Positions 1 through 64,000 of a DNA stretch of 64,000 bases are shown here, piece after piece; position 1 is the stretch's first letter; the number at the start of each line of letters is the position of its first letter. The DNA is from Lachnospiraceae bacterium G41. GTDB lineage: Bacteria; Bacillota; Clostridia; Lachnospirales; Lachnospiraceae. The stretch spans positions 1-64,000 of the forward strand of contig FNEU01000005.1 in the NCBI GenBank assembly GCA_900100245.1. The letters run 5' to 3'. The translations under genes and the position numbers were made by a program. The notes under the pieces were generated by a model, which saw only the letters and a list, made by a program, of their open reading frames with translations, was not told where the DNA came from and did not search any database.

Positions 1-144
1 GCAGGAGATTCGGTATGCGATTACTTCCTAAAGAAAAGAGAAGAAGGTAAACCTTATCGTGTAGCAATGTTTGCAGCATACAATAAGTTCCTTCGAATAT
101 ATCATTCAAGAGTATCGGCGCTTTTGAATGAAACAGAAGCATAA
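1..144 (+). CDS. IS110-family transposase, C-terminal end (partial)
   Basis: Forty-seven codons of an open frame run from the first base to a TAA at 142-144. The visible end has the tyrosine- and lysine-rich pattern YFLKKREEGKPYRVAMFAAY followed by NKFLRIYHSRV. This is the typical tail of the IS110/IS1111 transposase C-terminal domain (the Transposase_20 part that carries the catalytic serine in the full protein). The DEDD half lies upstream of the window, so I cannot tell whether the copy is intact. It marks an insertion sequence immediately left of the conjugation region. Confidence 0.75.
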   Translation, partial: AGDSVCDYFLKKREEGKPYRVAMFAAYNKFLRIYHSRVSALLNETEA

Positions 145-183
145 ATAAATTCCTACAAAACCCAACGAAATACAAAGAATTAG

Positions 184-213
184 AAGGTCAGTAAATTGTC
201 TGGCCTTATTTGT
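184..213 (+). terminator. Rho-independent terminator after the IS110 gene
   Basis: An 8-bp stem AAGGTCAG / CTGGCCTT (one G-T pair) has an 8-nt loop and is followed by a short T-rich run. It would end transcription leaving the transposase gene. It overlaps the promoter of the next gene. Confidence 0.5.
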
Positions 214-224
214 CGTGGTATAAT
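196..224 (+). promoter_or_regulatory. Sigma-A-type promoter
   Basis: TTGTCT at 196-201, a 17-nt spacer and a perfect TATAAT at 219-224. It would drive the 297 gene and possibly the NADAR gene. Confidence 0.5.
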
Positions 225-264
225 TTAAGATAGTTATAAAAAGATGAAAAACAGATAAAAAAAG

Positions 265-290
265 ACTTGCAAACTATTAGCAGGTTTTTC
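265..290 (+). terminator. Hairpin with T-run in the leader of the 297 gene (possible attenuator)
   Basis: A 6-bp stem ACTTGC / GCAGGT (one G-T pair) with a 9-nt loop is followed at once by five Ts. It lies about 35 nt after the expected transcription start and just 7 nt before the first ATG, so it may act as an attenuator or make a very short RNA. Confidence 0.4.
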
Positions 291-296
291 TAACTA

Positions 297-509
297 ATGC
301 ATATGGAAAAATGTGACGATTTCAAAAAAATATTTAAAGTAAAATATATATCAGATTTTCCATCGCCATATTTTAAAAAGGGCGAAGTATATGATGCTTT
401 TTTACCAGTGGATAATAAAAGTGGTAAATACTTTGCTTTTCATATAGAAGAAGATGATGAGCCAGGCGATTATGCTTTTCCATCATCAAGATTTGAAGTT
501 GTAGAATAA
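297..509 (+). CDS. Small hypothetical protein
   Basis: A 70-aa acidic and aromatic protein that I do not recognise. It has no signal peptide or membrane segment. The ATG at 297 and a second ATG at 303 both lack a clear ribosome site, because the T-run of the upstream hairpin occupies that position. Translation may therefore be weak or conditional. The 22-nt gap to the NADAR gene, after allowing for that gene's own start, suggests co-transcription. The alternating hydrophobic pattern in the second half suggests a small beta-rich fold, but this is only an impression. Confidence 0.5.
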   Translation: MHMEKCDDFKKIFKVKYISDFPSPYFKKGEVYDAFLPVDNKSGKYFAFHIEEDDEPGDYAFPSSRFEVVE

Positions 510-537
510 TTAAATGTTTTCTTATGGAAGGGGACAT

Positions 538-1020
538 ATGAGAAAAGTAATAGGTTTTCACAAGCCTGATGAAGAGTATGGATTCTTAAGCAATTGGTAC
601 TTATCTGATTTTACTGTTGATGGAATAAAGTTTTCTTCAATGGAACAATACATGATGTATATGAAGGCTATAGTTTTTGATGATAAGAGTATAGCATCAC
701 AAATTATGGAAACATCAGATGTTGCGACTATAAAAGACTTGGGACGCCGTGTTTCAAACTATAACGATACTATCTGGAATGGAATGAGACAGCCCCTTAT
801 TTACAAAGGTTTGCTTGAAAAATTTAGACAGAATGAAGAATTGAAAAAAGAATTGCTGGAAACCGAAGATGCCATTTTGGCTGAATGCGCATATAGCGAT
901 CTGATCTGGGGAATAGGAATTCGAATGGACGATCCTGACAAGAATGATATGAATAAATGGAGAGGGACTAATTTATTAGGTTTTACTCTTATGCTAGTTA
1001 GGAATGAAATAAAAAAATAA
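538..1020 (+). CDS. NADAR (YbiA / DUF1768) family protein
   Basis: A 160-aa single-domain protein of typical family length. The N-terminus has the signature F..P....GFLSNWY, followed by the strand-turn FSSMEQYMMYMKA; the C-terminus has the W-G-I-G and KW.G.N.LG motifs of NADAR. Family members are N-glycosidases acting on ADP-ribose or riboflavin-pathway intermediates, and some remove ADP-ribose from guanine in DNA as antitoxins to DarT-like toxins. The start at 538 is chosen because GGAAGGGG lies 4-5 nt upstream; an ATG at 514 has no such site. No DarT-like partner is visible within the window, so the role here is open; metabolite repair or defence are both possible. Confidence 0.85.
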   Translation: MRKVIGFHKPDEEYGFLSNWYLSDFTVDGIKFSSMEQYMMYMKAIVFDDKSIASQIMETSDVATIKDLGRRVSNYNDTIWNGMRQPLIYKGLLEKFRQNEELKKELLETEDAILAECAYSDLIWGIGIRMDDPDKNDMNKWRGTNLLGFTLMLVRNEIKK

Positions 1021-1069
1021 TTAAATACTTTGGTTTGAAAAGCGAGTTATTAGCGTAAATAACGAAACA

Positions 1070-1108
1070 CAAGCGATATGGTATGGCGAATACGGTATCG
1101 CTTTTTTA
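1070..1108 (+). terminator. Rho-independent terminator after the NADAR gene
   Basis: Stem AGCGATA / TATCGCT (7 bp) around a 17-nt loop, followed by TTTTTT. The next gene's ribosome site starts right after the T-run. Confidence 0.6.
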
Positions 1109-1122
1109 TTGGAGGTGAATAT

Positions 1123-1395
1123 ATGCTATTTCAAAGAACCATTTATAACATTTGTAAAGTAAGTAAATCTTCGGAGGAACTTATTGAAAAACTAAAGGAG
1201 AAAAAAATCCCCTTTGAACTGTGCGGAGGATGTTTTGTCAAAAACCTTGATGGAGAAGTGATAGGCAGGTGCCTATGCAACATAGATCTAGGAAAGATTG
1301 ACAGCTCTTACTACGCTGAAGAATACAATGGTTATGACATTATCGAGATGGATAAACCATTTAAATATTTCTTTTATTCGAAAACAGAGACTTAG
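1123..1395 (+). CDS. Small hypothetical protein with N-terminal amphipathic helix
   Basis: A 90-aa protein that I do not recognise. The start at 1123 is chosen because GGAGGTG sits 5-6 nt upstream; an ATG at 1078 would put the terminator of the previous gene inside the coding region. Residues 10-28 look like a charged helix, followed by a cysteine-containing stretch (CGGCF, then GRCLC). Four cysteines in two close pairs might bind a metal, but the spacing is not that of a standard zinc ribbon. It stands alone between two terminators. Confidence 0.55.
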   Translation: MLFQRTIYNICKVSKSSEELIEKLKEKKIPFELCGGCFVKNLDGEVIGRCLCNIDLGKIDSSYYAEEYNGYDIIEMDKPFKYFFYSKTET

Positions 1396-1423
1396 GGAAT
1401 TTTAAATAGAATTGTCCGTGATG

Positions 1424-1453
1424 CCGGTATGTGAATACATATCGGATTTTTTA
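1424..1453 (+). terminator. Strong rho-independent terminator
   Basis: A 9-bp stem CCGGTATGT / ACATATCGG (one G-T pair) with a GAAT loop is followed by ATTTTTTA. It insulates the conjugation operon from the genes to its left. Confidence 0.75.
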
Positions 1454-1491
1454 TACCCAAACGGAAGTAAGTATGAAAGGAGGAAGAAAGA

Positions 1492-1716
1492 ATGGAATTC
1501 TTCGCGGCAACTATATCGGTTTTAAAAATCGTATTAACTGCAATCGGCGCCGGTATCGGTATCTGGGGTGTGGTTGAATTACTCGAAAGTTACGGAGACG
1601 GTGGCGGTTCATCTCGATCAAAAGGAATTAAGCAGTTAATGTCAGGCGGGGGGATAATAATCGTCGCTCAGACAGTTATTCCGCTTATGGCCAATCTGTT
1701 TAGTACCGGAGGTTGA
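1492..1716 (+). CDS. Maff2 family mobile-element membrane protein
   Basis: A 74-aa protein with two hydrophobic helices (about residues 5-28 and 48-70) joined by a glycine/serine linker ending in SKGIKQLMSGGGI, the recognisable core of the Maff2 family. These small membrane proteins precede the TrbL/VirB6 gene in CD1112-type conjugation operons, and their two-helix layout recalls VirB2/TrbC pilins. A role as the pilin-like subunit of the transfer channel is an inference. AAAGGAGG lies 8 nt before the ATG. In related elements the VirD4 coupling protein comes directly upstream; here that position is taken by unrelated small genes. Confidence 0.85.
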   Translation: MEFFAATISVLKIVLTAIGAGIGIWGVVELLESYGDGGGSSRSKGIKQLMSGGGIIIVAQTVIPLMANLFSTGG

Positions 1717-1722
1717 TAAGGC

Positions 1723-2595
1723 ATGGACAAATTAATTAATGGCATAAGCGAATACTTAACGGAAGTACTTATCGGTCTCATCGAATTTTGTCTAAAAAAC
1801 ATGTTTACGGACGTGAATGAGGGCATGAAAAACGTTGTGGTTTTAGCAGGGTACGGACCCGGCACTTTAATGCCTGAAGCGTATGAGATGATTAAGAAAC
1901 TATCCGACAGCGTAATGCTGCCGATATCGAGTATCATAATAAGCTTTATCATGACATATGAGCTTATTACCATGGTTATAGATAAAAACAACTTACATGA
2001 TATCGATTCGGCTGTATTGGCAAAGTTTTTATTTAAAGCATGCGTGGCTGTGGTGTTACTTACACACAGCTATGAAATAACGATGGCTATCTTCGATGTA
2101 GGTTCGTGGTTGGTTCTGGAAGCCGGCAAGGTAATAGTTCATAACACCAACATGTCGATAGAAAGTTCCCTGATCAGCACGTATGTAAATTCATTATCAA
2201 GTATGAAACTATGGGAACTGTATGCGACGGCAACTGCGGTAGTCTTAGAGATGTTTGCATTTAAACTCTTTACGATTTTAATCCTAGTTTTAAGTTATGG
2301 AAGAATTGTAGAGGTTTTCCTGATGGTATCAGTTTCCCCTATAGCTTTTGCGACACTCGGTAACAAGGAATGGGGAGTAATAGGAACCAATTACATAAAG
2401 GGCTTACTAGCACTTGCTTTTCAGGGCTTTTTCATAATGGTTTTGGTCGGTATATATGCAGCCTTAGTTAAGGGGCTTTCAACCACAACAAATCTAACAG
2501 CGATGGCAGCTAACTTATTAGTCATATGCGTTTTATTCTGCTTTGGCTTATTTAAAACGGCAAGTCTTTCAAAACAGATATTTACGGTAAGATAG
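1723..2595 (+). CDS. VirB6/TrbL-like conjugal transfer protein (CD1112 family)
   Basis: A 290-aa polytopic membrane protein with about six to seven hydrophobic segments. It lacks a cleavable signal. The conserved stretch near residues 185-215, around VLSYGRIVEVFLMVSVSPIAFATLG, is typical of the TrbL/VirB6 family of inner-membrane channel components. It lies 6 nt after the Maff2 stop and 8 nt before the PrgI gene, so the three are translated from one message. In type IV secretion this protein sits in the cytoplasmic membrane and helps pass the DNA-relaxase complex. Length and order match clostridial Tn1549-like elements. Confidence 0.88.
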   Translation: MDKLINGISEYLTEVLIGLIEFCLKNMFTDVNEGMKNVVVLAGYGPGTLMPEAYEMIKKLSDSVMLPISSIIISFIMTYELITMVIDKNNLHDIDSAVLAKFLFKACVAVVLLTHSYEITMAIFDVGSWLVLEAGKVIVHNTNMSIESSLISTYVNSLSSMKLWELYATATAVVLEMFAFKLFTILILVLSYGRIVEVFLMVSVSPIAFATLGNKEWGVIGTNYIKGLLALAFQGFFIMVLVGIYAALVKGLSTTTNLTAMAANLLVICVLFCFGLFKTASLSKQIFTVR

Positions 2596-2603
2596 GAGAA
2601 AAA

Positions 2604-3017
2604 ATGGAATTAGATGAAAATATAACAGGCGATTTATCAAAGATAAAAGCCAAGATTGTGTTTGGACTGACGCTTCGTCAGATAATCTGTTTTGGAGCGG
2701 GACTGGCCGTATCGCTTCCTTTCTTTTTTCTGACAAGGAAAGTGATTGGCTTAGAGATGGCGGCGATGTTAGTAATGATTATAGCATCGCCCTTTTTCAT
2801 CCTGGGCATTTATGAAAAGAACGGCTTATATGTTGAATGGATCCTTTTCTTTTTTATAAAGAGAGTGAAACTAAGAAGCCAGATACGAAAGAGAAAGATT
2901 ATTACAAACAAGGAGAAAGAGGAGCGAAAAGAGTTCGTAAGAAAGGAGATTAAGGAACTTGAAGATAAAGAAAAAAACAGTTTACGATCAGGTGAAAAAT
3001 CAAAGGCTTTTACTTAA
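2604..3017 (+). CDS. PrgI family conjugation protein
   Basis: A 137-aa protein with two membrane helices at about residues 28-46 and 50-70 after a short N-terminal segment containing FGLTLRQIICFGAG, the PrgI family signature. The charged C-terminal tail (residues 85-137) is rich in Lys and Glu and likely cytoplasmic. PrgI-type proteins correspond to VirB3 and associate with the VirB4 ATPase encoded next. AGGAGA lies 5-6 nt upstream of the ATG. The 3' end overlaps the VirB4 start by 59 nt, which points to translational coupling. Confidence 0.85.
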   Translation: MELDENITGDLSKIKAKIVFGLTLRQIICFGAGLAVSLPFFFLTRKVIGLEMAAMLVMIIASPFFILGIYEKNGLYVEWILFFFIKRVKLRSQIRKRKIITNKEKEERKEFVRKEIKELEDKEKNSLRSGEKSKAFT

Positions 3018-5490
3018 AAAGCGAATGGATCTTTATCTTGAAACAAGAAAGATGAAAGCCTTAAGTAAAGACGAGAAAAAGAAGCTTTATAACCTTAAAC
3101 TCGAAGAAAACGGACTCTTAACTGAACAGATAAGAATAAGTACAGCGGAAGAGAGCGTACCGTTTATAAGGATGTACGAAGAGGGTATCTGTCAGGTGAC
3201 GGATACCTTCTTTAGTAAGATCGTCGAATTTGACGACATCAACTATAAACTCCTGGATTTTGAAAGAAGGAGGGATATAAGAAACAAATACGAAGATCTT
3301 CTTAATCACTTCGGAAATGAAATGAAGGCGGAGTTTTTCTACTTTAACAGGAAGATCCCGGAAGAAGTATTTAAACGAAGGATTGAAATAAAAGATAAGG
3401 AAGATGACTTTTCTTTAGTCAGAACCGAGTATGCAGAGATGCTTAAAAACCAGTCGGCTAAGGGAACAAATGGAATAAAGAAAAGCAAGTATTTACTCTT
3501 TGGAGGAGAGTTTGAATCATACGAGGAAGCAAGAAGTAAGCTGATTGATGAAGAAGGTGAAGTCGGGAAACTCTTAAGCGGAATGGGTGCCAATCCTAAA
3601 AGTTTAAACGGGGAAGAGTGGCTTACCCTCTTACATGAATACTTTAACCAGCCTGTAAAAAAGGAATATAAGTTTGATTTTAAAGAGGTTAAAGAGAGAG
3701 GCATAACTGAGAAAGATTTAATTGTACCGAAGGCATTTGATTTCAGTGAAAAAGATGAGTTTAGAAGTGGCGGTAACTATGGTAAATCTTATGTTCTAAA
3801 CCTAATAGGCCCTGTTATAAAGGATGAGTCTTTCTCAGGAATCTTATTGCTGGAAGGGAATTTTTCGGTATCAACACACTTTTATCAGGTATCAACCAAG
3901 GAAGCGATTAAGGAAGCAAAAGAAGCCTTAACGCGAGTTCAGTCAAGAAAGATTGATGAACAAAAGAAGGCATTCAGGGAAGGATACGACATGGATATAC
4001 TTCCTTCGGATATGAAAAAAAGCGAAGCGGATGCTTTGAAATTAGTTGATAACGTAAGCGGATCCAACCAGAAGTTATTTCATACCAACATAATTATCAC
4101 GGTGTTTGGGAAAAATAAAAAAGAGCGGGATGCCATATATAAGAAGGTTAGTTCAAAGATCGAGATAATGAAATCGGAACTGGTAATGTATGATTCACTG
4201 CAGGAAGAGTGTTTCTTTTCCGGAGCACCGATTCTTTATAACGGGTTCTCTGAGATAAATGAAAGAACGCTTTTATCAAAGGATTTATCAATACTTATTC
4301 CTTTTACAACACAGGAACTGATTATGAAGGGCAACTCCATTTATTACGGTCTTAATCTTTTATCTAACAACCTGATTTTAGCGGATCGTAAGAGGCTTAT
4401 TAACCCGAACGGACTAATTATCGGAGCACCTGGATACGGTAAATCATTCTTTGCTAAAAGAGAGATAATAGCATCGTTTTTACAATCAAATGATGAGATT
4501 ATCATATGCGACCCGGAAGGTGAGTATTATCCGGTTGTTGAAGCGTTAGGCGGTCAGGTTATTAGGCTTGCAGCTAACTCTTTGGAATTTTTAAATCCCA
4601 TGGACATACAGGTTTCACATAAAGATGATACTGAGGCACTTAGACTTAAATCCTCATTTATTATTACTTTGCTAGATCTCATAGCAGGTGATATGGGAGA
4701 GTTGGAAAACGATGAAAAAGGTATCGTAGATGATTGTATAAGAAGTATCTATGATGAGTATTTCTTAAATCCTACTCAAGAAAACATGCCTACGTTAGAG
4801 GATTTATATAAGAGGCTTTTAACATATAATCCTGCAGAGAATAACCCATACATGGACATAGAGATGATTGCCGAAGTAAAAGCACAGGCTATAAGGATTG
4901 CAAACAGCATGAAGCTATATGTTTCGGGATCTCAGAACTATTTTAATCATCAGACAAATGTTGATTCGAAAAACAGAATCATATGTTTTGATATAAAAGA
5001 TCTGACCTCACAACTTAAAAAGATGGGTATGCTAATTGTTCAGGATGCGGTCTGGAACAGAGTTTCCAAGAACAGGGAACGCGGTATTGCAACCAGGTAT
5101 TACTGCGATGAGTTTCACTTATTACTTAAAGAAAAACAGACTGCCGATTATTCGATAGAGATGTGGAAGCGTTTCCGTAAATGGGGCGGTATTCCTACAG
5201 GATTAACCCAGAACATAAAAGATTTTATGGTAGGAGATAACGTATCAAGTATTGTTGAGAATACTTCGACGATTATCATATTTAACTGCGGTCCGACTGA
5301 CAGGGAGATTCTGCAGGCTGCATATAAGCTAACGGATAAGCAGATGGATAAGATAAGTAATGCTGAAAAAGGATCCGGACTTCTTATAATGGACGGCTAT
5401 GTCATACCTTTTTATGACAGATATCCTAAGGATACGGAGACTTACAGGATAATGAATACGAAGCCTAAGGAGGAGACTTTCGATGGATGA
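2959..5490 (+). CDS. VirB4-like conjugal transfer ATPase (CD1110 family)
   Basis: An 843-aa protein. The N-terminal third carries the family pattern beginning PFIRMYEEGICQVTD and EFDDINYKLL. The ATPase core has a Walker A motif GAPGYGKS at about 490-497, the strand IICDPEGEYYPVV after it, and the Walker B-like RYYCDEFHLLL near 715. It energises assembly of the transfer channel at the inner face of the membrane. The TTG start at 2959 follows an AAGGAG site and lies inside the prgI-like gene; an internal ATG at 3025 is an alternative without a good site. Its 3' end overlaps the next gene by 8 nt. Confidence 0.92.
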   Translation: MKIKKKTVYDQVKNQRLLLKKRMDLYLETRKMKALSKDEKKKLYNLKLEENGLLTEQIRISTAEESVPFIRMYEEGICQVTDTFFSKIVEFDDINYKLLDFERRRDIRNKYEDLLNHFGNEMKAEFFYFNRKIPEEVFKRRIEIKDKEDDFSLVRTEYAEMLKNQSAKGTNGIKKSKYLLFGGEFESYEEARSKLIDEEGEVGKLLSGMGANPKSLNGEEWLTLLHEYFNQPVKKEYKFDFKEVKERGITEKDLIVPKAFDFSEKDEFRSGGNYGKSYVLNLIGPVIKDESFSGILLLEGNFSVSTHFYQVSTKEAIKEAKEALTRVQSRKIDEQKKAFREGYDMDILPSDMKKSEADALKLVDNVSGSNQKLFHTNIIITVFGKNKKERDAIYKKVSSKIEIMKSELVMYDSLQEECFFSGAPILYNGFSEINERTLLSKDLSILIPFTTQELIMKGNSIYYGLNLLSNNLILADRKRLINPNGLIIGAPGYGKSFFAKREIIASFLQSNDEIIICDPEGEYYPVVEALGGQVIRLAANSLEFLNPMDIQVSHKDDTEALRLKSSFIITLLDLIAGDMGELENDEKGIVDDCIRSIYDEYFLNPTQENMPTLEDLYKRLLTYNPAENNPYMDIEMIAEVKAQAIRIANSMKLYVSGSQNYFNHQTNVDSKNRIICFDIKDLTSQLKKMGMLIVQDAVWNRVSKNRERGIATRYYCDEFHLLLKEKQTADYSIEMWKRFRKWGGIPTGLTQNIKDFMVGDNVSSIVENTSTIIIFNCGPTDREILQAAYKLTDKQMDKISNAEKGSGLLIMDGYVIPFYDRYPKDTETYRIMNTKPKEETFDG

Positions 5491-7171
5491 TGGTTTTAGT
5501 AAATCTGAAAGGCTTCGTGCTGCAGCTGATATAGGTAAGAAAGTCTTAAATAAAGAAATCCCGACAATAGAATTAAACCGCGTGTTTGATGAAGAAAAAG
5601 GTAAGGCAGTATTTAAGCCTGAATTATCAGATAAGACGATTAAACTTCCTAAGGAATCTGAAACGGCTGAGAAACTAAAACAGAAAACCAAGGCAGAGAT
5701 ACGTGCCAGGATAGACAGGGAATTAGCCGAAAACGAAGATGATAACATTGGTACCGAAGCATTTAGAAAAGGCGGTAATGCATCACTTGAAGCCAGGAAT
5801 GCGATAAAAAAGAACTTGCCGGATGATAAGCTTATAAAGCAAAAGACCATCGAAGCACTAAGGAAACAAAAAAAGAAGTTAGAACGCGAGAGACGATGGA
5901 GAGAATTTAAGAAAGAAACGCTTGATAAGGCAAAGAAAGAATCTACCAAAAAGGCAGCAAAGAAAACTGCAGAGACAGGAGCCAAGACAGTTGCAAAAGA
6001 GACTGGAAAGGAAGCTCTTAAGGCAGAAGCCAAACATGAATTTCATAAGCTCCTTTTTAAGAAAGCTCAACGTGCTGCGGCAAAGGAAGCAGCTAAAAAG
6101 ACAGCGGAAGCTGCTGCAGTAAAAGCCAGCGCAGATGCAACGGTAGCCGTAGCAACAACAGAAACCACGAAACACGCCGTAGGAATTGCTACAGGCGTTG
6201 AAGAAGTACTTCTTATCATATCAGCTATAATCATTGGGATTATATTGTTAATAATCCTTATTGCTGTAGTACTTACGTTTATCTTCTTTCATTCGTTCTT
6301 TCAGACAAATATTGCTGCAGGAATGTATCAGGCGGAGGAAACTGAGATAGAAGAAGCAGAACTCCATATGACCTATCTTGAAGCAAGTTTAGTAAATTAC
6401 ATGTATAACCTTCCAGGATACGAACCCGGGTATGACGGATATGTAATCGATTCATCCTTTTCAGTCGGTCATAACCCATTTACATTAATTAATTATCTTA
6501 CATGCAAATATGATGATTTTGAGTATGCGGAAGTAGAAGATGAGATAAATGATCTCTTTAATACAATGTATACGCTTGATAAATGGATAGAAGTAAAACA
6601 GGTTTTGGTAGTAAATGAAGAAGGGGAAGAAGAGTTAGAAACTGAATACATACTTCATGTAAAGCTGACAAGAGTCAATACACTCGATGAAGTCGTGTCA
6701 ACACGACTAAGTGATGAGGAAAAAGAACAGTATGAGGTTTTGGATGAAACCAAAGGCGGACTTCAATTCATTGCATCGCCGACAGGAGAGGATTATTACT
6801 CGAGTGTATCTTCAGCATATGGCTTTAGATATCATCCGATAAATCATAACCTTTCAGTTCACAGGGGACTGGATATAGCACTTCCGGAAGATACACCTCT
6901 TATAGCAGGTATATCCGGGGAAGTAACATTTGTAGGTAATGATGAAGGAGGGTACGGCAATTATATAGTTATAAAGAATGATAAGGGTGAGGAAGTAAGA
7001 TACGCTCATATGAATGAAGTTACATTAAACGTGGGTGATACGGTTATTAAAGGTGAAACAGTACTGGGGCTTAGCGGAAATACCGGAGCAAGTACTGGAC
7101 CGCATGTACATATAGAAGTATTAAAAGAGGGCGAATACAGGAACCCTCTTTTTTATATAGCTGATTCATAG
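5483..7171 (+). CDS. CD1108-family conjugation protein with M23 peptidase domain
   Basis: A 562-aa bitopic membrane protein. Residues 1-235 form a highly charged Lys/Glu/Ala-rich, coiled-coil-like cytoplasmic region. A hydrophobic segment at about 242-272 spans the membrane. The outside part ends in a LytM/M23 metallopeptidase domain (about 435-560), with GFRYHP, the zinc ligands HRGLD near 459, and HVHIE near 540. It should cut peptidoglycan cross-links so that the conjugation channel can cross the wall. GGAGGAGA precedes the ATG, which lies inside the end of the VirB4 gene. Many related elements carry an NlpC/P60 or lysozyme domain instead of, or with, M23. Confidence 0.88.
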   Translation: MDDGFSKSERLRAAADIGKKVLNKEIPTIELNRVFDEEKGKAVFKPELSDKTIKLPKESETAEKLKQKTKAEIRARIDRELAENEDDNIGTEAFRKGGNASLEARNAIKKNLPDDKLIKQKTIEALRKQKKKLERERRWREFKKETLDKAKKESTKKAAKKTAETGAKTVAKETGKEALKAEAKHEFHKLLFKKAQRAAAKEAAKKTAEAAAVKASADATVAVATTETTKHAVGIATGVEEVLLIISAIIIGIILLIILIAVVLTFIFFHSFFQTNIAAGMYQAEETEIEEAELHMTYLEASLVNYMYNLPGYEPGYDGYVIDSSFSVGHNPFTLINYLTCKYDDFEYAEVEDEINDLFNTMYTLDKWIEVKQVLVVNEEGEEELETEYILHVKLTRVNTLDEVVSTRLSDEEKEQYEVLDETKGGLQFIASPTGEDYYSSVSSAYGFRYHPINHNLSVHRGLDIALPEDTPLIAGISGEVTFVGNDEGGYGNYIVIKNDKGEEVRYAHMNEVTLNVGDTVIKGETVLGLSGNTGASTGPHVHIEVLKEGEYRNPLFYIADS

Positions 7172-7183
7172 AAAGGAGGGCAT

Positions 7184-7438
7184 ATGGATAAAAGAAGGAA
7201 AGAACTTTGTGACAGACTGACGGAAGCAAGAGATCAGCTTGAAAAGAAACAGAAGTTAGTTAAATACTGCGAGGAACAACTGCAGATCTATGATACCTCA
7301 CAGGATTATAAGATCTTAAATAATCATCATATAACACCGGGCGGTCTTAACTTACTATTAAGCAAAATGAAAGAAGACGGAAGTCTTAAAGTATCTAAGG
7401 AAGGAGTAACTTATAAGGATGAAAGAATTGATATATAA
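7184..7438 (+). CDS. DUF4315-like small coiled-coil protein
   Basis: An 84-aa protein with a Lys/Glu-rich coiled coil over residues 1-45, followed by a short helical region ending TPGGLNLLLSKMKEDG. Size, layout and position (between the hydrolase and the DUF4366 protein) match the DUF4315 proteins of clostridial conjugative elements; the assignment leans on context because sequence conservation is weak. GAAAGGAGG lies just before the ATG. Its end overlaps the next gene by 20 nt. Likely a cytoplasmic accessory of the transfer apparatus. Confidence 0.65.
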   Translation: MDKRRKELCDRLTEARDQLEKKQKLVKYCEEQLQIYDTSQDYKILNNHHITPGGLNLLLSKMKEDGSLKVSKEGVTYKDERIDI

Positions 7439-8375
7439 AAGGACGTGCCTTACTTTCTTTCTGGTGGCGATTTTAATATCGTCACTTTTTTTATTTACAA
7501 CCACGGTTCATGCAGCACCGGAGGATGAGATTCAAGAAGATATCCCTGTAATCATAAAACCCACACTTAATGCAAGCATATCGGATAAAGCATTAACGAT
7601 TAATGCTGAAAGCGAGAAAGGTATTAAAGCAATCTACGTAAACGGATATGAGTTCGAACCGATAGACGGAAATCTGAAAATCAACCTTACACGCTTTGAT
7701 GCGGGTTATGAGAAATTCTTTATCTTCTGTGAAGACATGGAAGGAGTAAGATCTGATATCTACGAAGTGGAAAACCCCTACTTTGATACGAATCTTAAGG
7801 ATACGGAAGATCCTTCAAAAGATCTGCCGACAGATGCAGATGCAACACCACCGTCTAGCGCAACAGGGGAGATATCAGAACATATAAAAAGCGGAGGCAG
7901 GGATTATTACCAGATAGAAACAAAGGGAGGCAGAACCTTTTATCTGATTGTTGACTGTTTAACCGATGAAGAAAAGGTTTATTTCCTTACGGAAGTAAGT
8001 GAAAGAGATCTTCTTAATGCAACAAATGATAATTCGGAAACACTTCCCAGAAACTCGGCAGTTCCAGATGAAGGATTAAACCCTGAGAGTGTCAGTACAA
8101 ATAATAACGCGAAGGAAACAACTATAGAAACCGTGTTTGGAGAGAGTAAACCCAAAGAAAAGGAGACAAAGATGGCAGATAAAATAAACATTTCTTCGAT
8201 GTCCGGATCATCATTTATGCCATATGTGGTGATCATTATAGGCGCGGCAGCATTTTTTGTAATTCTCTTATTCGTTAAAAAGAAAAAGAAGAAAAAGGAT
8301 TCACTTGATACGGATGAACTCTTTGAAGATGACGAGGAAGAAAAAGAAGATAAAGAAGATGAAGAAAGGAGGTAG
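7419..8375 (+). CDS. CD1107-family (DUF4366) surface protein of the conjugation operon
   Basis: A 318-aa protein with an N-terminal signal peptide (hydrophobic residues about 10-30, ending near VHAAPE), an extracellular region, and a second hydrophobic helix at about 267-287 followed by a long Lys/Asp/Glu tail, i.e. a type I membrane protein with a cytoplasmic acidic tail. The segment DYYQIETKGGRTFYLIVD then VYFLTEVSERDLLN is the DUF4366 signature. The AAGG-type ribosome site lies inside the previous gene. It probably forms the outer part of the transfer complex; its exact role is not known. Confidence 0.85.
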   Translation: MKELIYKRTCLTFFLVAILISSLFLFTTTVHAAPEDEIQEDIPVIIKPTLNASISDKALTINAESEKGIKAIYVNGYEFEPIDGNLKINLTRFDAGYEKFFIFCEDMEGVRSDIYEVENPYFDTNLKDTEDPSKDLPTDADATPPSSATGEISEHIKSGGRDYYQIETKGGRTFYLIVDCLTDEEKVYFLTEVSERDLLNATNDNSETLPRNSAVPDEGLNPESVSTNNNAKETTIETVFGESKPKEKETKMADKINISSMSGSSFMPYVVIIIGAAAFFVILLFVKKKKKKKDSLDTDELFEDDEEEKEDKEDEERR

Positions 8376-8380
8376 GAAAG

Positions 8381-8497
8381 ATGGATAAGAACATAACACC
8401 TGAGACAGATAAGGTTAACAAGGAAACCCAGAAATTAAGACTTGAAGCTTACGCAAACAAGATGAAAGAACTTAAGGATAAGAAGGAGAAGAAGTAA
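8381..8497 (+). CDS. Small charged protein (38 aa)
   Basis: A short frame of 38 codons with a strong AAAGGAGG site 7-8 nt before its ATG and a stop codon that overlaps the next ATG (TAATG). The product is almost entirely helical and Lys/Glu-rich, with no membrane segment. The ribosome site and the coupled stop-start make it very likely that it is translated. Conjugation operons of this type often carry a tiny gene at this place; I do not know its function. Confidence 0.6.
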   Translation: MDKNITPETDKVNKETQKLRLEAYANKMKELKDKKEKK

Positions 8498-9579
8498 TGG
8501 ATTTTAATGAATTTAAAGAGGAAGTTAAAGAGAATATAAAAGATTTCCTTCCAGAAAGATATGAAAACGCAAGTGTATCAATAAGTGAGGTTATAAAGAA
8601 TAACGATACCAAACTTTACGGATTAACAGTCCGCATGGAAGATCAGACAATTGCTCCGACTTTGTACCTCGAAGACTATTTCAATGAATTAGAGTCCGGT
8701 AAGAGCATGGATTATGTTTTGGATCATATAGCAGAAGTTTACGATGAAGCAAGCGTTAACGGCATTGATATTGATACAAAAGATATGATCGATAAGATAA
8801 CCAATTATGAAGAGACAAAGGGAAAGATAGTACCAAGAGTCGTAAACCGCGAATCAAATGAAGAAAGATTAAAGCGTATGCCCCATACCGATATGGGAGA
8901 TTTGGCTGTTACATATCATGTTGATTTAGGAAACTCCGAAGACGGCCAGATGAGTGTAGCAGTATCAAATGAGATGTTGGATAAATACGGCGTATCAGTA
9001 GAAGAACTCCACGAAAAAGCATGCGAAAACATGAAGGAGATATCTCCTACTTCATTTGAAACAATGGTGGAAACACTGGCTAATCTTATGATTCCAGATT
9101 ATGAAAACATGACTCCTGAAGAAAAGGCGGATGCCAGATCCCAGTTTGATATGCCGGATCCCGGTATGTATGTTTTATCAAACGGTCCTAAATCATTCGG
9201 AGCCGCAGCGTTACTTGATACCGACACGATGGATAAAATCGAAGCCGAAGTCGGAGACTTTTATATTTTACCTTCATCCGTTCATGAAACACTTATTGTT
9301 CCCATAAGAGAGGGAATGGAATTAAAAGACCTTGAAGCAATGGTACAGGAAGTAAATGCCACACAGGTAGCTCCTAATGAAGTTCTTTCAGATCATGTAT
9401 ATAAATATGATTCAAAGAATAAAGAAATCTATAGAGCCGATAAGGAAGCAGAACACTTCAAAGAAAAGGAAGAAAAACGCCCTTCTTTAAAAGGCAGAAT
9501 AGAAGAAAAAAAGAAAGAAGTTAAAGAGAAGGATTCAAAGACCGATAAGGTTAAAACTAAAACGGAAGTGAGGGAGTAA
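8497..9579 (+). CDS. DUF5688 family protein
   Basis: A 360-aa cytosolic protein. The N-terminal 80 residues (FNEFKEEVKENIKDFLP, then LYGLTVRM and TLYLEDYFNELESG) match the DUF5688 family, which is abundant on Lachnospiraceae mobile elements. The last 60 residues are an extended Lys/Glu tail. It is translationally coupled to the 38-aa gene and sits 1 nt before the ArdC gene. Function is unknown; the constant pairing with anti-restriction and transfer genes suggests a role in the recipient after entry. Confidence 0.8.
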   Translation: MDFNEFKEEVKENIKDFLPERYENASVSISEVIKNNDTKLYGLTVRMEDQTIAPTLYLEDYFNELESGKSMDYVLDHIAEVYDEASVNGIDIDTKDMIDKITNYEETKGKIVPRVVNRESNEERLKRMPHTDMGDLAVTYHVDLGNSEDGQMSVAVSNEMLDKYGVSVEELHEKACENMKEISPTSFETMVETLANLMIPDYENMTPEEKADARSQFDMPDPGMYVLSNGPKSFGAAALLDTDTMDKIEAEVGDFYILPSSVHETLIVPIREGMELKDLEAMVQEVNATQVAPNEVLSDHVYKYDSKNKEIYRADKEAEHFKEKEEKRPSLKGRIEEKKKEVKEKDSKTDKVKTKTEVRE

Positions 9580-9580
9580 G

Positions 9581-10714
9581 ATGGCAGATACAAAAACAGA
9601 TGCTCCCGAGATGAGCATGAGAGAAAGAGTTAAGGAATTAACCGATAAACTCGAACAGGGTCTAAAAGAAGTGTTTGAAAGTGATAATTATAAGAACTAC
9701 TTAAATACCATGGCTAAATTTCATAATTATTCAGTCAATAATACACTTCTTATCAATCAGCAAAAGCCTGATGCCACATTGGTGGCAGGTTACGATTCCT
9801 GGGTTAAAAACTTCGATAGACACGTTAAAAAGGGTGAGAGGGGCATAAATATAATTGCCCCCGCTCCGTATAAAACAGAAAGGGAAGTCCCGATTATTAA
9901 TCCCGAAACCGGTCAGCCAATACTTAAAAGAGACGGAACACCTTTTACAGAGAAGAAGGAAGTAACAATTCCGTACTTCAGGGTTACAAAGGTATTTGAT
10001 ATCTCCCAGACCGAAGGTAAGGAATTACCGACTATAGGCGTTAATGAATTGCTAAAGGACGTAGACGGAGCAAAAGACTTTATCGAATCCCTTAAAAAGG
10101 TAAGCCCCATCCCTATCGAATTTGGTGAAACGAACGGGGACTCAAAAGGCTTTTATTCTCCTGTAGATAATAAGATCGTAATTAAGGATGGTATGAGTGA
10201 TGCACAGACCATTAAGACAATGGTTCATGAAATAAGCCATGCCAAATTACATAACCCTGAGAGAGCAGTAGAAAACGCAGGTAAGAGTAAGGGTACCATC
10301 GAAATGGAAGCTGAATCCATCGCATATATCGTCTGCCAGCATTTCGGTATAGATACATCGGATTATTCATTCGGATATATAGCAGGCTGGTCTGAAGGAA
10401 AAGAGACGGATGAACTTAAAAAGAGCATGAATACCATAAGAGAAACCTCATCCGAAATGATCTTCAGGGTAGAAGGCTCAATGCGACAGATTGACCGCGA
10501 CCGCCATAAAGATTTGTTCGTCGATAAAGATACGGAATTTCTTGATGTAACAATCGAAACACCTTTCGATACGCCAAAGCAGAAGGAAGAACTTAAAGAA
10601 AAAACAAAAACCTCCTTAAAAGATAAGATAAAGGAAAAAAAGGAAGAACTAAAAAAAAGAGACAAAACGACAGTCCCCAGGGAGAAAATAAAACCGGAAA
10701 AGGAGGTACGTTAA
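9581..10714 (+). CDS. ArdC-like anti-restriction protein with metallopeptidase motif
   Basis: A 377-aa protein. Residues 1-95 carry the ArdC N-terminal ssDNA-binding pattern, with the helix around KNYLNTMAKFHNYSVNNTLL, then PDATLVAGYDSW and KGERGI. Residues about 180-260 form a zinc metallopeptidase-like domain with HEISH (HExxH) near 215-219 and a downstream ESIAYIVCQHFG helix. ArdC proteins bind the incoming single strand and protect it from host restriction. The C-terminal 70 residues are Lys/Glu-rich. The ATG follows GAGGGAG. It lies directly downstream of DUF5688 and 0 nt from the next gene, so it is part of the transfer operon. Confidence 0.85.
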   Translation: MADTKTDAPEMSMRERVKELTDKLEQGLKEVFESDNYKNYLNTMAKFHNYSVNNTLLINQQKPDATLVAGYDSWVKNFDRHVKKGERGINIIAPAPYKTEREVPIINPETGQPILKRDGTPFTEKKEVTIPYFRVTKVFDISQTEGKELPTIGVNELLKDVDGAKDFIESLKKVSPIPIEFGETNGDSKGFYSPVDNKIVIKDGMSDAQTIKTMVHEISHAKLHNPERAVENAGKSKGTIEMEAESIAYIVCQHFGIDTSDYSFGYIAGWSEGKETDELKKSMNTIRETSSEMIFRVEGSMRQIDRDRHKDLFVDKDTEFLDVTIETPFDTPKQKEELKEKTKTSLKDKIKEKKEELKKRDKTTVPREKIKPEKEVR

Positions 10715-10912
10715 ATGATATCGAACATGTTCACTGATACCGAAGAGCGTATTATGGATCTTTATAAAAGACGGACGAGACTGGAGGTGATAAGTCATAT
10801 AGAAACAGCCCTAATACTTGTAAATGATCCTGATATGATAGACGAATGCCAGAACCTTTTAATCAAATTAAAGGACATGAAAGATGAAGACTACCTGAAT
10901 CTGGACCTATAA
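10715..10912 (+). CDS. TTRAP-like (transposon-transfer assisting) small protein
   Basis: A 65-aa helical protein starting with MFTDTEERIMDLYKRRTRLE after a four-residue extension. It closes with the pattern LIKLKDMKDEDYLNLDL, which matches the TTRAP family that is common on clostridial conjugative elements. AAAGGAGG lies 8 nt upstream inside the ardC-like gene, and its ATG follows that stop with no gap. The family name comes from linkage to transfer; no biochemical role is established that I know of. Confidence 0.65.
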   Translation: MISNMFTDTEERIMDLYKRRTRLEVISHIETALILVNDPDMIDECQNLLIKLKDMKDEDYLNLDL

Positions 10913-10940
10913 AACATCACGGAAAACCCTTTGGTCAAGG

Positions 10941-10964
10941 AAGGGGGGAACAAAATCCCCCCTT
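10941..10964 (+). promoter_or_regulatory. GC-rich hairpin in front of the 10975 gene
   Basis: Perfect 8-bp stem AAGGGGGG / CCCCCCTT with an 8-nt loop, in the 62-nt gap between two genes. No T-run follows, so it is not a classic terminator. The right arm ends 2 nt before the AGGAG ribosome site of the next gene, so it may modulate translation or stabilise the message. Confidence 0.5.
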
Positions 10965-10974
10965 AAGGAGATAA

Positions 10975-11181
10975 ATGGAAAAATTAAATGAAGGCGATAT
11001 CGTCTATACCATAGAAGAAAACAGAATAAACACAAAGAAAGTAAAGGAAGTCTCGTATTTTAAGGGCTTCATGCTTGAAGACGAAACACACTACCACCAG
11101 TCATTCGAACTCGGCGTCAGAGTCTTTAAAACAAAAAAGGAAGCAAAACAAATCCTAAAATACAAACAAAAGAAGGGCTAG
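10975..11181 (+). CDS. Small conserved element protein
   Basis: A 68-aa basic protein that I cannot name. It begins LNEGDIVYTIEENRIN, which resembles a small SH3/KOW-like beta-barrel start, and ends in a Lys-rich tail (ILKYKQKKG). TAAGGAG precedes the ATG. A truncated relative of its last 25 codons, followed by the same kind of terminator, is found at 19059-19136, so this gene family seems to mark the end of the backbone operon and the start of cargo. Confidence 0.6.
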   Translation: MEKLNEGDIVYTIEENRINTKKVKEVSYFKGFMLEDETHYHQSFELGVRVFKTKKEAKQILKYKQKKG

Positions 11182-11193
11182 AGCCCTTTTTTT
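11173..11193 (+). terminator. Terminator at the end of the conjugation operon
   Basis: AAGGGC / GCCCTT stem with a TAGA loop and a run of seven Ts. The stop codon of the preceding gene lies inside the hairpin. A near-identical hairpin occurs at 19128-19148. Confidence 0.75.
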
Positions 11194-11246
11194 ATTGCAA
11201 ACCAAAATCAAACCAACAAAACCATAACAAAAAGCAAAACAGAAAC

Positions 11247-11273
11247 CACGAGGTCTTATTCGGAGGGTGGGAT
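11247..11273 (+). repeat. Cassette-end repeat, copy 1
   Basis: Twenty-seven bases (CACGAGGTCTTATTCGGAGG and 7 more) identical to 19167-19193, and partly matched at 12459, 14506 and 41831. The stretch from 11195 to 11246 in front of it is almost free of G and T. Each clear copy follows an A-rich run, and several lie just downstream of a terminator. Confidence 0.75.
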
Positions 11274-11360
11274 TGGGGATGCATCGCTTTTCAATCATGA
11301 ACAAAATAAGACCACCCGTAATCGGGCGGTCTTTAATGGATTAATCGAGAAAACATATGA

Positions 11361-12296
11361 TTACTTAGTGAAGTATTCAGGATGCTCTTGTTTTGCTTTC
11401 TCTAAAGCGGCAATGCGATACTCCTGGCCAACATGCTCGTCGTATGCCCATTCATAACTATCTTCCTTGTAAGGGGAGATATTCAGGCGCCAGCCTCCGG
11501 ATTCATCATCGCAACAAGAGTAAGTTCCATCATTCGTATCTCTGTCAATTATATTCCAAATATGATAGACAAACAGTTTTTGATCTATCTGAACGAATTT
11601 TATACTTCCGGCTCTTGCATCTTCACCGAATCCGCAATCTTCGGAATTGAAATAGTATTTGACGGTTTCCTCCTTGGAATCAAAAGTAATTTTTTCTTCA
11701 ATATGTTTGCAGTCTTCTCTTGCTTCGCAAAAATTGCCGGCAAATATAATATCATCCCAATAGGAAACTGCTATACCTTCTACACAATCATCGCCTGTGA
11801 CAAAAAAGACTTTGCAGTCTTTTGCGTCCTGTTCAGTATCAGAAGTGTTTCTAAGCTGAAAATAAAGACATTTTTCACCATTTCTTTCGAAATATATATC
11901 TTCATCCATAAGTTCATTCGGTTTAATTGTGTAGAACTGACCAAAAAATTCCAACTCGCCGTCAAGTTCTTTTGTTGCTATATCAATAAATTGGCCATAA
12001 GTAATACCATCGTCTAAATTAATAACTTGATTTCCAACCTGAAGAATTCTGTCTGTGATGTTAGAATTTTTGATTTCATCTTTAATTTCTACCATATCAG
12101 ATTTCGAAGAAAGTGAATTGTCTGCTTCTTCTTCGGTGGGCTCTTCTTTAACAGTTTCTTTAGGCATGTCATTATCTTCTAAAGATGACACTGCTTCTTC
12201 GGGAATTGCAGTATCATTTTTTAAGTTAAAGCAACCTGTCAATGATATAGCAAGCATGAATACAATGGATAATGACAACAAATTTTTAATTTTCAT
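11361..12296 (-). CDS. Predicted lipoprotein with phase-variable-looking promoter
   Basis: A 311-aa secreted lipoprotein. The N-terminus has a positive start, a hydrophobic core and the lipobox LTGC at about residues 19-22, so Cys22 should be lipidated. A Glu/Ser/Asp-rich linker (about 30-75) leads to an acidic globular region that I do not recognise, with several paired cysteines. A GGAGGATTGAT site lies directly before the ATG on the minus strand. It is the only large minus-strand gene of the left half and is preceded by its own promoter whose spacer is a (TA)9 tract. The C-terminal 40 residues are charged (EHPEYF). Likely surface-exposed, adhesion or immunity roles possible, none proven. 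Confidence 0.75.
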   Translation of the reverse strand: MKIKNLLSLSIVFMLAISLTGCFNLKNDTAIPEEAVSSLEDNDMPKETVKEEPTEEEADNSLSSKSDMVEIKDEIKNSNITDRILQVGNQVINLDDGITYGQFIDIATKELDGELEFFGQFYTIKPNELMDEDIYFERNGEKCLYFQLRNTSDTEQDAKDCKVFFVTGDDCVEGIAVSYWDDIIFAGNFCEAREDCKHIEEKITFDSKEETVKYYFNSEDCGFGEDARAGSIKFVQIDQKLFVYHIWNIIDRDTNDGTYSCCDDESGGWRLNISPYKEDSYEWAYDEHVGQEYRIAALEKAKQEHPEYFTK

Positions 12297-12344
12297 ATCA
12301 ATCCTCCAGGAAAAAGTGTTTTTAATACTGTCTGAATACTTCCA

Positions 12345-12373
12345 AATATATATATATATATATAAATTGTCAA
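12345..12373 (-). promoter_or_regulatory. Promoter of the lipoprotein gene with (TA)9 in the spacer
   Basis: Read on the minus strand, TTGACA (12368-12373) and TATATT (12345-12350) are separated by exactly 17 nt. The spacer lies almost wholly inside a (TA)9 tract at 12347-12364. Gain or loss of TA units would shift the spacer by 2 nt steps and switch promoter strength. Confidence 0.6.
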
Positions 12374-12458
12374 CTTTTTGCCTAAAGGGGACTCAATTCT
12401 TTTTAAGCGCAAACAGAACTTAATAACAAGTCATAACTAAAGAAGCAAAAAAAGAAAA

Positions 12459-12484
12459 CACGACGCTATTTTCGGAGTGTGGGA
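12459..12484 (+). repeat. Cassette-end repeat, degenerate copy
   Basis: CACGACGCTATTTTCGGAGT followed by GTGGGAT matches the 27-nt repeat at 11247 in most positions, and is again preceded by an A-rich run. Confidence 0.6.
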
Positions 12485-12523
12485 TTGTATATGCCCAGCT
12501 TCAAAACACGAATTTTCAAACAA

Positions 12524-12590
12524 ACGTTCCATCCAGGAGGTGTTCTTATGGGACAGCACAAGTGTTATAATTTGATAATAAAGTGATAAT
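12524..12590 (+). promoter_or_regulatory. Shared promoter/leader block, copy 1
   Basis: AGGAGG at 12535-12540, ATG at 12548, the arms of a short inverted repeat, and TATAAT at 12566-12571 are arranged exactly as in copies at 39669 and 42826; the ATG-to-TATAAT distance is 18 nt in all three. The ATG opens a 12-codon frame (12548-12586). The block can be read as a promoter or as a tiny translated leader. Confidence 0.6.
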
Positions 12591-12623
12591 AAAGAACAGA
12601 TCTGAAGTAAAAAGGGCGACGTT

Positions 12624-13262
12624 ATGGATGATAGCAAAACAGTTGAAGAAATTATAAGGGATTTACCAAAAGCTGAGAAAGAATTACATGAGCAACTTGC
12701 AAAATATCCAAAGAAAATAAGGAAAACTATACGAATTTATGAGTTTACTATTATCGCCGAAGATGCTTGGGGTAATGTATTTTTGTTTTCCACAATAGAA
12801 GAGGATGCAGACGGAAATATCAGTTTAAAAGTCATTTACGAAAATAAAATATATGCTTTGGATATTGTTAATCAAGAAGAGTTTATTCAGAAACTTAGAG
12901 CGTTATATTCGATAAATGGGAAGAGTTATGAGTTTATAACGGAAGATGGTTATAACTGGTGTTTAAGAATAGCATATGATAACAAAGTCATAGTTTCATG
13001 TGGCATAAATGCCGCCCCTTCAAAGTTATATAAATTCTTTAAATCTTTTGGGATAGAAATAGATATTTTTGATATGAATATCGGAAATCAAAAAATTGTA
13101 AATATGAAAGAAGGCGATGATATCTATATTATGGGAAATATAAAAATGCTTAATCGTCATAGGCAAGAAAATGCTGCATGGATTGAGAATGAGAATAAAT
13201 ACAAAGCCCATGTTTATAATTCTGATGAATGTGGAAGAATTAAGATAGGCAGCAAGGGATAA
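12624..13262 (+). CDS. Hypothetical protein with KTVEEII N-terminus
   Basis: A 212-aa soluble protein of unknown family. A helical start (residues 1-35) is followed by alternating strands (IYEFTIIAEDAWGNVFLF and later segments). The first twelve codons (MDDSKTVEEII) resemble those of the unrelated DUF2971 gene at 39746 (MDETRKTVEEII), and both genes follow the same promoter/leader block. This suggests that the two genes share a 5' cassette joined to different bodies. The ribosome site (AAAAAGGG at 12608-12615) is spaced about 8 nt from the ATG. Confidence 0.6.
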   Translation: MDDSKTVEEIIRDLPKAEKELHEQLAKYPKKIRKTIRIYEFTIIAEDAWGNVFLFSTIEEDADGNISLKVIYENKIYALDIVNQEEFIQKLRALYSINGKSYEFITEDGYNWCLRIAYDNKVIVSCGINAAPSKLYKFFKSFGIEIDIFDMNIGNQKIVNMKEGDDIYIMGNIKMLNRHRQENAAWIENENKYKAHVYNSDECGRIKIGSKG

Positions 13263-13278
13263 AAATACTGAGGATGCT

Positions 13279-13494
13279 ATGTTAGAGTACAAACTAAAAG
13301 AAAAAACTGAAGAAAAAATCACATTTTATTTTTATCCTGAGGGCAGCAAAAGACCAGGTGAGGTTGTCTTTTATTCTGATGGAAAGATTGAAATTACCAT
13401 GGATTCGCCTGACGATGTAAAACGATATTATGCGGGACATGCTGTTACAGGAATAAACAAAGAAAAAACATCCGGGTATATAATATGGATGTAA
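13279..13494 (+). CDS. Small hypothetical protein
   Basis: A 71-aa beta-rich protein that I do not recognise. It lies 16 nt after the 12624 gene with a GAGG ribosome site, so the two are probably co-transcribed. No signal peptide, membrane segment or metal motif is visible. Confidence 0.55.
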   Translation: MLEYKLKEKTEEKITFYFYPEGSKRPGEVVFYSDGKIEITMDSPDDVKRYYAGHAVTGINKEKTSGYIIWM

Positions 13495-13539
13495 TGATAT
13501 TGATAGTCTAAAAGATATTGTTATTCTAAGGGAGGTTAT

Positions 13540-14187
13540 ATGGAAAAACAAATTGGATGTCCTAGATGTGGGAGTAAAAATGTAGCAAGATATCTTTATG
13601 GGTATCCTGCGTATAGTGAAGATTTGAAAAAGAAGGTAGATTCCGGCAAAATTGTTTTTGGCGGATGCTGTTTATCGAGCGTTGATGTAAACGGAAAACA
13701 AGTTTTTTATATGCCGGAATATTCCTGCAATGAATGTAAGAAGAATTTTGGAACTCCACCCATTTTTTACAATAAAAAAGAAGATAGGTGGGAAGATTAC
13801 AGAGATATTGTTACCGGTATAAGATTCAACATCGGGGGATACTTTGGAGGATTTACAGAGATTACAATTAAGAAAAACAAGCAGGGCGCAACAGTTCATG
13901 TGAATCAACCATTAGATTTGCCGATTAATCCGGATGAATTTAAGGGCTTGGAAGACAAGCAAATAACAGCTGAAAAATGGAATAAAATAGTTTGTAAATT
14001 ATATGACAAGTTTTATATACATGAATGGAATAAGAATTATGCGGATATAGGGGTTCTTGACGGAACACAATGGGAGGTGCAAATAACTTTAAAAGGATCA
14101 AGAAAGCGAACCTATGGTGGAAGTAATGCATATCCACCCAATTGGTCGGCCTTCGAAAGGATATTTAAAGAATTTGCAAAATTTTAG
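13540..14187 (+). CDS. Zinc-ribbon hypothetical protein
   Basis: A 215-aa protein starting with CPRCGSKNVARYLYG, a CxxC knuckle, and a second knuckle CNECKK at about residues 66-71, so the first 75 residues likely form one zinc ribbon with an insert. The remainder, starting at the GGYFGGFTEITIKK strand pair, looks beta-rich and ends in an aromatic helix (WSAFERIFKEFAKF). Homologous-looking zinc-ribbon proteins are common next to unknown cargo genes in clostridia; the function is not known. AAGGGAGG lies 6-7 nt upstream of the ATG. Confidence 0.65.
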   Translation: MEKQIGCPRCGSKNVARYLYGYPAYSEDLKKKVDSGKIVFGGCCLSSVDVNGKQVFYMPEYSCNECKKNFGTPPIFYNKKEDRWEDYRDIVTGIRFNIGGYFGGFTEITIKKNKQGATVHVNQPLDLPINPDEFKGLEDKQITAEKWNKIVCKLYDKFYIHEWNKNYADIGVLDGTQWEVQITLKGSRKRTYGGSNAYPPNWSAFERIFKEFAKF

Positions 14188-14226
14188 TAAGCCATAAAGA
14201 ATGTTTGGATTTCTTTAAAAAGAATT

Positions 14227-14442
14227 TTATTCCTGTGAAATATAAGTAATTTGTCGATTCTGAGTTATAAATTCAATTCCAGTACACGTAAATCCATTCT
14301 CCTTTGCCAGTTCGGGAACTGCTTCACGCACTCTTTGGATAAGATCATCGTATGATTCGGATTCCAATATAAGGCCAATTCCCTTACCGGCTGCAATCCA
14401 TACTTTTGCTTCATCATCCCAAAAAACATTAATAGGAATCAA
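14227..14442 (-). CDS. DUF1902 (HicB-like) protein
   Basis: A 71-aa protein with the pattern INVFWDDEAKVWIA, then LILESESYDDLIQRVREA and PELAKENG, matching the DUF1902 family, which shares the HicB antitoxin fold. Translation probably begins at the TTG at 14442 because GGAGGTG lies 6 nt upstream on the minus strand. HicB relatives are antitoxins to HicA, but no HicA-like partner is encoded next to it, so it is an orphan antitoxin or a stand-alone protein. It converges on the 13540 gene. Confidence 0.75.
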   Translation of the reverse strand: MIPINVFWDDEAKVWIAAGKGIGLILESESYDDLIQRVREAVPELAKENGFTCTGIEFITQNRQITYISQE

Positions 14443-14505
14443 TAATTACACCTCCGTTATTATTTTTTTTCACACATAATAATCATAACATAAGGTGCAA
14501 AAAAA

Positions 14506-14541
14506 CACGAGGTTTTACTAATAGGGTTGGTTAGCGGGATG
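14506..14541 (+). repeat. Cassette-end repeat, degenerate copy
   Basis: CACGAGGTTTTACTAATAGG then GTTGGTTAGCGGGAT is a looser match to the 27-nt repeat, again after a run of As (14499-14505). It lies between the DUF1902 gene and the first structured RNA. Confidence 0.5.
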
Positions 14542-14595
14542 GCATCCTCAAACCCTTCCCAAACAATATAAAAAGATATAATAATATTCACTAAT

Positions 14596-14625
14596 TTGAC
14601 ACCACACTAAATCATATGATACCTT
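14596..14625 (+). promoter_or_regulatory. Promoter of structured RNA copy 1
   Basis: TTGACA at 14596-14601 with TACCTT at 14620-14625 (18-nt spacer). The same geometry is seen for RNA copy 2 (TTGACT / TAGTAT). Confidence 0.5.
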
Positions 14626-14631
14626 TTAGAT

Positions 14632-14733
14632 ATAAAAGTCAGCTTTTATCTGATAATCAGGCTGACGATCTGAATAATTAATGCGGCAACATTAATTAAT
14701 GGTAAAACCGGCACAGAAATGTGCCGGTTTTTT
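14632..14733 (+). ncRNA. Candidate small structured RNA, copy 1
   Basis: About 100 nt running from just after a promoter to a strong terminator, with no reading frame. It has a hairpin in the 5' part (CTGAT / ATCAG), a second hairpin ATTAATG / CATTAAT at 14677-14696, and a terminator hairpin AACCGGCACA / TGTGCCGGTT at 14706-14729 followed by Ts. Copy 2 at 15864 keeps the second hairpin exactly and shows a paired C-G to T-A change in the terminator stem. It lies upstream of an RHH regulator gene. A regulatory RNA is likely; its target is unknown. Confidence 0.6.
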
Positions 14734-14823
14734 AATTTCATTATAGTACAATGAAGTCAATCGCGTTATTTGTATGCCCCAAATGACTGCAAATAGGGAC
14801 TTTTTGGAAATACAAAAAAATAT

Positions 14824-14875
14824 TTGACAACAAATTTTGTTGCAATTATAATAATTATCAAAAGGTGGTACCACC
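14824..14875 (+). promoter_or_regulatory. Promoter and operators of the first RHH gene
   Basis: TTGACA (14824-14829) and TATAAT (14847-14852) are perfect with a 17-nt spacer. The spacer region contains the palindrome CAACAAATTTTGTTG, and just past the start point is the perfect palindrome GGTGGTACCACC (14864-14875). Both are candidate sites for autoregulation by the RHH protein encoded next. Confidence 0.7.
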
Positions 14876-14894
14876 CTTGATTTCGGAGAATGAT

Positions 14895-15323
14895 ATGGCA
14901 AGATTGAATCTTACATTAAGCGATGAATTTTATAGCGTTATTGATGCTGATGCGAAGGAAAAAGGCGTTTCAGTCAATAATTTGGTTTATAACGTTTTGG
15001 TCCATCATTTCATAGATACTGATTTTGATATTCTGGAAGAATTTGAAAAGATAAAGAAAGAGGCTTCAGAACGGGAAGGTAATTATTCTCTAAACGATTT
15101 AAAGTCTTTTCAGGATTTGGATGATAAGTTAAAAGAATCAAATTATCCGGAATCACTTCCCCAAGTCAAATCAAGAATAAGTTTGATGTTTAAGAATTCT
15201 GTGGAATATACGATTCACACTGAAAACGGTGATTATACGATTCATCAGGATGAGAATGATAAAGAGAAAACATATGATAGAGCGGTTTCATATTACAATC
15301 TCTTTACGGGTAAGAAGAAGTAA
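14895..15323 (+). CDS. Ribbon-helix-helix regulator, paralog A
   Basis: A 142-aa protein. The first 50 residues (ARLNLTLSDEFYSVIDADAK then VSVNNLVYNVLVHHF) form a ribbon-helix-helix DNA-binding domain. The rest, centred on LNDLKSFQDLDDKLKESNYP, is shared with the protein at 16180 and probably holds the partner-binding part. The start at 14895 is used because GGAG lies 6 nt upstream; an ATG-like start at 14865 would fall in the operator palindrome. It heads a cassette with a zinc-ribbon protein and a tiny membrane protein. This is the layout of an antitoxin or autorepressor gene, though the toxin is not obvious. Confidence 0.7.
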   Translation: MARLNLTLSDEFYSVIDADAKEKGVSVNNLVYNVLVHHFIDTDFDILEEFEKIKKEASEREGNYSLNDLKSFQDLDDKLKESNYPESLPQVKSRISLMFKNSVEYTIHTENGDYTIHQDENDKEKTYDRAVSYYNLFTGKKK

Positions 15324-15335
15324 AGGAAGTTAATT

Positions 15336-15629
15336 ATGGATGGTATTTTAGGAAAAACCATTATAGTCAAATCGATTCATTGCCCCTATTGTGGCAAAGT
15401 ACTTAATAATGATAATGCTTGGTTTGATAGGATAATCAGGTATTCGGATTATTACGATTATGATAAATTGATAATTCAAAGATTTGTCTGTGAAGATTGT
15501 GATAAGAAGATGGATTCAAGCTACAGACGAGCTTATACGTATTACCATAAGTTTGCGTTGCAAAAAGGATATTTGGATCCGGCTTCTGCTAATGAGATAA
15601 ATGACATTGAGGATTATTTAGGTGCTTAA
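15336..15629 (+). CDS. Small zinc-ribbon protein
   Basis: A 97-aa protein with two CxxC knuckles, CPYCGK near residue 16 and CEDCDKK near residue 52, enclosing an aspartate/tyrosine-rich loop (RYSDYYDYDK). This should be a single zinc ribbon. It follows RHH paralog A by 12 nt with an AAAGGAAG site, so it belongs to the same operon. Function unknown; a role as the effector regulated by the RHH protein is possible. Confidence 0.6.
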   Translation: MDGILGKTIIVKSIHCPYCGKVLNNDNAWFDRIIRYSDYYDYDKLIIQRFVCEDCDKKMDSSYRRAYTYYHKFALQKGYLDPASANEINDIEDYLGA

Positions 15630-15677
15630 TTAATGGTTGTTTATTGTACAAATTATTATATGTTAGGAGGGTTGAAT

Positions 15678-15815
15678 ATGAACTTAAAGATAATTTTAGG
15701 TACAATTACAATTTCGTTATATTTAATCAGCATCGGATTAAATATTGCTTTTATTATTCTTAGAAGAAAAGAAAGAGTAAAATCATTTAACGAAGAAGAC
15801 AACTTTGAAAGATAA
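15678..15815 (+). CDS. Single-span membrane micro-protein (45 aa)
   Basis: Forty-five residues with one hydrophobic helix (about 4-28, ILGTITISLYLISIGLNIAF) and a charged C-terminal tail. The start at 15678 is supported by AGGAGGG 7-8 nt upstream; a start at 15633 has no site. Small hydrophobic proteins of this form include type I toxins and membrane-associated regulators; the nearby structured RNA at 15864, which begins 48 nt after its stop on the same strand, makes the arrangement worth testing. Confidence 0.55.
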   Translation: MNLKIILGTITISLYLISIGLNIAFIILRRKERVKSFNEEDNFER

Positions 15816-15827
15816 ACTATTTCTAAT

Positions 15828-15857
15828 TTGACTTCTCATAAAATCATGTGCTAGTAT
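15828..15857 (+). promoter_or_regulatory. Promoter of structured RNA copy 2
   Basis: TTGACT (15828-15833), 18-nt spacer, TAGTAT (15852-15857). Confidence 0.5.
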
Positions 15858-15863
15858 CTATAT

Positions 15864-15958
15864 AAGTTAGGTTTTATCTTGTGAGCAAGATGACTATCTG
15901 CAAGATTAATGCTGCTACATTAATCGTAAAACCGGTACAGAAAATGTACCGGTTTTTT
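15864..15958 (+). ncRNA. Candidate small structured RNA, copy 2
   Basis: Relative of the RNA at 14632. It has a first hairpin ATCTTG / CAAGAT with a TGAG loop, the conserved hairpin ATTAATG / CATTAAT with a changed 6-nt loop, and a terminator ACCGGTACA / TGTACCGGT (15931-15953) followed by Ts. The terminator stem differs from copy 1 by one compensated base pair, which supports the RNA structure. It precedes RHH paralog B. Confidence 0.6.
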
Positions 15959-16100
15959 GTTTTGATTGGTTCGTAGAACAATGAAGCAATAAACTTAACA
16001 AATCAATTCAACGTACCTAAAATAGGGCGTTTCGAACTACAAATTTTACAATAAAAGACGAATGACAACAAAAAAAATTGAAAAATGTTGTAAAAATAAT

Positions 16101-16167
16101 TTGACAAATGAAAAAGTGATACATATAATAAGTTCAAAAGATGCAACGCACCTTGTGCAAGGTACGT
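16101..16167 (+). promoter_or_regulatory. Promoter and operator of the second RHH gene
   Basis: TTGACA (16101-16106), 17-nt spacer, TATAAT (16124-16129). Downstream lies the near-perfect 22-bp palindrome ACGCACCTTG / CAAGGTACGT (16146-16167, 2-nt centre), between the start point and the ribosome site. It occupies the same place as the GGTGGTACCACC palindrome of the sister cassette but has a different sequence, as expected if each RHH protein has its own site. Confidence 0.7.
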
Positions 16168-16179
16168 CAAGGAGGAAAG

Positions 16180-16626
16180 ATGCCAAGGATAAATTTTTCA
16201 GTAACAGACGATCTTTATAAACAAATAGAAGAAAAAGCACAGAAACGTAACGTAAGTGTGAATAGCTACGTGTATAACATAATAGTTAAACAATTCTGTG
16301 ATAGTGACTTTGATCTTCTTGATGAATTTGAGAATCTTATTAAGGAAGCAGATTCAAAAGAGGGCGATTTTAGCTTAAACGATCTAGATACTTTCAAAAA
16401 TCTAGATGATAAGTTGAAGGAAACCAATTATCCAGAAAATGTTAAGCAGGTAAAAACCAGACTAGGAATGATGTTTCAGGATACTGTTAAGAATAACGTT
16501 GATTATGAGGTTAATAACGTAATGACAATTAGCAGGGATGGTAAGGAAGTAGAACGAACTTCACATAGAATGAAATTGTATTCGGCAAAGTTACAGGAAT
16601 TATCAAAGGGAAAGGGGAAAGAATAA
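16180..16626 (+). CDS. Ribbon-helix-helix regulator, paralog B
   Basis: A 148-aa protein aligned over most of its length with the 14895 product: PRINFSVTDDLYKQIEEKAQ and VSVNSYVYNIIVKQF form the RHH domain; LNDLDTFKNLDDKLKETNYP is the shared central motif. The start at 16180 follows AAGGAGG by 6 nt; the upstream ATG at 16141 lies inside the operator and before the ribosome site. Its stop overlaps the ATG of the next gene (TAATG), so the two are translationally coupled, as in toxin-antitoxin pairs. Confidence 0.7.
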   Translation: MPRINFSVTDDLYKQIEEKAQKRNVSVNSYVYNIIVKQFCDSDFDLLDEFENLIKEADSKEGDFSLNDLDTFKNLDDKLKETNYPENVKQVKTRLGMMFQDTVKNNVDYEVNNVMTISRDGKEVERTSHRMKLYSAKLQELSKGKGKE

Positions 16627-17015
16627 TGGATGTAAATAAGGTTTATGAGTTAAGTAAGAATGAAATAAAACTATTAAGTTGGATTGCAAACGACATCTGT
16701 GAAAATGGTATAGGCGACAGATATATTGATGTTGGTCTGGCTTCTCTGATTATGGGAATTAAAGACGTAAGTGATCCTAAAAAACATGATTTGGTTTTCG
16801 AAGCTGTCACAAACATAATGATGTATCCAATTCTTATAGGAAACAAGAATTATCCAATCTTCGATTCACTTGAATCGGATGGAAAGAAGATAATCGCAAA
16901 GATACATCCTGTTGTAAAAGAGAACGCAAGTGAGGCCGTAGACTATCTTCTGGAGTGCGTTCTTAATCCCGACAAACAATCATTCTTGGTAACAGGAATT
17001 AATATTGAAGCATAG
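16626..17015 (+). CDS. Hypothetical protein coupled to RHH paralog B
   Basis: A 129-aa soluble, mostly helical protein of unknown family. Its ATG overlaps the stop of the RHH gene, and the two share a promoter. No catalytic motif is evident (it starts MDVNKVYELSKNEIKLL). By position it is the candidate effector of an RHH-controlled pair, but the sequence itself does not show a toxin fold. Confidence 0.55.
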   Translation: MDVNKVYELSKNEIKLLSWIANDICENGIGDRYIDVGLASLIMGIKDVSDPKKHDLVFEAVTNIMMYPILIGNKNYPIFDSLESDGKKIIAKIHPVVKENASEAVDYLLECVLNPDKQSFLVTGINIEA

Positions 17016-17069
17016 TAAAAGGAATTTAGTGTATTAATTGTGTAAAAGGGAAAATTTGGAGGAAGATTT

Positions 17070-17834
17070 ATGGGAAACTGTTCACCGGAGGTTTTAGCTA
17101 ATGCTAGCCAGACTCTTTACAGTTTAGCAGAGGATGTAAAGAAATACGAGATTATAGATGCACAGCTAAGAAAATTGGAAACGGAGTATAAGAAACTGTC
17201 GGATTCTATAAAAAAGAATCCGCATAACATGTCTTATGCGTATGGAGGCATAGGAGCCGGAGTTGGCTTTTTGATACTTCCGACGATAGGCTCTACCATC
17301 AGTTTGTTCTTCGGAGCGGCTATGTCCGAAATATTTAACTTTGATTTATTTAGTTATTTCCTGTTTTTTGTATTATTAGGACATTTTGTAAGAGTTATTG
17401 CATATCCTATTGCTTTGTTTGGAATAGTAAGCTTAACTTCTTATCTCATAATGAAATTTAGTAATTATAGAGAGAAAAGAAGGACCAAATTACAGAAGGA
17501 TATAGATACAAACTTGGATAAACAGGAAGAACTTAATGCTGAGAAAGAAAAATTGTTAGATTTCTTCTACAGTGGAGAGTGTCCACTTTCACGTATTCCT
17601 CAGAAGTATCAGAATTCCTTTGTAATCAGTAAATTTGCGGAATATTTTGCTCAAGGAAGAGTAGAACGATTAAAAGAAGCTGCTAATCTTTATGAAATGG
17701 AAAAGATATATGAGCAGCAACAAAGACAATTACAGCAGATTAATAACAATATAGCCGTTAATAACGCGTTAAATGTTGTTGGTGTTGCGGCTGACGTAGT
17801 AACAGATGCATTTTTCTTTGCATCGTTCTTATAA
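17070..17834 (+). CDS. Membrane protein with flanking coiled coils
   Basis: A 254-aa protein. Residues 15-50 form a coiled coil, two to three hydrophobic segments lie at about 55-85 and 95-132 (the first glycine-rich, GGIGAGVGFLILPTIG), and residues 135-235 return to charged coiled coil, rich in Gln and Asn near the end. A short hydrophobic C-terminus closes it. TTTGGAGG is 7-8 nt before the ATG. I do not recognise the family. Membrane proteins with cytoplasmic coils of this type are frequent effectors in cargo cassettes, but this is only a suggestion. Confidence 0.55.
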   Translation: MGNCSPEVLANASQTLYSLAEDVKKYEIIDAQLRKLETEYKKLSDSIKKNPHNMSYAYGGIGAGVGFLILPTIGSTISLFFGAAMSEIFNFDLFSYFLFFVLLGHFVRVIAYPIALFGIVSLTSYLIMKFSNYREKRRTKLQKDIDTNLDKQEELNAEKEKLLDFFYSGECPLSRIPQKYQNSFVISKFAEYFAQGRVERLKEAANLYEMEKIYEQQQRQLQQINNNIAVNNALNVVGVAADVVTDAFFFASFL

Positions 17835-17881
17835 AAAACTTGTGAATTGGGGTAATCATTTAATGAAAGGAGATTTGCATT

Positions 17882-18172
17882 ATGGAAGAAAGAATGCGCA
17901 TGATATTACCTGACAGAGATATGGAAAGAATGACAGTAGATAATGAAATAGTAACAGTTAACGTACATGGATTATCGCTTAATGCAATGATCCGCTTGTT
18001 AAAGAACATTTCAGTTATATGCATGGGAACATTTACACTCCGCATTATACACGGATTTAATCACGGAACCAAATTGAAGGATGCGATCAGGACGGAAGGT
18101 TTGTTCCTGCGTTCTTATAAAATAGTTCCGGATCAGACAAATCCAGGTGTTACAATGATCGTGTTTGCTTAG
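17882..18172 (+). CDS. Smr-like domain protein, paralog 1
   Basis: A 96-aa single-domain protein. VTVNVHGLSLNAMIRLL followed by FTLRIIHGFNHGTKLKDAIR matches the Smr domain layout (a DxHG-like first motif and an HGxG-like second motif, here HGFNHGT). Smr domains of MutS2 and stand-alone proteins bind or nick nucleic acids and act on branched DNA or on mRNA. Two relatives lie at 26749 and 42915, the latter nearly full-length similar. AAAGGAG precedes the ATG. It begins a two-gene operon with a GNAT-like gene 8 nt later. Confidence 0.7.
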   Translation: MEERMRMILPDRDMERMTVDNEIVTVNVHGLSLNAMIRLLKNISVICMGTFTLRIIHGFNHGTKLKDAIRTEGLFLRSYKIVPDQTNPGVTMIVFA

Positions 18173-18180
18173 GAGACAAA

Positions 18181-18861
18181 ATGGTTAAAGATACAGAATA
18201 TGAGCATGACCTAAAAGTGTTTGAAAAATACGAAGCAGATAAGAAGAACGGTATTGTTAAGACAAGACCTATAGAAGAATTATTTGAAGAGATGGAAGGA
18301 GGAAATAATATATTGAATTATCAAGATCAGATTAAAGAAGTATTGCAGAAGCCAGGGGATAATATTGAATTCCGCTTTAAAGAGAATGACATAGAGTACA
18401 AAGCATATTACAGATACAATGAAGCGTTACAACATATTAAAATAATAATTAGCTGTAGACTTGATTCCTCGAAAGAAATATGGGGAGATGTAGAAGTCTA
18501 TATAGATATAGAAAACCTAAAAAACGAGAATAGTGCGGGATTTGGTTATTTAGAAGTACCATCGATGATTCAGAATAAAGGAATTGGAAAACTGTTAATG
18601 AGAAAAGTCATTGATTATGTCAGGGCTTTAAAAGTTTACTATGGAATAACGGAGAATATACGGGTTTCTGGATTCCTTTCCCAAGCGGATTGCATTTTGG
18701 AAAACTGGAAAATTTCCGTACCGCTTTATGAGAAAGTTGGAAATATAGAAAACGTTAAAACAAGTTTTTATATAAAAAATAGCAAAAAATATGTGGAGAG
18801 TGCCAGAGAATTTTTGGAAAATGTAGGACCATCAGAAGGTGAAATAATATATTTCATCTAA
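18181..18861 (+). CDS. GNAT-like acetyltransferase
   Basis: A 226-aa protein. The central region carries GYLEVPSMIQNKGIGKLLMR, where QNKGIGK fits the acetyl-CoA-binding loop (Q/R-x-x-G-x-G/A) of GNAT enzymes, followed by the usual helix. The N-terminal 60 residues are charged and unrelated. It lies 8 nt behind the Smr-like gene with an AGGAG site, so the two form an operon. The substrate cannot be inferred. Confidence 0.6.
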   Translation: MVKDTEYEHDLKVFEKYEADKKNGIVKTRPIEELFEEMEGGNNILNYQDQIKEVLQKPGDNIEFRFKENDIEYKAYYRYNEALQHIKIIISCRLDSSKEIWGDVEVYIDIENLKNENSAGFGYLEVPSMIQNKGIGKLLMRKVIDYVRALKVYYGITENIRVSGFLSQADCILENWKISVPLYEKVGNIENVKTSFYIKNSKKYVESAREFLENVGPSEGEIIYFI

Positions 18862-18862
18862 T

Positions 18863-18891
18863 TTGCTTTCCTAATTCACATTTGCTATAAT
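18863..18891 (+). promoter_or_regulatory. Promoter of a small RNA
   Basis: TTGCTT at 18863-18868, 17-nt spacer, perfect TATAAT at 18886-18891; no gene follows before the terminator at 18933. Confidence 0.5.
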
Positions 18892-18897
18892 AAATAT

Positions 18898-18967
18898 GTT
18901 AAGTGAGGATACTCCTTAATGAAATGTTTCTTGCCTCGGGACCACTACATCCCGGGGCACTTTTTTT
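18898..18967 (+). ncRNA. Candidate small RNA of about 70 nt
   Basis: Between a good promoter and a 9-bp terminator hairpin (GCCTCGGGA / TCCCGGGGC, 8-nt loop, seven Ts) there is no reading frame of note. The 5' part holds a small hairpin GAGGA-TAC-TCCTT. The promoter-hairpin-terminator plan is the same as for the RNAs at 14632 and 15864, but the sequence is different. Confidence 0.5.
18933..18967 (+). terminator. Rho-independent terminator
   Basis: Nine-base-pair GC-rich stem with one G-T pair, loop CCACTACA, followed by AC and seven Ts. It ends the small RNA and also the GNAT-like operon. Confidence 0.75.
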
Positions 18968-19010
18968 AAGAAAAAACATAACTATCAGATTATGGCATAT
19001 AAATACATTC

Positions 19011-19058
19011 GGATGTTATAATATACCCATAAGGAAGCTGAACTTGATAACGTAATCC
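19011..19058 (+). repeat. Fragments matching the DUF5131-NERD cassette
   Basis: The promoter-like GATGTTATAATATACC resembles the one at 28810. It is followed directly by 26 bases (AAGGAAGCTGAACTTGATAA then CGTAAT) that match the inside of the NERD gene near 30293 with one change. This stretch looks like the scar left by deletion of a related cassette. Confidence 0.6.
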
Positions 19059-19136
19059 TTTGAACTGGGAGTAAGATTCTTTAAAACCAGGAAGGAAGCA
19101 AGAAAGCAAATCAAATATCACAAAAAGAAGGGCTAA
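19059..19136 (+). pseudogene. Truncated relative of the 10975 gene (last 25 codons)
   Basis: Read from 19059, the frame gives FELGVRFFKTRKEARKQIKY and then HKKKG with a stop, which matches the C-terminus of the 68-aa protein at 10975 (FELGVRVFKTKKEAKQILKY). There is no start codon; the frame is joined directly to the NERD-derived fragment. The same terminator and 27-nt repeat follow, as at 11173-11273. Confidence 0.75.
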
Positions 19137-19148
19137 GCCCTTTTTTTA
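19128..19148 (+). terminator. Terminator, second copy of the 11173 hairpin
   Basis: AAGGGC / GCCCTT stem with a TAA loop and seven Ts; the stop codon of the remnant gene is in the loop, as in copy 1. Confidence 0.7.
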
Positions 19149-19166
19149 TTGCAAAAAAGAAAAAAA

Positions 19167-19193
19167 CACGAGGTCTTATTCGGAGGGTGGGAT
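19167..19193 (+). repeat. Cassette-end repeat, copy 2 (exact)
   Basis: Identical over 27 bases to 11247-11273, in the same orientation and with the same upstream order (remnant gene end, terminator, A-rich run, repeat). The two copies enclose about 7.9 kb of cargo. Confidence 0.75.
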
Positions 19194-19411
19194 AGAGGGA
19201 TGGCGCCCGGAAAGAACCCCAACAAGAATTATTTAGCCGTATGTTTTCACGGGGTATTATGATAAAATACATATATACAAATGCAAAGAATATTTTATTT
19301 AAGATGTTTTTTTGAACGGCAGTTTAGGATTTGAAAACCTACCTGCCATACTAACTAACACGAGATTAGAAAATGCAAAAGATTCAGCGCATAATGCTGG
19401 GGGATAATTAA
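19194..19411. other. Gap before the PRTase gene
   Basis: No gene seen. An imperfect inverted repeat GGCAG...AGG / CCT...CTGCC spans about 19318-19350, within the presumed leader of the next gene. It may be an operator or leader hairpin. A TAAAAT box near 19263 could serve as the -10 element. Confidence 0.4.
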
Positions 19412-20017
19412 ATGAGTGAATCTATTATCTTGCATCATACATATAGTGACATATGTTTTATTCATTATTATATACCTGTAAGAGATTTTCCATATAATTC
19501 AAAAGAGGATGTGGATTTTAGCAGGGAATTATGGGATTATAAAAAACTTATTCCATATGCCATGGAAAAGTATACGGACGAATTAATGCAAGCAATCAGT
19601 CAGATGTCCCGTAATATCAGTAAAAATAAAATTGGATTAGTGGCTGTCCCGCCTTCTAAAGTGGATAAAGAATCTGCTGTTCGAAATAGTATAAAAATTA
19701 TAAAGGAATGGTATGATCAGGGACTTGTGAAGAGAAAATATGGATGTGATAAGCAGATATATGACTATAGTGATCTGTTAAGTCGAGTAGAAGACATACA
19801 GACATCACATGAAAGCAGAAACCGTCCATCATATGATGATCAAATGGATACGATTGCCTGTTCTAGGGACAGGCTGTGGCGTTACAGAACTGCATTTATA
19901 ATTTTAGATGATGTAACGACTTTGGGGACAAGCATGGATGTGTGTCGAGATATTTTAATCGAGAATGAGGCAGATGAGGATCAAATATATAGACTAGCTC
20001 TCGCAAGGACAAAGTAG
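19412..20017 (+). CDS. Phosphoribosyltransferase-fold protein (ComF-like)
   Basis: A 201-aa protein. The PRPP-binding loop is seen as FIILDDVTTLGTSMDVCRDI (Asp pair at about 164-165, then TTLGTS), the hallmark of type I phosphoribosyltransferases. The strand KIGLVAVPPSKVDK earlier in the protein fits the upstream part of the fold. It lies 11 nt before a DprA-like gene. ComF and DprA are both competence proteins, but here they occur as a cargo pair, and PRTase/DprA pairs are suspected conflict-system components. GGGGGA precedes the ATG. The substrate base is unknown; some of these domains may bind nucleotides rather than catalyse. Confidence 0.75.
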   Translation: MSESIILHHTYSDICFIHYYIPVRDFPYNSKEDVDFSRELWDYKKLIPYAMEKYTDELMQAISQMSRNISKNKIGLVAVPPSKVDKESAVRNSIKIIKEWYDQGLVKRKYGCDKQIYDYSDLLSRVEDIQTSHESRNRPSYDDQMDTIACSRDRLWRYRTAFIILDDVTTLGTSMDVCRDILIENEADEDQIYRLALARTK

Positions 20018-20028
20018 GAAAAAAATAT

Positions 20029-20976
20029 ATGAACAAACTTAAGGAATTACTATTTTTTAATAGCATAAAAGGTATTGGAAAAACTGCAATTTACAGAAGA
20101 TACTTTGATGATCTGCAAAAAGCAGAGGGAATCGAGTTCATCAAAGAAGCAGTAAAACAAAAAGATAAGCATATTTCCGAAGAGGAAATGGACTTGGCAG
20201 AAAGAAAAGCAGAGGAGTTATATTCTAGCATTGCTTCGGATCAGAGTATTAAAGCAGTCACTGTGTTTGATGAGTTATATCCTAAAAAACTTGAAGTTAT
20301 GGGAATGAAAAAACCATTGGTTTTATACATTAAAGGGGATGCAAAAATCTTATCAGAGCAGAATGTTGCAATAATAGGAACGAGAAAGCCTACTGAATGG
20401 GCTGAAAAGGTTGAAAGAAGACTTGTTAAAAAAATCATCGAGATTTCCGACAGAGTAGTTGTCAGTGGATTAGCTTTAGGATGTGACAAAATAGCTCATG
20501 AGGTTGTGGTAGAAGAAAAGAAAAAAACAATAGCAGTATTGCCAAGCGGAGTAAATGTTATAACACCGGCATCTCATAAAAAACTGGCTGAGATGATTCT
20601 TGAAACCGGAGGTTGTATTGTTTCTGAATATTTGCCAGATGCTATAGCATTCAAAACTTCTTATATTGAGAGGGATTCGATAGTTGCAGCTCTTTCGGAT
20701 ATTGTTATTGCGGTAGAGTGCGAGGAGAAAAGCGGAACGATGCATACCGTGAAAGCAGCTAAAGAGTATAAAACGGTATTAGGCTGTTATTATAATGAAA
20801 AAATGGGAAAGAGTTATAGTGGAAATCTTTACATGGTAGAAGTGTTAGGCGCGGAAAAAATAATGGACACTGAAGATTTAGAAAGAATATTTACGCAAAC
20901 TCCCCCAACGGCGAACAACGATGAAAATCATCAGGTAACAATTGATGAGTTTCTAAATCCTCCGCAAAAGAATTAA
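20029..20976 (+). CDS. DprA/Smf-like Rossmann-fold protein
   Basis: A 315-aa protein. Residues 1-70 include a helix-hairpin-like start (FNSIKGIGKTAIYRRYFDD), and residues about 95-285 form the DprA Rossmann core, with VAIIGTRKPTEWA, VVVSGLALGCDKIAHE, AVLPSGVNVITPASH and the later EKSGTMHTVKAA motif. Canonical DprA loads RecA on single-stranded DNA in transformation. The C-terminal winged helix of housekeeping DprA is missing, replaced by a short tail. Its position between a PRTase gene and a large unknown gene suggests a sensor of nucleic acids or nucleotides in a defence cassette, not competence. Confidence 0.85.
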   Translation: MNKLKELLFFNSIKGIGKTAIYRRYFDDLQKAEGIEFIKEAVKQKDKHISEEEMDLAERKAEELYSSIASDQSIKAVTVFDELYPKKLEVMGMKKPLVLYIKGDAKILSEQNVAIIGTRKPTEWAEKVERRLVKKIIEISDRVVVSGLALGCDKIAHEVVVEEKKKTIAVLPSGVNVITPASHKKLAEMILETGGCIVSEYLPDAIAFKTSYIERDSIVAALSDIVIAVECEEKSGTMHTVKAAKEYKTVLGCYYNEKMGKSYSGNLYMVEVLGAEKIMDTEDLERIFTQTPPTANNDENHQVTIDEFLNPPQKN

Positions 20977-21006
20977 ATTTTTATAAAATGAGAGAATAAG
21001 TATTGA

Positions 21007-22539
21007 ATGACAAAAAAAGATAATTCCAATATCAAAATTAACAATAAGTACTCAGAGTACTTTAAACTGAATAATACCAATCTTTTAAAAAAATCGCTTT
21101 CTGAGGAACAATTTGAAGGTGTAAGAAAAATATTTATAAAAGATATAGTTCTATCTGTTTCACCAAAGCCGGAATTAGTAAAAAAATATCTTTCTGAATA
21201 CTTAGAAACACGTTGGTTTTTTGCACCCGTATACGTATTAAAGCATGGCGAAAAATACTATGCAGAGGGAAACGTTGAAATAGTCGAAGCGGCTAAGGCC
21301 AGAGGACATGAATGGATATATTGTAAGTATGGAACTCGTGAAGATGCTGAAAATGACAATAAATATCGTGAAATCGGAACAAAAATTAATTTTAATAATG
21401 AATTTACCGGAAAAGTATACTTGTCAACACCTAAAAAAATAGGGCTTATTAATCAGAATGGCGAGAAAAGAAATATAAATTTGTACCATCATCTTAAGAA
21501 TAATTCTTTGAAAATTCTATGTGACAATTCAAGAAGAATACATATAGTTCCTCTAATGACTGATGTTGAAAGGGCGATGAAAGAATACCACAATCAAAAT
21601 AAGGAGAAGTGTTTATTAGCAAATTATTTCATTATAAAAAAAGAATATATTGGTATTGAGTTTGAAGGGATAAAAAAATACCATAAAAAAACCAGGCTGG
21701 TATTCAATGTAAATAATACAAATTCAGATATATTTAAACCTCTTTTGAAAGACGTTACACTTGATGGAAAAACAGTCGTTAAGCAGGCAGTATTAAGCGG
21801 AGAAAAAACAAGAGAAGTATTTGAGATTGCAATACCGAATATCAAAGATATCAATGAACATATAATTACTTTTTCAGCTATAGTCAATGAATCCATTAAA
21901 TCGGATAAAATAATAGTAAAATTTGATTTACGTGATAATTTGATTCAAGTGAATGAAAAAACAGAAAAAATAACACTTCCAAGACCGATAAAAAAGACTA
22001 ATGTTATTGACACAAGATCCTTTGCAATTCACTCAGATAACTATAATGAATGTGTCGGTCATAATGTAGAAAGTGTAAATGCAGTAATAGATATATTTGA
22101 TGGAAGAGAAGTTAAGCCGGTCAATGTTCAGGCTTATTACTGTTATAAATGCGGAATATACTATATAAAAGAACAGGAATATTTAAGAATAAAACGATTA
22201 GGAAAAACAATATGCCAGATTCTTTCTTTGGATGAATACAAGAAAATCAAAAAGCATATAGGCAACAAGTTGAATCCGGAATCCATACTTAAAAGATTTG
22301 GATACAGCGTCTCCCAAGAGAGTCATTTGTCAGAAAAACAAAGAAGGGCTATTTTAGAAGTTATAATTGAAAAAAATGTTTTATCAAAAAAAGAAACTAT
22401 AGAGTATTTAAAATTCTTTATAAGATATCATCCACACATGTCAAAAGCTATAGAGAAATGGCAATCGGATATCTCATATTTAAATGGATATAATAAAGGA
22501 AATCCCAGGTATATCAAAATTAGTAAAATCATATTCTAA
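21007..22539 (+). CDS. Large unknown protein of the PRTase-DprA cassette
   Basis: A 510-aa protein whose family I cannot name. Residues 40-115 (FIKDIVLSVSPKPE, then WFFAPVYVLKHGEKYYAEGN) resemble a ParB-like or sulfiredoxin-type fold, but no catalytic set is clear. Residues about 375-395 contain a CxxC knuckle (YYCYKCGIYYI) within an aromatic stretch. The last 90 residues (LKRFGYSVSQE, LSEKQRRAILEVII, YLKFFIRYHP, AIEKWQSD) look like a separate helical domain. It follows the DprA-like gene by 30 nt, in the same direction. Likely the effector or recognition subunit of the cassette, by position only. Confidence 0.55.
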   Translation: MTKKDNSNIKINNKYSEYFKLNNTNLLKKSLSEEQFEGVRKIFIKDIVLSVSPKPELVKKYLSEYLETRWFFAPVYVLKHGEKYYAEGNVEIVEAAKARGHEWIYCKYGTREDAENDNKYREIGTKINFNNEFTGKVYLSTPKKIGLINQNGEKRNINLYHHLKNNSLKILCDNSRRIHIVPLMTDVERAMKEYHNQNKEKCLLANYFIIKKEYIGIEFEGIKKYHKKTRLVFNVNNTNSDIFKPLLKDVTLDGKTVVKQAVLSGEKTREVFEIAIPNIKDINEHIITFSAIVNESIKSDKIIVKFDLRDNLIQVNEKTEKITLPRPIKKTNVIDTRSFAIHSDNYNECVGHNVESVNAVIDIFDGREVKPVNVQAYYCYKCGIYYIKEQEYLRIKRLGKTICQILSLDEYKKIKKHIGNKLNPESILKRFGYSVSQESHLSEKQRRAILEVIIEKNVLSKKETIEYLKFFIRYHPHMSKAIEKWQSDISYLNGYNKGNPRYIKISKIIF

Positions 22540-22620
22540 TTCTACATGGCAGAAATAAAAGAGACTTATATTTCGGTTCAACAAATCGTTAAAGAAATCA
22601 ATGAAATGTGAATATTTAAA

Positions 22621-22657
22621 GTTCTTTGATGGTTTTATGATTAAATTATCAAAGAAC
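22621..22657 (+). promoter_or_regulatory. Perfect inverted repeat next to the ribosome site of the HTH gene
   Basis: GTTCTTTGAT and ATCAAAGAAC are exact 10-nt inverted arms with 17 nt between. The right arm touches the GGAGG site of the 22668 gene. It could be the operator of this HTH protein or a hairpin that hides the ribosome site. Confidence 0.65.
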
Positions 22658-22667
22658 GGAGGTGACC

Positions 22668-24107
22668 ATGATGGATGGCAAAACAACAGCAAAAGAAATA
22701 GGGACTAGAATAAGAAAATTTAGACAACTTAAGGGTTGGAGCCAGAAAGAACTGGGGGATAAGATAGGTACCTCATCTGCGGCTATTTCAAAATACGAAA
22801 AAGAAGGAGTGCACGATATTGAGGTAATCCAAGATTTGTCTAAGTCATTAGAAGTTGATCTTGTACAGGATGAGATGGATGTTGAAGGCGAGGTCGGTGA
22901 GATTGGATTAGAAATACTTGTGTTATTGTTATCGGAAGTGGATGATTCGGATCTGTTTGCTGATGAAGAATACCACAATGGTAGCATGGACGCGGAGGAA
23001 CTATTTGACGGAGAAAAACTTTACGGACTCGATAAGCAGAGAATCATACATGAATTAGGAAAATTGGAAAGTTGTGGTTTGTGCGTTAGAGAGCAGTTTT
23101 TGGATTTTGATAATGAAAATAAAGATATAATCTTTATAACTGCTAAAGGGGTTATCGCAATAAAGAGAAGAATTCCGGATTTTGAATTCCCAGACGAAGT
23201 AAAAACTTACGAAATGTATTGCGACAATCATTCTTGTGTGCAAGAATACATAGATTCATTCGAAATCCATAAAGAAATTGAAATGATTGACATTTCATCA
23301 GCGTTTAGACTAAACTTCTTTGCTTATATCTCTAGAATACTTCGTGAGAAAGATTTTAGTGAGAACCGCACGTATTTCAATTCATATTTCAGTGGGGTCA
23401 GCAGTTATACAGATATACTCTATAGTATGCTACTTGAAATGAACAGAGAAGATGCGGATAGGCTTGCCAAGGGGAATTTTTTCGAATGTGAGGAAAGTGA
23501 AGAATTAAGTAAAATCCAAAATCCTGAGAATGACTGGATTGAATATATGGAATTAGATAAAGAACACTTAAGAGACGAGGCAGAAGATTTATTTATCAAT
23601 TATTTGTCATACAGATTTGGAAAGAATTACCTGATTCCTGCATCCGAAGAAGAAAATGAATCTATGAGAAACAGGATTTCTAAGGAAGAAGAAGTACTAA
23701 GACTTGAAGAAATAATTGCCAAGAAAGCGGAAGAGCATGAAAAATTCTTCAAAAAATATGATAAAAGAATAGATAAATTAAAAGCAGTAAAAGAAAAAAA
23801 AGATGTAAGAAAAGAGTTTACAAAGGATCAGATAATAAAATGGATTAATGCTAATATTCTTAAACCATCTAATGAACTTGAAGAAATAAAACAAAATATG
23901 ATGGAAAAATACTTAAGGCGATACTATATGGCAAGAGACTACTTTTCGTTTCCACGGGAATGGGAGAATAATGGGATTGCGGATATTGTCAGAGAGGCTT
24001 ATGGTATAACTGAAATAATGAAAGAGTTCGAAGGCGAAACGTTCGATAATAACAATGATGATATGAAAAAAACATTTTATTATCCGAATGATTTTTATCC
24101 GGACTAA
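22668..24107 (+). CDS. XRE-type HTH protein with long C-terminal region
   Basis: A 479-aa protein. Residues 8-65 form an XRE helix-turn-helix (IGTRIRKFRQLKGWSQKELG, IGTSSAAISKYEK). Residues 105-170 look like a winged-helix segment (IIHELGKLESCGLCVREQF). A charged coiled coil (about 340-385) and an aromatic C-terminal domain follow. The start at 22668 is placed 5 nt after GGAGG; GTG at 22662 and ATG at 22671 are close alternatives. XRE proteins with large sensor tails often control defence cassettes; it may regulate the upstream PRTase-DprA genes or its own promoter, where a perfect 10-nt inverted repeat lies. Confidence 0.7.
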   Translation: MMDGKTTAKEIGTRIRKFRQLKGWSQKELGDKIGTSSAAISKYEKEGVHDIEVIQDLSKSLEVDLVQDEMDVEGEVGEIGLEILVLLLSEVDDSDLFADEEYHNGSMDAEELFDGEKLYGLDKQRIIHELGKLESCGLCVREQFLDFDNENKDIIFITAKGVIAIKRRIPDFEFPDEVKTYEMYCDNHSCVQEYIDSFEIHKEIEMIDISSAFRLNFFAYISRILREKDFSENRTYFNSYFSGVSSYTDILYSMLLEMNREDADRLAKGNFFECEESEELSKIQNPENDWIEYMELDKEHLRDEAEDLFINYLSYRFGKNYLIPASEEENESMRNRISKEEEVLRLEEIIAKKAEEHEKFFKKYDKRIDKLKAVKEKKDVRKEFTKDQIIKWINANILKPSNELEEIKQNMMEKYLRRYYMARDYFSFPREWENNGIADIVREAYGITEIMKEFEGETFDNNNDDMKKTFYYPNDFYPD

Positions 24108-24130
24108 GAGGAAAGAAATAGGTAAATGTA

Positions 24131-24166
24131 AGGAGAGCAGGCAGTAGAGAGTCTGCTCTCCTTTTT
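24131..24166 (+). terminator. Rho-independent terminator
   Basis: AGGAGAGCAG / CTGCTCTCCT, a 10-bp perfect stem with a 12-nt loop and a run of Ts, 24 nt after the HTH gene. Confidence 0.8.
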
Positions 24167-24314
24167 GATTTTACGATTTGTTGAGCGATTCAACAAACCG
24201 TTGAAACAATAATCGGATTAAATGTTGTAAGATGAATTCAGATAAGGAAAACACGTTAGTTTTCTTTCTGGGGGCAGTAAAAAAGAGGGCTTAGGACAAA
24301 AAGGAGAGAGCAAT

Positions 24315-24719
24315 ATGAAGGTTACAGTGAAGACAGATTACGCTACCAATAATATGGAGCCTAAGGTTGAAATATACTTTAGTAGCAAACCGGATGCTAA
24401 AGTCTTAGCAGATTTAAAGAATAATAGATGGTGGTGGATTACAAAGAAAAAATGTTGGTCTAAAAGGTTCAATAAGAATAATCTGGATTTTGCAATGAAC
24501 CTTTCAAATAAATTCAATAATGAGTATCAAAGGAACTCAAGAACATATAAGAATAGATGCTACCGTTCCAATAACGATGAATATGAGGAAGCTTTCTCAT
24601 ATTTACGCGCTAAACATCCAATGAGGAAAAGACATGATTACGGTGAAAGGACCACTACAAGTGCTATTACTACAAGCCAATTTGATGTGAGAACCCGTCT
24701 GGTGTCATGTGTTTCATAA
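24315..24719 (+). CDS. Hypothetical basic protein
   Basis: A 134-aa protein rich in Arg, Lys and Asn. The stretch LADLKNNRWWWITKKKCWSK resembles a short motif (a hydrophobic helix, then W-x-x-K-K-x-W) seen in several anti-restriction and plasmid-borne DNA-interacting proteins, but I cannot assign a family. The C-terminal half is low in complexity. AAGGAGAGAG precedes the ATG. It may be a nucleic-acid-binding protein by charge alone. Confidence 0.5.
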   Translation: MKVTVKTDYATNNMEPKVEIYFSSKPDAKVLADLKNNRWWWITKKKCWSKRFNKNNLDFAMNLSNKFNNEYQRNSRTYKNRCYRSNNDEYEEAFSYLRAKHPMRKRHDYGERTTTSAITTSQFDVRTRLVSCVS

Positions 24720-24874
24720 AACTGTATTAGTGTGGTACTTTTCGAATGAAATGATTCTCTTCCTGAGTAGTAGAAGAGTACCTCCCACAGAGTGGGACAT
24801 ATGCCTGGTTAGGAAGATATAAACGCAATCAGATCAGGACTCCTTTCTTTCTGAAGTAATAACTGGAGGTTCGT
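24720..24874. other. Gap of 155 nt with hairpin potential
   Basis: No frame is supported. CTCCCACAGAGTGGGA (about 24782-24797) gives a small perfect hairpin, and GGACTCCTTTCTTTC...GAAG can pair weakly with upstream purines. It may be a leader of the 24875 gene. Nothing here matches a riboswitch class I know. Confidence 0.35.
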
Positions 24875-25342
24875 ATGGATAAATCGATGAAACAATCAAT
24901 TATAGTATTTATAGTGGGTTTATCTATATTTTTATTAGGTACGAATATAGATTTAATTCATAAGTGGATACAGGACAATAATGATAGGAAGTGTGAAGTA
25001 TGCCGTAAAAAGGCTAAAGAACCTGGATTTTACTTATGTGAAGATTGTAATGAACTATATTGCAGACCTAAGAATACTAGTAATACTTATTCGTATACAA
25101 GCACTAACTATTCAAATAGCAAGAACTTCACAGATACATCGTACTTGAGTAAAGAGAGCAATTATTCAAATAATTCAAGTGATACAAATGGGAAGAAAAA
25201 CACTAGCACTTATAAGAAAGATGAAAGAGATTTGGAATATGATCCAATCGATTATGACGATCCGGATGAATATGCAGATGATGCATGGGAAATAGACTTT
25301 GATGATTATGATGATGCGTACGATTATTGGGAAGATTACTGA
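24875..25342 (+). CDS. Membrane-anchored protein with zinc knuckles and acidic repeat tail
   Basis: A 155-aa protein. A hydrophobic helix at residues 6-26 anchors it; residues 40-62 carry two CxxC pairs (CEVCRKK and CEDCNELYC), likely one zinc finger. The rest is low-complexity, first Ser/Asn/Thr-rich, then a strongly acidic Asp/Tyr tail (DYDDPDEYADDAW). CTGGAGG lies 5-6 nt before the ATG. Its last bases overlap the ribosome site of the following gene. Function unknown. Confidence 0.55.
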   Translation: MDKSMKQSIIVFIVGLSIFLLGTNIDLIHKWIQDNNDRKCEVCRKKAKEPGFYLCEDCNELYCRPKNTSNTYSYTSTNYSNSKNFTDTSYLSKESNYSNNSSDTNGKKNTSTYKKDERDLEYDPIDYDDPDEYADDAWEIDFDDYDDAYDYWEDY

Positions 25343-25356
25343 TTGGAGGTGATAAT

Positions 25357-25677
25357 ATGTGGGATTACAATCATGACGGCGTTATAGATTATCAGGACGA
25401 AGCTGATTACTGGGATGACATTTATTATGAAGAGCATAGAAATGATTATAGTGGAGGTTTATTCAATAACAGGTCATATATGCCTTCAAGCAAGGGAAAA
25501 AAGTCAACGACAGACGATATAGGTGTCTTTGGCACAATATTAGCTATTTTGGGATATTGTGTTGCCATTGTAGTTTGCGTATTTATAGCTTTTGCAGGCC
25601 TGGGGATATGCTTTGTATGTCCTCCATTGGGAATTATTATGTTGATACCATTGTATAAGATACTTGGCGGCAGATGA
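25357..25677 (+). CDS. EF-hand-like small membrane protein
   Basis: A 106-aa protein. It opens with WDYNHDGVIDYQDEADYWDD, which contains the DxNxDGxIDxxD calcium-loop pattern of EF-hand or dockerin motifs. A linker follows, then a hydrophobic region (about 60-100, two helices with a CxxCPP-like turn, ICFVCPPLG). Similar short proteins with an EF-hand-like head and a hydrophobic tail occur often in Lachnospiraceae. The start at 25357 follows TTGGAGGTG; an ATG at 25327 lies inside the previous gene without a site. Calcium binding is an inference. Confidence 0.65.
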   Translation: MWDYNHDGVIDYQDEADYWDDIYYEEHRNDYSGGLFNNRSYMPSSKGKKSTTDDIGVFGTILAILGYCVAIVVCVFIAFAGLGICFVCPPLGIIMLIPLYKILGGR

Positions 25678-25766
25678 ATGTCCAAAGATTTAGAGATTTG
25701 AATAAAGAATTTGAAGAAGAATTACCTCATATGGGTAGGCCATCATTTAGCAGAATAAAAAGATAA
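25674..25766 (+). CDS. Possible 30-aa coupled peptide
   Basis: A 30-codon frame whose ATG overlaps the stop of the EF-hand-like gene (ATGA). The product is charged, with an Arg/Lys-rich end (GRPSFSRIKR). There is no independent ribosome site, so it would depend on translational coupling. Offered as a weak candidate only. Confidence 0.3.
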   Translation: MNVQRFRDLNKEFEEELPHMGRPSFSRIKR

Positions 25767-25873
25767 GAAGGGATATTTTGTATGAGTACGCAATTATCGA
25801 ATATGAATAAAGCAAAACAACTATTATTATGATATGATTATTGAGAAGAATATTGATATTTAGGAGTAAAACT

Positions 25874-26458
25874 ATGCAAGAATACGAAATTGAGAAAATA
25901 TATGAAATGAGTATAGAGGAATTGGAATTATCAATTCCAGCCTTTAATAATTTAAAAAGGATTAAAGTAAATACTGTTGAAGAACTTTGCAATATGACAT
26001 TATCAGAATTGAAAGAATCCAAGTATATAGGAAGAAAAAATTTAGATGAAATCTTACAAAAACTTGAAGATTTAGGTGTAAAACCTAAGGAAGAGAATCC
26101 GGAAGAATCAAAGGATGGATCAGTCGTTAGAAGTAAGTCTTTTAGCTGCGAAATAAGAATTATACCTAAAAGTGAACCATGTGAAGAATACATAAATCTT
26201 ATTTCAAAGACCTTAAGAGAAAAAACTCTTAATTCTACATGGCTCTCATGGTTCAAAAAGAATGAAATGGGAAAAAACAAAATGCCTGTTGATGGAAAAA
26301 TAACCATAGGTACAGATGACACCAGCATATTTGCTCATCGTTCTGGAATTCCTATATATGGTCAAATAAGCCTAAGAGATTACTCAAAATATGATATTCA
26401 TGCGATTTTGGAGTCCTGTGGGGCAGATATTAAAAGTATTTCACTGATAACCGAATAA
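25874..26458 (+). CDS. Protein with RNA polymerase alpha-CTD-like domain
   Basis: A 194-aa protein. Residues about 10-70 follow the alpha C-terminal domain pattern closely: IEELELSIPAFNNLKRIKVN, then VEELCNMTLSEL, IGRKNLDEILQKLEDLG. In RNA polymerase this helix-hairpin-helix domain binds UP-element DNA and activators. The remaining 120 residues are an unknown globular domain. A stand-alone alpha-CTD on a mobile element could bind DNA or mimic the polymerase subunit. The start at 25874 has an AGGAG site 8-9 nt upstream; a start at 25841 does not. It appears monocistronic. Confidence 0.75.
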   Translation: MQEYEIEKIYEMSIEELELSIPAFNNLKRIKVNTVEELCNMTLSELKESKYIGRKNLDEILQKLEDLGVKPKEENPEESKDGSVVRSKSFSCEIRIIPKSEPCEEYINLISKTLREKTLNSTWLSWFKKNEMGKNKMPVDGKITIGTDDTSIFAHRSGIPIYGQISLRDYSKYDIHAILESCGADIKSISLITE

Positions 26459-26748
26459 AAGACTAAAAATTGGAGAAAAAATTCGCTTTGTTTGGCTTTT
26501 TGATACATCGTTTTTAGCGCGCTGGTTAACCGGATATGAAGAAATGTCAAAAGTCTTCACTGAAGCGGTCTATTGCAATAATATTTGTTTTATGTTATAA
26601 TACAAAAGTCATTTGATTCAGTTCGAATCAGAATTTCCCTTTACAATTGAATATGGTAATTCTAGGTACTTTTCGAGAGCATTTTATGTTGTTGGCTTGG
26701 TTTTTTTACACTTTTTGTTTGAACTAAGATTAAAGGAGGATTTACTGT
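26459..26748. other. Gap of 290 nt with a promoter
   Basis: No supported gene. TATAAT at about 26600-26605 with an AT-rich -35 region would start the message of the Smr-like cassette. A 60-codon open frame at 26613-26795 runs into the next gene in another frame and lacks a ribosome site. Confidence 0.4.
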
Positions 26749-27039
26749 ATGGAAGATTTGCGCTATTTACCTACAAGGTATTATTTGAAAGTTAATGTTG
26801 ATGGAAAAAATGTAACTGTTAATGTTCATGGCATGGATCGAGAAGAAATGGAACGACTAATCAAATTTATTGCATCTCTGCTGAGAGGAATAGAGTTTTC
26901 GCTAGTGATCATTCATGGATATAACCATGGAACTGTTCTTAAAGAAGCCATAAGAAAAGATGAGTTTGTGTCACGGCCTCATACTGTGGTGACAAATAAA
27001 TTCAATCTTGGAATAACTACATATGAATTTGCAGCTTAA
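26749..27039 (+). CDS. Smr-like domain protein, paralog 2
   Basis: A 96-aa protein of the same length as the 17882 and 42915 products. The motifs VTVNVHGMDREEMERLIKFI and FSLVIIHGYNHGTVLKEAIR line up with theirs, while the ends have diverged. The second motif, HGYNHGT, has the same spacing as HGFNHGT. AAAGGAGG lies upstream of the ATG. It heads a cassette of three genes. Confidence 0.7.
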   Translation: MEDLRYLPTRYYLKVNVDGKNVTVNVHGMDREEMERLIKFIASLLRGIEFSLVIIHGYNHGTVLKEAIRKDEFVSRPHTVVTNKFNLGITTYEFAA

Positions 27040-27058
27040 TAAAGAAGGAGAGTGTATA

Positions 27059-27715
27059 ATGAAAAAAGGATTTTCGTTTAGTTATATTGAGAAAAATAAC
27101 ATGATTATCAGACATCTGCTTAAGGATGGCAGAATTAATCCATATTATAGAATGATTGTTAAATATTCAAAGGATATGGAATTATTTGAGCATCCATTTC
27201 TATCCTGGGATAATCTTTCGTATTTTTGTGATGAACCGGATGAAGATGGATTGGATGATTATCTTTTGAACCATGCGCTTCAGGAAGGAAAGAAGACGTC
27301 TATTTCTGTAATAACAAAAAGATCAGAAGAGATTAAAGAGGCTTTTTCTAAAGAATACCTCATACATGAGATTCCTAGAGAGAATGGTTATTCAAGAGTA
27401 TATGTATGCCGTAAAGGATCACTAATCGATTACTTTGATGAGGATTCATTATTTGATTATTATGAAAAAACAGGAGTACATTTTAATGATGGATCTTTAA
27501 CTATTCTTTTAAATACACCGATGATAGAAATTGTTTCAGGAAAGGTAGATTTCAAAAACAATGTTGTGTACAGTCCAATAATGAGAATGGATGGAAGTGA
27601 TGGTATATCTGTATCGTACGGAGGTGCGGCCGGGCTAATATCCGGATTATTATTTGGATACCCAATCGAGTCTTCAATATCCATGATAGAATACAACGCA
27701 TTTGGAAGAGATTAG
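27059..27715 (+). CDS. Hypothetical protein
   Basis: A 218-aa soluble protein of unknown family. The start at 27059 has GAAGGAGAG upstream; a frame start at 27023 lies in the Smr-like gene. It contains regular mixed strands and helices, and a glycine-rich hydrophobic patch near the end (YGGAAGLISGLLFGYP) that could insert into a membrane or form a loop. Part of the Smr-like cassette. Confidence 0.5.
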   Translation: MKKGFSFSYIEKNNMIIRHLLKDGRINPYYRMIVKYSKDMELFEHPFLSWDNLSYFCDEPDEDGLDDYLLNHALQEGKKTSISVITKRSEEIKEAFSKEYLIHEIPRENGYSRVYVCRKGSLIDYFDEDSLFDYYEKTGVHFNDGSLTILLNTPMIEIVSGKVDFKNNVVYSPIMRMDGSDGISVSYGGAAGLISGLLFGYPIESSISMIEYNAFGRD

Positions 27716-27761
27716 TTGAATATTGAGTTACGTCATCTGACAATTTTTGAGAGGAGAGTTT

Positions 27762-28688
27762 ATGAAAGATTATATTTCTCTTTATAATTATATTGATTTA
27801 TTCGTTTATGACGAAGATAAAGAGGAAATAAATGTAATCCCCTGTGTAATTAAAAATCAGGTTATAGATGCATATAATGAAGCATTACAAGCGATGAAAG
27901 GTGATAAAGATGAGATTACTGCAAAACAAAAATGGATGTTTGACGTTGCAATTGATTTTGTTCGCAGGCTTCCGGTAGAGGATCAATGTTATCTTGGTGA
28001 ATATACATGGACATCATCACATAGAGGATGGCTTGAGTGTATAAAAAACAGATATGTTTCTAAATCAAGTAAGGTTATAAGCCCATATGATGACGATGAA
28101 ACCTCTGTCGAGATTATGAAACAAGCTTTTTCTATATTAAATGAGGACTATGATTATCGTAATGAAGAGTTTGTAAGTTTTCATGAAAGCGAAGAATATT
28201 CTTTGATGTTTTCGTATTATCATCGAGATTATCCTGATATATTCAGAAAAGTTGATTTATTGCTTCTTGAGGAAAAAGCATCGTTAGTTTCCTTTCAAGC
28301 GGAGGAAATACTACGAGAGATGATACTGAAAGAAGTAGGCAAAAAGGAATTTACAAGAAAATTCAAATATCTCTTTTTTGAGTATTTAGAGAAACGTGGT
28401 GACTATATTTGGCAGAGAAATTATGGTCGCCTAGAGAAGGATTTTGCAGATAGTTTATATAACAGATGTATCCTTTTCCCAAATGAATGCGAAAAGGTGC
28501 TCAAGCTTAAAGAGGAGGGTATTTTTGTAAAATTCTTGCAGAATGAGTTTAAGACTAAAGAGGAATGTGGTGATTTTATTGAATTAAACCTGGAAGAAGA
28601 GGGTTCGGATTCGGAGTTCATTACGGATTGTTTTTGGGAGGTGTATCAAGAATATAAAGAACATTTCTCTTTTGATATTGATGAGTAG
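27762..28688 (+). CDS. Hypothetical helical protein
   Basis: A 308-aa, Glu- and Asp-rich, mostly helical protein that I do not recognise. The start at 27762 is set by GAGAGGAG 5 nt upstream; a start at 27747 would use the ribosome site as coding sequence. It is the last gene of the Smr-like cassette, followed by a terminator. No catalytic motif is evident. Confidence 0.5.
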   Translation: MKDYISLYNYIDLFVYDEDKEEINVIPCVIKNQVIDAYNEALQAMKGDKDEITAKQKWMFDVAIDFVRRLPVEDQCYLGEYTWTSSHRGWLECIKNRYVSKSSKVISPYDDDETSVEIMKQAFSILNEDYDYRNEEFVSFHESEEYSLMFSYYHRDYPDIFRKVDLLLLEEKASLVSFQAEEILREMILKEVGKKEFTRKFKYLFFEYLEKRGDYIWQRNYGRLEKDFADSLYNRCILFPNECEKVLKLKEEGIFVKFLQNEFKTKEECGDFIELNLEEEGSDSEFITDCFWEVYQEYKEHFSFDIDE

Positions 28689-28734
28689 TATATGAATTTG
28701 TATGATTAAATCTTGCAAAAAATATAGAAAAGCA

Positions 28735-28763
28735 AAAAAGTCTACATAATTGTAGGCTTTTTT
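28735..28763 (+). terminator. Rho-independent terminator
   Basis: AGTCTACA / TGTAGGCT (one G-T pair) with a TAAT loop, flanked by A and T runs, so it works in both directions. Confidence 0.75.
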
Positions 28764-28900
28764 GTAATCTTGGTATCAAAGGTAAATATAGCCTATATAT
28801 AAACTTAAATGTTATAATATACCTAAAGTTTCAAAGGATAAAAAACATCCGAAAATCTTTGAATTACTCTGAACCTTCAGAACAATTTACGAGGGAGAAT

Positions 28901-30052
28901 ATGTCCATATGGAATCCGTGGCACGGATGTAAGAAAATAAGCCCGGGGTGCGTAAACTGCTATGTCTACAGACGAGATGAAAGCATAGGAAAAAATGCAT
29001 CGGAAGTGTCAAAAACCGGAGATTTTGATCTTCCGGTAAAGAAGACAAGAACGGGTGAATATAAACTTAAAAAAGAAGACGGTGTGGTCTATTCCTGTAT
29101 GACTTCGGATTTCTTCCTGAAAGAAGCTGATATCTGGAGGGATAAATGCTGGGATATGATAAAAGAACGTAAAGATCTCGAATTTCATATCATAACCAAA
29201 AGAATAGACCGCTTTGAAGCCTGTATTCCCGAAGACTGGGGAGACGGATGGGAAAATGTGACCATATGCTCTACCTGTGAAAATCAGGACAGGGCAGATT
29301 ATCGGATCCCAATACTGCTTAAGTCTCCGATTAAACACAGACAAATAATTATGGAACCGATGCTTGAAGAGATAAAGATAGATAAATATCTCGAAACAGG
29401 TCTTATAGAACAGGTTACCTGCGGCGGTGAATCGGGCGATAATGCAAGGGTATGTGACTTTAACTGGATTAAGGAAGTAAGAAGGGAATGCGTAAGAACA
29501 AATACAAGGTTTTATTTTAAACAAACCGGAGCATTCTTTAAAAAAGACGGACAGATTTATAAGATAGACAGAAAAGATCAGTTAAAACAGGCCGATAAAA
29601 GCCATTACAGCTATATTCCAGGAACTAATGAAGCAGAAAAGATTGTGTATAATACACCGTCAAAAGAAAACCTGCTAAATCGTTTAAAACAATCAAAATT
29701 CAGACAGAACTTTTATCTTAACGAAGAAGATATACAGTATATAAAAGATAAAGGCCTGGATAAAATAAGGGAACATGCTAAGGATTTTGTAAAAGACAGA
29801 CTCTCAGCGCAGAATCCCGATAATGACGGAAAACAAACCCCGATGAGAGGCCATCCTGTATTTAAGGCACAACACGCAACGGCAACGTGCTGCCGATCAT
29901 GCCTTGAAAAATGGCATAATATCCCGTCCGGGAAAATTCTGAATGAAAAAGATCAGGAATATATAACCGAAACCATCATGGACTGGATTAAAACCCATGG
30001 GCGGGATTTAGGGATAAGCCATCAGAATTCTCAAAGGGAATTTACCTCTTAA
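28901..30052 (+). CDS. DUF5131-DUF4186 fusion protein
   Basis: A 383-aa protein with two recognisable families joined. Residues 1-245 match DUF5131 (phage Gp37/Gp68-like): IWNPWHGCKKISPGCVNCYV gives three cysteines in a C-x6-C-x2-C pattern, reminiscent of a radical-SAM-like cluster. Residues about 270-375 match DUF4186: FRQNFYLNEEDIQYI, NDGKQTPMRGHPVFKAQHAT and CCRSCLEKWHNIP. Both families are found separately in phages and bacteria. The ATG at 28901 is used because AGGGAG is near and DUF5131 proteins usually start there; a TTG at 28859 would add 14 residues. Function unknown; the fusion suggests that both parts act on one substrate. Confidence 0.82.
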   Translation: MSIWNPWHGCKKISPGCVNCYVYRRDESIGKNASEVSKTGDFDLPVKKTRTGEYKLKKEDGVVYSCMTSDFFLKEADIWRDKCWDMIKERKDLEFHIITKRIDRFEACIPEDWGDGWENVTICSTCENQDRADYRIPILLKSPIKHRQIIMEPMLEEIKIDKYLETGLIEQVTCGGESGDNARVCDFNWIKEVRRECVRTNTRFYFKQTGAFFKKDGQIYKIDRKDQLKQADKSHYSYIPGTNEAEKIVYNTPSKENLLNRLKQSKFRQNFYLNEEDIQYIKDKGLDKIREHAKDFVKDRLSAQNPDNDGKQTPMRGHPVFKAQHATATCCRSCLEKWHNIPSGKILNEKDQEYITETIMDWIKTHGRDLGISHQNSQREFTS

Positions 30053-30071
30053 CGGCTAAAAGGAATAAACA

Positions 30072-30701
30072 ATGATATTAGGATTATCCTTAACAGCCCT
30101 GTTTATTATCGTAGGATCCACCTTCTTTATATTCTTACTTATTCTGCTGCTTGTACTGGCGTCAAGGTATATTGAGCCGGGGCACAGAAGAGCAGGAAGA
30201 AGAGGCGAAGAATACGTAAGTGATTTAATCAGGGATGTACTTAACGAAGATGATATTCTTTTAAATAATGTGTCAATCCTGGCTGACGATAAGGAAGCTG
30301 AACTTGATAATGTAATTGTTAATAAAAACGGTGTATTTGTAATTGAGGTAAAGAATTACAGCGGAACACTTGTTGGAGAAGAAGATGATTACGAATGGGT
30401 TAAAAAGAAGATTTCATCCGGCGGAGAATTATATATAAAGAATGTCAAAAACCCGATAAAACAGGTAAAAAGACAGGTTTATGTTCTGTCACGGTTTTTA
30501 AAAGATAATAAGATAAATGCCTGGATAGACGGATATGTATTCCTAGTAGAAAGAAACAGCCCGGTAGAAAGTGAATATGTGCTTGAATCCAAGAGCGACA
30601 TAAATGAAGTGATTCATAGACCTGGAAAGAAGCCTCTTTCTGAAAAAACAGTAAAAAAAATATGCAGTTTATTAGAAATAAACGACAATGAAGAAATATA
30701 A
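30072..30701 (+). CDS. NERD-domain membrane-anchored protein
   Basis: A 209-aa protein. A hydrophobic helix (about 5-32) is followed by a NERD (nuclease-related) domain at about 38-150, with GRRGEEYVSDLIRDVL, ELDNVIVNKNGVFVIEVKNY (the D...ExK active-site pattern of the PD-(D/E)XK fold) and KQVKRQVYVLSRFL. It could be a membrane-tethered nuclease. It lies 19 nt after the DUF5131 fusion. A 26-base piece of this gene recurs at 19031, showing that related cassettes have been deleted elsewhere in the element. Confidence 0.8.
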   Translation: MILGLSLTALFIIVGSTFFIFLLILLLVLASRYIEPGHRRAGRRGEEYVSDLIRDVLNEDDILLNNVSILADDKEAELDNVIVNKNGVFVIEVKNYSGTLVGEEDDYEWVKKKISSGGELYIKNVKNPIKQVKRQVYVLSRFLKDNKINAWIDGYVFLVERNSPVESEYVLESKSDINEVIHRPGKKPLSEKTVKKICSLLEINDNEEI

Positions 30702-30728
30702 ATAAATTTATATGCGGGAGAAAGATAA

Positions 30729-31724
30729 TTGAAAAATAAAGAGAAAACAAAAATCTGGGATTTACGAAAGAGTAAAAATGAAATAATCCAGGTTGGAGAA
30801 GAGAAGAGTATTCTCTTGTTAGCATTAATATTTGTTTTATCCGCTATCCCGGTGGTAGCGTTGTATTACGTCAATCTAGAAAAGGAAGTGGTAGCACCTC
30901 TATTTGGTTATATTAGTGTTGCGTTGGCATTTGTGGGCGCTTTTGTATATGATTTAAAACTATATTTCTTTAATGAATATAAGGATTTTTGGGGCATAGT
31001 TTTATTACTTTTAGGTACTATATTTGTTTTATTTAATCTCCCAGGAATATTAATTACCCTATTGATATTGTTTATTTGTGGTTTGACTGTAAAAAATATA
31101 GATAATTTTAGTAGAGGCATGCTGATACTTGGGATTGATTGGATTATTATATCAGTTTCGTTTCTAGCGATGACTGCAAAGCCAGATTATCTAAATGGCA
31201 TTTTTGATCATTTCGAAGGAAAAGGATATAGTTTTTCTGATTTTTTCTTTATCTCAACGGGGTTATTATTATTCATAATAATAGCTGTCTTGAATAGGTT
31301 TATGGTTAATCGAATAAAAGGAATTACCAGTGAAGAAAAAGAAAAAATAATACATCTTGTTTCCTACTTCATGCTTGTTATCCTCATAATAACATATATT
31401 GCTGACAACATTTTTAATATAGCTGCTCCTTTTTCGGGTGAGTTATCAACCGTTTTAACAATTGTTTCGTTTTTGGTTTTATTATTTGATAAACTCAAAG
31501 AATGGTTTAACAAGCCAGATGAAGAAAAACATAAACAAGAAGAATTAAATGAGTATTTGAACGCGGAAATACAAAAACAAGTTCGTATTGAAAGCAAAAA
31601 AATGAAACCATCAATATCTTCAGAGATAATAACAATTAATCGTAAAACGCATTACTACCTTGAGGATGGAAAGTGGAAAAAGGTTAAAGAACGAGAAACT
31701 TTAAAAAACAGATTTTATGATTAG
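30729..31724 (+). CDS. Polytopic membrane protein
   Basis: A 331-aa protein with seven to eight hydrophobic helices in residues 20-255 and a charged C-terminal tail with a short end (THYYLEDGKWKKVKE). The TTG at 30729 has GGGAGA 7-8 nt upstream. I do not recognise the family. It directly follows the NERD gene, but its base usage is more AT-rich than the two genes before it, so it may be a separate insertion. Confidence 0.5.
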   Translation: MKNKEKTKIWDLRKSKNEIIQVGEEKSILLLALIFVLSAIPVVALYYVNLEKEVVAPLFGYISVALAFVGAFVYDLKLYFFNEYKDFWGIVLLLLGTIFVLFNLPGILITLLILFICGLTVKNIDNFSRGMLILGIDWIIISVSFLAMTAKPDYLNGIFDHFEGKGYSFSDFFFISTGLLLFIIIAVLNRFMVNRIKGITSEEKEKIIHLVSYFMLVILIITYIADNIFNIAAPFSGELSTVLTIVSFLVLLFDKLKEWFNKPDEEKHKQEELNEYLNAEIQKQVRIESKKMKPSISSEIITINRKTHYYLEDGKWKKVKERETLKNRFYD

Positions 31725-31770
31725 CAGAAAAGATAGTCAATAAGCATATTGTAAAAAAGGAAAGTATATA

Positions 31771-31799
31771 ATAAGAGGCTCTTTTGCGGAGCCTCTTAT
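31771..31799. terminator. Bidirectional terminator
   Basis: AAGAGGCTC / GAGCCTCTT, 9 bp perfect, with AATA / TATT flanks, between two convergent genes. Confidence 0.75.
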
Positions 31800-31810
31800 T
31801 TGTATGGTTA

Positions 31811-32020
31811 TTAAGAATGATTGTTATCTTTAGTGTAATTCATTATGTCTTCAACATTGCAATCGAGAATTGTGCATAATTTATCAATTGTATCTGTAGT
31901 TACTCCTTGATTATGTTTCAAGCGATCAAGAACTGACGGACTAATTCCCATCTTTATAAGTTTATATTGAGATATATTTTTTTCTTCAAGAAGAGACCAA
32001 AGCCGATTATATATAATCAT
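31811..32020 (-). CDS. Small XRE-type repressor
   Basis: A 69-aa protein that is one helix-turn-helix domain: LWSLLEEKNISQYKLIKMGI, then SVLDRLKHNQ and IDKLCTILDCNVEDIM. It is divergent from the XRE gene at 32120, with a 99-nt shared control region. AGGAG lies 11 nt before the ATG on the minus strand. Likely a Cro/C1-like repressor. Confidence 0.8.
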   Translation of the reverse strand: MIIYNRLWSLLEEKNISQYKLIKMGISPSVLDRLKHNQGVTTDTIDKLCTILDCNVEDIMNYTKDNNHS

Positions 32021-32091
32021 CGTCTGATATACTCCTATTGCTTTTTTTATAATTATGACGTATAATTCCGAAAAAGGTTAGTATCTAAAAA

Positions 32092-32104
32092 CGGATAATA
32101 TCCG
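32092..32104 (+). promoter_or_regulatory. Palindromic operator between divergent XRE genes
   Basis: CGGATAATATCCG is a perfect 6-nt inverted repeat with one central base, 15 nt before the ATG of the 32120 gene. A likely binding site for one of the two regulators. Confidence 0.55.
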
Positions 32105-32119
32105 CAAAGGGATAACATT

Positions 32120-32452
32120 ATGGATGTTAATTATATATTGGTAGGAAGAAGAATAAAGTATTTCAGAATACAAAAAAATATAACTCAGGAAGAATTGGCT
32201 TTTGAGATAAATACCTCTCCGGCATATATAAGCAATATAGAACGAGGCAAGAAAAAGCCAAGCTTACAAAAACTGTTTGAAATATCCGATATTTTGGGCG
32301 TAACCATTAATGATCTAGTTTACAGCTCATCAAAGAATACGGTATTTCTAAATAATAAGGAGTTATCTGAATTATTATCTCTTTGTACTCCAGATAAACA
32401 ACAACTTGTAATAAATAGTATATCTTCCATAATACAGTCTTTTATCACTTGA
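32120..32452 (+). CDS. XRE-type regulator
   Basis: A 110-aa protein. Residues 5-70 are a typical XRE helix-turn-helix (VGRRIKYFRIQKNITQEELA, TSPAYISNIERGKKKPSLQKL, ISDILGVTINDLVY), followed by a short helical end. It lies immediately upstream of the serine recombinase and is closed by its own terminator, so it is a candidate controller of recombinase expression. Confidence 0.85.
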   Translation: MDVNYILVGRRIKYFRIQKNITQEELAFEINTSPAYISNIERGKKKPSLQKLFEISDILGVTINDLVYSSSKNTVFLNNKELSELLSLCTPDKQQLVINSISSIIQSFIT

Positions 32453-32453
32453 T

Positions 32454-32491
32454 AACCGTCTAGAGAATACTCTGACGGTTATATTTTTTTA
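32454..32491 (+). terminator. Rho-independent terminator
   Basis: AACCGTC / GACGGTT with an inner AGAG / CTCT pairing, followed by ATATTTTTT. Confidence 0.75.
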
Positions 32492-32592
32492 CATTTTTAA
32501 CCTATAGGTTAATAGATTAACCGCAGGGATATGGTTGAAAAATATTATTTATATTATTTTTGTGATAATCATAAAAAACGTAGGAGAACAGT

Positions 32593-34425
32593 ATGGAAGA
32601 AAAACGGGATGATAATAAAACGATAAAACAAAGAATCAGAGAAAGATATAAAGGCGTTGATGAAGAAATACTGGATGTAATACCTGCAGCTCCTCAAGAA
32701 GACTTTTATAGATCTGAAGCACACAAGAGAGTTGCTGTGTATGCAAGAGTCTCGACGGATGATCCAAATCAAACCTCCTCGTACGAATTACAGAAAAATC
32801 ATTATGAAGATTTGGTAAATAGAAAACCTAACTGGGAACTTGTAGATATTTATGCAGATGAAGGTATTTCCGGAACATCTCTACAGCATCGAGACAGTTT
32901 TGTTCGTATGATAGAGGATTGCAGAGCCGGGAAAATAGATTTAATTGTAACAAAAAGTGTATCTCGTTTCGCTCGAAATATTATTGATTGTATAGGATAT
33001 GTTCGGCAGCTAAGAGCGGCTGAACCTCCGATAGGTGTCTTTTTTGAAACTGAAAACATCTTTACTTTGGATGAAAACTCGGAGATGTCTCTTTCGTTTA
33101 TAGCTACGCTTGCTCAGGAAGAAAGTCATACAAAATCTGAGATCATGAACGCATCCATAGAAATGCGATTCAAAAGAGGCATTTTTCTTACTCCGGTGCT
33201 TCTAGGCTACGATCATGACGAGGATGGGAATCTAATTATAAATGAAGAGGAAGCAAAGACAGTCAGACTTATATTCTTTTCATATCTATATGGATACTCG
33301 GCGCAGAAAATTGCAGATGCATTAACGGAACTGGAACGTCTCACTAAAAGAGGAAACCAGTCTTGGTCATCAGGAAGTGTTTTGCAGATATTAACGAATG
33401 AGAGATACTGTGGCGATGTTTTGGCTAGGAAGACATTTGTTCCCAACTACCTTAATCATAAATCAAAAAAGAATAATCACGATCGTAACCAGTATCGCCA
33501 GAAGAATCATCATACGGCAATTATTTCTAGAGAAGATTTCTTCGCTGTCCAGAAAATGATAAGAAATGCCAAATACGGAAATAAAGGTTATTTCCCGGAA
33601 ATGCGAGTGATTAAAAAGGGTCCGTTAACAGGGTTTATAACGATTCATCCTAAGTGGGCGGGCTTCACGATGGATGATTATTATCATGCCTGTGACAGTG
33701 TTTTAGAGGGAATTACAAAAATACCATCTAATCAATTGAAGTATGAAGTAAAAAAGGGTTCAGTGGATTTAAGCGGGTATGAACTTGTGCGGACACAATT
33801 TATGACCTCTTACGGACAGATGGAAATGACTATATCACCATCAAGAATCTTATTTAACAGAGTTTGTGTTAATAAGATGAAGAATATAAACAGAATTGAA
33901 TTGCTAGTGAACCCATATGAAAAAAAGATTGTTGTACGAAAATCTGCGGGAAATTCTAGACATAGCATAGAGTGGAGCAGAGTTAAGGAAGGGCAGTGCT
34001 ACCCCAAAATAATAAGTGGAAGTGCATTCTTGCCGACTATTTATCGCCTATTTGGCTGGGAGAATAATTCAGAATACAAGATTATAGGAAAAATGTTTGG
34101 AAACGGAGAGGACAGTTATCTGATGTTTAATATGTCGGAAGCGGTTTTGCTATTATGCCAGGAAGATGAAGAATACTTTGATGAGGAGAACTGTAAAAAG
34201 CGTATACGTCGAATAAAAGCATATCCTGCAAGATGGGCTCATTCTTTTGGAGAAAAGTACTATGAATCTCAGGTTATGACAAAAATGGATGAGAAATATG
34301 ATGAGGAAATATATATGACAGAGGATGTTATATACAGCGTAGGCTGTGAAGGAGTAACAAGTCATCAGGAGGTAGCTAACCAAATTAATGGATTATTGAA
34401 AGATATGGGGGTAAACGATGGTTGA
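32593..34425 (+). CDS. Large serine recombinase
   Basis: A 610-aa protein. The resolvase domain (about 45-200) has RVAVYARVSTDD with the nucleophile Ser54, DIYADEGISGTS, and LIVTKSVSRFARNIID. A recombinase domain follows (about 225-330, MRFKRGIFLTPVLLGYDHDE, SAQKIADALTELERLTKRGN, WSSGSVLQILTNERYCGDV). The usual zinc ribbon is not evident. Instead, residues about 395-570 form a module (GYELVRTQF, LLVNPYEKKIVV, YKIIGKMFG, YPARWAHSFG) repeated in the next two genes. It is 8 nt overlapped by the 34418 gene. Expected to integrate or excise the element, or a cassette within it. Confidence 0.9.
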   Translation: MEEKRDDNKTIKQRIRERYKGVDEEILDVIPAAPQEDFYRSEAHKRVAVYARVSTDDPNQTSSYELQKNHYEDLVNRKPNWELVDIYADEGISGTSLQHRDSFVRMIEDCRAGKIDLIVTKSVSRFARNIIDCIGYVRQLRAAEPPIGVFFETENIFTLDENSEMSLSFIATLAQEESHTKSEIMNASIEMRFKRGIFLTPVLLGYDHDEDGNLIINEEEAKTVRLIFFSYLYGYSAQKIADALTELERLTKRGNQSWSSGSVLQILTNERYCGDVLARKTFVPNYLNHKSKKNNHDRNQYRQKNHHTAIISREDFFAVQKMIRNAKYGNKGYFPEMRVIKKGPLTGFITIHPKWAGFTMDDYYHACDSVLEGITKIPSNQLKYEVKKGSVDLSGYELVRTQFMTSYGQMEMTISPSRILFNRVCVNKMKNINRIELLVNPYEKKIVVRKSAGNSRHSIEWSRVKEGQCYPKIISGSAFLPTIYRLFGWENNSEYKIIGKMFGNGEDSYLMFNMSEAVLLLCQEDEEYFDEENCKKRIRRIKAYPARWAHSFGEKYYESQVMTKMDEKYDEEIYMTEDVIYSVGCEGVTSHQEVANQINGLLKDMGVNDG

Positions 34426-35101
34426 ATTATTATCCAATAACGGATTAGAAGAGTTGGAAAAAGATAATGCGGTTATACATGATAATGATTTTTCGTATGA
34501 AGGTTATCAGGTTGTCAGAGGAGAGTTTTTTGCTCACCTGTTTGAGCCATCGGTGACTCTAACAGCGGAAAAGGTTTCAGTAAACGCAGCATGTATAAGA
34601 AAACTTCCTAACACAGATTATGTTCAATTCCTGGTAAATCCTACAGAAAAGAAACTAGCTGTCAAACCGTGTTTAGAAACGGCAAAAGACTCGTTTTGCT
34701 GGACAACTTTAGGGAAAGATGGGAAAAGAAAGCCAAAAGCCATATCATGCAGGATCTTTTATGCTAAGGTCATGAACCTTATGGGATGGGATCCTACATT
34801 ACGCTATAAGATATTAGGAAAACTAATTCGTACAAAAGAAGATTTGTTGTTTGTATTTGATCTTAATTGTGCTGAAACATATCAAAAGAGTAATGCAGAG
34901 GATGGAAAGAATCCTCGCAAACCGATTTATCCGAATGAATGGAAGGATCAATTTGGCGTTCCTGTAAAGGAACATCAGGACATAACGCTGGTAAGTATTT
35001 TTGATGATTACACTGTGTTTAGTATAAATAAAGAAGAGGAAAACAATGATGAAACCAACAATAACTCTGGATATGAAGAAGAATCGGATTCGGATTCATA
35101 A
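34418..35101 (+). CDS. Paralog of the recombinase C-terminal module
   Basis: A 227-aa protein. Residues about 27-190 line up with the recombinase C-terminal region: GYQVVRGEFF to GYELVRTQFM, FLVNPTEKKLAV to LLVNPYEKKIVV, MGWDPTLRYKILGKLI to FGWENNSEYKIIGKMF, and YPNEWKDQFG to YPARWAHSFG. The catalytic resolvase domain is absent. The C-terminus is a poly-acidic tail. It overlaps the recombinase gene by 8 nt and so is coupled to it. A DNA-binding partner or directionality factor of the recombinase is a reasonable guess. Confidence 0.75.
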   Translation: MVELLSNNGLEELEKDNAVIHDNDFSYEGYQVVRGEFFAHLFEPSVTLTAEKVSVNAACIRKLPNTDYVQFLVNPTEKKLAVKPCLETAKDSFCWTTLGKDGKRKPKAISCRIFYAKVMNLMGWDPTLRYKILGKLIRTKEDLLFVFDLNCAETYQKSNAEDGKNPRKPIYPNEWKDQFGVPVKEHQDITLVSIFDDYTVFSINKEEENNDETNNNSGYEEESDSDS

Positions 35102-35381
35102 GAATACGCTAACAATGCTAGATTATCCGGATTATATATACATCCTTGTGAATCCGGAGAAAAGGAAAATAGCAGTGTGCCGTGCGAATAATACGGATAA
35201 AGACGTTATCCATATAACATCTACACATTGCTCTTATTGCGATATATACAGTACGGAACTGATGGAGCAGATCTCGTCATTAAACGAGAATATTATTAGT
35301 AATCTATCCTATAGATTACAGGGAGAGAAAAAGAACAATTATATAGCTTTTGATATTAGATTATTTGAAATAATCAAGTAA
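35046..35381 (+). CDS. Second paralog of the recombinase C-terminal module (short)
   Basis: A 111-aa protein containing only the first part of the module shared with the recombinase and the 34418 product: the strand ITLDMKKNRIRIHKNTLTML, then YIYILVNPEKRKIAVCRA. It overlaps the 34418 gene by 56 nt in another frame, with GAGGAAAAC before its ATG. The three-gene overlap and shared module imply that the proteins work as a set. Confidence 0.65.
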   Translation: MMKPTITLDMKKNRIRIHKNTLTMLDYPDYIYILVNPEKRKIAVCRANNTDKDVIHITSTHCSYCDIYSTELMEQISSLNENIISNLSYRLQGEKKNNYIAFDIRLFEIIK

Positions 35382-35396
35382 ATCCGGGAGGTTGAT

Positions 35397-36326
35397 ATGA
35401 ATGAAAAAAATAATTGTACCCCAAAAGTATTACCGTTATTTAACAGGATGGTTCAGCCCTTAAGTGTTCATGAAGTAGAAGCACTTAAAATAGAACTATT
35501 AAACAATACTGAATCCAGAATTATATATACTTGGAGGGGTAATCATTTAGGAGATCAGGAGAAGTATGAAATATGTAAAAGTATGCAATACCCGATACGT
35601 ATTTCGGAGATATTCTTTGATGATTGGATGGAAGCTGCCATTTATTTGTGTAAAAACCAATTAAAAAGGAATAGCCTAACGGGAGAGTATAGAAAGTATC
35701 TGATAGGAGCTTTATTGCGTTATAAACTAACTAAAAGTGGCGATACAGGTAAAGCTGATACTAAAACAAGAATTGCGCTTGAAATAGGTAAAAAGCATTA
35801 TATTTCTGTTGGTACTGTTCAGAAATATTATCTGTATGCAGATGCTATGAATTGCATTTTTGATGCGAGTGAAGAGTTAGCAAGGAGAATATTACTTGGA
35901 CAAACGCGGGTTTCGCATGAAAACGTGATAGAACTGTCACGCTTAAGTAAGGATGAAATAAAAGCAATATCCAACAACGTTCTTGAGAAGAAAATAGATC
36001 ACATATCTATAGGCTATCTTCGTAATGAGGTTAAATGGAGTCATATTCAGGAAGGGAAAGCAGATAGCAGAAGGTCGAAACGAGAAAAAAGAGAATCTAA
36101 CAATGCCGGGATACGACAAATGCCGCAATATAATCCGGATTCTGAGGTAAATAGTTTGTGCATGACGATTGACTCGTGGATATCATCTATCGAAAGAGTT
36201 AAAAATTCCGATAATTTTGGAAAGATTACCGGGGAAGCAAGTGATTATTTAATGAATAAACTGACAAGTTTGGATAATACTATCGGCCGTGTACAAGAAT
36301 CACTTATGGAGAGGGAAAGCGTATGA
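35397..36326 (+). CDS. HTH-like protein of the recombinase operon
   Basis: A 309-aa protein. Residues about 95-150 (YRKYLIGALLRYKL, RIALEIGKKHYISVGTVQKY) look like a helix-turn-helix, and the middle (residues 165-210) continues with DNA-binding-protein-like helices (RVSHENVIELSRLSKDEI). The rest is helical. GGGAGG lies 7-8 nt before the ATG. It overlaps the next gene by 4 nt. The pattern resembles ParB-type partition or regulator proteins, and the neighbour is ParB-like; I cannot be more specific. Confidence 0.55.
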   Translation: MNEKNNCTPKVLPLFNRMVQPLSVHEVEALKIELLNNTESRIIYTWRGNHLGDQEKYEICKSMQYPIRISEIFFDDWMEAAIYLCKNQLKRNSLTGEYRKYLIGALLRYKLTKSGDTGKADTKTRIALEIGKKHYISVGTVQKYYLYADAMNCIFDASEELARRILLGQTRVSHENVIELSRLSKDEIKAISNNVLEKKIDHISIGYLRNEVKWSHIQEGKADSRRSKREKRESNNAGIRQMPQYNPDSEVNSLCMTIDSWISSIERVKNSDNFGKITGEASDYLMNKLTSLDNTIGRVQESLMERESV

Positions 36327-37150
36327 GAAGAGAATATGAAGATTTCATTCCTAAAGTTCATTTTGAATTGATACCCATTAAGGAACTTGTTTCAAATCAG
36401 GAGTATCAAAGAAATTTATCAATGGGTCATGTTAAGAAAGCGGTTGATAATTTTGATCTCAACCAGATTAATCCTATAAAAGTTAGCCGCAGGGATGGAG
36501 TGAATTTTGTTTTTAACGGACAGCATACTGCAGAAATAGTAGCTATGGCATCTGGAAGTCGTGAAACTCCGGTATGGTGTATGGTTTATGATGATCTGGA
36601 GTATTGTGAAGAAGCAGACATCTTTGCTAACCAGATGAAGAATGTAAAACCCTTGCAACCCATTGAGATATTTAATGCCAACTGTGAAGCCGGGAATGAA
36701 AAGGAGTTACTTATTAAAGGGTTGGTAGAATCGTATGATCTAAAGATAGGTGTATCTTCGGCTCCGGGATTTATAGGTGCTGTAGGAACATTGGAGAATA
36801 TTTATGATAAGTATGGATATGATGTATTGGATAGAGTTATAAAGATGATTGTTATCACATGGGAAGGAGAACTGAAATCCTTTTCAGCAAATATACTAAA
36901 TGGAGTTGCACGCCTTGTTAACGCATTTGGAGACAGCATAAAAGATGAAACCTTTAAGGATAAATTGGGAGAAATATCGATAAAGGAGTTGTCAAAGACT
37001 GCAAGAGAAAGACGAGCGGGATCTTTAGGTTATGCAGAGGCAATGCTTCTTTTATACAATAAAAGAAATAAGTGCCCATTAAACTGGCAGAAATTATATT
37101 CAAATAAAGTTGTCCCAATGACTGATGAAAAAATGGCTGTTAATCAATAA
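36323..37150 (+). CDS. ParB-like (DUF6551-type) protein
   Basis: A 275-aa protein. The first 100 residues have the ParB/sulfiredoxin-like pattern: LIPIKELVSNQEYQR, then INPIKVSRRDGVNFVFNGQH (the GQHT active-loop equivalent of ParB's G-x-R-R/GERR region) and PVWCMVYDDLEYCEEADIF. This corresponds to the DUF6551/ParB-like nuclease families on clostridial elements. It overlaps the HTH-like gene at ATGA, as the last gene of the recombinase operon. A role in replication, partition or DNA processing after excision is possible. Confidence 0.7.
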   Translation: MRREYEDFIPKVHFELIPIKELVSNQEYQRNLSMGHVKKAVDNFDLNQINPIKVSRRDGVNFVFNGQHTAEIVAMASGSRETPVWCMVYDDLEYCEEADIFANQMKNVKPLQPIEIFNANCEAGNEKELLIKGLVESYDLKIGVSSAPGFIGAVGTLENIYDKYGYDVLDRVIKMIVITWEGELKSFSANILNGVARLVNAFGDSIKDETFKDKLGEISIKELSKTARERRAGSLGYAEAMLLLYNKRNKCPLNWQKLYSNKVVPMTDEKMAVNQ

Positions 37151-37305
37151 CCAATAGAAAAAGAAGATGAGCATTATAAAAGAAAAAGCGTGCTAGTTAG
37201 AATATGGAACAAACTAATAAAGTAAAGAAAGGCATTAGGTAAAGGACTAAACTATATCAAATTAGATTATTAAAGATAAATATTTTTAAATTCTATTATT
37301 TTTGC

Positions 37306-37354
37306 TTGACGGTGCTGCACCGTCAGGTTATACTATGAAGTAGCAGTGCTGCAC
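37306..37354 (+). promoter_or_regulatory. Promoter with duplicated GTGCTGCAC operator
   Basis: TTGACG (37306-37311), 17-nt spacer, TATACT (37329-37334). GACGGTGCTGCACCGTC (37308-37324), a perfect 8-nt inverted repeat with one central base, covers the -35 box and spacer. Its core GTGCTGCAC recurs at 37346-37354, after the -10 box. Two sites flanking the -10 box suggest tight autorepression by the RHH protein encoded next. Confidence 0.75.
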
Positions 37355-37378
37355 CATCACAAAAAAGGGAGGTAATAG

Positions 37379-37762
37379 ATGTTAAACAAAGAATTATCAA
37401 CAAGGTTCTGCATTACGCTGCCTCGTGAAGCCGCAGAAGAACTTTACAGACAAGCTGATTCGTTAAACTTAAGTGTATCGGCCTACGCAGGGCAACTTCT
37501 GCTAAAACATTTAAATTTTTCTTCTGATAATCAGTTCTTGCCAGAGCAAATAAGTAATATGATTAGTGAAGCTGTCAAAGAAAAAGCCGCAGGTGAAACC
37601 TTTACTGTGGCCGATCTACTCCCTGCACAATGGAAGCAACTAAGTAGAGGGCAGAAAGGCATAGCAGCTAAATCGCTAGCGGCTTTAGAACGCGAATCGG
37701 AAGATATAGTTAAATTCAAAATAGTTTCTAACACAACTGTATACCTAAAGAAAGGAGTATGA
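37379..37762 (+). CDS. RHH-type regulator with DUF1413-like end
   Basis: A 127-aa protein. The N-terminal 45 residues (RFCITLPREAAEELYRQADS, LSVSAYAGQLLLKHL) resemble a ribbon-helix-helix domain. The C-terminal half (FTVADLLPAQWKQLSRGQKG, then VKFKIVSNTTVYLKK) loosely resembles the DUF1413 group of winged-helix-like regulators. Its promoter carries two palindromic sites. The stop overlaps the next gene's ATG (4 nt), a typical antitoxin-toxin or regulator-effector arrangement. Confidence 0.65.
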   Translation: MLNKELSTRFCITLPREAAEELYRQADSLNLSVSAYAGQLLLKHLNFSSDNQFLPEQISNMISEAVKEKAAGETFTVADLLPAQWKQLSRGQKGIAAKSLAALERESEDIVKFKIVSNTTVYLKKGV

Positions 37763-37968
37763 AAAAAATGTACACTAAACCGTCAAGTGATCGTTACGAG
37801 GATATAAAAGATGCTATTGCAAAAATGAGTGCTGGCACGAGATTTTTGTTGAGAGATTTGACTTATGTGGGGGTATTAGGGCCTACAGTATGTAGAGATC
37901 TCCATATGCTCGGTATTCGTATAGTTGGAGATGACAGTACTGGTGTTCATGTATACGAAAAATACTAA
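37759..37968 (+). CDS. Small protein coupled to the RHH regulator
   Basis: A 69-aa protein (core YEDIKDAIAKMSAGTRFLLR, then GPTVCRDLHMLGIRIVGDDS) that looks like a small winged helix, similar to the C-terminal half of its partner. Translationally coupled at ATGA. It could be a co-regulator or the effector of a toxin-antitoxin-like pair; the sequence does not decide. Confidence 0.55.
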   Translation: MKKMYTKPSSDRYEDIKDAIAKMSAGTRFLLRDLTYVGVLGPTVCRDLHMLGIRIVGDDSTGVHVYEKY

Positions 37969-38044
37969 AACACTTATTTCCAAGGCAATTTTCTTGTAAT
38001 TATTTTATTTTTGTTGAGAATATATTTCGTTAACGAGGAAAACG

Positions 38045-39025
38045 ATGAGCGAATTAATTGCATATGGATCTGAAATTAATAATGTTTTTCAATTAATAGG
38101 TAAGAATGAGAATGATATTACAAAAAGTATTGCTTGGGCAATAAATAAATGCCCCTCATTTGCGGATGAATTAATTAAAAAGTTGATAAAAATTGAGGAA
38201 TATGGAGAGATAACCATAAAATACCAAGAATATGAAAAAGATAGGGGTATTACAGATCTTGAAATATTTGATAATAATACATTTCACTTAATAATCGAAG
38301 CCAAAAGAGGATGGATTCTTCCAAGCAGTGAGCAAATTGAAATGTATTCATTAAGGCGTTCTTTTGTAGAAGATAAGGCTAAGCATAAAGCTATTGTTAC
38401 TATGTCAGAATGCAGCGAAGAATATGCCAATATATATCTTCCGTTAAAAGAAGCCAATAATATTCCTGTTAAACATATTTCATGGAAAAGAATATATGAT
38501 ATTGCATCACAATCCGTGAAAGTATCAAGAAATTCTGAGAAGACTCTATTAAGGGAATTGATGTCATATTTAGGAGGGTTAACGTCCATGCAAAATCAAA
38601 CTTCAAATTGGGTTTATGTTGTATCTTTATCGAGAGGAAAAGCTGGAGGAAACTTAAGTTTTTTAGATATTGTTAATAAGAAAGGCATATATTATCATCC
38701 GGTAGGAGGAAATGGCTGGCCCAAAGAGCCTGTTAATTACATAGCATTTCGTTATGATGGTAAATTGCAATCCATTCATCATGTTGAAAAATATACAATT
38801 ACAAAGAACATGCATAAAATCATAAAGGAAATGCCAGATGAAGAATGGGAACAAGATCATTTTGTATATACACTGGGACCAGTAATTGAGCCTACCAAAG
38901 AAGTGAAGACAGGTAATATATACGCATCTGGAAGAAGATGGGCAATGTTAGATGCTCTTTTGACATCGGAAACGATAGAACAGGCTTGCAATATTTCAAA
39001 GAGACGCATGGAGGAATCAGAATAG
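38045..39025 (+). CDS. PD-(D/E)XK nuclease-like protein
   Basis: A 326-aa protein. Residues 60-95 show GITDLEIF (Asp near 70) followed by FHLIIEAKRGW (Glu86-x-Lys88), the core D...ExK of PD-(D/E)XK nucleases, after a helix with a plausible upstream acidic residue. The C-terminal half is a separate beta-rich region with a GGNGWP loop and FVYTLGP. It stands alone and is followed by a 15-bp hairpin. Candidates: a restriction-like endonuclease without a methylase, or a defence effector. Confidence 0.65.
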   Translation: MSELIAYGSEINNVFQLIGKNENDITKSIAWAINKCPSFADELIKKLIKIEEYGEITIKYQEYEKDRGITDLEIFDNNTFHLIIEAKRGWILPSSEQIEMYSLRRSFVEDKAKHKAIVTMSECSEEYANIYLPLKEANNIPVKHISWKRIYDIASQSVKVSRNSEKTLLRELMSYLGGLTSMQNQTSNWVYVVSLSRGKAGGNLSFLDIVNKKGIYYHPVGGNGWPKEPVNYIAFRYDGKLQSIHHVEKYTITKNMHKIIKEMPDEEWEQDHFVYTLGPVIEPTKEVKTGNIYASGRRWAMLDALLTSETIEQACNISKRRMEESE

Positions 39026-39081
39026 AATATAGTATTCTAGAGAAAAATGTAAATTTTTTAAAAGAAGAATAGTTTTTAAAG

Positions 39082-39115
39082 ATAATCGTTGTTAATTGTT
39101 ATTAACAACGATTAT
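39082..39115 (+). terminator. 15-bp AT-rich hairpin after the nuclease-like gene
   Basis: ATAATCGTTGTTAAT / ATTAACAACGATTAT with a TGTT loop, perfect. There is no long T-run (ATTT follows), so it could be a terminator or a protein-binding palindrome. Confidence 0.5.
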
Positions 39116-39176
39116 TATTTATTGATTTTATTATATTTATCGAGTAATATAATCATACAACGAAAAAATCGCCGTA

Positions 39177-39199
39177 AGTCTGGTTCCAGACTATTTTTT
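39177..39199 (+). terminator. Rho-independent terminator
   Basis: AGTCTG / CAGACT with a GTTC loop, then ATTTTTT; 50 nt upstream of the NYN/PIN-like gene. Confidence 0.6.
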
Positions 39200-39248
39200 C
39201 CAAATTATGAAACTTAAAACATAGAAGCAATTATGGGGGTATTTGCCT

Positions 39249-39653
39249 ATGGCTATTTATTACGTTGACTTTGAAAACGTGCATATTGGGGGTTTAAAAG
39301 GAGCGGAGTCTCTTGATCTGGAGGATACGATTCTTGTTTATTGCAGGGATAATGATGTTCCTGTGATTAAGGAAGCGTGTAAGAAAAGAAAGATCAAGGC
39401 TTGTGTTAAATGCTGCGTAGTAACCGGAACGACCAAGAACGCGCTTGATTTCGAACTTATATCTGATCTTTTTATGGATAAGACTGAAGAAATACGGTAT
39501 ATCATAAGCCATGATAAAGGATATGAAGCTGCAGTTGAGAGAGGTTTAAGAAAAGGGTTACTTTGCTTTAGGAAAGAAAACATAAAAGATACAAGCTTTT
39601 TGCATTCTCTTAATTTCTATAAAACAAATTGTAAAGAAATCGTCGTAAAATAA
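39249..39653 (+). CDS. NYN/PIN-like RNase-fold protein
   Basis: A 134-aa protein. AIYYVDFENVHIGGLKG is the N-terminal strand and acidic pair typical of NYN/PIN-type nucleases, and NALDFELISDLFM plus YIISHDKGYEAAVERG supply the later acidic residues. These proteins are usually single-strand RNA nucleases, often used as toxins or defence effectors. The start at 39249 has GGGGG 8-9 nt upstream; a TTG at 39243 is an alternative. Confidence 0.75.
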   Translation: MAIYYVDFENVHIGGLKGAESLDLEDTILVYCRDNDVPVIKEACKKRKIKACVKCCVVTGTTKNALDFELISDLFMDKTEEIRYIISHDKGYEAAVERGLRKGLLCFRKENIKDTSFLHSLNFYKTNCKEIVVK

Positions 39654-39667
39654 ACAATCACATAAGT

Positions 39668-39723
39668 CAGGAGGTGTTTTTATGGGACACCTAAAGAGGT
39701 ATAATATTATTATAAAGAAATAA
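39668..39723 (+). promoter_or_regulatory. Shared promoter/leader block, copy 2
   Basis: AGGAGG 39669-39674, ATG 39682, TATAAT 39700-39705, with the inverted arms GGTGT / ACACC between. The ATG opens a 13-codon frame (39682-39723) whose peptide MGHLKRYNIIIKK resembles that of copy 1 (MGQHKCYNLIIK). It lies 41 nt upstream of the DUF2971 gene. Confidence 0.6.
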
Positions 39724-39745
39724 AGAATAATACTTGAGGTGAGAC

Positions 39746-40690
39746 ATGGACGAGACTAGAAAAACTGTTGAAGAAATTATTAAGAAGAATGGTAGCATCA
39801 AACTTACTAGCCTACAAAAAGAAATTGAAAAAGGCAAAGGGGGTGTTGATTCTTTAGACTGGAGCAAACTCGATTTAGCAAAGATATATTTTAATGGACA
39901 ACCTAAGGCTTTCGAGATACTTAGCAATCCAGTGGAATTAATACAGTTTCTTTCAAGTGCCGGAAAAAACAATGGGTTATCAGAGCATTACGTTTCTCAT
40001 TATACAAGTGTAGAGACTTTGAAGAATATATTAAATGGCCAGACATTTTATTTAAATAATCCTAGAAATATGAATGATGGTTTGGAGTTTAAATGTGAGT
40101 CATTTGATTGTACAAACTTGTTTTTTACTAGTTTTTCATTGGAAAATAGTGAGAACATGGGAATGTGGAGCATGTACGGTCAGCCATGGAATCAAGGTGT
40201 TAGGATATCTATTCCAAGGAAAACCTTTTTGAAATGGACAGATTCAATTTCGGAAGTAAAATTGGTAGATAAAGACAATCAATCTATGCTGACGGGATTT
40301 AAACCTTCGATAAGCCGTGTGGCTTACGTTGAATCAAGTGATGATGACTCAATAAATAATATCAAATGTGGTGATGCAAAACCTAATGAAAAAATAAAGA
40401 GCATCGATCATCCTTTGCTTGCGGGATATGTTAAAGATTCGGCATGGAGTTATGAAAAAGAAATACGTTTACGAGTTGATATAGACAAATTTGTAAAGGA
40501 TGCTGGCGAACGAGTTGCTGTGAAGATTCCGGATGATATATTTGAGGAGATGATTATAACAACAGGACCGAGATTCCCAGAAAATTATGATTTAAGTGAT
40601 ATAAAGAAAGATCATGAAATTAGAAAAAGCATATATGATGGAAAACTAAAATATGTTTATTGTGATAAATGCGTAGCAAAGAAAAAGTGA
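39746..40690 (+). CDS. DUF2971 protein
   Basis: A 314-aa protein. HYTSVETLKNILNGQTFYLN, NMNDGLEF, and LFFTSFSLENSENMGMWSMY are the DUF2971 pattern, and the domain occupies about residues 85-270. The family is common in accessory regions and in defence islands, with no established activity. The first 12 codons (MDETRKTVEEII) and the promoter/leader match those of the unrelated 12624 gene. GAGGTGAG precedes the ATG. Confidence 0.8.
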   Translation: MDETRKTVEEIIKKNGSIKLTSLQKEIEKGKGGVDSLDWSKLDLAKIYFNGQPKAFEILSNPVELIQFLSSAGKNNGLSEHYVSHYTSVETLKNILNGQTFYLNNPRNMNDGLEFKCESFDCTNLFFTSFSLENSENMGMWSMYGQPWNQGVRISIPRKTFLKWTDSISEVKLVDKDNQSMLTGFKPSISRVAYVESSDDDSINNIKCGDAKPNEKIKSIDHPLLAGYVKDSAWSYEKEIRLRVDIDKFVKDAGERVAVKIPDDIFEEMIITTGPRFPENYDLSDIKKDHEIRKSIYDGKLKYVYCDKCVAKKK

Positions 40691-40770
40691 TACTGTAATT
40701 ATGAATTTGGATATATAATGGTCTCAGATGCTTTAAACCCTATATGGACGGTTAAAGATTGGAGACGAAA

Positions 40771-41772
40771 ATGCCAAAGAACGAGAATCAGAAACTAAAA
40801 CTGTACTATCTTGCAAAGATAATGCTAGAAAAGACGGATGATGAACATGTCCTGTCCATGTCAGAAATCCTTGAAGAACTTTCCAGGTATGGCATCTCAG
40901 CCGAAAGAAAGAGTATCTATAGAGATTTTGACGTATTAACCGAAACAATGGGTATAGAAATAGTAAAAGTACCGGATGGCTCTTACTTTTATTATCATGT
41001 TGGAAGTAAAAAATTTGAACTTCCGGAATTAAAACTCCTTGTGGATGCCGTACAGTCATCCAAATTCATTACGGAGAGAAAATCCGCCAATCTTATTAAG
41101 AAAATCACGGAATTTGCTTCCGTGTATGAATCCCAGGAATTAAAAAGACAGGTTCATGTCCAGGGAAGAATAAAAACGATGAATGAATCCATCTTTTATA
41201 ACGTGGATGAGATACATAAGGCAATAGATAAGGACTCACGCATATTCTTTAAATATATGCAGTGGGGCAAGGATAAGAATTTAAGCCCTAAAAAAGATGA
41301 TGCAGGTAATGTAAAACAGTATGAGGCAAGCCCCTGGGCACTTACATGGGATGATGAAAATTATTACATGATAGCGTTTGATCATGCCGATAGTACCATA
41401 AAACATTACAGAGTCGACAAAATGGAAAAAATCATCATTGCCGATGAAAAAAGGGAAGGAAAGGAAGAGTTTAAAACATTTGATATAGCCCAGTATGCAA
41501 ATAAGAACTTCGGAATGTTCCGGGGAACGGAAGAAAAAGTGATACTTACATTCCCTGAAGAACTCGTCGGAGTGTTCCTTGATCGATTCGGTAAGGATAT
41601 TCCCGTGGTTGAAATAGAAAAAGGAATCCTTAAAACAACCGTAAATGTCTTCGTAAGTAATCAGTTCTTCGGCTGGATATTCGGCCTTGGCCCTAAAGTA
41701 ACAATAACAGGCCCCAAAGAAGTGAGGGAAAAATATATAAAAACAATAAAGGATACCCTTAATAACTATTAA
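40771..41772 (+). CDS. WYL-domain transcriptional regulator
   Basis: A 333-aa protein. The N-terminal winged helix (LYYLAKIMLEKTDDEHVLSM, ISAERKSIYRDFDVLTETMG) is of the HTH_11/DeoR type; the WYL domain (about 145-240) contains SPWALTWDDENYYMIAFDHA and KHYRVDKMEKI; a WCX-like C-terminus follows. WYL regulators bind nucleic acid ligands and often control phage-defence genes. The ATG at 40771 is 6 nt after GGAG. Base usage is less AT-rich than its neighbours, like the conjugation operon, so it may belong to the element backbone. Confidence 0.9.
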   Translation: MPKNENQKLKLYYLAKIMLEKTDDEHVLSMSEILEELSRYGISAERKSIYRDFDVLTETMGIEIVKVPDGSYFYYHVGSKKFELPELKLLVDAVQSSKFITERKSANLIKKITEFASVYESQELKRQVHVQGRIKTMNESIFYNVDEIHKAIDKDSRIFFKYMQWGKDKNLSPKKDDAGNVKQYEASPWALTWDDENYYMIAFDHADSTIKHYRVDKMEKIIIADEKREGKEEFKTFDIAQYANKNFGMFRGTEEKVILTFPEELVGVFLDRFGKDIPVVEIEKGILKTTVNVFVSNQFFGWIFGLGPKVTITGPKEVREKYIKTIKDTLNNY

Positions 41773-41785
41773 ACAAACAACAAAA

Positions 41786-41813
41786 GACAGGACAGCAATG
41801 CCCTGTTTTTTTT
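41786..41813 (+). terminator. Terminator of the WYL gene
   Basis: ACAGG / CCTGT closing a stem with an inner GC-AAT-GC pairing, followed by eight Ts. Confidence 0.6.
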
Positions 41814-41830
41814 AATGTCAAAACAAAAGG

Positions 41831-41861
41831 ATAAAGGGAGGGATTGGGGAATGCTCCGCGA
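41831..41861 (+). repeat. Cassette-end repeat, degenerate copy
   Basis: GGGAGGGATTGGGGAATGCT then CCGCG matches the 3' part of copy 1 (GGGTGGGATTGGGGATGCAT CGC at 11264-11286) after a terminator and an A-rich run. Confidence 0.5.
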
Positions 41862-41939
41862 ACACTTTCAAAAGTCAATTGACAGAATGGACAATCTATT
41901 TACCGACAAAACGGAAAAAGTGTTGTAAACTAAAATCAT

Positions 41940-41959
41940 CAAAGAGATGCGCATCTTTG
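41940..41959 (+). promoter_or_regulatory. Inverted repeat before the 41982 XRE gene
   Basis: CAAAGAGATGC / GCATCTTTG pair with a 2-nt bulge, 22 nt before the ATG. Likely its own operator. Confidence 0.5.
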
Positions 41960-41981
41960 AAAACCGAAAGGAGACAAAGAA

Positions 41982-42740
41982 ATGGATATCGAACTTAGAA
42001 GTATTTTAGGTAATCAGATTAGAGAAGCACGTAAGAGCAAAGGCATGTCTCAGGAAGAATTAGGAGAAAAAATCCTTTATGGCAAACAGTCTGTCAGTAA
42101 CTGGGAGACAGGAAAGAGTGAAATTCCCGATGAAGTGCTAATGAAACTTAACGAGATTCTCGAAACAAAATTTTCAAAAAAAGCATTTACGGATTTGGAG
42201 GAAAAGAAGATGCGCGGTTTAACAATTAAGTCAATCGAAGAGGTTGACAGATATGAAGATTATTCAAAGCTTTTTGATGAAATAACCGGAAGGGTTTTTG
42301 ATGGCGATGAAAGCAAGAGGGCATATGAGATTGTGGTTAAAAAGTTCCTGCATGTGGCTGCAACACTTGCCCTTATCGAAAGAAAGCATGGCGAATGGGA
42401 ATCAAATGATAATGTCTGGCATATAGTTTCGTTTAAACTGTTACAGATAATTAATGAAAACAGTTTTGCTAAGGCAGAATGCGAGGAAAGAAGCGAAGGC
42501 ATAATTGCACAGCTTAATTTGGCAGACGAATACATCCAGGATTCCTATAGTAACATATTTAATTTCGGGGAACTTGGAGATAATATCGTCCTTGAAAAAA
42601 GACACGAGGAAGAACTCGGAGGATATGCAAACTGCTATATCAGCGACATTATCTCCATTCTTCCGAAGAAGGAAAACGCATTTTTAACAGAGCTAATGGT
42701 ATATCTTATTGAGACAAAAAGAATACTGGATGAATTATAA
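41982..42740 (+). CDS. XRE-type regulator with helical C-terminal domain
   Basis: A 252-aa protein. Residues 5-62 are an XRE helix-turn-helix (LGNQIREARKSKGMSQEELG, YGKQSVSNWETGKSEIP). The remaining 190 residues are helical, with no recognised sensor domain. GAAAGGAG lies upstream of the ATG and an inverted repeat lies in the leader. A terminator follows, so it is monocistronic. Confidence 0.85.
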   Translation: MDIELRSILGNQIREARKSKGMSQEELGEKILYGKQSVSNWETGKSEIPDEVLMKLNEILETKFSKKAFTDLEEKKMRGLTIKSIEEVDRYEDYSKLFDEITGRVFDGDESKRAYEIVVKKFLHVAATLALIERKHGEWESNDNVWHIVSFKLLQIINENSFAKAECEERSEGIIAQLNLADEYIQDSYSNIFNFGELGDNIVLEKRHEEELGGYANCYISDIISILPKKENAFLTELMVYLIETKRILDEL

Positions 42741-42757
42741 GAGATTAAGAAGTAATT

Positions 42758-42788
42758 AAGGGCTCCGGAATCTCCGGGGCTCTTTTTG
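42758..42788 (+). terminator. Strong rho-independent terminator
   Basis: Twelve-pair stem around CTCCGGA / TCCGGGG with two G-T pairs, 3-nt loop, followed by TTTTT. Confidence 0.8.
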
Positions 42789-42823
42789 ACTCAAAAATAT
42801 GGGATTCAGAACGGTTGTTCTAT

Positions 42824-42880
42824 TCAGGAGGTGTTCTTATGGGACACCCCGGGTGGTAGAATCTGATTATAGTAAAGATA
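42824..42880 (+). promoter_or_regulatory. Shared promoter/leader block, copy 3
   Basis: AGGAGG 42826-42831, ATG 42839, inverted arms GGTGT / ACACC, TAGAAT 42857-42862. Geometry is identical to copies 1 and 2, but the frame ends after six codons (MGHPGW), so the -10-like box is kept better than the peptide. Confidence 0.6.
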
Positions 42881-42914
42881 CAAAATCAAGATTAAACGGA
42901 AGGAGACCTGCAAA

Positions 42915-43208
42915 ATGGAAGAAAGAATCAAACTTGTTTTACCTGAAAGAGATGTGGAAAGATGTGATTTTACCTTAACTGATGTGGTTACGGTTGATGT
43001 TCACGGTCTGTCATTAAACAATATGATCAGACTTTTGAAGAATATAACCTGCATTTGCAGGCAGTCTTTCACCCTGCGTATTATTCACGGCTTTAATCAT
43101 GGTACAAAACTTAAGGATGCAGTCAGAACAGAAGGCATGTTTACACGTTCTTACAGAATAATACCGGATCAGACAAATCCCGGCGTGACAATGCTTGTTT
43201 TTGCATAA
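42915..43208 (+). CDS. Smr-like domain protein, paralog 3
   Basis: A 97-aa protein very close to the 17882 product: VTVDVHGLSLNNMIRLLKNI, FTLRIIHGFNHGTKLKDAVR, and the shared C-terminus DQTNPGVTM. GGAAGGAGAC lies before the ATG. The gene follows the shared promoter/leader block. The VDVHG motif is closer to the standard Smr motif than in paralog 2. Probably a nucleic-acid-binding protein; it starts an operon of six small genes. Confidence 0.72.
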   Translation: MEERIKLVLPERDVERCDFTLTDVVTVDVHGLSLNNMIRLLKNITCICRQSFTLRIIHGFNHGTKLKDAVRTEGMFTRSYRIIPDQTNPGVTMLVFA

Positions 43209-43221
43209 AGGAGGAATTCAT

Positions 43222-43611
43222 ATGGAATCGACAGTTATAATCGCACTGATAACAGCACTTGCAGCAATAATAGCCCCTTTAATAACGGCTATAGTAAATA
43301 ATCGGACTGCAATAAAATTAAAGAAGATAGAAGAGAAGGGCGAAAAGCAAAGAAATATTACTCTTCATGAAAGAGAGGTTTTGGAAAACGCGTTGATGGG
43401 AATGGCGGTGCTAATAGAACATCAGTCAAAAGAAAGGTTTTTTGATGCTTGCACAAATACATTAAGAGCAATGGCTTATGTGGATGATATAACCGGTGAA
43501 AAGTTGAGAAAGATTGTAAGTGTGGCTCGTGAGCAAACACCTACAATGGAAGAGTATTCGGAAGTATGTATTTCTCTCAAAAAGGCTATTGAAAAAAGAA
43601 TTGTGGAATAA
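43222..43611 (+). CDS. Small membrane-anchored helical protein
   Basis: A 129-aa protein with an N-terminal hydrophobic helix (about 4-26, VIIALITALAAIIAPLITAI), then a Lys/Glu coiled coil and a helical domain. AAAGGAGG lies 7 nt before the ATG at 43222; an earlier ATG-like frame start overlaps the Smr-like gene. Function unknown. Confidence 0.55.
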   Translation: MESTVIIALITALAAIIAPLITAIVNNRTAIKLKKIEEKGEKQRNITLHEREVLENALMGMAVLIEHQSKERFFDACTNTLRAMAYVDDITGEKLRKIVSVAREQTPTMEEYSEVCISLKKAIEKRIVE

Positions 43612-43627
43612 GAAAAGGAATTGGTAA

Positions 43628-43747
43628 ATGAAAAAAATCAGGTTTTGGATATGGAAGTGCTTTCACAAAAAAGAAGTGGGGTGCAAGTGTTTTTGTCCCA
43701 GCTGCGAGTATTTTGAATTCTGCGAAGGCATAAAGGATAACGAATAA
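43628..43747 (+). CDS. Cysteine-rich micro-protein (39 aa)
   Basis: A 39-codon frame with an AAGGAA site 8 nt before the ATG. It is basic and aromatic at the N-terminus (MKKIRFWIWKCF) and cysteine-rich thereafter (CKCFCPSCEYFEFC). The CxC-x-C-x2-C set suggests metal binding. It lies 16 nt after the previous gene and 13 nt before the next, within a dense small-gene operon. Confidence 0.5.
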   Translation: MKKIRFWIWKCFHKKEVGCKCFCPSCEYFEFCEGIKDNE

Positions 43748-43760
43748 GGAGGAAGATTAA

Positions 43761-43895
43761 ATGGATGAAATCAAATTAACATATGTCGAACCAGCTGATT
43801 ATTTTCCCAAAGAGATAAGAGAGAAGTATTTTAAGGACATAGAAGATGAAGATGAATCGTCTCAAAAGAAGACTGACGAAGATATAAAAGAGTAG
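43761..43895 (+). CDS. Acidic small protein (44 aa)
   Basis: A 44-codon frame with AAGGAGG 8 nt upstream. The product is acidic (EDEDESSQKK, DEDIKE at the end), with no membrane segment. The strong ribosome site supports translation. Function unknown. Confidence 0.5.
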   Translation: MDEIKLTYVEPADYFPKEIREKYFKDIEDEDESSQKKTDEDIKE

Positions 43896-43926
43896 TTGGA
43901 GACTATTACCACAGGAAAGAAAAGAG

Positions 43927-44262
43927 ATGTATAAAATAATAGCGATAGCCGGATTCTTGATCAGACAATTTATAATACCCAATCCCTTTTCTGCATTTGG
44001 AGGATGGGGAGAACTCTATAATTTTCTTGCAAGTGGAGTAATTGCAACAATCACGTATTTCACTGTTGGTTTATTTTATGAAAAGGGGGAGGCTCCGATC
44101 ATAGGCTCCATCATGTATTTAATTGCATATTCATTATATACATTTGAACTTTGGCTTATATTGTTACCTTATCCGAATTGGTGGTTCATGGGTTTAATCT
44201 TTGTTTTGATATCTGTGGCTGATATTGCGATAATTCATTTCATAAGAAAATACAAGGTATGA
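43927..44262 (+). CDS. Small polytopic membrane protein
   Basis: A 111-aa protein with four hydrophobic segments (about 2-18, 28-50, 55-80, 85-104) and a short Lys-rich tail. A GGAAAG ribosome site precedes the ATG. Its family is not recognised. Part of the small-gene operon behind the Smr-like gene. Confidence 0.5.
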   Translation: MYKIIAIAGFLIRQFIIPNPFSAFGGWGELYNFLASGVIATITYFTVGLFYEKGEAPIIGSIMYLIAYSLYTFELWLILLPYPNWWFMGLIFVLISVADIAIIHFIRKYKV

Positions 44263-44279
44263 TGATGTTGGAGGTGCTT

Positions 44280-44492
44280 ATGTTTTTTGGATTGTTTGAA
44301 GATGATAATAATAACGATTATGACTATAAAAGAATTCGCCGAGATCTTGAAGATGAATATGCTATTCAGAGTGCAACATTTTCTGGAGGTTTCGGATTCT
44401 GCCAGATGATAGATGCTTCGAGTGCGAGCAATGAAGAGTTACTCAAAATGGCTAGAAGAGAAGGATTTAATATTAACAAGTACAAGAAATAG
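44280..44492 (+). CDS. Small acidic hypothetical protein
   Basis: A 70-aa protein rich in Asp and Asn at the start (FEDDNNNDYDYKRIRRDLED), with a Ser/Gly centre. The start at 44280 has GGAGGTG upstream; an ATG at 44259 overlaps the previous stop and lacks its own site. Last gene before the defence operon. Confidence 0.5.
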   Translation: MFFGLFEDDNNNDYDYKRIRRDLEDEYAIQSATFSGGFGFCQMIDASSASNEELLKMARREGFNINKYKK

Positions 44493-44633
44493 AAAGGTTT
44501 GTATAGAGTTCAATGGTAAAGAAAAAAATAATACAAGAGAAAAAATACACAAATATATTTAATTCCTTTGATTAATATGTAGATTTTTCGATATCTCGCA
44601 TTTTTTATTTTCTAAATCGAAAGTGCTTTGATA

Positions 44634-44639
44634 TAATAT
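44634..44639 (+). promoter_or_regulatory. Putative promoter of the BREX-like operon
   Basis: TATAAT, 35 nt before the XRE gene. Upstream, TTCTAA sits at -35 distance. The copies of ATCGA / TCGATAT around 44588-44632 could be sites for the XRE regulator. The exact boundaries are uncertain. Confidence 0.4.
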
Positions 44640-44674
44640 AAACGTGGTTTTTTAATATTTTGGAGGCTACGTTT

Positions 44675-44896
44675 ATGGCTATTTCATATAACAAATTGTG
44701 GAAAAAACTCATTGATGAGGGGATAAATAAAACTCAACTTCGTGAAAAAACTAAGATGAGTAGTAGCACTATGGCGAAAATGGTTAAAAATCAACCTGTT
44801 GCTCTCCCTATTTTAACGAAAATATGTGAGGAATTAAATTGTGATATTGGCGATATTATGGAGTTTATACCTGATAACAATGGAAATGTAAAATAG
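44675..44896 (+). CDS. XRE-type regulator of the BREX-like operon
   Basis: A 73-aa single-domain helix-turn-helix protein: LWKKLIDEGINKTQLREKTK, SSSTMAKMVKNQPVALPILT, CEELNCDIGDIMEF. It belongs to the same Cro/C1-like subtype as the 31811 protein. The start at 44675 has TTGGAGG 8 nt upstream; a TTG at 44660 would include the ribosome site. A small regulator in front of a BREX or restriction operon usually limits expression on entry to a new host. Confidence 0.82.
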   Translation: MAISYNKLWKKLIDEGINKTQLREKTKMSSSTMAKMVKNQPVALPILTKICEELNCDIGDIMEFIPDNNGNVK

Positions 44897-44985
44897 AGTA
44901 ATGTTTTGATAAAAAACAGTTTCAAGATATTTAATTGCGTATTAACGATGACGTCGGATAGGGGAACTGTTTTGGAGTGATGTTA

Positions 44986-47736
44986 ATGGTAAAACAAAGA
45001 CCTTGGGATAAATATGAAGCAGCTATATTGTTGGATGCCTATTTAAGGGTGCGAGATGGTGAATTGAATCGAAAAGAAGCCATTTCATTAGTATCTGACA
45101 AGCTTAGAAGAAGAGCTATTATTTTAGGATTTGATATAGATGAAACCTATCGCAATGAAGCTGGAATACTGTTTCAGATGCACAGCATGGAATCTGCATA
45201 TATGGGATATACCGTTTTAAAGCCGGCATCTAAACTTTTTTTGGATGTTGTTGAAATATGGAAAAACGATAAGGCTGAATTTATGTCAATTTTGCAATTT
45301 GCTATGAATAAATCCGACAACAAATCAGTTGAGGGGGAATTTTTATCGTGGCTTGCGAGAAGAGTAAATGACAAACAATTGTCTGAATTATATATAATGT
45401 TTACTCAGATAGATGATTTTTGCCTTGAACAGGACATATTATATGATCATTTGTTTAGAACAACAGATTTAAAAAAACTATTAGATGTTGAGAAAGCCAT
45501 AAAAGAAAATGAAGTTTTTTTGAAGAAATACAAAAGACAGATAAATAAAATGTTATCAGCGATAAATTTTTATTTATTATACGTAAAAGAAGAAATAATA
45601 GAGAAAGCAAATAGTATTGGTTTGGAGGATAAAAATCAGGGTAAAGAGAACAAAAAAAAGATTTCTTCAGTTAGTTCGCGTATTACGGAGAATAAATCAT
45701 CTCAATTTGTCGACATTAAGAAAAGGCAGAAAGAGTTTACGGATTGGATGATACAAAATAAAACGAATTCATTTACCTCAAAAACATATTTGTCGTCACT
45801 TAGTCTTGCGGGTGAAATCGCGTCTGCCAAAGGGATTATTAATGGAAATATTTATGAAATTCATGATGAAGAACTTCTTAGGGAATCATTAGAAGAATTA
45901 TTGACGATACCGGAATTTTTGAAAAAAAACGAAGAACGATTTAATCAATTAGTTACTTCATGGAAGAAGTATATTGATTTTACGGGCTGCGTTAATTCAT
46001 ATCAAGAATGTGAAGATATAGATTTATATTCTACAAGAAGTATTTCTCAAAACGATAAAAACACTATCTATATGAGGCTTAAATCGATGGTGAACGTATA
46101 TGGAGTTTTGGAAAATGTTAGTTTGGATTGGATAAAGACAAATATAAGAGTAATTGTTGAAAAGGAAGAATTAAGAGAGATTTTAAATGAGTTATCTTGG
46201 GTTAAAAGAGTTGACGAAGATAAATATACCATTATGTTGGATGATGGGAAGAAAAGAGCAGGTGATGAAGAGCAGGAACCCGACCATATAGAGGTAAAAG
46301 TTAATAAAGATATAGATTTGGGATTTAACAAGAATTCGTTTGTGAAAGTTTTGATGATGAGATATCAAAACGGGATGAAGTTTGATTCCATTGATATAGA
46401 AAACTATAAAGAAACTTATCTTGACATTATAGGCGAGGAAATTAATTTATCTGATGAGAAATTGGAAAAATGTCTTCATAAATGCGGAATTATGTATCAA
46501 GGCAGATTGTTTCCGGCAGAGGGAATAATAAATAATAGTGTTCGAGAAAAGTTGATGGATTATATATATTCTAATTTTTCAAATGGAAAAAATGTTCTAT
46601 ATTATAAATCCATTTTATCAGATTTGTCGGATGCTTTTGCATATTGCTACAATCTGACAGATTATAAAATGTTAAAAGCTTACCTTGAATACACATGCGA
46701 GCAAGATGAATTCTATTTTTCTGATGAATATTTATCAAAAGAGAAAAATGTGAGCATAGATCATGAAAGCGAAATAGAAGATTTCATGCTTATGAATAGA
46801 AGGCCGTTATCATATGATGAGATTTATTCGGGTCTGTCTCATATTTCAAAGGATATAATTTTTAATGAGATAAGAAGCAATCCTAAATATTTATTAAACG
46901 AAAAAGAGCATTATTATCATTTTGATATATTTGAACTGTCCTCAGAAGAAGCAGATTTAATTACAGATTATATTAATGAAGAAATATATGATGAAGGATA
47001 TTGTATTTGGTCTAGAATATATAAAAAGATTCAGAATAATCTTCCGATTTTTATTGAGAATAATGCATGTTTATCTTCTTTAGGAATACGAAATGGTCTT
47101 TCGAAGAAGCTAAAAGGTAGATTTCATTTTGATGGAGAAGTGATAAGTTCTTGCAAAGAAGCTCTGAATATGTCTGCAGTTTTCAGATTATTTGGGGAAC
47201 ACCATGCTCCGTTTACAGATGAAGATTTGTATAATTTCTCTAAAGAAGTAAATAGTGGAGGGCCATATTTCGAATCACTATCAGAGACTACGATAAGGGT
47301 AAGCAAAGAATTATTTGTTTCAAGAAAGGATATTACATTTGATGTTCAGTCTGTCGATGAAGCGATTTCAACTTATTTTTCGGGGGAATATGTTTTAATA
47401 AAAGATTTCGATTCTTTCTTGATGTTTCCGACGGTAAATTATGAATGGAATATATTTATGCTGGAAAGCTATTTGATTTATTTCAGCAAGAAATATACGC
47501 TTCTAAATAATGGACGATCGTTAGGAAATGTTGCAGGAGCTGTTATCAAAAAGGGCGGCATATATAAAGATTTTGAGGATTTATGCGCAGATGTAATTGC
47601 AAATAGTGCCTGTGCGTTGACAAAAGATAAGGCGCTTGATTTACTTGCAGAAAAAAATTTATTGACAAGAAAAAGCTATAGCAAAATAGAAAATGCTATT
47701 TCAAAAGCAAAACAAATTAGAAACAGAAGGGGATAA
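44986..47736 (+). CDS. Large unknown protein opening the BREX-like operon
   Basis: A 916-aa soluble protein. Residues 5-65 show a pattern that I have met in large uncharacterised proteins of clostridial defence loci: WDKYEAAILLDAYLRVRDGE, AISLVSDKLRRRAI, YRNEAGILFQM. A Lys/Ser-rich linker (about 205-240) divides it from a long C-terminal part with repeated helical units and winged-helix-like spacing (EDIDLYSTRSIS..., LSYDEIYSGLSHISKDIIF). No catalytic motif is clear. The start at 44986 lies 8 nt after GGAG; GTG and ATG at 44977 and 44980 are closer. It lies 5 nt before the BrxP-like gene, so it is surely part of the operon. It is not a PglX methylase: I see no NPPY motif. Confidence 0.6.
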   Translation: MVKQRPWDKYEAAILLDAYLRVRDGELNRKEAISLVSDKLRRRAIILGFDIDETYRNEAGILFQMHSMESAYMGYTVLKPASKLFLDVVEIWKNDKAEFMSILQFAMNKSDNKSVEGEFLSWLARRVNDKQLSELYIMFTQIDDFCLEQDILYDHLFRTTDLKKLLDVEKAIKENEVFLKKYKRQINKMLSAINFYLLYVKEEIIEKANSIGLEDKNQGKENKKKISSVSSRITENKSSQFVDIKKRQKEFTDWMIQNKTNSFTSKTYLSSLSLAGEIASAKGIINGNIYEIHDEELLRESLEELLTIPEFLKKNEERFNQLVTSWKKYIDFTGCVNSYQECEDIDLYSTRSISQNDKNTIYMRLKSMVNVYGVLENVSLDWIKTNIRVIVEKEELREILNELSWVKRVDEDKYTIMLDDGKKRAGDEEQEPDHIEVKVNKDIDLGFNKNSFVKVLMMRYQNGMKFDSIDIENYKETYLDIIGEEINLSDEKLEKCLHKCGIMYQGRLFPAEGIINNSVREKLMDYIYSNFSNGKNVLYYKSILSDLSDAFAYCYNLTDYKMLKAYLEYTCEQDEFYFSDEYLSKEKNVSIDHESEIEDFMLMNRRPLSYDEIYSGLSHISKDIIFNEIRSNPKYLLNEKEHYYHFDIFELSSEEADLITDYINEEIYDEGYCIWSRIYKKIQNNLPIFIENNACLSSLGIRNGLSKKLKGRFHFDGEVISSCKEALNMSAVFRLFGEHHAPFTDEDLYNFSKEVNSGGPYFESLSETTIRVSKELFVSRKDITFDVQSVDEAISTYFSGEYVLIKDFDSFLMFPTVNYEWNIFMLESYLIYFSKKYTLLNNGRSLGNVAGAVIKKGGIYKDFEDLCADVIANSACALTKDKALDLLAEKNLLTRKSYSKIENAISKAKQIRNRRG

Positions 47737-47741
47737 ATTTA

Positions 47742-50126
47742 ATGTACACTTACGAATGGGATTCTTCAACTGGCGGGTATGTATTAACACCTATGCCGTT
47801 AACTTTTTCGAAGGAACCACGCCCGGTATATTATAAGGAATTGGACATATTAGGTTTTGATAAGTACTGGATTTATGATAAAAATGACAGTTTTCCGTAT
47901 ATGTGGGCGGAGGCTAATAATTATTTTTATCGAGGAAGACTTGTTGCTAAAACCAAAGGAGGATCTGTTTATAATGCTCCTGAAATAGAAATAGTTGAAG
48001 CTCCAGAACCAGAGGGATATCCTTTGCGATATGTAGATATTCCAGCCATGATTAACAAGAATAAAGATATCATGGAACAACTTGAACAGGAAACTATCAA
48101 AAAAATATATAATACTTATATTTCTTACAAAAAGAAGGTAGATGTGTTTTATGTCGCTTTTTCCGGCGGAAAAGATAGTATTGTTGCGTTAGACCTTGTT
48201 CAAAGAGCTTTACCTCATAATGAGTTTAAAGTGTTGTTCGGCGACACTAGGATGGAATTTCCTGATACGTATTCTGTTGTAGAGGAGATTAAACGAATGT
48301 GTTCCGAACTAAAAATAGAATTTATTTCAGCTAAATCGAAAATGTCCCCTTTGGAAACTTGGTCAATTTTTGGACCTCCAGGGCAAACAATGAGGTGGTG
48401 TTGTAGCGTACATAAAACCACTCCTCAAGTGTTAGCCCTTAGAGAATATACAAATAATCCACATTTTAAAGGTATGGCTTTTACAGGTATTAGAGGGGAT
48501 GAAAGTGCCTCAAGAAGTGAATACGATGATGTTAGTGAAGGAGAGAAAATTAGGGGTCAGTTTAGTTGTCATCCGATTTTAGAGTGGAATTCGGCTGAAT
48601 TGTTTAATTATATTTATGACAAAAAACTGATTATGAATGAAGCTTATAAAAAAGGCAACAGTCGTGCGGGTTGTTTGGTTTGTCCTATGGCAACTTACAA
48701 GAATATGTTTTTTAAAGAGGTGGCTTATAAAGAAAGAGTTGGGGATTGTTTATCCACGACAGACTTTAACAATATAATTCTTAGTACCTCTTCTAAACCA
48801 TTATCTTCAAAAAAACAGATAAAAGAATTTATGGAAACTGGAGGATGGAAAGCAAGAAGAAGTGGAAGAGAGTTAAAGATAGCGAAAAACAAATGTTCAT
48901 ATACTTTTGAAAAAGGTGTTTTTGCTATTAGTATTACTGAGATAAAATCAGATTGGAAAGAATGGGCAAAAACATTAGGCAAAGTTGAATATCCATATCC
49001 AGGAACGGTAGAAATTTTATTTGAAAATCAAAAATATATTGGTGAATATCAGGAAGAAGAAAATGGCCTAAGATTTGAGTTCAACATTGAAACAAATACT
49101 AAAACGGACATAAATTTCATGTCAGCGTTTAAAATAATAATGCGAAAAACAGCTTTTTGCGTAATGTGCCAAGTTTGTGAGGCAAATTGCCCACATGGAT
49201 GTATTCATATGATGGATGGAAAGGTAACAATAGACGATAAATGTATAAAATGTAGAAAGTGTCATGAGGTCGTTTATGGGTGTCAATTAGCAAATTCAAT
49301 GAGATTGCCGAAAGGAGAAGGAAAAGTGGCAGGTATTAACAGATACGGGAATATGGGTATTGAATATGGATGGCTAGATTTATATTTTAAATATAAAGAT
49401 GATTTTTGGACATCGAGCGATAATAATTTAGGTTCAAAAAAAATAGAGTACATTGATAAATTTCTTTTAGATAGTGGTTTGGGTAAAAAAGAGAAAAAAG
49501 GTAATAAATACCCCTCTCTGACACGATTTGGTGAAATTATATCAGATATAGGAATTGACACGAGTTTGGCGTGGGCTTTTATTGCTGTGAATTGGTCGTA
49601 TTCTAGTCAATTTGGATGGTGGATTAAGAATATAGAATTGAACAACACCTATTCTCCAGAAGCTATTTATGCTATGTTGGATGATTCGGTAAGTGAAACT
49701 GTAAGAGAACATATTATTTCTGCATATAAGAATACTTTTATTTCAAATGAAATATTAGGTAAGGATCTTGGTTTTGGAGTTTGTGATTATGAAGAGAAGC
49801 GAGGTCGTACTTGGATATCTGTTATTAGATTTCCGTGGGCAAATCCTGATGAAAGAGTAATTTTGTATGCATTATACAAATTTGCAGAGAAGTGTGGAAA
49901 CAGAAAACAATTTACATTAACAGAATTATTAGATAATTCTATCGAAAGAGATGGAATAAGTCCTACTCAAATTTTCGGATTAGATAGGGAAATGATGGAA
50001 AAAATATTAAATGGACTGACATTTAATTATCCGGAGCTGATAGAGGCTAGATTTACTCTTGGATTAGACAGCATAACTTTAAAGAGTGACGTTTCATCAG
50101 AAGAATTGTTGAATCAAATGTTTTAG
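47742..50126 (+). CDS. brxP: BrxP-like PAPS-reductase/DndC-family protein with ferredoxin-like insert
   Basis: A 794-aa protein. The PAPS-reductase/ATP-PPase domain (about 128-325) has the P-loop AFSGGKDSIVALD (SGGKDS at about 141-146), the cysteine pair CCSVHK near 219, TGIRGDESASRS, and CLVCP near 310; DndC and SspD use such cysteines to hold an Fe-S cluster. Residues about 472-515 form a ferredoxin-type insert with CVMCQVCEANCP and CIKCRKCHEVVYGC. The C-terminal 270 residues (MGIEYGWLDLYFKYKDDFW onward) resemble DUF4007, which I recall being linked to PAPS-reductase proteins. In a BREX setting this would insert sulfur, probably as a backbone modification. The 5-nt gap to the previous gene shows coupling. 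Confidence 0.85.
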   Translation: MYTYEWDSSTGGYVLTPMPLTFSKEPRPVYYKELDILGFDKYWIYDKNDSFPYMWAEANNYFYRGRLVAKTKGGSVYNAPEIEIVEAPEPEGYPLRYVDIPAMINKNKDIMEQLEQETIKKIYNTYISYKKKVDVFYVAFSGGKDSIVALDLVQRALPHNEFKVLFGDTRMEFPDTYSVVEEIKRMCSELKIEFISAKSKMSPLETWSIFGPPGQTMRWCCSVHKTTPQVLALREYTNNPHFKGMAFTGIRGDESASRSEYDDVSEGEKIRGQFSCHPILEWNSAELFNYIYDKKLIMNEAYKKGNSRAGCLVCPMATYKNMFFKEVAYKERVGDCLSTTDFNNIILSTSSKPLSSKKQIKEFMETGGWKARRSGRELKIAKNKCSYTFEKGVFAISITEIKSDWKEWAKTLGKVEYPYPGTVEILFENQKYIGEYQEEENGLRFEFNIETNTKTDINFMSAFKIIMRKTAFCVMCQVCEANCPHGCIHMMDGKVTIDDKCIKCRKCHEVVYGCQLANSMRLPKGEGKVAGINRYGNMGIEYGWLDLYFKYKDDFWTSSDNNLGSKKIEYIDKFLLDSGLGKKEKKGNKYPSLTRFGEIISDIGIDTSLAWAFIAVNWSYSSQFGWWIKNIELNNTYSPEAIYAMLDDSVSETVREHIISAYKNTFISNEILGKDLGFGVCDYEEKRGRTWISVIRFPWANPDERVILYALYKFAEKCGNRKQFTLTELLDNSIERDGISPTQIFGLDREMMEKILNGLTFNYPELIEARFTLGLDSITLKSDVSSEELLNQMF

Positions 50127-50137
50127 GAGGAATAAAA

Positions 50138-53100
50138 ATGAGTTATCGCGATTATTTTGATATTGATCCAGATTATTTCCCGCAAGTAGATAAAAAAATT
50201 ATAGAAACGGTACCAGATTTGTGGAAAAAGTTTTATCCGCATCCTTCATTTGTGTCGTTACTTAAATCAACGGTAGATGTTTTAAAAAGAAAACAAAAGC
50301 TGTCCATATGGGTTGATGGTGCTTATGGTACAGGAAAATCACATGCGGTTTTGACCTTAAAAAAATTGATTGAGGCTAACGAGGAGGATACAAAGACATA
50401 TTTCGAAAAATATAAGTTGGATAACTTTTTGTGTAAAGATCTAATGGCCCAAAAAGAGGCGGGCAAAATTTTGGTATGTCATCGTTATGGTTCTTCGGAT
50501 ATAAACAGTGACGTTGATCTTATTGTGGCTTTACAAGAAGGTATCGAAAAATCTCTTGCGGAAAATGGTATCGATAATAAAGCAAATTCATCAATTAGGA
50601 AAGCTCTTATTAGATATTTTGAAAACGAAGAAAATCAGAAGAGTTTTAACATTTTTGCATCAGGATCGTATAAAGAAATCCTTGGCGGAGATATGGCCGA
50701 GGATATTTTAGATAAGCTTAATTCTTATGAGGATGATGCGCTTCGTGCATTAATATCAAAACTGTTTAAAGTGAAAATGGTTAAAGGCAGTTTTTCGTTA
50801 AACGTAGAGGAACTATGTGATTGGATAAGAGAAATAATTGAAAAAAATGATTTATATAATCTAATTTTTATTTGGGATGAGTTTTCAGAGTATTTTGAAA
50901 ACAATTTACATCATTTAACAGGGTTTCAACAAATTGCAGAATTGTCAGCCACGGCTCCGTTCTGTTTAATGATTGTAACACATAAGGCTGAGGGCTATTT
51001 TTCGGATGGTGACCCCGATAAAAAGAAAATATTAGATCGTTTTGTTCCGCCGATACATATTTCTCTTCCAGAGAATATTGCATTTGCATTGATGCATGAA
51101 GCTATGAAAATAACAGAAGATGAATCGTTAGCTTCAAAATGGGAAAAGAACAAAGGCAGCCTTGACAAAAGAACTATGCAAAGCAGAACGGCTGTAAAGA
51201 ATAAAATTGGGTTGACTGATGCTGATTTGTCAAATGTTTTACCGATTCATCCATATGCAGCTTTATTGCTTCAACATATTTCTATTTACTATACTTCAAC
51301 GGCTAGAAGTATGTTTAATTTTATTAAAAATGATGAGGGTGATGAAGTTAAAGCTTTTCAATGGTTTATTGATAATTATGATTTTTCTTCGCAAAATCCA
51401 TTTATTACAGTGGACATGTTATGGAGCTTTTTCTATGAAAGTGGTCAGGACAAACTGGCAACAGGAATAAAGGAAGTTCTGAGCTGCTACACGCCTAAAC
51501 TTAACAAAGAACTAATAGAGGATGAAAAGAGAGTACTAAAGACAATCTTGCTTCTACAGGCTGTTTCAGATAGGATGACGGGAAATAGAGATATATTCTT
51601 ACCTAACGATAAGAATATTACGCTTGCATTCGAAGGAACAGATTTAGAGTTTCCGGCAAAGAATCTTGCAAAAAAATTATTAAACGATCATGTTGTTTCG
51701 AGAACGCCTCTTACAGGTGAAGTATTTTCATATTGCTGCAAAAATACAGGGGCAAGTATCGATTCCACACCTTTTATTCCGGTAGCCAAAGGAAAAACAA
51801 CTAAAGATATGTCCTTTATGACAGGAAGTGATTTGAGAAATACGATTGAGTTGTCAGGGGCATTAAAAGCACGATATGTTTTATCGTACGCAACCTTATC
51901 AGACATAGATAGTGAATTAAAGAAGGCCAATAATCCAGAGGATACTGGAAATAGATTATATGCTATTGCAACCATAGCGCGGGATGATGGGGAGCGTGCA
52001 ACTATCCAAAAAAAGATTAAAGGATTTTTTGAAGCCAATCCAAACTCAGATGTTGTTGTTATAGATGCTTCTAATACGATTTTGGGAGAAAATGCATATA
52101 ATGAATTTCTTGAAAACTATGCTACTGCATTAGCTATCGGAAATAGTGACATTTCAAACAGAAAAATTTATGAAGGGTATGCTACGGATGTATTAAAAGA
52201 TTGGGCAAAAAGGATTAAGAACGGCGACTATTATATTTATTCAACATATGTTAAAGCAGGCGATAGGGTAGCTAATAGTTCTGAGTTAGTGTCTAAACTT
52301 TTAGAAATTGACAAATTTCATTATCCTAATAGTTTAGAAATTGCATTTCCGAATGTTCTTAATACGATGTATGAATCAAGTTCGCTTGCTTCAGGGGCAC
52401 AATGCGGTATTACAGAGGAAACAAAAGGAACTTTTAGATCCGCTAATGAAGCTACAAAACTTGAAAATGCACTAAAAGATGCGTGGAAAGTAGAAGAATA
52501 TTGGAAAAAATCGCATTCCTATATAGCTAACCTGAAAAGAAAAGTTGATGAAATTATTTCAGATGTGTATAAAGACCATGATAGGGTATCCATATCACAT
52601 ATTTATAATATTTTAAAAGCTGAACCTTATGGTTTTATGCCGTGCAATTTGACAGCTTTTATTCTTGGATTTGTGTTAAAAGAATATGCCAATAGTATTT
52701 ATTCATATAGTGATAATATGACAACAGATACTCTTGATACTGAGAAACTTGCAACAATGATTTCGGAAATTATCAAGCAGGAAAACACGCCAGATAAGAG
52801 ATACAAGGATAAATTCATAGTTACATTAACAGAAGAAGAGCGAGCATTTAATAATGCCACTGCACAGGCATTTAATGTAGATCCTAAATACTGTGTTTCT
52901 ATAACTGATACAAGATCCAGGATAAGAGAACAGATGAAAGCCTTCTCTTTCCCGATTTGGCTGATTGAATATGATATGGATGATGTGATATTCAAAACCA
53001 GTAAGGAAATTGTTTGCTCGTTAATAGATAATTACTGTGCAATAGCTAACAATCAAAATGATGGAAAAGGAAAAACTGACAGTGATATTGCACTAGAAAT

Positions 53101-54322
53101 AGGCGAGATTTGTATCAAAAATCCCGAATCTATTGAAGATTTAAAGAATGTCTTAACGAAAGACAGATGCAAACGTGGAATGTTGAAATATCTTGAATCA
53201 TATGATGGAGGAAAACTTGTATCAATTGCAAAATCGGTAGGAGATGGTGGACAGTATATTAACCATTTGGAGTATAAGTTTAGTTCGGATGCAGCAAACT
53301 GGGTTTGGAACAAAGATACTGTACATAGCAAAATTGATGAATTAACGATTGAATATGAGATTATAGATACAAGCAATAAGGTTCTAGCAAAGAATACAAC
53401 ATACATAGAGACAATACGTGCATGGTGCGATAAGATTGGGCAGATCAGATTGGCTTATTCGGTAATTAAGAATAATATTGACGCTGGAAAAGAATTCTAT
53501 GAGATGCTTCGTGATTTGAAAAAAGCAAATAGCTTGCTTGATTCCCAAAAAAAGAAATTCTTAGAATTATTGGTTGCAAATGTTGACAATTTCAGAATAT
53601 TTATGTCTTCGCAAGCGGAGTTATTTGAAAAGTCGTGTTCACATTATCTTGAGGGTCTTACACTTGATGATGTTAGAAATATGTTAGAGGATGATCAGTA
53701 TGGCTTCAAAGGTTCTTATACATCTGAACCTGATAAATACGTAGAAAAAGTTCAAAAAGCGGTTGCATCTTTTAAAGGATCGCTTGAAATTGTTAAACTT
53801 AGAAATCTTTGGAAAGAAAAAACTGGCACAGAACGTCCTAATGACTGGTCAAATCAGTATAATATGCCAATCATGGCCATGGTTCCAGAGCAAGAAACAA
53901 TTATGGCAAGAAAAGCGTTTTCTACAATTAATTCGGGGAAGAATGATTCGGAAGCAATTGAAAGTGCAATGGATTATGTTTCTAAAATGACATATTTTGA
54001 AAAATTAAATAGTCAAGAAGAAAGAGATAAAGCATTTTCGGAGACGCTTTTAAAGGATTATGCGGCATTGTTTGAAAAAGTGGATGATGTTAAAGATTAT
54101 CTAAGAAAACATGTTTCTGAACAACCTCAGTTTTGGCTTGAAAGTAAAGATGTTCAAAACAAAATAAAGGCTTTAGCCTCTGCAACTTATATGAAATCTG
54201 GATATGGAAGGGCCAAAAAAATAATTGATGATATGCCCGCAGAAAAAGTTAAGGAATATCTAAAGCAAATGATTGAGGATAATATTGTTGTTGGTGTTGA
54301 AATCATTAAAGGAAATGATTGA
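50138..54322 (+). CDS. brxC: BrxC/PglY-like large ATPase
   Basis: A 1394-aa protein, within or slightly above the usual size of BrxC/PglY. The Walker A loop is GAYGTGKSHAVL at about 60-67, and Walker B is LIFIWDEFSEYFEN near 241-250, with the sensor-like MIVTHKAEGYF soon after. Long helical and charged regions follow, without further recognised domains. BrxC is an AAA-type ATPase needed by all BREX types. An AGGAGG site lies 6-7 nt before the ATG. It sits between the BrxP-like and PglZ genes, the order expected in the type. Confidence 0.88.
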   Translation: MSYRDYFDIDPDYFPQVDKKIIETVPDLWKKFYPHPSFVSLLKSTVDVLKRKQKLSIWVDGAYGTGKSHAVLTLKKLIEANEEDTKTYFEKYKLDNFLCKDLMAQKEAGKILVCHRYGSSDINSDVDLIVALQEGIEKSLAENGIDNKANSSIRKALIRYFENEENQKSFNIFASGSYKEILGGDMAEDILDKLNSYEDDALRALISKLFKVKMVKGSFSLNVEELCDWIREIIEKNDLYNLIFIWDEFSEYFENNLHHLTGFQQIAELSATAPFCLMIVTHKAEGYFSDGDPDKKKILDRFVPPIHISLPENIAFALMHEAMKITEDESLASKWEKNKGSLDKRTMQSRTAVKNKIGLTDADLSNVLPIHPYAALLLQHISIYYTSTARSMFNFIKNDEGDEVKAFQWFIDNYDFSSQNPFITVDMLWSFFYESGQDKLATGIKEVLSCYTPKLNKELIEDEKRVLKTILLLQAVSDRMTGNRDIFLPNDKNITLAFEGTDLEFPAKNLAKKLLNDHVVSRTPLTGEVFSYCCKNTGASIDSTPFIPVAKGKTTKDMSFMTGSDLRNTIELSGALKARYVLSYATLSDIDSELKKANNPEDTGNRLYAIATIARDDGERATIQKKIKGFFEANPNSDVVVIDASNTILGENAYNEFLENYATALAIGNSDISNRKIYEGYATDVLKDWAKRIKNGDYYIYSTYVKAGDRVANSSELVSKLLEIDKFHYPNSLEIAFPNVLNTMYESSSLASGAQCGITEETKGTFRSANEATKLENALKDAWKVEEYWKKSHSYIANLKRKVDEIISDVYKDHDRVSISHIYNILKAEPYGFMPCNLTAFILGFVLKEYANSIYSYSDNMTTDTLDTEKLATMISEIIKQENTPDKRYKDKFIVTLTEEERAFNNATAQAFNVDPKYCVSITDTRSRIREQMKAFSFPIWLIEYDMDDVIFKTSKEIVCSLIDNYCAIANNQNDGKGKTDSDIALEIGEICIKNPESIEDLKNVLTKDRCKRGMLKYLESYDGGKLVSIAKSVGDGGQYINHLEYKFSSDAANWVWNKDTVHSKIDELTIEYEIIDTSNKVLAKNTTYIETIRAWCDKIGQIRLAYSVIKNNIDAGKEFYEMLRDLKKANSLLDSQKKKFLELLVANVDNFRIFMSSQAELFEKSCSHYLEGLTLDDVRNMLEDDQYGFKGSYTSEPDKYVEKVQKAVASFKGSLEIVKLRNLWKEKTGTERPNDWSNQYNMPIMAMVPEQETIMARKAFSTINSGKNDSEAIESAMDYVSKMTYFEKLNSQEERDKAFSETLLKDYAALFEKVDDVKDYLRKHVSEQPQFWLESKDVQNKIKALASATYMKSGYGRAKKIIDDMPAEKVKEYLKQMIEDNIVVGVEIIKGND

Positions 54323-54337
54323 TAGCGAGGTGGGGTT

Positions 54338-56620
54338 ATGACTCTTGAAAAAATAGAGAAAAGAATTGAAAATCTTTTGACGTCGGATAATCGATGGCCT
54401 ATTGTTGTCGATTTTTCTAATAAGGCGGATATGAAAGAGTTTCTCTATCATTTTAGTGTAGGAGAAAATAAAATACTCTCTGCAGGTGATTTTTGTGGAA
54501 AAGATGGAACACTGAAATTTGAAGAACTGTCTAACCGAATAGAGAAAAATGATAGTGTGATGTTTTTGATTAATCTAACAGGTTATCTGAAACTATGTGG
54601 AGAAGAAATCTTAAAAAATACACTAAAAACTATTATTTCAAAAAGTATAACCGGACATGTAATTATTATTACGTATCAATGTAGGAATTATTTGAAATTT
54701 TCCGACAGCAGATTTGCTGAAAGAGGGCAGATTCTTATTGTTGACGGAGAATTTGATAACTCATCAAATATTTGTTTGATTTCTCCAGAATTGGAAGAAG
54801 CTTTTCTTAATGCATATATTGGATTTGAAAAAATAGGAGAAGCCTATGATAATTGCTACGATAATATTATTTATGTGGCAACTGACGTAAGCAAAAAATT
54901 ATTTAATTTATCGCTTATAAATATTTCTCAATTAAACAATGGATATGATATCTTGTGCGCAAAAGACTCGAGGATAAAGAATGTGCCCGAAAGTTTTGGC
55001 AGCCCTAGCCAATGGAATGGATTGCTTAAGGATATGGGAAAATTTGATTTTGCATTTGTGGCAGAAGAGTTACTTGGGCCGTCATTGAATTTGGTTGAAT
55101 GTGTAAAGCAGTATCCAAGCTATTCAGATAAATTGCAGTGGTTATATTTTATTGCAACATCGATAATGGGTGCGAAAACGGATTCTTATGTTATGCTTGC
55201 AATGGAAAATGCAACGAATTATAAGGATGTTCCGCGTGCCGTTTTTAGAACTATTTTAAATATCAACAGAAAAGATGATGATTTCTTTAAATTATATGAG
55301 GAACGTAAAAATGTTTTAAAATATTTTTCTGCATATTTGGGTGAGGCAGTTGATTTTTGTAAAATAGTTTCCTCTAAACAGGAAGATGCAATTTACTATT
55401 TAACAGATATATTTCAGCCAGAAAAAGAAAAAATGATTGAATGGCTTGACATATATGGATGTAAGTACACAACGGATGAATTAGATGATATCTTCAAAAA
55501 TATTGCTCCGGATATAGCTGCTTATTTATCAAAATATCGATTTAAAAATGATTTTTTAAATGATTATTTTGAAAAGTACAAGTATCAAAAACTGATAAAT
55601 AAATTACTTCCCGAATTTAAAGAGATTGTTGAAAAACAGGCTACTGAGTTGGAATTTGTAAGTTTATTAAAACCAAGAACTCAATTGTTTGACAAGATAG
55701 ATTTAAAACATACTCGTACCTACTTTGTTGATGCATTAGGAGTGGAATATTTGGGGTTTATTCAGTCTAAGTGTAACGAATATGGTTTATTTGCAGATAT
55801 AATGTGCGGACGATGCGAATTACCTTCATTAACATGTTTTAATAAAGATTTTGTAAATGAATGCAATGAGAAGGGATGTCCTATTTCAGACATTAAGGAA
55901 TTGGATGAGATAAAACATCATGGTGAAGATGGATTTGATTATGAAAAGACTAAAACCCCTATTTATCTATTGCGAGAATTAGAAATTATAGATAATTTGC
56001 TCCGGAATATACAGGCAGCAATACTAAACAATAATTATGAAAAAGCAATTATTGTTTCCGATCATGGTGCAAGTAGATTAGCTGTTTTAAATGAAACTGA
56101 AAACATTTGGGAAATGGAGACTAAAGGTGTTCATTCTGGTAGATGTTGCCCCAAAAATGAGATAAATGAGAAGCCTAGTTTTGCGATAGAAGAATCGGAT
56201 TATTGGGTATTAGCAAATTACGACAGATTTAAAGGAAGTCGAAAGGCAAATGTTGAAGTACATGGCGGTGCAACTCTTGAAGAAGTCACAATTCCCATTA
56301 TAGCAATTACTAGATGTATTGATGGAATAGAATCATTTATTCTTGATGAATGTAAAGTTATTACGTTATCAGCAATGGAAATACCTATTCTCAAGGTTTA
56401 TGTTGGAACGATAAGCGATAGTATTACTATTAAGGTGGATGATAAGTTTTATGATGCCGAACCTACTGCAGATAAATATGTTTATGAGGCTAAAATGAAG
56501 GAATGTACGAAGAAAGGAAAATATTCTGCTGATATTTTAAATGGTTCAAATGTATTATCAAGTGGAAATGTATTTGAAATAGATAAAAAGGGAATGAAGG
56601 AAGTCAGTTTGTTTGACTAG
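54338..56620 (+). CDS. pglZ: PglZ, alkaline-phosphatase-fold BREX protein
   Basis: A 760-aa protein. The alkaline-phosphatase-like core lies in the C-terminal half: YFVDALGVEYLGFIQSKCN near 461 contains the first metal-binding Asp, and AIIVSDHGASRLAVL near 571 contains the SDHG motif of the second metal site. The N-terminal half is a helical and strand region typical of PglZ proteins. PglZ is the second protein present in all BREX types; its role is not settled. An AGCGAGGTGGGG site precedes the ATG. It is 15 nt after the BrxC-like gene and 11 nt before the BrxL-like gene. Confidence 0.9.
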   Translation: MTLEKIEKRIENLLTSDNRWPIVVDFSNKADMKEFLYHFSVGENKILSAGDFCGKDGTLKFEELSNRIEKNDSVMFLINLTGYLKLCGEEILKNTLKTIISKSITGHVIIITYQCRNYLKFSDSRFAERGQILIVDGEFDNSSNICLISPELEEAFLNAYIGFEKIGEAYDNCYDNIIYVATDVSKKLFNLSLINISQLNNGYDILCAKDSRIKNVPESFGSPSQWNGLLKDMGKFDFAFVAEELLGPSLNLVECVKQYPSYSDKLQWLYFIATSIMGAKTDSYVMLAMENATNYKDVPRAVFRTILNINRKDDDFFKLYEERKNVLKYFSAYLGEAVDFCKIVSSKQEDAIYYLTDIFQPEKEKMIEWLDIYGCKYTTDELDDIFKNIAPDIAAYLSKYRFKNDFLNDYFEKYKYQKLINKLLPEFKEIVEKQATELEFVSLLKPRTQLFDKIDLKHTRTYFVDALGVEYLGFIQSKCNEYGLFADIMCGRCELPSLTCFNKDFVNECNEKGCPISDIKELDEIKHHGEDGFDYEKTKTPIYLLRELEIIDNLLRNIQAAILNNNYEKAIIVSDHGASRLAVLNETENIWEMETKGVHSGRCCPKNEINEKPSFAIEESDYWVLANYDRFKGSRKANVEVHGGATLEEVTIPIIAITRCIDGIESFILDECKVITLSAMEIPILKVYVGTISDSITIKVDDKFYDAEPTADKYVYEAKMKECTKKGKYSADILNGSNVLSSGNVFEIDKKGMKEVSLFD

Positions 56621-56631
56621 GAGGATTAGAA

Positions 56632-58074
56632 GTGGAAGATAAATTAAGGAATTATTTTGAAGAAATGGTTGTCTATAAAGATTTAAGAAATAGCAATTAT
56701 TTCGCGTCATTAGGATTGCCTGCTTTCTTAAGAGACTATCTTCTAAAAACGTTTAGTGATGATTATGGGCGTTTTGATATGGAACAAGTTTCTGAGTTTA
56801 TAAAAAAGTACATACCTAAAAAAGAAGACTGGATGAGGATAAAAAATCAAATTATATATGAAAATGAAACAGTTCAGATTCTTACCAAAATTTCGGTAGA
56901 TATAAATATTAAAACTGGCGAAATTTCTTTTTCTCTTCCTGACTTTGGTGTTACAGAAAAGGAGACTATGATAGAGCCCTCAATTTGGGAGTTGTACAAA
57001 AACGATCTTGTACAAAGCGGAGAAGTGTGGGGTATTATTAAACTGGGATATCGTCAACCTGACGAAACTGCAAAACCAAAGATTCCAGGAAAAATCAAAC
57101 TGGTGGGATTCAAGAATTTTTGCCCATATACAGTGGATTTAGATTATTTTAAGGATATGAGAAGCCATTTTACAACAGAAGAATGGATTGATATTGTTTT
57201 AGGAGCAATAGATTATAACGCAGATGGATACGAGACTGAATTACAAAAATTGTCTATGTTAACTCGGTTATTGCCTTTTGTTGAAAAAAGAGTAAATATA
57301 ATAGAGCTTGCTCCAAAAGGTACAGGAAAAAGTTATGTTTTTGGCCATATAAGTAAATATGGGATGCTTACAGATGGAGGGAAGGTTACAAGGTCAAAAA
57401 TGTTTTATGATGCTGCTCGAAGAAAGCCTGGATTTATTTGCGGACCAGATTATGTTGCTATCGATGAAGTAAAACTTGTAAGCTTTGGCGATGAAAATGA
57501 AATGAGATCGATTTTACAAGGATACCTGGAATATGGAAAGTTTAATTCGAACGGTTATGATGGCGAGTCAGATGCAGGTGTTGTCTTTCTGGGAAACATC
57601 AAAGAAGAAAAAATGAACGAATATGAATATATGTTATCTGAATTACCGACACTATTCCAAGAAACAGCTTTGCTTGATAGAATCCATGGATTTGTAAAAG
57701 GTTGGGATATTCCTCGAATGAACGATAGTCTAAAAATTACTGGATGGGCATTAAATTCGGAATATTTTTGCTCGATTTTGCATGAACTAAGAGGTGATAC
57801 CAGTTACAGAGCAATCGTTGAACGAATAGTGGATGTTCCTGAACATGCAGATACTAGGGATACAGAAGCGATAAAGCGCATTGCTACCGCTTATCTAAAG
57901 CTTCTCTTCCCGCATGTTAGGAGTGAGAATGATGTAGATCGACAAGATTTTACAGATTATTGTTTAACACCTGCAATGCGCATGCGCAGAATTATAAAAT
58001 TACAACAGGGAATGGTCGATACGGAATATAAGGGAAAGGATGTTCCTTTCTTGGCCGTAAAGGGGTTGCAATAA
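56632..58074 (+). CDS. brxL: BrxL-like AAA protein without Lon-type protease domain
   Basis: A 480-aa protein. The N-terminal half matches BrxL (NYFEEMVVYKDL, GLPAFLRDYLL), the AAA core has ELAPKGTGKSYVFGHI (Walker A at about 227-234) and YVAIDEVKLVSF (Walker B near 275), followed by LLDRIHGFVKGWDIPR, a BrxL hallmark. Type I BrxL proteins are longer, about 680 aa, with a C-terminal Lon-like protease fold; here the chain ends soon after the AAA part (AMRMRRIIKLQQGMVDTEYK). The GTG start follows AGGAGG. BrxL forms DNA-translocating rings, so the short form may still be active as a motor. Confidence 0.85.
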   Translation: MEDKLRNYFEEMVVYKDLRNSNYFASLGLPAFLRDYLLKTFSDDYGRFDMEQVSEFIKKYIPKKEDWMRIKNQIIYENETVQILTKISVDINIKTGEISFSLPDFGVTEKETMIEPSIWELYKNDLVQSGEVWGIIKLGYRQPDETAKPKIPGKIKLVGFKNFCPYTVDLDYFKDMRSHFTTEEWIDIVLGAIDYNADGYETELQKLSMLTRLLPFVEKRVNIIELAPKGTGKSYVFGHISKYGMLTDGGKVTRSKMFYDAARRKPGFICGPDYVAIDEVKLVSFGDENEMRSILQGYLEYGKFNSNGYDGESDAGVVFLGNIKEEKMNEYEYMLSELPTLFQETALLDRIHGFVKGWDIPRMNDSLKITGWALNSEYFCSILHELRGDTSYRAIVERIVDVPEHADTRDTEAIKRIATAYLKLLFPHVRSENDVDRQDFTDYCLTPAMRMRRIIKLQQGMVDTEYKGKDVPFLAVKGLQ

Positions 58075-58271
58075 TGGAAAAAGAATGTTTGGCTTGTGGA
58101 AAAAAACCATTAGATAAAAATACGATAGGAATAAATAAAAAACTAATTGGCAAAAGTATTAAAACCTTTTATTGCATGGGTTGTTTAGCTGATTATTTAG
58201 GGTGCAGCGTTGAGGATTTAATTGAAAAAATAGAGGAATTTAAAGAGGAAGGTTGTACTCTTTTTGAGTAA
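58074..58271 (+). CDS. Small zinc-ribbon protein in the BREX-like operon
   Basis: A 65-aa protein with two CxxC knuckles, CLACGKK near residue 5 and FYCMGCLADYLGC near 35, and a helical end with another cysteine (FKEEGCTLF). The ATG overlaps the stop of the BrxL-like gene (TAATG), so it is translationally coupled. It sits directly before the desulfurase and could carry sulfur or metal from it to the BrxP-like protein; this is inference from position and cysteines. Confidence 0.65.
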   Translation: MEKECLACGKKPLDKNTIGINKKLIGKSIKTFYCMGCLADYLGCSVEDLIEKIEEFKEEGCTLFE

Positions 58272-58275
58272 TATT

Positions 58276-59418
58276 ATGAAAAGTATAATATATGCTGATA
58301 ATGCAGCTACTACAAAACTTGATATAGAAGCTTTTGAAGAGATGAAGCCATTCTTAACGGAGGAATATGGAAACCCTTCACAACCCTATTCATTTGCCAA
58401 AAGTCAAAAAAATGCTTTGAAAAAATCTAGAGAAATAATTGCAAGGAGCATTAACGCTGAACCAGAACAAATATTTTTTACCTCAGGTGGGACGGAAAGC
58501 GATAACTGGGTTATTAAGGAGTTCGGAGTACCTACAGATGAAAAAAGAATAATTACTTCTTCGATTGAACATCATGCAATAATAAATGCGTGTGAATGCA
58601 TGAGGGCGAGTAATCGTGCAACTGTTACGTTTCTTCCGGTTGATAGTAAGGGATTGGTTTTGACAAAGACATTGGAAGAAGCTCTTAAGTATGACAGACA
58701 ATCAAATTCATACCCTGCATCGACATTAGTTTCAATAATGATGGCTAACAATGAAATAGGAACAGTACAAGATATTAAAGAGTTATGCAGAATATCACAT
58801 AATCAAGAGGCTCTTTTTCACACAGATGCAGTTCAAGTTGTTGGTCACTTACCCATAGATGTGAAGGAATTGGGAATCGATTTTTTATCAGCATCTTCAC
58901 ATAAATTTAATGGTCCGAGAGGAATTGGATTTTTGTATATTAAGAATGGAAATCTTTCAATCCTTCATAATGGTGGGATGCAAGAAAAAGGGTTGCGTGC
59001 GGGAACTGAGAATGTTGCGGCAATTGTAGGCATGGCAAGAGCTTTGGAAAACAATTGTAAAAGAATTAAGGAGAATGCAGAACATATTTCTAGTCTTGAA
59101 AGAAAACTTTTGAATAGCCTTTCGGACTTGTCGTTTGTAAGAAATGGATCAAATAATTGTCTTCCAGGAAATATAAGCCTATCATTTAAAGGGTTTGAAG
59201 GCGAACTTATTTTACATAGAATGGATCTGATGGGAATATGTATATCAACCGGATCTGCGTGCGATAGTGTTAATACACAAACGTCACACGTTTTAAAGTC
59301 AATTGGTCTTGAAGAAGAATATGCAATTGGGACAATTCGAATTAGTTTAGGGAAGGATAATACAGAACAAGACGTAGATGAGATTGCTTATGCTTTGCAC
59401 AGGATTCTTAATTCGTAA
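58276..59418 (+). CDS. Cysteine desulfurase (IscS/NifS/DndA-like)
   Basis: A 380-aa PLP enzyme. IIYADNAATTKLD opens the fold, TSGGTESDNWVI and SSIEHHAI follow, the PLP lysine lies in SASSHKFNGPRGIGFLY (about 208), and the catalytic cysteine in STGSACDS (about 327), on a mobile loop as in IscS. The family takes sulfur from cysteine and passes it to acceptors; DndA and SspA play this role in DNA phosphorothioation. The ATG at 58276 gives the normal family start; a TTG at 58264 would add four residues. It ends the operon, 4 nt after the zinc-ribbon gene's stop. Confidence 0.93.
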   Translation: MKSIIYADNAATTKLDIEAFEEMKPFLTEEYGNPSQPYSFAKSQKNALKKSREIIARSINAEPEQIFFTSGGTESDNWVIKEFGVPTDEKRIITSSIEHHAIINACECMRASNRATVTFLPVDSKGLVLTKTLEEALKYDRQSNSYPASTLVSIMMANNEIGTVQDIKELCRISHNQEALFHTDAVQVVGHLPIDVKELGIDFLSASSHKFNGPRGIGFLYIKNGNLSILHNGGMQEKGLRAGTENVAAIVGMARALENNCKRIKENAEHISSLERKLLNSLSDLSFVRNGSNNCLPGNISLSFKGFEGELILHRMDLMGICISTGSACDSVNTQTSHVLKSIGLEEEYAIGTIRISLGKDNTEQDVDEIAYALHRILNS

Positions 59419-59450
59419 GGCATTTATCAGTGAAAGTTCTTGATAAAACT

Positions 59451-59468
59451 ATTGCGGTAAAACGCAAT
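59451..59468 (+). promoter_or_regulatory. Inverted repeat ATTGCG / CGCAAT
   Basis: Six-nt arms with a GTAAAA centre, 33-50 nt after the desulfurase stop. The same arm sequence recurs as a longer palindrome at 62043. No T-run follows. A binding site shared between the XRE gene at 59559 and the one at 62187 is possible. Confidence 0.45.
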
Positions 59469-59558
59469 GATTTATATAAAAAAATACGAAATATTATATT
59501 TTTTCGAAATAAAATACAATAAGTGCATAGATATATTCTCTAAGAGAGGTTTTATACT

Positions 59559-59882
59559 ATGCCTGAATTTGATTTTAAGAAGAGGATGGCTGAGATCTGC
59601 CAGAAAAAGGATATAAGCCTTTATCGTTGGTGGAAGGGAACGGAGATATCACAAAGTACCTTTTACAGCCTCGCTAATGGCAGAACCAAGCGCCCGAGTT
59701 GGACGGTGATTCAACAGATATGTAAAGCGGCTGATATGGATATCGAAACATTCTTTTCAAGCGGAAAAACAGATGATTATATTCCATTATCCCGTAAAGC
59801 CGACCTGATTGCACTTGGGAATGAACCTATTGCGATATACAGCAATGTTATAGGTTATTATAAAGGGATAAAGAACAAATAA
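59559..59882 (+). CDS. XRE-type regulator
   Basis: A 107-aa protein. FKKRMAEICQKKDISLYRWW, ISQSTFYSLANGRTKRP and IQQICKAADMDIETFF are the helix-turn-helix; a short C-terminal end (PIAIYSNVIGYYKGI) follows. It is monocistronic and lies between the defence operon and the mobilisation genes. The upstream ribosome site GAGAGG is 9-10 nt away. It may regulate the minus-strand mob genes or the integrase. Confidence 0.8.
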   Translation: MPEFDFKKRMAEICQKKDISLYRWWKGTEISQSTFYSLANGRTKRPSWTVIQQICKAADMDIETFFSSGKTDDYIPLSRKADLIALGNEPIAIYSNVIGYYKGIKNK

Positions 59883-59906
59883 AGTGTTATGCCATAGAAC
59901 AATTAG

Positions 59907-59933
59907 GCGGGGTTTAATCACCCCGCTGTTTTT
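59907..59933. terminator. Bidirectional terminator
   Basis: GCGGGGT / ACCCCGC stem with a 6-nt loop, followed by TGTTTTT. The stop codon of the minus-strand relaxase gene lies at its loop, so it likely serves both converging genes. Confidence 0.75.
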
Positions 59934-61305
59934 GTGCGTCTTTATTCTTTTCGTTTGTTTCTTTTTTCGGATTATCTTTGTTGAAGAAACGGTTGAGAGT
60001 ATCCTGATGCCGTTCGAGCTCTTTAAGCTCTTTTTGTATTGATTCGTTTTCGTTTTTTATTTCGGATCTTCTTTCTTCCAAATCAGATAATTCATCTCTC
60101 AGTCGGGAATAACATTCATCTGATGGCACCAAACCATGAGAAGCAAGAATAGCAGCTGCTCCATCAAAAAGAGTAAGCTTGCTTTCGAATTGCATGAGGT
60201 ATTCTTCCGGATTCCTTGAATGCTCATAGGCATTCTTATATGCTTTTGTATCCAGGTAAATTTGCATATAACGGAGCTGTTCGGAAAGTATTCTTTTCTC
60301 TTTATCGATGGATACGATTTCGCTACGATTGCTGGCGCATTGTTCCTTAAGAAGATTGATTTTTTCTTCAAGTTCGATGGAGGAACCTACAGAGGCATAT
60401 GTACTTGCCGCAATCTTTAGGTTTGTAAGATTAGCCCAGTTTGATAATCCAGGATTAGCGGTAAATTTGTCAGAAGAGGTATCTATAAGATTCTTCTCGT
60501 TAAGAGGAAGGGCCTTTTGCTTTTTAATCCAATCTGCTCTTGATTGTAAGTGTTTTTCAATTCTTTCTATGATTTCTTCTTTTGTATATCCCTTGCCTAA
60601 AGTACGGTGTGAACCCCTGATGAAATTGCCGTATCCCTGGGGCTTGAAGGATATGTATTTCGGAGCATCCTCGCCCAATTCAAAACCTTTTATTTCATAA
60701 TTCTTATTTCTCATACGTTTAAGAAAGTCTTCATAATCCTCGGCAAAGCGAATGCAGTCGAAGATGTCTTTCTTGAGATTCAACTTGAAAGAGTTGTTCT
60801 TTTTCTCGGCTTCCCATTCATTATATTTTTTCCCTTTTTCAACTCCGGGTTTAATAACGGATAACCCATGTTCTTTGCATAAACGGTCGGATATGTTTCG
60901 TAGATTCCGATAAGAAGCTCTGTTTGAATAATACCTCTGATTTTTCAAATAATCAGTTGAACAGAAGATGATATGGTTATGCACATGCTCCTTGTCTATA
61001 TGCGTAGCCAGGACGAAAGCTCTGGAGGAGCCGAGAAGTTCTGAGGCAAATTCCTGACCTATCTGATGTGCTTCTTCAAATGTGACTTCGCCAGGAGCAA
61101 AGGACTGGATCAAGTGAAAAGCAGGTATGGCGTTTTCTTTTTGTAATGCTTTTGTATTATCCATATAAAAATCCAGGGCGGCAGTTTCTATCCCGCATCC
61201 GTGGTGATCGATTAATATGCGATTGTCAGTTTTATGCGGATTACATATATAATCTACTGATTTTTGAACTGTAGATCTGATAGCATGGATTTTTGTGATT
61301 GCCAT
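59914..61305 (-). CDS. Relaxase / mobilisation nuclease (MobA/VirD2-like)
   Basis: A 463-aa protein. The N-terminal relaxase domain has SVDYICNPHKT (candidate catalytic Tyr19), FHLIQSFAPGEVT, and the metal-binding motif THIDKEHVHNHIIF (His at about 102, 107, 109, 111), followed by YYSNRASYRNLRNISDRLC. This is the MOB-P / Relaxase (PF03432) pattern. The C-terminal half is charged coiled coil. It nicks oriT and stays bound to the transferred strand. The start has GGAGG 4 nt upstream. It overlaps the MobC-like gene by 52 nt. It may serve the conjugation apparatus at the left, or a separate mobilisable element at the right. Confidence 0.9.
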   Translation of the reverse strand: MAITKIHAIRSTVQKSVDYICNPHKTDNRILIDHHGCGIETAALDFYMDNTKALQKENAIPAFHLIQSFAPGEVTFEEAHQIGQEFASELLGSSRAFVLATHIDKEHVHNHIIFCSTDYLKNQRYYSNRASYRNLRNISDRLCKEHGLSVIKPGVEKGKKYNEWEAEKKNNSFKLNLKKDIFDCIRFAEDYEDFLKRMRNKNYEIKGFELGEDAPKYISFKPQGYGNFIRGSHRTLGKGYTKEEIIERIEKHLQSRADWIKKQKALPLNEKNLIDTSSDKFTANPGLSNWANLTNLKIAASTYASVGSSIELEEKINLLKEQCASNRSEIVSIDKEKRILSEQLRYMQIYLDTKAYKNAYEHSRNPEEYLMQFESKLTLFDGAAAILASHGLVPSDECYSRLRDELSDLEERRSEIKNENESIQKELKELERHQDTLNRFFNKDNPKKETNEKNKDAQKQRGD

Positions 61306-61595
61306 ACTTCCTCCATTATTTTCAAAGCTTCTTTTAAATCAGAATTGGTAGCATATCCGCTCGAGTTTGCCTGGTGGGCAATCTGATTTAGGTTGTTAGA
61401 CAGATTGGATAACAGCCAGTTGTATTTATGAAGCTCACTAAAATCTACGGTGTAGGTGAAACCGTATACCACAGACTTTCTTACGAAATCCGCCATACTT
61501 GTCATGCCGGAATCTATGGTTCTTTTCTTTAGCAGGGCATATTCGTCCTCACTGAAATATAAGTGAAACTGAACTTTCCTTTCTCGATTCTTCAT
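61254..61595 (-). CDS. MobC-like relaxosome protein
   Basis: A 113-aa protein with an RHH-type start (KVQFHLYFSEDEYALLKKRT, SMADFVRKSVVYGF) and the MobC pattern LLSNLSNNLNQIAHQANSSG followed by a helix to the end. MobC proteins open oriT and position the relaxase. The ATG at 61595 has AAAGGA 7 nt upstream; a TTG at 61601 is less likely. Overlap with the relaxase shows translational coupling. Confidence 0.85.
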   Translation of the reverse strand: MKNRERKVQFHLYFSEDEYALLKKRTIDSGMTSMADFVRKSVVYGFTYTVDFSELHKYNWLLSNLSNNLNQIAHQANSSGYATNSDLKEALKIMEEVWQSQKSMLSDLQFKNQ

Positions 61596-61601
61596 AATCA
61601 A

Positions 61602-61760
61602 ATCCTTTCGTTTAAATCAAATTGGGTTAGGGACCCGATTCGTCAATGTTACAGATATGTAAATATCGGAAACATCGACAGAATGGGTGTGTACACACAT
61701 TCAATGCTTGCTAAACTAGCAAAGATACCCACCCAAATCTAAGGACCTTCAAAACAGTCC
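61602..61760. other. Candidate oriT region
   Basis: Non-coding stretch just upstream of the MobC-relaxase genes. It holds the palindrome GAATGGGTGTGTACACACAT-TC (61681-61702) and the hairpin TTGCTA-AAC-TAGCAA (61708-61722), followed by a C-rich ACCCACCC that can pair with GGGTG at 61685. Inverted repeats next to the mob genes are the usual form of an oriT. I see no known nic consensus, so the nick site is not assigned. Confidence 0.5.
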
Positions 61761-61773
61761 CGGATAACAAAAA

Positions 61774-61810
61774 AAGAACTGCAGGGCATACTATGCCTCA
61801 GACAGTTCTT
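61774..61810. terminator. Hairpin with nested arms
   Basis: AAGAACTG / CAGTTCTT enclosing GGCAT / ATGCC, flanked by A- and T-rich runs on the left and AACAAAA on the right. It is oriented to stop leftward transcription (run of As on the + strand before the stem). Confidence 0.55.
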
Positions 61811-62002
61811 AACAAAATACTAATAGTATTTTTTAGATAAAGCAAGACAAATTTGAGAGAATCCATTTTCCAGTCCCATAAAAAGGACACATCAGTTTTT
61901 GCGGCTCAGGAGTCCAACGTATGGGACTGACGGAATGAGATAATGTATTATGGAAGCGTTTGTTCCGAGGGTTGATGGGGATTCGAATATTTGTATTGCT
62001 GA

Positions 62003-62035
62003 AAAATGCCTATTTCTTACAATAGGCGTTTTTTT
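62003..62035 (+). terminator. Rho-independent terminator
   Basis: GCCTATT / AATAGGC, with flanking A and T runs (AAAAAT...GTTTTTTT). Confidence 0.7.
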
Positions 62036-62042
62036 ATTTGTT

Positions 62043-62060
62043 ATTGCGATTTATCGCAAT
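62043..62060 (+). promoter_or_regulatory. Perfect 8-nt palindrome
   Basis: ATTGCGAT-TT-ATCGCAAT. The arms share ATTGCG / CGCAAT with the repeat at 59451. Probable operator for an XRE protein. Confidence 0.5.
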
Positions 62061-62186
62061 AGCTTACTGTCGCTCACTCTCTGGCGTGGTGGATAATTCC
62101 CACGTTTGTCGATTGTACCGACATGTGCGAAATGATGACGTGTGTTTTAACACTATATATTCTATATTGTAAATAAGGAGAGTTAT

Positions 62187-62579
62187 ATGAAGAGAATCAA
62201 GACGGCTTTACAAAAGCAAATGGGAATCAGATTGGATCAGATCAGAGAAGAACTTGGTCTTACAGCTAATGACATGGCCGCGAAGATAAATGTATCCCCG
62301 GCGGCACTTCGTTCGTATTTCAGAGGTGAAGTTCTTGTCGGAACCGATACATTGGAAGAATTGGTTAAGACCTACAATATCAATCCTGCCTATTTGTTTA
62401 TCGAAAACGAAAAAGAAATGTTCCTTTCTGATGATCACATATGCAGGGATGATGACTGGCATTCTCTCCAAAATCTACTAAATGAGTATTTTCATCTTAC
62501 TTTGGGACTTCCGGAAGACAGAAGAAGAGAAAGCTTGAAAATGCTTCTTGAAATCGGAGCCCAGCTGACAGAATACTAA
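62187..62579 (+). CDS. XRE-type regulator
   Basis: A 130-aa protein. Residues 10-70 form the helix-turn-helix (MGIRLDQIREELGLTANDMA, VSPAALRSYFRGEV, LEELVKTYNINPAYLF). The C-terminal 55 residues are helical and end in a hydrophobic helix (ESLKMLLEIGAQLTEY). AAGGAGAG lies 7 nt before the ATG. Position, upstream of the excisionase-like genes and the integrase, suggests control of excision. Confidence 0.85.
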   Translation: MKRIKTALQKQMGIRLDQIREELGLTANDMAAKINVSPAALRSYFRGEVLVGTDTLEELVKTYNINPAYLFIENEKEMFLSDDHICRDDDWHSLQNLLNEYFHLTLGLPEDRRRESLKMLLEIGAQLTEY

Positions 62580-62611
62580 GCGAATAGAATAAGGAAAGTT
62601 TATTATTTCAA

Positions 62612-62659
62612 CAAGATGCATGAAGATCAGACAGTTCACTTTCCTTCGTGCATCTTTTT
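62612..62659 (+). terminator. Rho-independent terminator
   Basis: GATGCATGAAG / CTTCGTGCATC (11 bp, one T-G pair) with an 18-nt loop, followed by TTTTT. Confidence 0.7.
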
Positions 62660-62954
62660 GGTTAATGAACCAACTGTACATTGACAACTGAATATCTAAC
62701 ACAAACAGGAACGTTAGAGTACAAGGAGCCGAGACGTTTGATGCGCGATGACATCGATGAAACTTAGTCGGGAGAGCGAGAAACATGCTACGTAATAAAG
62801 GGCGATGATCTGTACTTATGATAATGATACTTCCGGGATGCGACCCGGCCAATTAGAGAAGGTGGTGCAAGTCCAATGTGGAGCTTTTGCTCACCTGTGA
62901 GTGTTATTTGATGAGCGTTTGCTCATGGATGATGAGATGAAAAGGGGGACAATT
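62660..62954 (+). other. Structured leader-like region before the excisionase-like genes
   Basis: No gene is supported. CCGGGATGCGACCCGG (62833-62848) is a clear hairpin. Further on, AAGGTGGTGCAAGTCC then a GAGC/GCTC hairpin (62881-62894) and CTGTGAG resemble parts of cobalamin riboswitches or intron cores, but the match is partial and the downstream gene has no link to cobalamin. It could be a regulatory leader of the 62955 gene. Confidence 0.35.
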
Positions 62955-63173
62955 ATGCAAGGATTACCGGCTCAGTATAAAAATATGAGATTGGAACGAT
63001 TCGATAAAGGGGCAGAGAAATATCAAGTTTGCAAAAAGACCTTTGTGAAGATGGCAAAAAATGCAAATGCAGTTATTGTAATGGATGGAATTCACTGGGC
63101 AGATCTTAACAAAATTGATGAGTTTCTTGACTCCTGCAGAATTACTACGAATGAAGATGAAGAATATTATTAA
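62955..63173 (+). CDS. Excisionase-like (DUF6462-type) protein, paralog 1
   Basis: A 72-aa protein beginning MQGLPAQYKNMRLERF, with VCKKTFVKMAKNANAVIVMD in the middle and IDEFLDSCRIT near the end. The layout fits a winged, MerR/Xis-like DNA-binding domain used in small element proteins, with an acidic end. The ATG at 62955 has GGGGGACA upstream; an earlier start at 62901 would include the leader. The next gene is a close relative. Probably regulates recombination. Confidence 0.65.
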   Translation: MQGLPAQYKNMRLERFDKGAEKYQVCKKTFVKMAKNANAVIVMDGIHWADLNKIDEFLDSCRITTNEDEEYY

Positions 63174-63189
63174 AGGATTGTTTGTATTA

Positions 63190-63218
63190 TTGACTTTGTG
63201 TTCAACCTAAAGTAAAAT
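63190..63218 (+). promoter_or_regulatory. Promoter of the second excisionase-like gene
   Basis: TTGACT (63190-63195), 17-nt spacer, TAAAAT (63213-63218). The leader then contains GGAGGTGAACGC near 63264 without a start codon, a possible remnant of a lost small frame. Confidence 0.5.
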
Positions 63219-63357
63219 AGAAGTAAGCAAAATTGTTTCTTCTATATATAATGCATTTAACTTTGGAGGTGAACGCAGAGCAAGTTTAAACAATTAAATG
63301 TTTTTACTGCATTCTTATACTTTTCCTTCTTCTTTTTAACAGGAAGGAGAGATAAAT

Positions 63358-63570
63358 ATGCAAGGATTACCTAAAGCTTACAGCAAAATGAGATTGGTAC
63401 GGTTTAGAGATAACCCTCACAAAATGTATGGTATCGGAATTGGAAAATTCAGGACCTTGGCTAAAGATGCGGGTGCAATCATTAAGATTGGAACGATAAC
63501 GCTAATTGATTTAGACAAATTTGAGAAATATCTCGAAACTTTTAGGGTCGATCCGGACGAATATTATTAA
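63358..63570 (+). CDS. Excisionase-like (DUF6462-type) protein, paralog 2
   Basis: A 70-aa protein: MQGLPKAYSKMRLVRF, then IGKFRTLAKDAGAIIKIGTI and LIDLDKFEKYLETFRVD. It aligns end to end with the 62955 product. GGAAGGAGAG precedes the ATG. Two excisionase-like genes just before an integrase suggest that one directs excision and the other controls expression. Confidence 0.7.
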   Translation: MQGLPKAYSKMRLVRFRDNPHKMYGIGIGKFRTLAKDAGAIIKIGTITLIDLDKFEKYLETFRVDPDEYY

Positions 63571-63633
63571 GGAAAAGTATAATGGGAAGTTTTATTAAGA
63601 AGAAGGTTGCTTAGAACATTAGGAGGTAAATAC

Positions 63634-63810
63634 ATGGCTAAGATGGGAAGACCGGCGGTCGAAAATCCAAAGAAGCATATGGTCGGCTTGAAAATGACAG
63701 ATGACGAGATTGAAAGATTAAAAACATATGCAGCCAAAAAAGGAAAAACCGTATCTGAAGTTCTGCAGGATGCAATCAATCTTCAATATGAAGCAGACAA
63801 AAAGAAGTAA
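63634..63810 (+). CDS. Small RHH (CopG-like) protein
   Basis: A 58-aa protein: MGRPAVENPKKHMVGLKMTD then EIERLKTYAAKKGKTVSEVL, a ribbon-helix-helix domain with an N-terminal AT-hook-like GRP. The start at 63634 follows AGGAGG. It sits between the excisionase-like genes and the integrase. Confidence 0.75.
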   Translation: MAKMGRPAVENPKKHMVGLKMTDDEIERLKTYAAKKGKTVSEVLQDAINLQYEADKKK

Positions 63811-63849
63811 CCCATATATTTTTCCCTTTTTAAATGAAGGGAGAAACAC

Positions 63850-64000
63850 ATGGCAGAATCAAGAAAAGACAGTAAAGGCAGGGTATTAAGAAAAGGTGAA
63901 ACGCAACGCAAAGATGGAAGGTATTCGTATTCCTATACGGATCCATTTAAAAAGCGTCACACCATTTACTCAAGAAGCATCGTCGAACTTCGAAAGAAGG
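63850..64000 (+). CDS. int: Tyrosine recombinase / integrase, N-terminal start (partial)
   Basis: Fifty codons from ATG 63850 to the window edge. SKGRVLRKGETQRKDGRYSY, then YTDPFKKRHTIYS, is the N-terminal arm-binding domain of Tn916-type integrases. The catalytic domain is outside the window. GAAGGGAGAAAC precedes the ATG. It marks the right end of the element. Confidence 0.88.
   Translation, partial: MAESRKDSKGRVLRKGETQRKDGRYSYSYTDPFKKRHTIYSRSIVELRKK

What the first reader, a model, noticed from the sequence alone, without database searches (positions are those of the whole stretch)
44675..59418. BREX type 4-like operon joined to a sulfur-supply pair
Seen: PAPS-reductase/DndC-type protein, BrxC-like ATPase, PglZ, BrxL-like AAA protein, zinc-ribbon protein and cysteine desulfurase in one operon, no PglX methylase. 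Known: BREX type 4 replaces PglX with a PAPS-reductase (BrxP) gene; Dnd and Ssp systems use a desulfurase plus a PAPS-reductase-like protein to make phosphorothioate DNA. Inference: this operon marks self DNA with sulfur, and the desulfurase and zinc-ribbon protein supply and relay it. A BREX with its own desulfurase would connect BREX and phosphorothioation directly.
Basis: partly seen in the sequence, partly recalled or inferred. Interest (0 to 1): 0.92.

Follow-up and report, generated by a model that had tools for sequence, protein, structure and literature searches.

The report
Type 4 BREX phage-defence operon
A bacterium carries an intact anti-phage operon of a kind already known to tag DNA with sulfur, including the sulfur-supply enzyme, and beside the known genes sits a large, fast-changing, unnamed gene that usually travels with its nearer relatives and probably reads DNA.

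Summary
44660-59418 is a tight operon: small HTH, ORF1 (919 aa, no family), BrxP (PAPS-reductase type), BrxC, type 4 PglZ, BrxL, a 65-aa zinc-ribbon-like protein (ZnR) and a cysteine desulfurase; no PglX-like match. It is a type 4 BREX on a mobilizable island.

So this is a new member of a known kind.

What I did not find in print is ORF1. A relative lies just before brxP in 13 of 13 usable order loci and 75 of 76 loci near this BrxP, but in only 7 of 12 loci chosen by PglZ and 1 of 6 Ssp loci. It is predicted to be a string of winged helices and was the least conserved of five proteins in 34 of 36 pairs.

BrxP has a variable middle between conserved ends. ZnR is not tied to the desulfurase but is fused to BrxP-like proteins, also in phages. 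No PT chemistry or phage resistance was tested.

The parts
44660..44896 (+). small Cro/C1-type HTH (78 aa), probable operon regulator
   Evidence: HTH_26 E 3e-18; a similar HTH within 700 bases before ORF1 in 9 of 80 loci
44977..47736 (+). ORF1, 919 aa, predicted tandem winged-helix protein; unnamed gene just before brxP
   Evidence: no family in PADLOC or NCBIfam and none above cut-off in Pfam; relatives before brxP; AF2 pLDDT 88.3, C-terminal half alone 94.4, pTM 0.78
47742..50126 (+). brxP: PAPS-reductase domain, variable middle, ferredoxin-like Cys region, C-terminal part with weak SspB similarity
   Evidence: PDLC02510 E 2.1e-237; SspB E 0.021; SGGKDS, RWCC and two 4-Cys motifs
50138..54322 (+). 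brxC ATPase
   Evidence: PDLC02485 E 1.6e-217
54338..56620 (+). pglZ, type 4
   Evidence: NF033445 436 bits, cut-off 140; PDLC02554 E 1.7e-86
56632..58074 (+). brxL AAA+ protein
   Evidence: TIGR02688 406 bits; PDLC02505 E 1.5e-205
58074..58271 (+). ZnR, 65-aa zinc-ribbon-like protein with CxxC, CxxC and a fifth Cys in GCxLF
   Evidence: five Cys invariant in 12 of 12 aligned; five-Cys pattern in 66 of 70 BREX ZnRs
58264..59418 (+). cysteine desulfurase, NifS/DndA-like
   Evidence: DndA PDLC02657 E 3e-120; Lys 214 and Cys 333 (STGSAC) invariant in 8 of 8 aligned (their catalytic roles are recalled)
59559..59882 (+). second small HTH downstream; membership in the operon uncertain
   Evidence: HTH_26 E 7e-11

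Best explanation
An intact type 4 BREX operon carried by a mobilizable island. Shown here: the gene families, tight spacing, conserved motifs, and recurrence of the gene order in other genomes. From published work on the type: BrxP with its partners puts sulfur into the DNA backbone and the system acts against phages. Inferred: PglZ and BrxL carry out the block on unmarked DNA; the desulfurase supplies sulfur to BrxP, as PT donor or to build its Fe-S clusters, and can be replaced by a host desulfurase; ZnR is a partner of BrxP; ORF1 is a DNA-reading subunit of winged helices that helps choose the target sequence or senses unmarked (or foreign) DNA; the variable middle of BrxP shares in target choice. 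The confidence given is for 'type 4 BREX that writes PT'; for ORF1 as a DNA-reading subunit I would say about 0.45.
For: Families. Gene order ORF1-BrxP-BrxC-PglZ-BrxL-ZnR-CysDes in 35 of 54 loci with full core and at least 1500 bases after it, and the same without CysDes in 11 more. PT by type 4. Two more desulfurase-like genes of 43% and 40% identity, and three weaker matches, in the same genome. ZnR fused to BrxP-like proteins. ORF1: tandem winged helices (with matches in 71, 72, 103, 104); HARE-HTH in 2 of 46 members and in 3 of 8 relatives scanned (one of these, L072, is among the 46); lowest identity of five proteins in 34 of 36 non-identical pairs, which share loci; found at 1 of 6 SspD loci. 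BrxP: in 28 pairs chosen from those with BrxL at least 78% identical, mean identity 77 and 73% (1-130 and 131-320), 39 and 47% (330-460 and 521-690), 79% (700-794).
Against: No chemistry, no phage assay. ORF1 is not needed by every type 4 locus: no family member was recognised in 5 of 12 usable loci chosen by PglZ, in L125 or in a Methanosphaera plasmid. Fast change and winged helices fit a regulator or a phage-facing sensor as well. For whole ORF1 Foldseek gave no match at E 0.001 or better; the best aligned matches are single common winged helices (Z 9.9, 54-55 residues), which say little on function, and the packing of the domains is uncertain (pTM 0.53). The ORF1 allele does not follow the BrxP allele: with this window, L064 has BrxP 78% and ORF1 49%, L044 58% and 53%. 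The variable part of BrxP could reflect weak constraint.
Confidence: 0.8

Rival explanations
1. The desulfurase mainly loads the Fe-S clusters of BrxP, and the sulfur for the DNA comes by another route; ZnR is an assembly or structural partner of BrxP rather than a sulfur relay.
For: BrxP carries twelve conserved Cys: RWCC in 88 of 88, RxGCxxCP in 87 of 88, two 4-Cys ferredoxin-like patterns in 88 of 88 (the 88 include one record twice). The desulfurase is dispensable (39 of 54 loci; 2 of 12, one of them cut just after ZnR) whereas ZnR is kept more often (53 of 54; 8 of 12). Non-BREX ZnRs, many beside alpha-galactosidase genes, keep the five-Cys pattern in 16 of 18.
Against: A desulfurase that loads clusters and one that donates PT sulfur need not differ, so this is not exclusive. 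The desulfurase matches the DndA and SspA models about equally well.
Confidence: 0.35
2. ORF1 is an operon regulator (transcription factor-like) and not part of the DNA-marking or blocking machinery.
For: Two of 8 relatives scanned carry an RNA polymerase alpha-CTD-like domain (L057, L143), one of them also a sub-threshold sigma-70 region 4 match (L143); in L322 a sigma-70 factor gene stands in its place; a small HTH gene shows that regulation is present nearby.
Against: Most relatives are about 460-1490 aa, large for a regulator; in 70 of 76 loci it ends within 60 bases before or 50 bases after the point where BrxP begins, so it belongs to the same operon; the small HTH already offers a regulator; HARE-HTH in some relatives points to modified DNA (PMC10853773 passage).
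Confidence: 0.3
3. ORF1 is variable cargo that rides on the operon, such as a separate defence gene inserted at a preferred place.
For: High divergence, variable length, not recognised in some type 4 loci; one of 46 members matches the PADLOC candidate PDC-S57 (E 1.2e-8); shorter relatives of its C-terminal half stand away from BREX in L053 and L062.
Against: Same family and same place in 13 of 13 order loci and 75 of 76 loci near this BrxP; 12 of the 14 order genomes with full-length BrxP are among the 18 of 392 with an ORF1 match, P 7e-17.
Confidence: 0.15
4. BrxP does sulfur or electron chemistry other than backbone phosphorothioation.
For: BrxP differs from DndC by an extra domain and a Cys-rich region (PMC12839542 section 34); DNA of this organism was not analysed.
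Against: PT is reported for the type; the PAPS domain is related to SspD and DndC.
Confidence: 0.06

Closest known systems
BREX type 4 (brxPCZL) as described in PMC12839542 section 34 and PMC11931770
   Same: BrxP (PAPS reductase), BrxC, PglZ4, BrxL, no PglX, desulfurase and small zinc-finger protein
   Different: ORF1 is not mentioned in the sections and passages I read; supplementary files could not be opened
Lachnospiraceae bacterium IMSAGC_012 locus (L064, BLMD01000378.1)
   Same: same order from ORF1 to desulfurase; BrxP 78%, BrxL 89% identical
   Different: ORF1 only 49%; brxC is read as two frames there
Ssp systems (SspABCD)
   Same: homologues of the PAPS reductase SspD, the ATPase SspC and the desulfurase; BrxP end weakly like SspB
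   Different: PglZ and BrxL are present here; the ORF1 family was found at 1 of 6 SspD loci
Dnd systems
   Same: DndA-like desulfurase, distant DndC similarity
   Different: no DndB, DndD or DndE match among the nine proteins scanned

Membership tests
BREX type 4 | PglZ of type 4 | tested here: met
   NF033445 436 bits, cut-off 140
BREX type 4 | BrxP (PAPS-reductase type) in place of PglX | tested here: met
   PDLC02510 E 2.1e-237; no methylase family listed for the 15 proteins scanned
BREX type 4 | BrxC and BrxL | tested here: met
   PDLC02485 and PDLC02505, TIGR02688
BREX type 4 | DUF4007/SspB-like DNA-binding part fused to BrxP | tested here: inconclusive
   SspB E 0.02 over 686-778 and PDLC02511 over 533-718; Pfam DUF4007 found nothing in the genome, but nor in any control genome
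BREX type 4 | phosphorothioate in DNA | not testable with these tools
   needs LC-MS or iodine cleavage
BREX type 4 | phage resistance | not testable with these tools
   needs plating
Dnd | DndC with DndD and DndE | tested here: not met
   best hit of BrxP is BrxP, DndC only E 6e-7; no DndD or DndE among the nine proteins scanned
Ssp | separate SspB, SspD and SspC without PglZ or BrxL | tested here: not met
   BrxP and BrxC match their BREX models far better than SspD and SspC; PglZ and BrxL present
known family for ORF1 | match to a curated profile | tested here: not met
   window ORF1: none in PADLOC or NCBIfam, only a sub-threshold DUF1344 match in Pfam; among 46 members HARE-HTH in 2, two integrase SAM-like families in 1 each, PDC-S57 in 1
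sulfur-relay protein (ZnR) | persulfide carried on a Cys between desulfurase and BrxP | not testable with these tools
   only the conserved fifth Cys and fusions to BrxP-like proteins are seen

The most novel reading that the evidence does not exclude
A large subclass of type 4 BREX has an unreported subunit, ORF1: a multi-winged-helix, HARE-HTH-related protein encoded just before brxP, which reads target sequence or PT status and, together with an exchangeable middle region of BrxP, sets which DNA is marked or blocked. Phages have taken the BrxP-ZnR pair, sometimes fused, apparently without BrxC, PglZ or BrxL, perhaps to mark their own DNA.
Probability: 0.35. Interest if true: 0.75.

Novelty: new member of a known kind. 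Interest (0 to 1): 0.5.

Why it matters
The headline link between BREX and DNA sulfur is already published, so the operon itself is a good example and not a discovery. It matters as a pointer: experiments built on brxPCZL alone may leave out a gene that is nearly always present in this branch, and how type 4 BREX picks its PT sites is, in what I could read, open. ORF1 and the variable middle of BrxP make that question testable by deletion and swap. Phage-borne BrxP-ZnR genes suggest a possible counter-defence by self-marking.

Tried and rejected
A first search of genome contigs with ORF1 alone found no relative, since it relies on short exact peptides; searching with the BrxP alignment brought the loci. 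Plasmids held no ORF1 relative, phages one, in a record that has a whole type 4 operon. PDB sequence searches with the ORF1 and ZnR profiles gave nothing better than E 0.12. Foldseek and VIA matches to ORF1 are led by SelB, UFL1-complex and Zalpha winged helices; I do not read a function from them. Pfam PF08665 missed the window's PglZ and rang elsewhere in the genome below its cut-off; NF033445 is the right model. I first thought ORF1 universal in type 4; the sample chosen by PglZ showed that it is not, and the claim was cut. 'ZnR belongs to the desulfurase' was rejected. A 386-aa frame holding ZnR in L070 looked like a fusion but is ZnR with an out-of-frame extension over brxL, by my reading. 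The 493-aa gene before brxP in L322 is not an ORF1 relative by hhalign (probability under 1%, against 81% for L327 as a positive control) but a sigma-70 factor. The left edge of the island was not found: the related genome G336 has other DNA there.

Rows dropped before counts: L324 and L326 (contigs end early) from the PglZ sample; L297 (PAPS-reductase gene without an SspC match) from the Ssp loci; L058 (cut at the contig start) from the order loci. Overlaps left in: L318 and L320 of the PglZ sample have contigs of the same length as L108 and L104 of the 80-locus sample and are probably the same records; L046 of the order sample equals L088. In the 80-locus sample four loci have under 600 bases before brxP and are not in the 76. 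L319 of the PglZ sample has a shortened brxP and may be a broken locus; it was counted.
Full report
What is there. The region 44660-59418 is one compact + strand operon: HTH, ORF1, brxP, brxC, pglZ, brxL, ZnR, desulfurase. The families are clear for BrxP, BrxC, PglZ (type 4) and BrxL. The desulfurase is NifS/DndA/SspA-like without reaching the cut-off of any of the 25 NCBIfam models listed, with a conserved lysine (214) and the STGSAC cysteine (333). ZnR and ORF1 have no assigned family. No PglX-like methylase matched among the 15 proteins scanned.

Surroundings. A MobA-type relaxase (59914-61305, - strand), MobC (61254-61601, - strand), a DUF6462 protein (62901-63173) and, running past the window, a gene that reads by eye as a Tn916-type tyrosine integrase (L194 1851-3089, contig 63850-65088; not scanned against a library) follow the operon. 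Against a genome of the same genus (G336) the shared chromosome resumes at contig position 67644 at 99% identity, so the operon lies in an island that carries mobilization genes. The left edge was not found. The closest named relatives of the operon are Lachnospiraceae; I take the host to be one, by inference.

What is known. PMC12839542 (sections 20, 34 and part 1 of 35 read, other passages by search) treats type 4 as PT-based, reports the desulfurase in 255 of 457 taxa as a possible sixth core component, and notes a small zinc-finger protein with it. [quoted passage not shown] Yuan et al. was not held and is known to me only through citations. ORF1 is not mentioned in what I read of these papers; the searches listed no title or abstract start that points to it, and only the papers named here were opened. 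Supplements could not be opened, so ORF1 may be there.

ORF1, distribution. In 392 genomes of the order, 18 have an ORF1 match and 14 have full-length BrxP (my reading of the match list); 12 are the same genomes (P 7e-17). Locus by locus with blastp, 13 of 13 loci with DNA before brxP have an ORF1 relative there, in 12 directly and in L055 with a 222-aa frame between; the fourteenth (G182, L058) is cut by the contig end (the weakest E-values are 7e-15, twice, and 6e-12). In an independent sample of 398 genomes of the phylum chosen by PglZ4, 12 loci besides the window's own were usable: ORF1 in 7, ZnR in 8, desulfurase in 2 (L321 ends just after ZnR). A Methanosphaera plasmid with type 4 BREX shows neither ORF1 nor ZnR. 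So ORF1 is near-universal in the branch around this BrxP and missing from others. As a contrast, 5 of 6 SspD loci lack it; the sixth, L059, has it in two frames, one cut by the contig end.

ORF1, nature. AlphaFold2 with 46 sequences gives mean pLDDT 88.3 but pTM 0.53 (domain packing uncertain); the C-terminal 471 residues alone give 94.4 and pTM 0.78. Secondary structure and matches show repeated winged helices; the best single match is a Zalpha-type winged helix (Z 9.9, rmsd 1.4, 55 residues; Z 9.9, 1.2, 54), and SelB's tandem winged helices match over 121-122 residues (Z 8.3 and 8.4, rmsd 5.3). Foldseek gives no match at E 0.001 for the whole protein and four for the C-terminal half, to UFL1-complex chains and SelB. 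Pfam finds HARE-HTH in 2 of 46 members and two integrase SAM-like families in one member each. Of eight relatives scanned three have HARE-HTH (L126 with three copies; L327; L072 under the cut-off, which is also among the 46) and two an RNA polymerase alpha-CTD-like domain (L057, L143). PMC10853773 describes HARE-HTH as recognising DNA with modified bases (passage). Among 38 pairs of loci with BrxL at least 78% identical, two were identical throughout; in 34 of the other 36 ORF1 is the least conserved of ORF1, BrxP, BrxC, PglZ and BrxL, the exceptions being L068-L080 and L048-L099 (my count from the listing). This fits a recognition or phage-facing subunit; it does not prove one.

BrxP. In 28 such pairs the mean identity is 77% (1-130), 73% (131-320), 39% (330-460), 57% (461-520), 47% (521-690) and 79% (700-794). 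The pattern is allele-like: against the window, L064 has 63 and 78% in the two variable parts, L044 29 and 34%, although BrxL is 89 and 93% identical. Some pairs (L057-L143) are not variable there. I read it as an exchangeable recognition region, by analogy with restriction systems; pairs share loci and are not independent.

ZnR. The five-Cys pattern is in 66 of 70 BREX ZnRs and 16 of 18 others. ZnR is present in 53 of 54 loci with full core and at least 1500 bases after it, the desulfurase in 39, and no locus of the 80 has the desulfurase without ZnR; the 14 with ZnR alone have no desulfurase on either strand of the stretch held. Of seven non-BREX ZnR loci whose neighbours were scanned, five lie beside a GH27 alpha-galactosidase, one beside a gene with weak glycosidase similarity, and one is a fusion to a PAPS reductase. 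In viral contigs L198, L200, L201 and L204 ZnR is fused to the end of a BrxP-like protein that lacks the C-terminal part; L200, L201 and L204 have a second BrxP-like gene (broken into frames in L204) followed by a separate ZnR, and L203 has one such gene with ZnR. None of the five shows BrxC, PglZ or BrxL in the stretch held. L201 is a phage by its helicase, exonuclease, endolysin and tail-fibre genes. These fusions tie ZnR to the PAPS reductase. In the separate ZnRs of L201 and L203 one zinc-ligand Cys is His while the C-terminal Cys is kept. A sulfur relay is possible but unproven.

Mechanism, with what is shown and inferred. Shown: an intact gene set, conserved motifs, operon structure, recurrence. 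Published for the type: PT writing and antiviral activity. Inferred: sulfur from cysteine via the operon's or a host desulfurase (two paralogues of 43% and 40% identity in this genome) to BrxP, with ZnR as partner; BrxC as motor and scaffold; ORF1 and the BrxP middle as DNA readers; PglZ and BrxL as executors.

Verdict. Observation confirmed; interpretation partly supported and mostly known; new member of a known kind, with ORF1 as the part worth following.

Noticed in passing
L198, L200, L201, L203, L204 (IMG/VR contigs); more copies among L328-L341: Viral contigs carry one or two BrxP-like genes without BrxC, PglZ or BrxL in the stretch held, fused to or next to a ZnR; 13 different contigs match, ZnR and neighbours checked in five, phage genes typed in one.
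   Followed up: partly
L276 13088-27546 (MT835511.1): A record called Bacteriophage sp. from human stool holds a complete ORF1-to-desulfurase type 4 operon; it may be a mobile element or a mislabelled contig.
   Followed up: partly
L177, L178, L184, L186, L190: Relatives of ZnR lie beside GH27 alpha-galactosidase genes in genomes of the same order (five of seven loci scanned); why is unexplained.
   Followed up: partly
L189 7005-8213: A 402-aa PAPS-reductase-like protein fused to ZnR within a run of small same-strand genes that looks phage-like by eye.
   Followed up: partly
L322 13627-15108: A full sigma-70 factor gene stands 28 bases before brxP, in the place of ORF1; it may be a chance neighbour.
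   Followed up: partly
L196 6659-12013: brxP of this viral contig is split by two 438-aa frames, possibly inserted elements.
   Followed up: no
window 39243-42740: PIN, DUF2971, WYL and HTH genes before the operon, perhaps further defence or regulatory cargo of the island.
   Followed up: no
G000:C14:139381-139557 (L001): A sub-threshold PglZ-domain match elsewhere in the genome, in a 498-aa frame.
   Followed up: no
contig C11 about 67644 (L194 about 5645): Edge of the island against G336, which carries other DNA at the same place, so the site looks like an insertion hot spot.
   Followed up: partly
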